Source: Lentzea sp.
Lineage (GTDB): Bacteria > Actinomycetota > Actinomycetes > Mycobacteriales > Pseudonocardiaceae
Assembly (NCBI GenBank): GCA_030146905.1
Contig: JASLAV010000852.1
Coordinates: forward strand, 1-14,792
Direction of reading: 5' to 3'
DNA length: 14,792 nt
Program-made: the position numbers and the translations under genes
In this document: positions 1 to 14,792 of the stretch, one piece after another
Layout: each line of letters opens with the position of its first letter
Position numbering within the stretch: the first letter of the stretch is position 1
The notes under the pieces: generated by a model
What the model was told of the DNA's origin: nothing
The model's database searches: none
What the model saw: the letters and a program-made list of their open reading frames with translations, nothing else

Positions 1-930
1 GCCCAGGCGAGCCTGCACGGGTTCATCGGCGCACTGGCCAAGGAGCAGCCGCACTGGCAGGTCAGGGCCGTCGACCTCGCGAAGGACACGCCCTGGCAGC
101 CCGCCGAGGTGTTCGGCCTGCCCTGCGACCGGCGTGCCCACCCCGTCGTGCAGGCCGGTGGCCAGTGGCTGCGCCGGCGGCTCGTCCAGGTCGACCTGCC
201 CGTGCCCGCCACCTCCGCTTTCCGCCGCGGCGGTGTGTACGTGCTCATCGGCGGGGCCGGTGATCTCGGCGTCGTGCTGACCGAGCACCTCGCCCGTGCG
301 CACGGAGCCCAGGTCGTGTGGGTCGGCCGGCGTGCCGACAACGACGACATCCGCGCCCGCAAGGCCGGCCTCACCGGTCCGGAACCGCTCTACGTGCAGG
401 CCGACGCGGGTGATCCGCGGGCCCTGCGCCGGGTGCGCGACGAGGTCGTCGCCCGGTACGGCAGGGTCGACGGGGTCGTGCACCTCGCGATGACCTTCAC
501 CCACACCCCGATCACCGAGCTGACCGAGGAGGAGCTCGCCGCGACGCTCGCGTCCAAAGTGGACCCGGCCGTGCACCTCGCGGACGCGTTCGACGGGCTC
601 GGCCTCGACTTCGTCCTGCTGGTGTCCTCGCTGGTCAGCCACATCCGCAACGCGAACCAGGCGCACTACGCAGCGGCCTGCGCCTATGTCGACGCGGCTG
701 CCGACGGTCTGCGCGCCTCCCTCGGGTGCCCGGTGAAGACGGTCAACTGGGGCTACTGGGGCAACGTGACCGACGACCTGATCGAGGGCATGGCCTCGCT
801 CGGCCTCGCCCCGATCGACCCGGCCGCCGCGATGGCCACGGTGGAGGCGCTGCTCGCCGGTCCGCTCGACGTCGCGGGTTTCCTGCGGCTGGGCCGCCCG
901 CTGCCGGTGGAGGGCGTGCTCACCGGTGAG
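1..930 (+). other. KR1 ketoreductase domain (5'-partial structural part)
   Basis: NADPH-dependent reduction of a beta-keto group. The window opens in the structural subdomain; the catalytic subdomain has the nucleotide-binding motif GGAGDLG (250-270), Lys at 556, Ser at 628 and Tyr at 667, the last two 13 residues apart as expected. The usual Asn four residues after Tyr is Cys (679), and the Asp of the B-type LxD motif is replaced (FTH), so A-type stereochemistry is a weak inference. The NWGYWG segment and the methyltransferase that follows fit a KR-MT module of trans-AT PKSs. Confidence 0.92.
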
Positions 931-3900
931 ACCGCGGCGGTGAGCGCGCGGGTCGCCGTCGCGCCGGTCCGGGTGCAGGACCCGCGGCTGCCGGTCGCGC
1001 TCGCCGCCTACCAGGACGGGCCCCTGCCGGCCGAGATCGACGCCGCCCTGTGCCGCTGGGTCGCCGCCGAGCTGCACGACGCCGGGTTCGCCGGCCCGTC
1101 GCAGCTGCGCGCCGACGACCGGTTCGCCTCCTGGGTGCCCCCGATGCTGCGAGCGCTCGCCGAGCACGGCCTCGTGGACGCCGAGGGTCGCTGGGCGTTG
1201 CCGGCGGACTCTGCGGCGTGCCGGGAGGAGTGGGCCCGGTGCACGAGCCGGTGGGCGGAGGCCAACCCCGATCTGCGGACCCCGCTCGCGTTGCTCGCCC
1301 GCACCGTGCCCGCGCTGCCCCCGGTGCTGCGCGGCGAGGTGCTCGCCACGGACGTGCTCTTCCCCAACGGGTCCTTCGACCTCGTCGAGGGCGTGTACCG
1401 GGACAACCGGGTCGCCGACCACTTCAACGCCGTCCTGGCCGAGCACGTCGTGTCGTTCCTGCGGGCCAGGCTCGCGGCGGAGCCGGACGCGCGGCTGCGC
1501 GTGCTGGAGGTCGGCGCGGGCACCGGCGGCACCACGCGCGTCGTCCTCGACCGGCTCACCCGCGAAGGCCTGCCGCTGGCCGAGTACTGCTTCACCGACA
1601 TCTCGCGGGCGTTCCTGCACCGCGCCGAGGATTCGTTCGGCGCGCGGCACGACTACCTGACCTACCGGTTGTTCGACGCCGCCCTGCCGCCGCACGGGCA
1701 GGGGCTGGATCTCGGCGCGTTCGACGTCGTGATCGCGGCCAACGTGTTGCACACCACCGAGGACGTGCGCGCCACCCTGCGCGGGGTCAAGGCGTTGTTG
1801 CGTGGCGGAGGCCTGCTCGCGCTCAACGAGATCAGCGGGTTCTACCTGGTCAACCACCTGACGTTCGGCCTGCTCGACGGCTGGTGGGCGCACACCGACC
1901 CCGAGCTCAGGGTGCCCGGCGGTCCCGCGCTGTCCCCGGCGTCGTGGCGCGCCGTGCTGGAGCGGGAGGGCTTCACCGGTTTCGTGCACGCCGCCGCTGA
2001 CGGAGAGCCGCTCGGCCAGCAGGTCCTGATCGCCCACAGCGACGGCGTGTCGCGAGGACCGCGCGAGATCACGCAGGCGCCGGCGCCCGCTCCGGTGCCC
2101 GAGTCGGCTCCGGTGCGCGCCGAAGTCGTGCGGGAGACGTCGATCCGCGCGGTGGTGCTGGAGAAGCTGGCCGACGCGCTGCGGATGGCAGAGGACCAGA
2201 TCGACCCGGAACGGGCCTTCGCCGACTACGGACTCGACTCGATCGTGGGCGCCGGTTTCGTGCAGCGGCTCAACGAGAGCCTCGGTCTCGACCTGCTCAC
2301 CACGGTGATCTTCGACTACCGCAGCGTCGACCTGCTGGCCACCCACATCGCCGCCGAGCACCGGCCCGTCCTGCCCGTCGCGGCGCAGGAGCCCGTGAGC
2401 CCGCAACCCCAGGCGGCCCCGAAACCTCAAGCGGCCCCGGAACCCCAGTTGATTCCGGAGTCCCAGGAGATTCCGGCGCACCCCGAGGTGGTGCCCGAGC
2501 AGGACTCGACGGACCCCATCGCGATCATCGGCATCAGCGGCCGGTTCGCCGGCTCACCCGACCTGGACGCGTTGTGGCAGCACCTCGCCGACGGCGACGA
2601 CCTGGTGACCCCGATCGAGCGCTGGGACACTTCCGGTCCTGAGTGGACTGATGTGGCCTGCCGGGAGGGCGGTTTCCTGGACGGCATCGACGAGTTCGAC
2701 GCCCAGTTCTTCCGCATGTCCGGTCGCGAGGCCGCCTACACCGACCCGCAGCAGCGGCTGTTCGTGGAGGAGGCGTGGACGGCCCTGGAGAACGCCGGCT
2801 ACGTCGGTGCCGCGCTCGACGGCAAGCGGGCGGGCGTCTACGTTGGCTGCACCGGTGGTGACTACACCTCGTGGTTCACCGAGCGCCCGCCTGCTCAGGC
2901 TGCCTGGGGCAACGCCCCGTCCATCGTGCCCGCCAGGGTGGCCTACCACCTGAACCTGCACGGTCCGGCGATCGCCGTCGACACCGCCTGCTCCAGCTCG
3001 CTCGTCGCGATCCACCTCGCCTGCCAGGGCCTGCGCGACGGGGAGACCGACCTGGCCGTCGCCGGTGGCGTGGCGGTGCAGACGACCCCGAACACCTATC
3101 TGACCGCGGGCCACGCCGGCATGCTGTCCCCGACCGGCCGCTGCCACACCTTCGACTCCGCCGCGGACGGTTTCGTGCCCGGTGAGGGAGTCGGCGTCGT
3201 CGTGCTCAAGCGGCTCTCCGACGCACTCGCCGACGGCGACCACGTGCACGCGGTGATCCGCGGCTCCGGGATCAACCAGGACGGTGCGACCAACGGGATC
3301 ACCGCGCCGAGCGCGGCTTCGCAGGAGCGGCTGATCCGCGAGGTGTACGAGCGCTTCGGCGTCGATCCCGCCGAGATCGGCATGCTGGAGGCGCACGGCA
3401 CCGGGACGAAGCTCGGCGACCCCATCGAGACCGAGGCGCTCGTCCGCGCGTTCGGCGACGCCGAGGGATCCGGCGGCTGTGCGCTGGGTTCGTTGAAGAC
3501 GAACCTCGGGCACACCATGTCCGCCGCCGGTGTGGCGGGCGTGCTGAAGATCGTGCTGGCCCTGCGGCACGGCATGCTGCCGCCGTCGCTGCACCACGAC
3601 GAGACGAACCCGGCGATCCGGCTCGACGGCAGCCCGTTCCGCGTCCACACCGAACTGACGCCGTGGAAGCCGAACCGCTGGGGCAAGCGGGTCGCCGCGA
3701 CCAGCTCGTTCGGGTTCAGCGGCACCAACGCCCACGTCGTGGTGGAGGAGCCACCCGCCGTCGCGGCACGGCCGCACGACGGTCGTGAGCTGGTGTTCCC
3801 GCTGTCCGCGCCGCGGCAGGAGGCGTTGCGGCAGCTCGTCGCGAACCTGGCCGGGCACCTGCGGGACACCCCGGAGGTCCGGATCGCCGACGTGAGCCAC

Positions 3901-6900
3901 ACCCTGGTGCACGGCCGCGCCCACTTCGCGAACCGGGTGGCCTTCGTCGCGGCCGACACCCGGACCCTGTTGTCCCGCTTGGAGGACTGGCTGGCCGACG
4001 GGACCTCGCACCCGGCGCGCGACGTCGCGCTCGACCGGGTTCGCACCCGGTGGGTCGAAGGTGGGCGACTGGAGAGCGAGGGGCTCTTCACCGGGCTGGA
4101 CGTGCGGCGGACTCCGCTGCCCACCTACCCGTTCCAGCGCCGCAGCGCCTGGGTGAACGGGAGCGGCCCGGCCGGCCGGCAACCGTCCGCCGCCAGGAAC
4201 GCCGACGACCCCATCGCCGTCGTCGGGCTCGCCGCCCGGTTCGCGGACACGCCGGACGCGGAGCGGCTGTGGGAACACCTGGCCGCGGGAGACGACCTCG
4301 TCGGCGAGGTCACCCGCTGGGACCTCGACGGCAAGCTCGGCAAGAGGTCCGGCCGCCAGTACGGCAGCTTCCTCGACGACCCCGCCCGGTTCGACGCGTT
4401 GTTCTTCAGCGTCTCCGGCGTCGAGGCGACGTACACCGATCCGCAGCAGAGGGTCTTCCTCGAGGAGTGCTGGCACGCGCTGGAGGACGCGGGCTACGCC
4501 GGTGAACGGCTGACCGACCGCGGCTGCGGCGTCTACGTCGGCGCCTACCCCGGCGACTACCACGAGCTGATCGGCGACGAGCGGCCTCCGCAGACCATGT
4601 GGGGCAACATGGCCTCGGTCATCGCGTCGCGCATCTCCTACCTGCTCGACCTGTCGGGCCCCGCGGTCGCGGTGGACTCGGCGTGCTCCAGCTCCCTCGT
4701 CGCCATCCACCTCGCCTGTGACGCGCTGCGCCTCGGCACGGTGTCGATGGCACTGGCCGGTGGCGTGTTCGTCCAGGCGACACCGCGGCTCTACGAGTTC
4801 TCGGCCACGGCGAAGATGCTGTCGCCGACGGGTCGCTGCCGCACCTTCGACGCGGCAGCGGACGGGATGGTGCCCGGCGAGGGCGCCGGTGTCCTGGTGC
4901 TCAAGCGCCTGTCCGACGCCCTTCGCGACGGAGACCACGTCTACGGCGTCATCAGCGGCTCCGGGGTCAACCAGGACGGTGCCACCAACGGCATCACCGC
5001 GCCGAGCGCCCAGGCGCAGGAGGACCTGGTGCGCCAGGTCCACCGCGACGCGGGGGTGCGTCCCGGCGGTGTCCAGATGATCGAGGCGCACGGCACCGGC
5101 ACGCCGCTCGGCGACCCGATCGAGTTCGGCGCGCTGGCAGCGGCCTTCACGGGCGCGCCGGAGGGGAGCTGCGCGCTCGGCTCCGTCAAGACCAACCTGG
5201 GACACACCCAGTTCACCGCCGGCGTGGCGGGCACGATCAAGGCCCTGCTGTCGCTGCACCACGGCCAGGTGCCGCCGTCGCTGCACTTCACCAGGGAGAA
5301 CCCCGCGATCTCGTTGCAGGGCAGCCCTTTCTACGTGCCGACCACCCTGCGGGAGTGGCCTGCGCCCGCGTCGGGGCCGCGCCGGGCCGGGGTCAGCTCC
5401 TTCGGCGCCAGCGGCACCAACGCGCACCTCGTCGTCGAGGAGGCGCCGGAGACCACCCGGCCGGTGCGTCCGGAGCGGGACGAGTGGCTGGTGGTCCTGT
5501 CCGCCCAGGACGACACCGCGCTGCGCGCCCACGTCGAGCGCATGATCACCCACGTCGAGGCACGCGAGGACCTCGACCTCGGCGACCTCGCGTACACCCT
5601 CGCCACGGGTCGTCGCCACGAGAAGCTGCGGCTCGCCGTCGTGACGGGCGACCGGGACGAGTGGCTGGGCGCGCTGCGCGCCTGGCTGCGCGACGGCCAC
5701 GCCGAGTCCGTGGTGGCCGGCTCGGTGCCCGACGACGTCCCCACGGCCGCGGGGGCGGAAGGCCTGGCGCTCACCGAGGTCGCGCGACGGTTCGTGCGCG
5801 GTGAGATCGCGTCGCTCGGAGGCCTGTTCGGACGGGGCTTCCGCGTGGTTCCGCTGCCCGGTTACCCGTTCGGCGGCGAGAGGTACTGGATCTCCGCACC
5901 GCCGGTGCCCGCTGCGCCCGCCAAGCCCGCCAAGTCGGACCTGGCCGTCCACAAGCGGGGCGAGTCCTACGTCGCCGACCTCACCGGCCGCGAGTTCTTC
6001 CTCGACCAGCACCGGCTCTCCGGCGTCCCGGTGCTGCCCGGCGTCGCGTACCTGGAACTGGCCAGGGCGGCGGCGGAGGCGGAGGGCTTCGGCCGGACCG
6101 GAGTGACACTGCGCAACGTCGTCTGGATCCGCCCGGCGCGGATCCCCGTCCCGACCGCGGCCGAGGTGGCGCTCGAACCGGACGACGGCGGCTTCGGCTA
6201 CCGGGTCACGACGACCGTCGGCGGCGAGACCCTGGTGCACGGCCGGGGACGCGTCGAACGCGCGGTGGACGTGGTGCCGCCGCGACTGGACATCCCCGCC
6301 CTGCGCGCGAAGTGCACGCGCCCCGCGCTCGACCGCACCGCCTGCTACGCCCGGTACGGGGGCACGGAGGTGGACCTCGGCGAGGCGATGCGCGGCGTCG
6401 AGCGGCTCGAGATCGGCGACGGCCTGATCGTCGCCAGGGTGCGCAGGCCGGCGGCGGCCGGTGACGGCTTCACCGTGCACCCGGCGATGCTCGACTCCGC
6501 CCTGCAGGCCACCCACGGCCTCGCGCTCGCCGAGGGCAGGGACGACGTCACCGCGGCCCTGCCGTTCGCCCTCACCGAGGCCACGGTGTACGCGCCCACG
6601 CCGGCGGAGGGCTGGGCGGTGGTCAGGCCGTCGTCCAACGACCTGCCCGGCACCGTCCGGCGGCTGGACATCGACCTCTGCGACGACGCGGGAAAGGTGT
6701 GCGTGCGCCTGCTCGGCTTCACCTTCCGCGAGTTCGGCGCGGGCGGGGACGAGCCGCCGGGTGAGCGGTCGCGGGCGGCCGAACCGCAGGAGCGGAAGGC
6801 CGATGTCGTCCAGGCGCGGGTGCCGGCACCGCGAGCGGAGGGGCTTCACGGGCCCGGCGCACTGGTGCTGGGCCGCTCCGGCTGGCACCAGGCCCCTGCC

Positions 6901-9900
6901 GCCGGCGACACCAAGCGGTTCGTCCGGCACGAGGTGTTCTTCGCGGAGGTCGACCCGGGCGACGTCGCCGACCGGCTCGGCGTTCACTGCGAGGTGCTGC
7001 CCGCCGGTGACGACTTCGCGAGGACGTACACCCGCAGGGCGGAGGTCCTGCTGTCCCGGCTCCAGGACGCCGCCAAGGCGAGCAGGGACGGCTGGGTGCT
7101 GGTGCAGGTCGTCGTTCCCGACGGGCCTGAGCACCAGCCGCTCGCCGGGCTGGCCGGGCTGCTGCGCACGGCGCGCAACGAGTGCTCCCGGCTGCTCACC
7201 CAGCTCGTCGTGGTCGAACCCGGCGCGGACGCGGCGTCGCTGGCGGCTCGCCTGCGCCAGGAGTCGTCCGCCGCGGACGACGTGGTGACCAGGGTGGTCG
7301 CCGGACGCCGTGAGGTCGCGCGGTGGACCCCGCTCGGCGAGGCCCCCGCGGTGCGGCCGTGGCGTGACGGCGGTGTGTACCTGATCACCGGTGGCGCCGG
7401 CGGCCTCGGAGCCGTGTTCGCCAAGGAGATCGCCTCCAGCGTCAAGGACGCCGTGCTCGTGCTGTGCGGGCGTTCCCCCGCCGCGGCGAGCCAGCGCGAG
7501 CTCGTGGAGGAGCTGCGGGCTCGCGGTGCGCGTGCGGAGTACCGGCAGCTCGACGTCGCCGACCGGGTCGCTGTCGGCCGGTGCGTCGCGGAGATCGTGG
7601 CATCACACGGCGAACTGACCGGTGTGCTGCACTCCGCCGGGGTGCTGCGCGACGGTTACCTCGTCCGCAAGACGGCCGCGCAGCTGCGGGAGGTGTTCGC
7701 CGCCAAGGTCGCCGGCTTCGTCAACCTGGACGAGGCGACCGCGGGGGAGGACCTGGACTTCTTCATCGGGTTCTCGTCGCTGTCCTCGTCGGGGAACCCC
7801 GGCCAGGCCGACTACGCCGCGGCCAACGCGTTCCTCGACGGGTACGCCGTCCACCGCGAGGCGCTGGTGGCGTCCGGGAAGCGGCGCGGGCGCACGCTCA
7901 GCGTCGGCTGGCCACTGTGGACGGACGGCGGGATGCGCGTCGACGCCGCGACCGAGCAGGCGATGCGCGACTCGGTCGGCGTGCTGCCCATGCCCTCGGA
8001 CGCCGGGGTGCAGGCCCTGCACCGCGCCTACGGCAGCGGCGAGGCCCACGTCCTCGTCGTGTACGGCGACCGGGAACGGATCGAGCGCACCGTCCTGACC
8101 GCTCCCGAGCCCGTTCGTGAAGAGGAGGTCCTGTCGGTGCCGGAGAACGACACCCTGGTCAGGTTGCTCGCCGATCGGGTCGCGACCCTGCTGGACGTGC
8201 CCGTCGACGACATCGAGGGCGACGTGGAGCTGACCGAGTACGGGTTCGACTCGATCTCGCTGGTGGAGTACGTCGGTCTGCTCAACGACGAGTTCGGCCT
8301 CGGCCTGGTCCCCACGCTGCTGATCGAGTACCCGACCCTCGACGGGTTCGCGTCCTACCTCGGGCAGGCCCACGGCGACGTCTTCGGCACCGCCGTCCCG
8401 GTCGTCGAGACGGCACCGGAACCCGCCCCGGCCACCGCGGGAGCCCCGTCCCACGAGGCACTGCTCGGTGAGCTGATCGGCATGGCCGCCGCGGTGCTGC
8501 GCCTGCCGGCCAACCGGATCGAGGGCAGCCGCGAGCTGTCGAGGTACGGCGTCGACTCGCTGTCGCTGACGGAACTGGTGACGGCGGTCAACAGGCGGTT
8601 CGGCCTCGACCTGGACCCGACGATCCTGTTCGAGCACCCGGCGCTGAGCGGCTTCGCGGACTTCCTGCTGGAGCACCACGCCGACCGCGTCGCCGTCGCT
8701 GTCGATGTCGCCGTCGATGTCGCTGTTGCCGAGCAGGCCCCGGAACCGGCCCCCACGCCGGTTCCGGTGACCACCACGGCCGTACCGGAACCGGCGGGCC
8801 CGGAACCGATCGCCGTCATCGGCATGAGCGGCCGGTTCCCGATGGCCCGCGACATCTCCGAGTTCTGGCAGAACCTGCTGGACGGCCGTGACTGCATCAG
8901 CGAGATCCCAGCCGACCGCTGGGACTGGCGCGAGTGCTTCGGCGACCCCCTCACCGAACCCAACACGAGCAACGTCAAGTGGGGCGGGTTCATCGACGGC
9001 GTCGGCGACTTCGACCCGCTGTTCTTCGACATCTCCCCGCGCGAGGCCGAGCTGATGGACCCGCAGCAGCGGCTGCTGCTGCTCTACGCGTGGAAGGCGC
9101 TGGAGGACGCCGGGTACTCGGCCGAGGCGGTCGAGGGCACCGACACGGCGATCGTCATCGGCACCGCCAGCACCGGCTACCCGACCTTGGTGGCGAAGCA
9201 CTCGCCGTCGGTGGACGCCTACGACACCAGCGGAGCGGCACCCTGCATGGGGCCCAACAGGATGAGCTACTTCCTCGGCGTGCACGGCCCGAGCGAACCG
9301 ATCGACACCGCCTGCTCCAGTGCGCTCATCGCCGTCCACCGCGCGGTCTGCGCCATTCAGGACGGCACCTCGGACATGGCCATCGTCGGCGGGGTCAACA
9401 CGATCATCAACAAGGACCTGCACATCAGCATGAACATGGCGGGCATGCTCGCCGAGGACGGCAGGAGCAAGACCTTCTCGGCCGCCGCCGACGGGTACGG
9501 CCGCGGCGAGGGCGTCGGCATGCTGGTGCTGAAGCGGCTGTCGGCGGCAGAGCGCGACGGCGACCACATCTACGGCCTGATCAGGGGAAGCGCCGAGAAC
9601 CACGGTGGCCGCGCCAACTCCTTGACCGCGCCCAACCCCAAGGCGCAGGCCGCGGTCGTCCGCGCCGCCCACCGCAAGGCCGGGATCGACCCCCGCACCG
9701 TCGGCTACGTGGAGGCGCACGGCACCGGCACGAGGCTCGGCGACCCCGTGGAGATCAACGGCCTCAAGGAGGCCTTCCGCGACCTCTACGCCGACACCGG
9801 TGCGGCGGAGGTCACCGGGCCGCACTGCGGCATCGGGTCCGTGAAGACCAACATCGGCCACCTGGAGGTCGCGGCCGGAATCGCCGGCCTGATCAAGGTG

Positions 9901-11529
9901 CTCCTGCAGATGAAGCACCGCACGTTGGTGCGGAACCTGAACAACGACAAGACCAACCCGTACGTCAAGCTGGACGGCACGCCGTTCTACCTGGTGCGGG
10001 AACAGCAACCGTGGCGTGCGCCGGTCGACGGCGACGGCGTGGAACTGCCCCGTCGCGCGGGAGTCAGCTCGTTCGGTTTCGGCGGGGCGAACGCGCACGT
10101 CGTGGTGGAGGAGTACAGGGCGAAGCCGGTGGCGGAGAACCCGCCCGCGCAGCCGGTGCCCGTCGTGTTGTCCGCGAGTCACCCCGAGGTGCTGCGGTCC
10201 CTGGCGGAGGAGTGGGTCGAGGCCCTCAACGCCCACGACGACGCGGCACTGCCCTCGATCGCCTACACCACGCACGTCGGGCGGACGCCGATGGCCGAAC
10301 GGCTGGGGTGCGTCGCGGGCACGGTGGCGGAGCTCCAGGCGGGACTGAGGTCGTGGCTGCGAGGAGAACCGGACGGCACGATCGTCACCGGCCGCGTGTC
10401 CAGGGACGAGGTTCCCGATGCGTCGGCGGGGACGAGCGCGGCGGAGGTGCTGCGGGCGTGGGTGCGCGGCGCCGAGGTCGACTGGAGCCGCTGGCACCCC
10501 GAGTCACCGCGCCGGATCCCGCTGCCGACGTACCCGTTCCGGCTCAAGCGCTACTGGATCGACACCAGCACGCCGGTGGACGAGAAGGCGGCGCCGAAGC
10601 TGCACCCGCTGGTGCACGTCAACACCTCGGACCTGACCGGGCCGCGCTTCACCACGCGGCTCACCGGCCGCGAGTTCTTCCTCGCCGACCACAGGGTGCG
10701 CGGCGCGGCGGTGCTGCCGGGAGCGGCCTACCTGGAGATGGCCATGGCCGCGGCGGAACTGGCGGGTGGTGACCGGTCCTGGTCGCTGACCGACGTCACC
10801 TGGGAACGGCCGCTCACCGTCGAGACGGCCACCGAGGTCCACATCGGACTGTCCGTCGAGGACTCCGGCGCGCTCTCCTACCGGGTCTTCGGCACGACCG
10901 GTCAGGGATCGCCGGCGGTGCACGGGACCGGCCTCCTGCGGGAGACCAGCCCGGAACCGTTGCCCGCGCACGACATCGACGCCCTGATCGCCGGCTGCGA
11001 CGGCCCGGTTCTCGAGGCGCGGGAGTGCTACGAGCGGTTCGCCCGCCTCGACCTGGCCTACGGCCCCGCGATGCGGGCGGTCGAACGGGTGCACAGCGGT
11101 GAACGCCTCACCGTCGCACGGCTGCGGCTCCCCGGTGCCGCGGCGGGAGAGTCGTCGTTCGTGCTCCACCCGAGCATGCTCGACGCGGCCTTCCAGAGCA
11201 CCCTCGGCCTCTTCGCCTCGGACGACACGGCCACCGCCGTGCCCTGCGCCGTCGGAGAGGTGCGCGTGGTCGCGCCGCTGCCCGCGTCCGCCTGGGCCGT
11301 GACCCGGTTCGCCGCGGGGCACCGCTCGCCGGACGAGCAGGTGTTCGACATCGACGTGTGCGACGACGACGGCCGGATCTGCGTGCGGCTGAGCGGTTTC
11401 CGCGTTCGTTCCCTCGCGGGGACGCCTGCCGCGGCGGCCGAGCAGGACGACGACTTCCTGGCCCGGTTGATCGACGCCGCGGGAGACGGGTCCATCACCC
11501 TGGCCGAGTTCGAACGGAGCCTGGCATGA
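1..11529 (+). CDS. trans-AT type I polyketide synthase, 5'-partial: KR-cMT-ACP-KS-KS-DH-KR-ACP-ACP-KS-DH
   Basis: AT-less modular PKS that extends and processes an ACP-bound polyketide chain in the cytoplasm. The frame is open from base 1, so the true start lies upstream; the GTG at 109 is inside the first KR and is not a start. Counting from the first codon in the window, 3842 residues are visible: KR1 (1-310), C-methyltransferase (~330-680), ACP1 (713-787), KS1 (838-1250), post-KS linker, KS2 (1403-1814), linker, DH1 (~1981-2247), KR2 (~2285-2680), ACP2 (2717-2793), ACP3 (2818-2895), KS3 (2935-3371), linker, DH2 (~3534-3807) and a docking-like tail (3816-3842). Every KS has Cys-His-His, both DHs have His and Asp, and all ACPs have the DS serine. 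No AT or ER domain is present, matching the discrete AT-ER gene directly downstream. The TGA overlaps the next ATG (ATGA), implying translational coupling. The oddities are the KS-KS tandem and the terminal KS-DH without an ACP. The PKS identity is certain; the product is unknown. Confidence 0.97.
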   Translation, partial: AQASLHGFIGALAKEQPHWQVRAVDLAKDTPWQPAEVFGLPCDRRAHPVVQAGGQWLRRRLVQVDLPVPATSAFRRGGVYVLIGGAGDLGVVLTEHLARAHGAQVVWVGRRADNDDIRARKAGLTGPEPLYVQADAGDPRALRRVRDEVVARYGRVDGVVHLAMTFTHTPITELTEEELAATLASKVDPAVHLADAFDGLGLDFVLLVSSLVSHIRNANQAHYAAACAYVDAAADGLRASLGCPVKTVNWGYWGNVTDDLIEGMASLGLAPIDPAAAMATVEALLAGPLDVAGFLRLGRPLPVEGVLTGETAAVSARVAVAPVRVQDPRLPVALAAYQDGPLPAEIDAALCRWVAAELHDAGFAGPSQLRADDRFASWVPPMLRALAEHGLVDAEGRWALPADSAACREEWARCTSRWAEANPDLRTPLALLARTVPALPPVLRGEVLATDVLFPNGSFDLVEGVYRDNRVADHFNAVLAEHVVSFLRARLAAEPDARLRVLEVGAGTGGTTRVVLDRLTREGLPLAEYCFTDISRAFLHRAEDSFGARHDYLTYRLFDAALPPHGQGLDLGAFDVVIAANVLHTTEDVRATLRGVKALLRGGGLLALNEISGFYLVNHLTFGLLDGWWAHTDPELRVPGGPALSPASWRAVLEREGFTGFVHAAADGEPLGQQVLIAHSDGVSRGPREITQAPAPAPVPESAPVRAEVVRETSIRAVVLEKLADALRMAEDQIDPERAFADYGLDSIVGAGFVQRLNESLGLDLLTTVIFDYRSVDLLATHIAAEHRPVLPVAAQEPVSPQPQAAPKPQAAPEPQLIPESQEIPAHPEVVPEQDSTDPIAIIGISGRFAGSPDLDALWQHLADGDDLVTPIERWDTSGPEWTDVACREGGFLDGIDEFDAQFFRMSGREAAYTDPQQRLFVEEAWTALENAGYVGAALDGKRAGVYVGCTGGDYTSWFTERPPAQAAWGNAPSIVPARVAYHLNLHGPAIAVDTACSSSLVAIHLACQGLRDGETDLAVAGGVAVQTTPNTYLTAGHAGMLSPTGRCHTFDSAADGFVPGEGVGVVVLKRLSDALADGDHVHAVIRGSGINQDGATNGITAPSAASQERLIREVYERFGVDPAEIGMLEAHGTGTKLGDPIETEALVRAFGDAEGSGGCALGSLKTNLGHTMSAAGVAGVLKIVLALRHGMLPPSLHHDETNPAIRLDGSPFRVHTELTPWKPNRWGKRVAATSSFGFSGTNAHVVVEEPPAVAARPHDGRELVFPLSAPRQEALRQLVANLAGHLRDTPEVRIADVSHTLVHGRAHFANRVAFVAADTRTLLSRLEDWLADGTSHPARDVALDRVRTRWVEGGRLESEGLFTGLDVRRTPLPTYPFQRRSAWVNGSGPAGRQPSAARNADDPIAVVGLAARFADTPDAERLWEHLAAGDDLVGEVTRWDLDGKLGKRSGRQYGSFLDDPARFDALFFSVSGVEATYTDPQQRVFLEECWHALEDAGYAGERLTDRGCGVYVGAYPGDYHELIGDERPPQTMWGNMASVIASRISYLLDLSGPAVAVDSACSSSLVAIHLACDALRLGTVSMALAGGVFVQATPRLYEFSATAKMLSPTGRCRTFDAAADGMVPGEGAGVLVLKRLSDALRDGDHVYGVISGSGVNQDGATNGITAPSAQAQEDLVRQVHRDAGVRPGGVQMIEAHGTGTPLGDPIEFGALAAAFTGAPEGSCALGSVKTNLGHTQFTAGVAGTIKALLSLHHGQVPPSLHFTRENPAISLQGSPFYVPTTLREWPAPASGPRRAGVSSFGASGTNAHLVVEEAPETTRPVRPERDEWLVVLSAQDDTALRAHVERMITHVEAREDLDLGDLAYTLATGRRHEKLRLAVVTGDRDEWLGALRAWLRDGHAESVVAGSVPDDVPTAAGAEGLALTEVARRFVRGEIASLGGLFGRGFRVVPLPGYPFGGERYWISAPPVPAAPAKPAKSDLAVHKRGESYVADLTGREFFLDQHRLSGVPVLPGVAYLELARAAAEAEGFGRTGVTLRNVVWIRPARIPVPTAAEVALEPDDGGFGYRVTTTVGGETLVHGRGRVERAVDVVPPRLDIPALRAKCTRPALDRTACYARYGGTEVDLGEAMRGVERLEIGDGLIVARVRRPAAAGDGFTVHPAMLDSALQATHGLALAEGRDDVTAALPFALTEATVYAPTPAEGWAVVRPSSNDLPGTVRRLDIDLCDDAGKVCVRLLGFTFREFGAGGDEPPGERSRAAEPQERKADVVQARVPAPRAEGLHGPGALVLGRSGWHQAPAAGDTKRFVRHEVFFAEVDPGDVADRLGVHCEVLPAGDDFARTYTRRAEVLLSRLQDAAKASRDGWVLVQVVVPDGPEHQPLAGLAGLLRTARNECSRLLTQLVVVEPGADAASLAARLRQESSAADDVVTRVVAGRREVARWTPLGEAPAVRPWRDGGVYLITGGAGGLGAVFAKEIASSVKDAVLVLCGRSPAAASQRELVEELRARGARAEYRQLDVADRVAVGRCVAEIVASHGELTGVLHSAGVLRDGYLVRKTAAQLREVFAAKVAGFVNLDEATAGEDLDFFIGFSSLSSSGNPGQADYAAANAFLDGYAVHREALVASGKRRGRTLSVGWPLWTDGGMRVDAATEQAMRDSVGVLPMPSDAGVQALHRAYGSGEAHVLVVYGDRERIERTVLTAPEPVREEEVLSVPENDTLVRLLADRVATLLDVPVDDIEGDVELTEYGFDSISLVEYVGLLNDEFGLGLVPTLLIEYPTLDGFASYLGQAHGDVFGTAVPVVETAPEPAPATAGAPSHEALLGELIGMAAAVLRLPANRIEGSRELSRYGVDSLSLTELVTAVNRRFGLDLDPTILFEHPALSGFADFLLEHHADRVAVAVDVAVDVAVAEQAPEPAPTPVPVTTTAVPEPAGPEPIAVIGMSGRFPMARDISEFWQNLLDGRDCISEIPADRWDWRECFGDPLTEPNTSNVKWGGFIDGVGDFDPLFFDISPREAELMDPQQRLLLLYAWKALEDAGYSAEAVEGTDTAIVIGTASTGYPTLVAKHSPSVDAYDTSGAAPCMGPNRMSYFLGVHGPSEPIDTACSSALIAVHRAVCAIQDGTSDMAIVGGVNTIINKDLHISMNMAGMLAEDGRSKTFSAAADGYGRGEGVGMLVLKRLSAAERDGDHIYGLIRGSAENHGGRANSLTAPNPKAQAAVVRAAHRKAGIDPRTVGYVEAHGTGTRLGDPVEINGLKEAFRDLYADTGAAEVTGPHCGIGSVKTNIGHLEVAAGIAGLIKVLLQMKHRTLVRNLNNDKTNPYVKLDGTPFYLVREQQPWRAPVDGDGVELPRRAGVSSFGFGGANAHVVVEEYRAKPVAENPPAQPVPVVLSASHPEVLRSLAEEWVEALNAHDDAALPSIAYTTHVGRTPMAERLGCVAGTVAELQAGLRSWLRGEPDGTIVTGRVSRDEVPDASAGTSAAEVLRAWVRGAEVDWSRWHPESPRRIPLPTYPFRLKRYWIDTSTPVDEKAAPKLHPLVHVNTSDLTGPRFTTRLTGREFFLADHRVRGAAVLPGAAYLEMAMAAAELAGGDRSWSLTDVTWERPLTVETATEVHIGLSVEDSGALSYRVFGTTGQGSPAVHGTGLLRETSPEPLPAHDIDALIAGCDGPVLEARECYERFARLDLAYGPAMRAVERVHSGERLTVARLRLPGAAAGESSFVLHPSMLDAAFQSTLGLFASDDTATAVPCAVGEVRVVAPLPASAWAVTRFAAGHRSPDEQVFDIDVCDDDGRICVRLSGFRVRSLAGTPAAAAEQDDDFLARLIDAAGDGSITLAEFERSLA
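985..2045 (+). other. C-methyltransferase (cMT) domain
   Basis: SAM-dependent alpha-carbon methylation of the ACP-bound beta-keto intermediate. The SAM-binding motif LEVGAGTGGTT is at 1504-1536, followed by FTDIS and the FDVVIAANVLH segment (1720-1752), typical of PKS C-methyltransferases. Its place between KR1 and ACP1 is standard in trans-AT PKSs, where methyl branches come from SAM rather than from methylmalonyl-CoA. Confidence 0.93.
2137..2361 (+). other. ACP1 acyl carrier protein domain
   Basis: Phosphopantetheine-carrying domain with the DYGLDSI motif; the modified Ser is at 2239. The FVQRLNESLG and TTVIFDY segments resemble the ACP type I associate with methyltransferase modules. It is followed by a Pro/Gln/Ala-rich linker (2362-2511) leading to KS1. 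Confidence 0.95.
2362..2511 (+). repeat. Pro/Gln/Ala-rich interdomain linker with imperfect short repeats
   Basis: About 50 residues between ACP1 and KS1, built from imperfect copies of a P-(K/E/Q)-P-Q-A-A or P-E-x-Q unit. This is a flexible, low-complexity linker typical between an ACP and the next KS. No enzymatic function is implied. Confidence 0.75.
2512..3750 (+). other. KS1 ketosynthase (first of a tandem KS pair)
   Basis: Claisen-condensing ketosynthase of 413 residues, from DPIAIIG to the GTNAHVVVEE end. The active-site Cys is in DTACSSS (codon 2989), with His in EAHGTGT (3394) and NLGHT (3511), so the triad is complete. It is shorter at its N-terminal side than KS3 and carries NQDGATNGITAPSA where KS3 has NHGGRANSLTAPNP, so it belongs with KS2, not KS3. 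No ACP follows before the next KS. Confidence 0.95.
3751..4206 (+). other. post-KS linker (flanking subdomain) directly joining KS1 to KS2
   Basis: About 152 residues resembling the flanking subdomain that replaces the cis AT in trans-AT PKSs. It ends in the conserved LPTYPFQRR segment (4117-4143), which normally leads into a DH, KR or ACP. Here it is followed after about 20 residues by a second KS. There is no room for a catalytic or carrier domain. Confidence 0.85.
4207..5442 (+). other. KS2 ketosynthase (second of a tandem KS pair)
   Basis: Complete 412-residue KS from DDPIAVVG to GTNAHLVVEE. Cys is in DSACSSS (codon 4684), His in EAHGTGT (5089) and His in NLGHT (5203). It shares NQDGATNGITAPSA, the short N-terminal region and long identical stretches with KS1. 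It heads a DH-KR-ACP-ACP module. Confidence 0.95.
5443..5940 (+). other. post-KS linker between KS2 and DH1
   Basis: Flanking-subdomain-like linker ending in LPGYPF (5854-5871) followed by RYW, then a short Pro/Ala/Lys-rich hinge before DH1. Similar in plan to the linkers after KS1 and KS3, and inferred to be the region used to recruit the trans-acting AT. Confidence 0.8.
5941..6740 (+). other. DH1 dehydratase domain
   Basis: Double-hotdog dehydratase that removes water from a beta-hydroxyacyl-ACP. The catalytic His is in the HxxxGxxxxP motif (codon 6010) and the catalytic Asp in HPAMLDSALQ (6493). The usual YGP tripeptide between them is replaced by LGE at about 6394-6402, whereas DH2 keeps YGP in the equivalent alignment. 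It is probably an active DH, but this substitution makes activity less sure. Confidence 0.9.
5980..6004 (+). repeat. 25-bp exact direct repeat, copy in DH1
   Basis: Encodes LTGREFFL just before the catalytic His of DH1. An identical 25-bp run occurs at 10660-10684 in DH2. The amino acids are conserved in DHs, but exact codon identity suggests shared ancestry or gene conversion. Confidence 0.8.
6830..8040 (+). other. KR2 ketoreductase domain
   Basis: Structural subdomain (from about 6830) plus catalytic subdomain. The NADPH motif TGGAGGLG is at 7387-7410, Lys at 7705, Ser at 7774/7777, and Tyr at 7813 with Asn at 7825 (YAAAN). An LRD motif with Asp at 7651 is the B-type signature, predicting a D-configured hydroxyl and, with DH1, most likely an E double bond (inference). 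The Ser-Tyr loop is one residue shorter than in KR1. Confidence 0.93.
8149..8379 (+). other. ACP2 acyl carrier protein (first of a tandem pair)
   Basis: Carrier domain with EYGFDSISL; the phosphopantetheine-accepting Ser is at 8251. Tyr rather than Trp occupies the position six residues after the Ser, so I see no support for a beta-branching ACP. It is separated from ACP3 by about 24 residues of Pro/Ala/Glu-rich linker. Confidence 0.94.
8452..8685 (+). other. ACP3 acyl carrier protein (second of a tandem pair)
   Basis: Carrier domain with RYGVDSLSL; the modified Ser is at 8557. It is clearly diverged from ACP2 across helices 1 and 3, so the pair is not a recent duplication. Tandem ACPs in trans-AT PKSs commonly raise throughput or mark modules with trans-acting enzymes. 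Confidence 0.94.
8689..8730 (+). repeat. hexanucleotide repeat GTCGNN, 7 copies, coding Val-Ala/Val-Asp
   Basis: Seven consecutive in-frame 6-bp units of the form GTCG(C/A)(C/T), the last changed to GTTGCC, encode an alternating Val-Ala/Val-Asp run right after ACP3. It lies in the linker before KS3 and looks like slippage-prone expansion in a length-tolerant spacer. Confidence 0.85.
8803..10113 (+). other. KS3 ketosynthase
   Basis: Complete 437-residue KS. Cys is in DTACSSA (codon 9313), His in EAHGTGT (9718) and His in NIGHL (9859). It carries the RWDWRECFGDP insertion near the N-terminus and NHGGRANSLTAPNP, features shared in part with the KS that opens in the next PKS (RWDWRELYGDP). The complete triad argues against an obviously non-elongating KS0. 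Confidence 0.95.
10114..10572 (+). other. post-KS linker between KS3 and DH2
   Basis: Flanking-subdomain-like linker of about 150 residues ending in LPTYPFRLKRYW (10522-10557). It resembles the linkers after KS1 and KS2 and leads, as is usual, into a DH. Confidence 0.8.
10600..11420 (+). other. DH2 dehydratase domain (C-terminal domain of the PKS)
   Basis: Dehydratase with His in HxxxGxxxxP (codon 10690), an intact YGPAM motif (about 11059-11073) and Asp in HPSMLDAAFQ (11182). It is the last catalytic domain of the protein: no KR or ACP follows it in this polypeptide, and the next PKS begins with an ACP. It therefore belongs to a module split between two proteins. Confidence 0.92.
10660..10684 (+). 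repeat. 25-bp exact direct repeat, copy in DH2
   Basis: Second copy of the run at 5980-6004, encoding the same residues before the catalytic His of DH2. Confidence 0.8.
11446..11526 (+). other. putative C-terminal docking element
   Basis: The last 27 residues form an acidic, helix-prone tail, with FLARLIDAAGDGSIT followed by LAEFERSLA. It has the hydrophobic pattern plus G-x-I-x(3)-E seen in termini that mediate subunit contacts in trans-AT PKSs. The N-terminus of the next PKS has a related pattern (13912-13989). A docking role is inferred from position and pattern only. Confidence 0.55.
11516..11519 (+). promoter_or_regulatory. ribosome binding site for the AT-ER gene
   Basis: GGAG inside the last codons of the upstream PKS, with a 6-nt spacer to the ATG at 11526. 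Together with the ATGA overlap it selects this start and indicates coupled translation. Confidence 0.8.
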
Positions 11530-13727
11530 GCCTCACAGCGGTGATCTTCCCCGGCCAGGGTGCCCAGGCGAAGGGCATGGGCCGCGACCTGTTCGACGCC
11601 TACCCCGAGCAGGTCGACCAGGCCTCGGAGCTGCTCGGCTACTCGGTGCGGGAGCTGTGCCTGGACGATCCGCGGCGCGAGCTGAACCGCACGGAGTTCA
11701 CGCAGCCGGCTCTGTTCGTGGTCGGTGCGCTGGCCTACCGGCGCTGGAAGGACGAGGGAGGGGCCGAGGCGGCGTTCTTCGCCGGGCACAGCCTGGGTGA
11801 GTACTGCGCGCTGCACGCGGCCGGTGCGTTCGACTTCGAGACGGGTGTGCGGCTCGTCCGGCGCAGGGGCGAGCTGATGGCCGGCGCGGCGGGCGGCGGC
11901 ATGGTCGCGGTGACCGGGCTGGATCGAGACCAGGTCACCGACCTGTTGCGGCAGGGCGGGTTCGGGTCGCTCGTGGTGGCGAACGACAACTCGCCCGAGC
12001 AGTGCGTCGTGTCAGGAGACGTCGAGTCGATCGAGGCGCTGGGCGAGTTCCTGCACGCGCGGCAGGTCCGCTGGGTCCGGCTGCGGGTGTCCGGCGCCTT
12101 CCACTCCGAGCTCATGCGCCCGGCGCAGCAGGAGTTCCGCCGTTTCCTCGACGGTGTCACCCTCGGCAGTCCCGGGACGCCGGTGATCGCGAACGCCACC
12201 GCGGCCCCCTACCAGGCCGGCGCCACGGCGGGGATGCTGGCCGACCACCTGGTGCGGTCGGTGCGCTGGACCGAGACCGTGCGGTACCTGCTCGACGCGG
12301 GCGTCACGGAGTTCGTGGAGCTGGGCGGCACCGTGCTGACCAAGCTCGTCGAGCGGACCCGCGCGACCTACCGCCCACCGGCCGTCCGCGCCCAGGAGCT
12401 CGGCAGCGCGGTCTTCCGCGAACGCCACGGGCTCCGGTTCGCCTACGTCGCGGGTGGCATGTACCGCGGCGTCAGCTCACCCGAGCTCGTCGTCCGGCTC
12501 AGTCGCGCCGGAATGCTCGGCTTCCTGGGCACCGGCGGCCTGCAGCCGGTGGACGTGGAGCGCGGTGTCAAGGAGATCCAGGCCGCGGTGGGGGAGGACG
12601 GCCCGTACGGCGTCAACGTCATCGCGAACCACGACGACCCGGCCTCCGAGGAGGAACTGGTCGACGTCCTGCTGCGCCACCACGTCCGGACGATCGAGGC
12701 GTCGGCGTTCATCCAGATGACACCGGCGCTCGTGAGGTACCGGGCCACCGGGCTGCGGCGAGGTCCTGACGGCACACCGGTCTGCGACCACCGCGTGGTG
12801 GCCAAGGTGTCGCGCCCCGAGGTGGCGGCCGCGTTCCTGGCCCCGGCCCCGGACGCGGTCCTGGACCGGCTGCGCTCGAGCGGGGCGATCACCGCGGAGC
12901 AGGCGGAGCTCGCCCGGCGCGTGCCGATGAGCCACGACGTCATCGTCGAGGCGGACTCCGGCGGGCACACCGACGGAGGAGTTCCGACCGTGCTGCTGCC
13001 GTCGATGCTCGAACTGCGGCGCCGCGTCGAGGCCGAGCGCGGCTACGACGAACCGATCTGCATGGGGCTGGCCGGCGGGATCGGCACACCGGCCGCGGTC
13101 GCGGCGGCGTTCGTGCTCGGCGCCGACTTCGTCGTGACCGGCTCGATCAACCAGTGCACGGTCGAGGCCGCGACCAGCGACGTGGTCAAGGACATGCTGC
13201 AGGACATCGACGTGCAGGACACCGAGTACGCGCCGGCGGGCGACATGTTCGAGCTGGGCAGCAAGGTCCAGGTGCTGCGCAAGGGTGTGTTCTTCCCGGC
13301 GCGCGGCAACAAGCTCCACGCGCTCTACACCCACCACGACAGCCTCGACGACCTGCCGGAGAAGACCCGTTCGCTGCTCGAACGCACCTACTTCCGCAAG
13401 CCGTTGGACGAGGTCTGGACCGACGTGGTGCGGCACCTGCGGATGACCGGCAGGGCCGAGCTGGCCGAGTCCGCCGCCCGGCAGCCGAAGCAGAAGATGG
13501 CCCTGGTCTTCCGGCGCTACTTCGGTTACAGCGCACGGATCGCGCTGGAGGGCAGGCCTGACGACAAGGTCAACTACCAGGTCCACACAGGACCGGCGCT
13601 GGGGTCGTTCAACCAGTGGGTGCGTGACACCCCGCACGCGTCGTGGCGGCACCGGCACGTCGACGAGGTGGGCCTGATGCTGCTCGACGCCGCGGCGGCA
13701 CACCTCAGCGGGTTCGCCGGCCGCTGA
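11526..13727 (+). CDS. trans-acting acyltransferase-enoylreductase (AT-ER) didomain protein
   Basis: Discrete cytoplasmic enzyme of 733 residues serving the AT-less PKS modules around it. The N-terminal AT (residues 1-285) transfers malonyl units to ACPs: it has GQGAQAKGMG at the N-terminus, the nucleophilic Ser 89 in GHSLGEY and His 193 in GAFHS, a malonyl-type signature. The C-terminal half (about 300-733) is a PfaD-like, FMN-dependent, TIM-barrel enoylreductase, with EADSGGHTDGG (His 481), GLAGGIGTP (about 515-523), GSINQC and the TEYAPAGDMFELGSKVQ segment. It would reduce alpha,beta-double bonds in trans, since no module in the window has an ER. The same fusion is known from trans-AT systems such as leinamycin LnmG and bacillaene PksE. 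The start at 11526 is preferred over upstream in-frame codons (from 11358) because it has a GGAG at 6 nt, gives the expected AT N-terminus and overlaps the previous stop as ATGA. The family call is firm; which modules it reduces is unknown. Confidence 0.96.
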   Translation: MSLTAVIFPGQGAQAKGMGRDLFDAYPEQVDQASELLGYSVRELCLDDPRRELNRTEFTQPALFVVGALAYRRWKDEGGAEAAFFAGHSLGEYCALHAAGAFDFETGVRLVRRRGELMAGAAGGGMVAVTGLDRDQVTDLLRQGGFGSLVVANDNSPEQCVVSGDVESIEALGEFLHARQVRWVRLRVSGAFHSELMRPAQQEFRRFLDGVTLGSPGTPVIANATAAPYQAGATAGMLADHLVRSVRWTETVRYLLDAGVTEFVELGGTVLTKLVERTRATYRPPAVRAQELGSAVFRERHGLRFAYVAGGMYRGVSSPELVVRLSRAGMLGFLGTGGLQPVDVERGVKEIQAAVGEDGPYGVNVIANHDDPASEEELVDVLLRHHVRTIEASAFIQMTPALVRYRATGLRRGPDGTPVCDHRVVAKVSRPEVAAAFLAPAPDAVLDRLRSSGAITAEQAELARRVPMSHDVIVEADSGGHTDGGVPTVLLPSMLELRRRVEAERGYDEPICMGLAGGIGTPAAVAAAFVLGADFVVTGSINQCTVEAATSDVVKDMLQDIDVQDTEYAPAGDMFELGSKVQVLRKGVFFPARGNKLHALYTHHDSLDDLPEKTRSLLERTYFRKPLDEVWTDVVRHLRMTGRAELAESAARQPKQKMALVFRRYFGYSARIALEGRPDDKVNYQVHTGPALGSFNQWVRDTPHASWRHRHVDEVGLMLLDAAAAHLSGFAGR

Positions 13728-13780
13728 ACTCCCGATGTCCGATTTGTCTGCATTACCGCCGCGGGTGAGGTGACGGGTAC

Positions 13781-13800
13781 CGGAGCGGGAACCCGCTCCG
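13781..13800 (+). terminator. perfect inverted repeat: possible terminator hairpin or operator
   Basis: Two 9-bp arms, CGGAGCGGG and CCCGCTCCG, are separated by AA. As RNA it would form a GC-rich stem of about 8 bp with a GAAC loop, followed within 6 nt by a weak T-rich stretch (TTTGTT). It lies 54 nt after the AT-ER stop. It could be a weak intrinsic or partial terminator, or a palindromic protein-binding site. Confidence 0.5.
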
Positions 13801-13814
13801 CGACCTTTGTTCCT

Positions 13815-13843
13815 GGCAGGTGCCACGCCACCTCCCACCTGCC
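13815..13843 (+). promoter_or_regulatory. second inverted repeat in the leader of the downstream PKS
   Basis: Arms GGCAGGTG and CACCTGCC pair perfectly over 8 bp around a 13-nt loop. It ends 44 nt before the ATG at 13888, so it could be leader structure affecting translation or transcription, or simply chance in GC-rich DNA. Confidence 0.35.
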
Positions 13844-13877
13844 CCTGCGGCGCCTCGGTACTTCCCCGAACGCGAAC

Positions 13878-13881
13878 GGAG
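13878..13881 (+). promoter_or_regulatory. ribosome binding site for the downstream PKS
   Basis: GGAG with a 6-nt spacer to the ATG at 13888. The sequence from -15 to +7 is nearly identical to that at the AT-ER start. Confidence 0.8.
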
Positions 13882-13887
13882 CCCGAC

Positions 13888-14792
13888 ATGAGCCACCGCG
13901 TCACCTCGGTGACACAGCTGTACGAACTGGTCAGTCAGGGCCGGATCGGCAAGGCGGAAGCGGTACGCCTGGCCAGGCAGTTGCAGGCGGCCGGGAAGTC
14001 GCGGGGGACCGGGCACGCCGGACCCGCGGTGACACCCGGCGTCGATCCGGACGTGCTGCGGGACAGGGTGTGCGACGTTCTGACGGGCAAGGTCCAGGAA
14101 CTGCTCAAGGTCAGCGCCGACGACCTGGACGTGGACGTCGACCTCAGCGAGTACGGGCTCGACTCCGTGGTCATCACCCAGCTCGCGAGCAAGGTCAACG
14201 ACGCGCTGGGCACCGACATCAAGCCCACCACGATGTTCGACCACCCGAACCTGCGCGCGCTGGCCGCGCACATCGCCGACGAGCACGGCTCCGCGCTCGC
14301 CGGCCGCCTCGGGCTGCGCCCGGCCGCCGTCCCGGTGGTGCGGGAACAGCCCGGTGAGGCCGCGGTCGCCGCGCCCGTGGCACCGCCACGACCCGTCCCC
14401 GCACCCGTGGCACTTCCGCGGCAGGCTCCCGCCGCAGAGGACCGGGGAACCGACGCGATCGCGATCATCGGTGTGAGCTGCCGCTTCCCGCAGGCGGACG
14501 ACCTCGACGCCTTCTGGCGCAACCTGCACGAGGGCCGCGACTGCATCAGCGAGGTGCCCACCGACCGCTGGGACTGGCGGGAGCTGTACGGCGATCCCTT
14601 CGCGGAGGAGGGCCGCACGACCGTCAGGTGGGGCGGGTTCATGGACGGTGTCGCCGACTTCGACCCGGAGTTCTTCGGCATCGCGCCGCGCGAGGCGCGG
14701 TTGATGGACCCCCAGCACCGGTTGCTCATGCTGCACGTGTGGAAGGCGCTGGAGGACGCGGGATACGCGGCGTCCTCGCTGGCCGGCAGCGA
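13888..14792 (+). CDS. trans-AT type I polyketide synthase, 3'-partial: docking-ACP-KS
   Basis: Start of a second AT-less PKS; 301 complete codons are visible and the frame is open at the window end. Residues 9-34 form a helix-prone segment (LYELVSQGRIGKAEAVRLA) like the N-terminal docking elements of trans-AT PKSs. An ACP follows (about residues 52-130) with the phosphopantetheine Ser 93 in EYGLDSVVI. After an Ala/Pro/Val-rich linker (about 139-188) a KS opens at residue 189 with DAIAIIGVSCRF. It carries RWDWRELYGDP and the MDPQHRLLM segment, but the window ends well before its active-site Cys. The ATG with GGAG 6 nt upstream is the natural start. Because the protein opens with an ACP and the previous PKS ends with KS-DH, this ACP probably completes that split module. 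Separation from the AT-ER gene by 160 bp leaves room for its own regulation. Confidence 0.95.
   Translation, partial: MSHRVTSVTQLYELVSQGRIGKAEAVRLARQLQAAGKSRGTGHAGPAVTPGVDPDVLRDRVCDVLTGKVQELLKVSADDLDVDVDLSEYGLDSVVITQLASKVNDALGTDIKPTTMFDHPNLRALAAHIADEHGSALAGRLGLRPAAVPVVREQPGEAAVAAPVAPPRPVPAPVALPRQAPAAEDRGTDAIAIIGVSCRFPQADDLDAFWRNLHEGRDCISEVPTDRWDWRELYGDPFAEEGRTTVRWGGFMDGVADFDPEFFGIAPREARLMDPQHRLLMLHVWKALEDAGYAASSLAGS
13912..13989 (+). other. putative N-terminal docking element of the downstream PKS
   Basis: Residues 9-34 start with LYELVSQGRIGKAEAVRLA and continue with RQL: a hydrophobic helix, G-x-I, then an E-containing helix. The same plan is seen at the C-terminus of the upstream PKS (11446-11526). 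Position at the very N-terminus before an ACP fits an inter-subunit contact; pairing is inferred. Confidence 0.55.
14041..14280 (+). other. ACP domain at the N-terminus of the downstream PKS
   Basis: Carrier domain with EYGLDSVVI; the modified Ser is at 14164, followed by a TTMFDHPNL segment and the usual C-terminal helix. It is the only carrier available between DH2 and the next KS. Confidence 0.94.
14452..14792 (+). other. KS4 ketosynthase, N-terminal fragment
   Basis: First 113 residues of a KS with the RWDWRELYGDP and KALEDAGY segments. It resembles KS3 in this region and not the shorter KS1/KS2. Catalytic residues lie beyond the window. Confidence 0.93.

What the first reader, a model, noticed from the sequence alone, without database searches (positions are those of the whole stretch)
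2512..5442. Two complete ketosynthases in tandem with no carrier or processing domain between them
KS1 ends at 3750 and KS2 begins at 4207, joined only by a post-KS linker ending in LPTYPF. Both keep Cys, His and His. In textbook modular logic a KS needs an ACP of its own module, and KS1 has none. KS1 could be a transfer or gatekeeping KS, could use ACP2 or ACP3, a trans ACP or an ACP on another subunit, or could be left from a module whose other domains were lost. An unusual module type is the most attractive candidate for something undescribed here.
Basis: partly seen in the sequence, partly recalled or inferred. Interest (0 to 1): 0.8.

Follow-up and report, generated by a model that had tools for sequence, protein, structure and literature searches.

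The report
Paired ketosynthases sharing tandem carrier proteins
An antibiotic-making enzyme assembly line has, in several actinobacteria, lost the carrier protein between two chain-building enzymes while keeping both enzymes and a pair of working carriers further on, so two building steps seem to have been merged into one compact station.

Summary
Two complete ketosynthases (KS1 2512-3750, KS2 4207-5448), each with Cys/His/His, are joined only by the post-KS linker ending in LPTYPFQRRSAW. It is no assembly fault: 12 of 22 orthologous lines have the same tandem, four on contigs of 10-11 Mb.

The line is a trans-AT PKS of the iso-migrastatin/lactimidomycin (glutarimide) type. Orthologs show a series at this site: KS1-MT-ACP-KS2 (3 lines), KS1-ACP-KS2 (7), KS1-KS2 (12). 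The tandem is a module stripped of its carrier just after the LPTYPFx5W boundary.

The carrier count is kept. In 21 of 21 scorable lines, two Ser-bearing ACPs serve KS1 and KS2 (the 22nd is cut short). Tandem lines have two intact ACPs after KR; the 7 lines with a middle ACP have lost the Ser of the first end ACP. KS1 is under purifying selection, and KS2 shows no sign of taking over KS1's substrate.

Best explanation (0.62, inferred): KS1 still elongates, on one of the two downstream ACPs, sharing KR/DH with KS2. Main rival: KS1 is bypassed. The pattern is three clades, so two or three events. The product is unknown, and the two main papers on this PKS family are not held. New variant of a known kind.

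The parts
223..852 (+). KR of the module upstream of KS1 (module 6 by position)
   Evidence: profile hit, coordinates; Pfam PF08659 has two stretches
1324..1977 (+). C-methyltransferase (MT) of the upstream module
   Evidence: profile hit, coordinates; Pfam Methyltransf_12
2161..2352 (+). ACP that feeds KS1 (Ser at 2239-2241)
   Evidence: Pfam PF00550 has three stretches
2512..3750 (+). KS1 (position of module-7 KS): complete ketosynthase with no ACP of its own; Cys 2989, His 3394, His 3511
   Evidence: catalytic residues kept in 22 of 22 orthologs
3790..4170 (+). post-KS flanking subdomain/linker of KS1, ending in LPTYPFQRRSAW (4117-4152), the LPTYPFx5W motif used as engineering boundary in PMC11260071
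   Evidence: (PF22621 best stretch 1265-1327, PF16197 best stretch 1203-1301)
4153..4206 (+). short spacer; the place where orthologs carry MT-ACP (3 lines) or ACP (7 lines)
4207..5448 (+). KS2 (position of module-8 KS): complete ketosynthase; Cys 4684, His 5089, His 5203
5482..5898 (+). post-KS2 linker with LPGYPF at 5854
   Evidence: PF22336 best stretch 1832-1897
5956..6735 (+). DH that would serve the chains on both end ACPs (inferred)
7363..8019 (+). KR that would serve the chains on both end ACPs (inferred); a Tyr lies in an SDR-like YAAAN context (motif recalled)
8173..8364 (+). end ACP 1 (Ser 8251-8253): Ser-less in 7 of 7 lines that keep a middle ACP and have two end ACPs, intact in 12 of 12 tandem lines
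8479..8673 (+). end ACP 2 (Ser 8557-8559)
8803..10122 (+). KS3 (position of module-9 KS)
10597..11412 (+). DH after KS3; an ACP opens the next PKS protein (ORF from 13888)
11526..13727 (+). trans-acting AT-ER protein (FabD-like AT plus PfaD-type ER)
   Evidence: (TIGR00128, TIGR02814), start seen, stop
13888..14792 (+). next PKS protein, ACP then start of the KS10-position ketosynthase, cut by the window end

Best explanation
KS1-KS2-DH-KR-ACP-ACP is two elongation modules merged into one station of a glutarimide trans-AT PKS. The ancestor had KS1 followed by its own ACP (with or without MT). In the tandem lines that ACP was excised just downstream of the LPTYPFx5W boundary, and one of two intact ACPs after the KR took over its job. 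Proposed mechanism: (1) the chain passes from the upstream ACP to the KS1 Cys; (2) KS1 condenses it with malonyl on one end ACP, loaded by the trans AT; (3) the new chain on that ACP can be met by the KR/DH of the station; (4) it passes to the KS2 Cys; (5) KS2 condenses it with malonyl on the other end ACP; (6) KR and DH process it and it goes to KS3. Shown by sequence: excision site, intact catalytic residues, purifying selection on KS1, constant 2 KS : 2 Ser-bearing ACP. Inferred: that KS1 elongates, which ACP serves which KS, and the shared KR/DH.
For: (a) Graded orthologous series at one site: KS1-MT-ACP-KS2 in 3, KS1-ACP-KS2 in 7, KS1-KS2 in 12 of 22 lines. (b) Reciprocal carrier pattern: Ser-bearing ACPs between KS1 and KS3 number two in 21 of 21 scorable lines: 12 of 12 tandem lines have two intact end ACPs; 7 of 7 middle-ACP lines have end ACP 1 with the Ser replaced (FDL, FDR or FDP); 2 of 2 scorable MT-ACP lines have a single end ACP. 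The third, S. glaucus, is cut 59 residues after its ACP, so a second ACP is not excluded. In six lines with all three PKS proteins to hand, KSs and Ser-bearing ACPs both number 10 (its pattern gave 9, scoring the module-2 ACP, GFESI, as Ser-less although the Ser is there). (c) KS1 keeps Cys/His/His in 22 of 22. dN/dS of KS1 is 0.11-0.30 in six pairs of tandem lines, KS2 0.07-0.30, KS3 0.06-0.21. (d) No sign of a change of role: 2 of 267 KS1 columns invariant in ACP-bearing lines are fixed differently in tandem lines; of 31 columns that tell KS1 from KS2, tandem-line KS2 keeps 23 and 1 has become KS1-like. (e) KS2 groups with KS5, which follows a KS-ACP module and so should take beta-keto chains (SH-aLRT 90). 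(f) Precedent: an engineered tandem KS fused at LPTYPFx5W, with an ACP-less KS, gave the doubly extended product 3 (PMC11260071, sections 7 and 8 read).
Against: The three arrangements are three clades, so the lines stand for only about two or three events. Tandem ACPs are common anyway: 153 of 1172 ACP runs in the 206 proteins. The end ACPs of tandem lines do not group with the lost middle ACP, so the ACP was replaced, not moved. End ACP 2 of tandem lines evolves fast: dN/dS 0.67-0.73 in three distant pairs, as high as the Ser-less ACP of G698/G700 (0.67). KS1 dN/dS is above KS2 in four of the six tandem pairs, clearly in three. The end ACPs lie beyond KS2, DH and KR, so reach to KS1 is assumed. 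No product of a tandem line is known to me.
Confidence: 0.62

Rival explanations
1. KS1 no longer elongates. The module was inactivated by loss of its ACP; the chain passes directly from the upstream ACP to KS2, or rests on KS1 and is handed on, and the product is one C2 unit shorter. The tandem end ACPs merely raise throughput.
For: No ACP in the module. Tandem ACPs are common without a second KS (153 of 1172 runs). In P0069, the only other complete tandem found, the second KS reads KTNIGS where GH is usual, that is it lacks the last His, as a non-elongating KS would. Secimide came out one C2 unit shorter than predicted, by a skipped final module or by tailoring (PMC7930024, passages). End ACP 2 evolves fast.
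Against: KS1 keeps both His residues (22 of 22), which non-elongating KSs tend to lose (recalled), and is about as constrained as other KSs. KS2 has not become KS1-like (1 of 31 diagnostic columns), as it should have if it took over KS1's substrate. A bypassed KS1 would not explain why the lines with a middle ACP lost exactly one end ACP Ser.
Confidence: 0.22
2. KS1 elongates, but on another carrier: back onto the upstream ACP (with that module's KR and MT acting a second time) or on a free-standing ACP.
For: Retro-use of an upstream ACP (stuttering) is known for PKSs (recalled). A free-standing ACP lies beside the amidotransferase gene (L011:15417-15821). MT sharing between modules is proposed for this family (PMC7756379, section 9).
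Against: The free-standing ACP belongs to the loading set described for glutarimide clusters (PMC4853412, passages), so it is not special to tandem lines. Neither idea explains the reciprocal end-ACP pattern.
Confidence: 0.13
3. The tandem is a structural pair of the KS-CLF kind, with one member helping the other rather than catalysing.
For: Two KS folds side by side with no carrier resemble KS-CLF pairs in outline (recalled).
Against: Both members keep Cys/His/His in 22 of 22. Orthologs separate the two by MT-ACP or ACP. Each KS has its own flanking linker.
Confidence: 0.02
4. Assembly artefact: a collapsed repeat or missing sequence between 3750 and 4207.
For: Repetitive PKS DNA is prone to collapse.
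Against: Same junction in 12 lines from at least four named genera (Lentzea, Amycolatopsis, Saccharothrix, Streptomyces), four of them on contigs of 10-11 Mb; a single open frame.
Confidence: 0.01

Closest known systems
Iso-migrastatin / lactimidomycin-type glutarimide AT-less (trans-AT) PKS
   Same: AT, free ACP and AsnB-type amidotransferase loading set ahead of the PKS (loading set as described in PMC4853412, passages); start KS-DH-KR-ACP-KS-(weak DH-like hit, which I read as the X domain)-ACP-KS; 10 KSs, as the ten modules implied for migrastatin (PMC7930024, passages). PDB 4tkt ('AT-less polyketide synthase', recalled as MgsF KS6 of iso-migrastatin) matches the KS of the upstream module with 1192 bits over 607 aa in the middle-ACP line NPDC020667 and 1042 over 612 aa in S. 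ruber.
   Different: In the tandem lines the module-7 ACP is absent. The architecture of the mgs and ltm PKSs could not be read: Lim 2009 and Seo 2014 are not held. 4tkt was not compared with a tandem line.
Engineered tandem KS in an oocydin PKS chimera (PMC11260071)
   Same: KS-linker-KS joined at LPTYPFx5W, with no ACP of the inserted KS; gave product 3, elsewhere in the paper the doubly extended one (sections 7 and 8 read).
   Different: Man-made, with the OocS ACP-C part behind it; here natural, conserved in 12 lines and with two ACPs behind it.
P0069, tandem KS in another trans-AT PKS protein
   Same: KS-linker-KS-DH-KR-MT-ACP-ACP with two Ser-bearing ACPs.
   Different: Its second KS lacks the last catalytic His (KTNIGS), so it probably follows another logic.
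Non-elongating KS (KS0) modules of trans-AT PKSs
   Same: A KS without a clear elongation role by module order.
   Different: Such KSs typically lose a catalytic His (recalled); KS1 keeps all three residues in 22 of 22.

Membership tests
glutarimide trans-AT (AT-less) PKS, iso-migrastatin type | AT + free ACP + AsnB-type amidotransferase loading set next to the PKS | tested here: met
   on the 94%-identical L. xinjiangensis cluster (the window itself does not reach that far); feature from PMC4853412, passages
glutarimide trans-AT (AT-less) PKS, iso-migrastatin type | no AT in the modules; AT-ER supplied in trans | tested here: met
glutarimide trans-AT (AT-less) PKS, iso-migrastatin type | ten KS modules in the migrastatin order | tested here: inconclusive
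   10 KSs in six lines with all three PKS proteins; ten modules for migrastatin follow from PMC7930024 passages; the domain order of mgs itself was not read
glutarimide trans-AT (AT-less) PKS, iso-migrastatin type | production of a glutarimide polyketide | not testable with these tools
   no chemistry
canonical PKS module (one KS, one ACP) | each KS followed by an ACP before the next KS | tested here: not met
   nothing but linker between KS1 and KS2
non-elongating KS (KS0) | loss of a catalytic His needed for decarboxylation | tested here: not met
   His/His kept in KS1 and KS2, 22 of 22
KS-CLF pair | one member without the active-site Cys | tested here: not met
   Cys in both, 22 of 22

The most novel reading that the evidence does not exclude
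A natural 'two-stroke' PKS station: two fully active ketosynthases in tandem carry out two successive elongations on two adjacent ACPs with one shared set of KR and DH, formed when a module's own carrier was excised at the LPTYPFx5W boundary and replaced by a downstream ACP. The one-KS-one-ACP-in-order rule would then not be needed for two programmed extensions.
Probability: 0.5. Interest if true: 0.78.

Novelty: new variant of a known kind. Interest (0 to 1): 0.6.

Why it matters
If true, evolution has already done what PKS engineers try: it cut a module at the LPTYPFx5W site and merged two extension steps without losing one. Close relatives preserve other states of the same site (KS-MT-ACP, KS-ACP, KS), so the question whether a KS needs an ACP of its own can be tested by ordinary mutants and mass spectrometry in one family.

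Tried and rejected
Relocation of the lost ACP: not supported, since neither end ACP of the tandem lines groups with the middle ACPs (few columns, weak deep forks). Internal KS0 control: I first took the second KS of the first PKS protein as degenerate because a text pattern missed it; by alignment it keeps C, H and H with odd flanking letters, so the control was withdrawn. The first 22-line tree held a wrong block for S. nanshensis (a KS3 piece taken as KR); it was rebuilt with the same three clades. The upstream-KR value for window/S. nanshensis is spurious for the same reason and is not used. Standalone ACP for KS1: only the loading-set ACP was found in the tandem clusters searched. S. glaucus was first counted as having a single end ACP; a recheck shows that its protein is cut there, so it is left out of the carrier count.

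Surveys. Order of G001, 397 genomes: 3 matched. Family of G001, 390 genomes: 9 matched; four carry the tandem, two the middle ACP, two (G306, G322) a shorter line without KS1/KS2, and G689 is cut by its contig end before that point. Streptomycetaceae, 394 genomes: 25 matched at the chosen limit; apart from S. ruber itself the best matches are 55-63% identical, below the 68-75% that KS2 of the four non-tandem lines shows to the window, so I took them as other PKSs without annotating these loci. In the order and Streptomycetaceae surveys 4 candidates per genome were scored as a rule, in the family survey 5. Plasmids: 1288 records match, the best place of each below 60% identity. P0015 and P0107 look like tandem KSs but are split single domains.

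Not used: AlphaFold, Foldseek, Rfam, PHROGs and PADLOC; a single-chain model would not show whether an ACP reaches KS1.

Limits. Domain profiles were built from the window's own domains and widened on the fetched loci, so foreign domains (for example C, A, TE, X) were not named. Only the best 120 rows of each protein search were seen (of 856 and 618 hits). The dN/dS values are simple pairwise estimates. Product chemistry and the name MgsF KS6 for 4tkt are recalled.


Full report
WHAT IS THERE. Window 1-11529 on the + strand is one frame of 3842 aa, open at the 5' end. Pfam and profiles that I built from the window's own domains give KR-MT-ACP-KS1-linker-KS2-linker-DH-KR-ACP-ACP-KS3-linker-DH. 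A second gene (11526-13727) encodes AT fused to a PfaD-type ER, and a third starts at 13888 with ACP-KS. KS1 (2512-3750) and KS2 (4207-5448) both carry Cys, His and His. Between them lies only the flanking linker, ending LPTYPFQRRSAW at 4117-4152, and a short spacer.

NOT AN ARTEFACT. Lentzea xinjiangensis (G001, contig of 61,947 bases, the same length as the named record) matches 1-14792 at 94%. The tandem is also in Amycolatopsis rifamycinica, Saccharothrix coeruleofusca and Streptomyces nanshensis, in G511 and G515, which are single-contig genomes, and in P0002 to P0005 and P0017. In all, 12 of 22 orthologous lines have it.

WHICH PATHWAY. In L. xinjiangensis the genes before the PKS encode AT+thioesterase, a free ACP and an AsnB-type amidotransferase, in line with the loading set (ACP, AT, amidotransferase) described for glutarimide antibiotics (PMC4853412, passages; PMC7756379, passages and section 9). 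PDB entry 4tkt, an 'AT-less polyketide synthase' that I recall as an iso-migrastatin KS, matches the KS of the upstream module with 1192 bits in the middle-ACP line NPDC020667 and 1042 bits in S. ruber; no tandem line was compared. A Lentzea survey lists iso-migrastatin, below 60% similarity, for the transAT-PKS cluster of L. xinjiangensis (PMC9120177, passages). So the line belongs to the iso-migrastatin/lactimidomycin type, and KS1 and KS2 sit at the positions of KS7 and KS8 of ten.

A SERIES OF STATES. Three lines (S. ruber, NPDC007206, S. glaucus) have MT-ACP between KS1 and KS2. Seven (Nocardiopsis MG754419, G698, G700, Kitasatospora cystarginea, Saccharopolyspora MS10, S. chattanoogensis, NPDC020667) have ACP alone. 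Twelve have nothing. Each state is one side of a branch in an unrooted tree. Rooted on the paralogous KS5, the ACP lines branch first and the tandem lines form a clade (94/96) beside the MT-ACP lines (87/79), so loss of the middle ACP on the tandem stem is the simplest history. The cut lies right after the LPTYPFx5W motif, the boundary that PMC11260071 infers as a recombination site and uses for engineering (passages).

THE CARRIER COUNT. I compared the ACPs after the KR. Tandem lines: two, both with Ser, 12 of 12. ACP lines: two, of which the first has lost the Ser (FDL, FDR or FDP), 7 of 7. MT-ACP lines: one, with Ser, in the 2 that can be scored; S. glaucus is cut 59 residues after its ACP. 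With the middle ACP counted, 21 of 21 scorable lines have two Ser-bearing ACPs for KS1 and KS2. Over the whole line, six clusters with all three PKS proteins have 10 KSs and 10 Ser-bearing ACPs (the script printed 9, and the GFESI carrier of module 2 was added by eye). The Ser-less carrier evolves loosely (dN/dS 0.67 in G698/G700, against 0.18 for its neighbour), but so does end ACP 2 of the tandem lines in distant pairs (0.67-0.73). The simplest reading is that KS1 always has a working carrier, in the middle or at the end. The ACP tree does not support physical relocation of the middle ACP.

IS KS1 ALIVE? Catalytic residues 22 of 22. dN/dS in six pairs of tandem lines, KS1 against KS2: window/L. 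xinjiangensis 0.11 and 0.07; G511/G515 0.13 and 0.08; window/G511 0.11 and 0.14; window/Saccharothrix 0.19 and 0.18; A. rifamycinica/Saccharothrix 0.30 and 0.18; window/S. nanshensis 0.26 and 0.30. So KS1 is constrained, if a little less than KS2 in three pairs. If KS1 were bypassed, KS2 would have to take KS1's substrate. Of 31 columns that separate KS1 from KS2 in the ACP-bearing lines, tandem-line KS2 keeps 23, has 1 changed to the KS1 letter, 3 fixed otherwise and 4 mixed; tandem-line KS1 keeps 22, with 1, 3 and 5. Of 267 KS1 columns invariant in ACP-bearing lines, 2 are fixed differently in tandem lines; for KS2, 5 of 251. None of this proves elongation.

PRECEDENT. PMC11260071 (sections 7 and 8 read) built chimeras in which an inserted KS adds a second keto extension (product 3, 'doubly extended'). 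[quoted passage not shown] containing a tandem KS'. So a tandem KS without a carrier of its own can support two extensions.

HOW IT WOULD WORK. KS1 takes the chain from the upstream ACP (Ser 2239) and condenses it with malonyl on one of the end ACPs (Ser 8251 or 8557); KS2 then takes it and condenses onto the other; KR and DH of the station see both. As I recall the migrastatin backbone, module 7 there needs a ketoreduction although, by the middle-ACP lines, it has no KR of its own; sharing the module-8 KR would explain why a carrier beside that KR could replace the middle one. This last point is inference on recalled chemistry.

WEIGHT. Against the reading: only about two or three events; tandem ACPs are common (153 of 1172 runs); the second natural tandem found, P0069, has lost a His in its second KS, so tandem KSs need not work alike; no product known. 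I put elongation on an end ACP at 0.62, bypass at 0.22, another carrier at 0.13. Leaving S. glaucus out of the count did not change these odds.

LITERATURE. Five searches for tandem or adjacent KSs listed no paper that I recognised as reporting a natural tandem in a bacterial trans-AT PKS; most listed papers were seen as listings only. Of three that hold a suspicious phrase I read the passages: the palmerolide paper PMC8739492 says that two of its clusters hold 'an additional KS domain' without saying in those passages where it lies; PMC10455422 is a dinoflagellate enzyme whose three KSs are each followed by other domains; PMC2712472 describes a search rule. The library holds open-licence papers only; Lim 2009 and Seo 2014, whose title speaks of unusual features of these PKSs (title in the reference list of PMC10574677; not held), could not be read. 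The tandem may therefore be in print.

Noticed in passing
end ACP 1 of lines G698, G700, Nocardiopsis MG754419, P0007, P0009, P0011, P0013: The first of two tandem ACPs lacks the phosphopantetheine Ser (FDL/FDR/FDP) in 7 of 7 lines that keep a middle ACP without MT.
   Followed up: yes
P0069 residues 3242-4281: A second natural tandem KS in another trans-AT PKS; its second KS reads KTNIGS, without the last catalytic His, and the module ends in two Ser-bearing ACPs.
   Followed up: partly
window 11526-13727; S. ruber L099-L102; G698 and G700: The AT-ER gene sits between the last two PKS genes in the window, L. xinjiangensis and the three Amycolatopsis lines, but after the last glutarimide PKS gene in S. 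ruber, G698 and G700.
   Followed up: no
first PKS protein, L011 from 17441 (KS 1573-2008) and orthologs: The second KS keeps Cys/His/His but with odd surroundings (MCASS or MCSSS, EGHGSAT, NVAH) in the seven lines compared; by position it belongs to the branching (X/B) module.
   Followed up: partly
window 10597-11412 and 13888 onward: A split module: KS3-DH ends one protein and an ACP opens the next PKS protein, with the AT-ER gene in between.
   Followed up: no
L. xinjiangensis L014:1575-2843: An S-adenosylmethionine synthetase gene lies directly after the PKS genes; an S. ruber gene sharing the opening RLFTSESVTEGH lies before its PKS genes on the other strand, which would fit the many methyltransferase steps.
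   Followed up: no
PMC8739492 (palmerolide clusters): Two of the palmerolide trans-AT clusters are said to hold an additional KS domain; where it lies was not stated in the passages seen.
   Followed up: no
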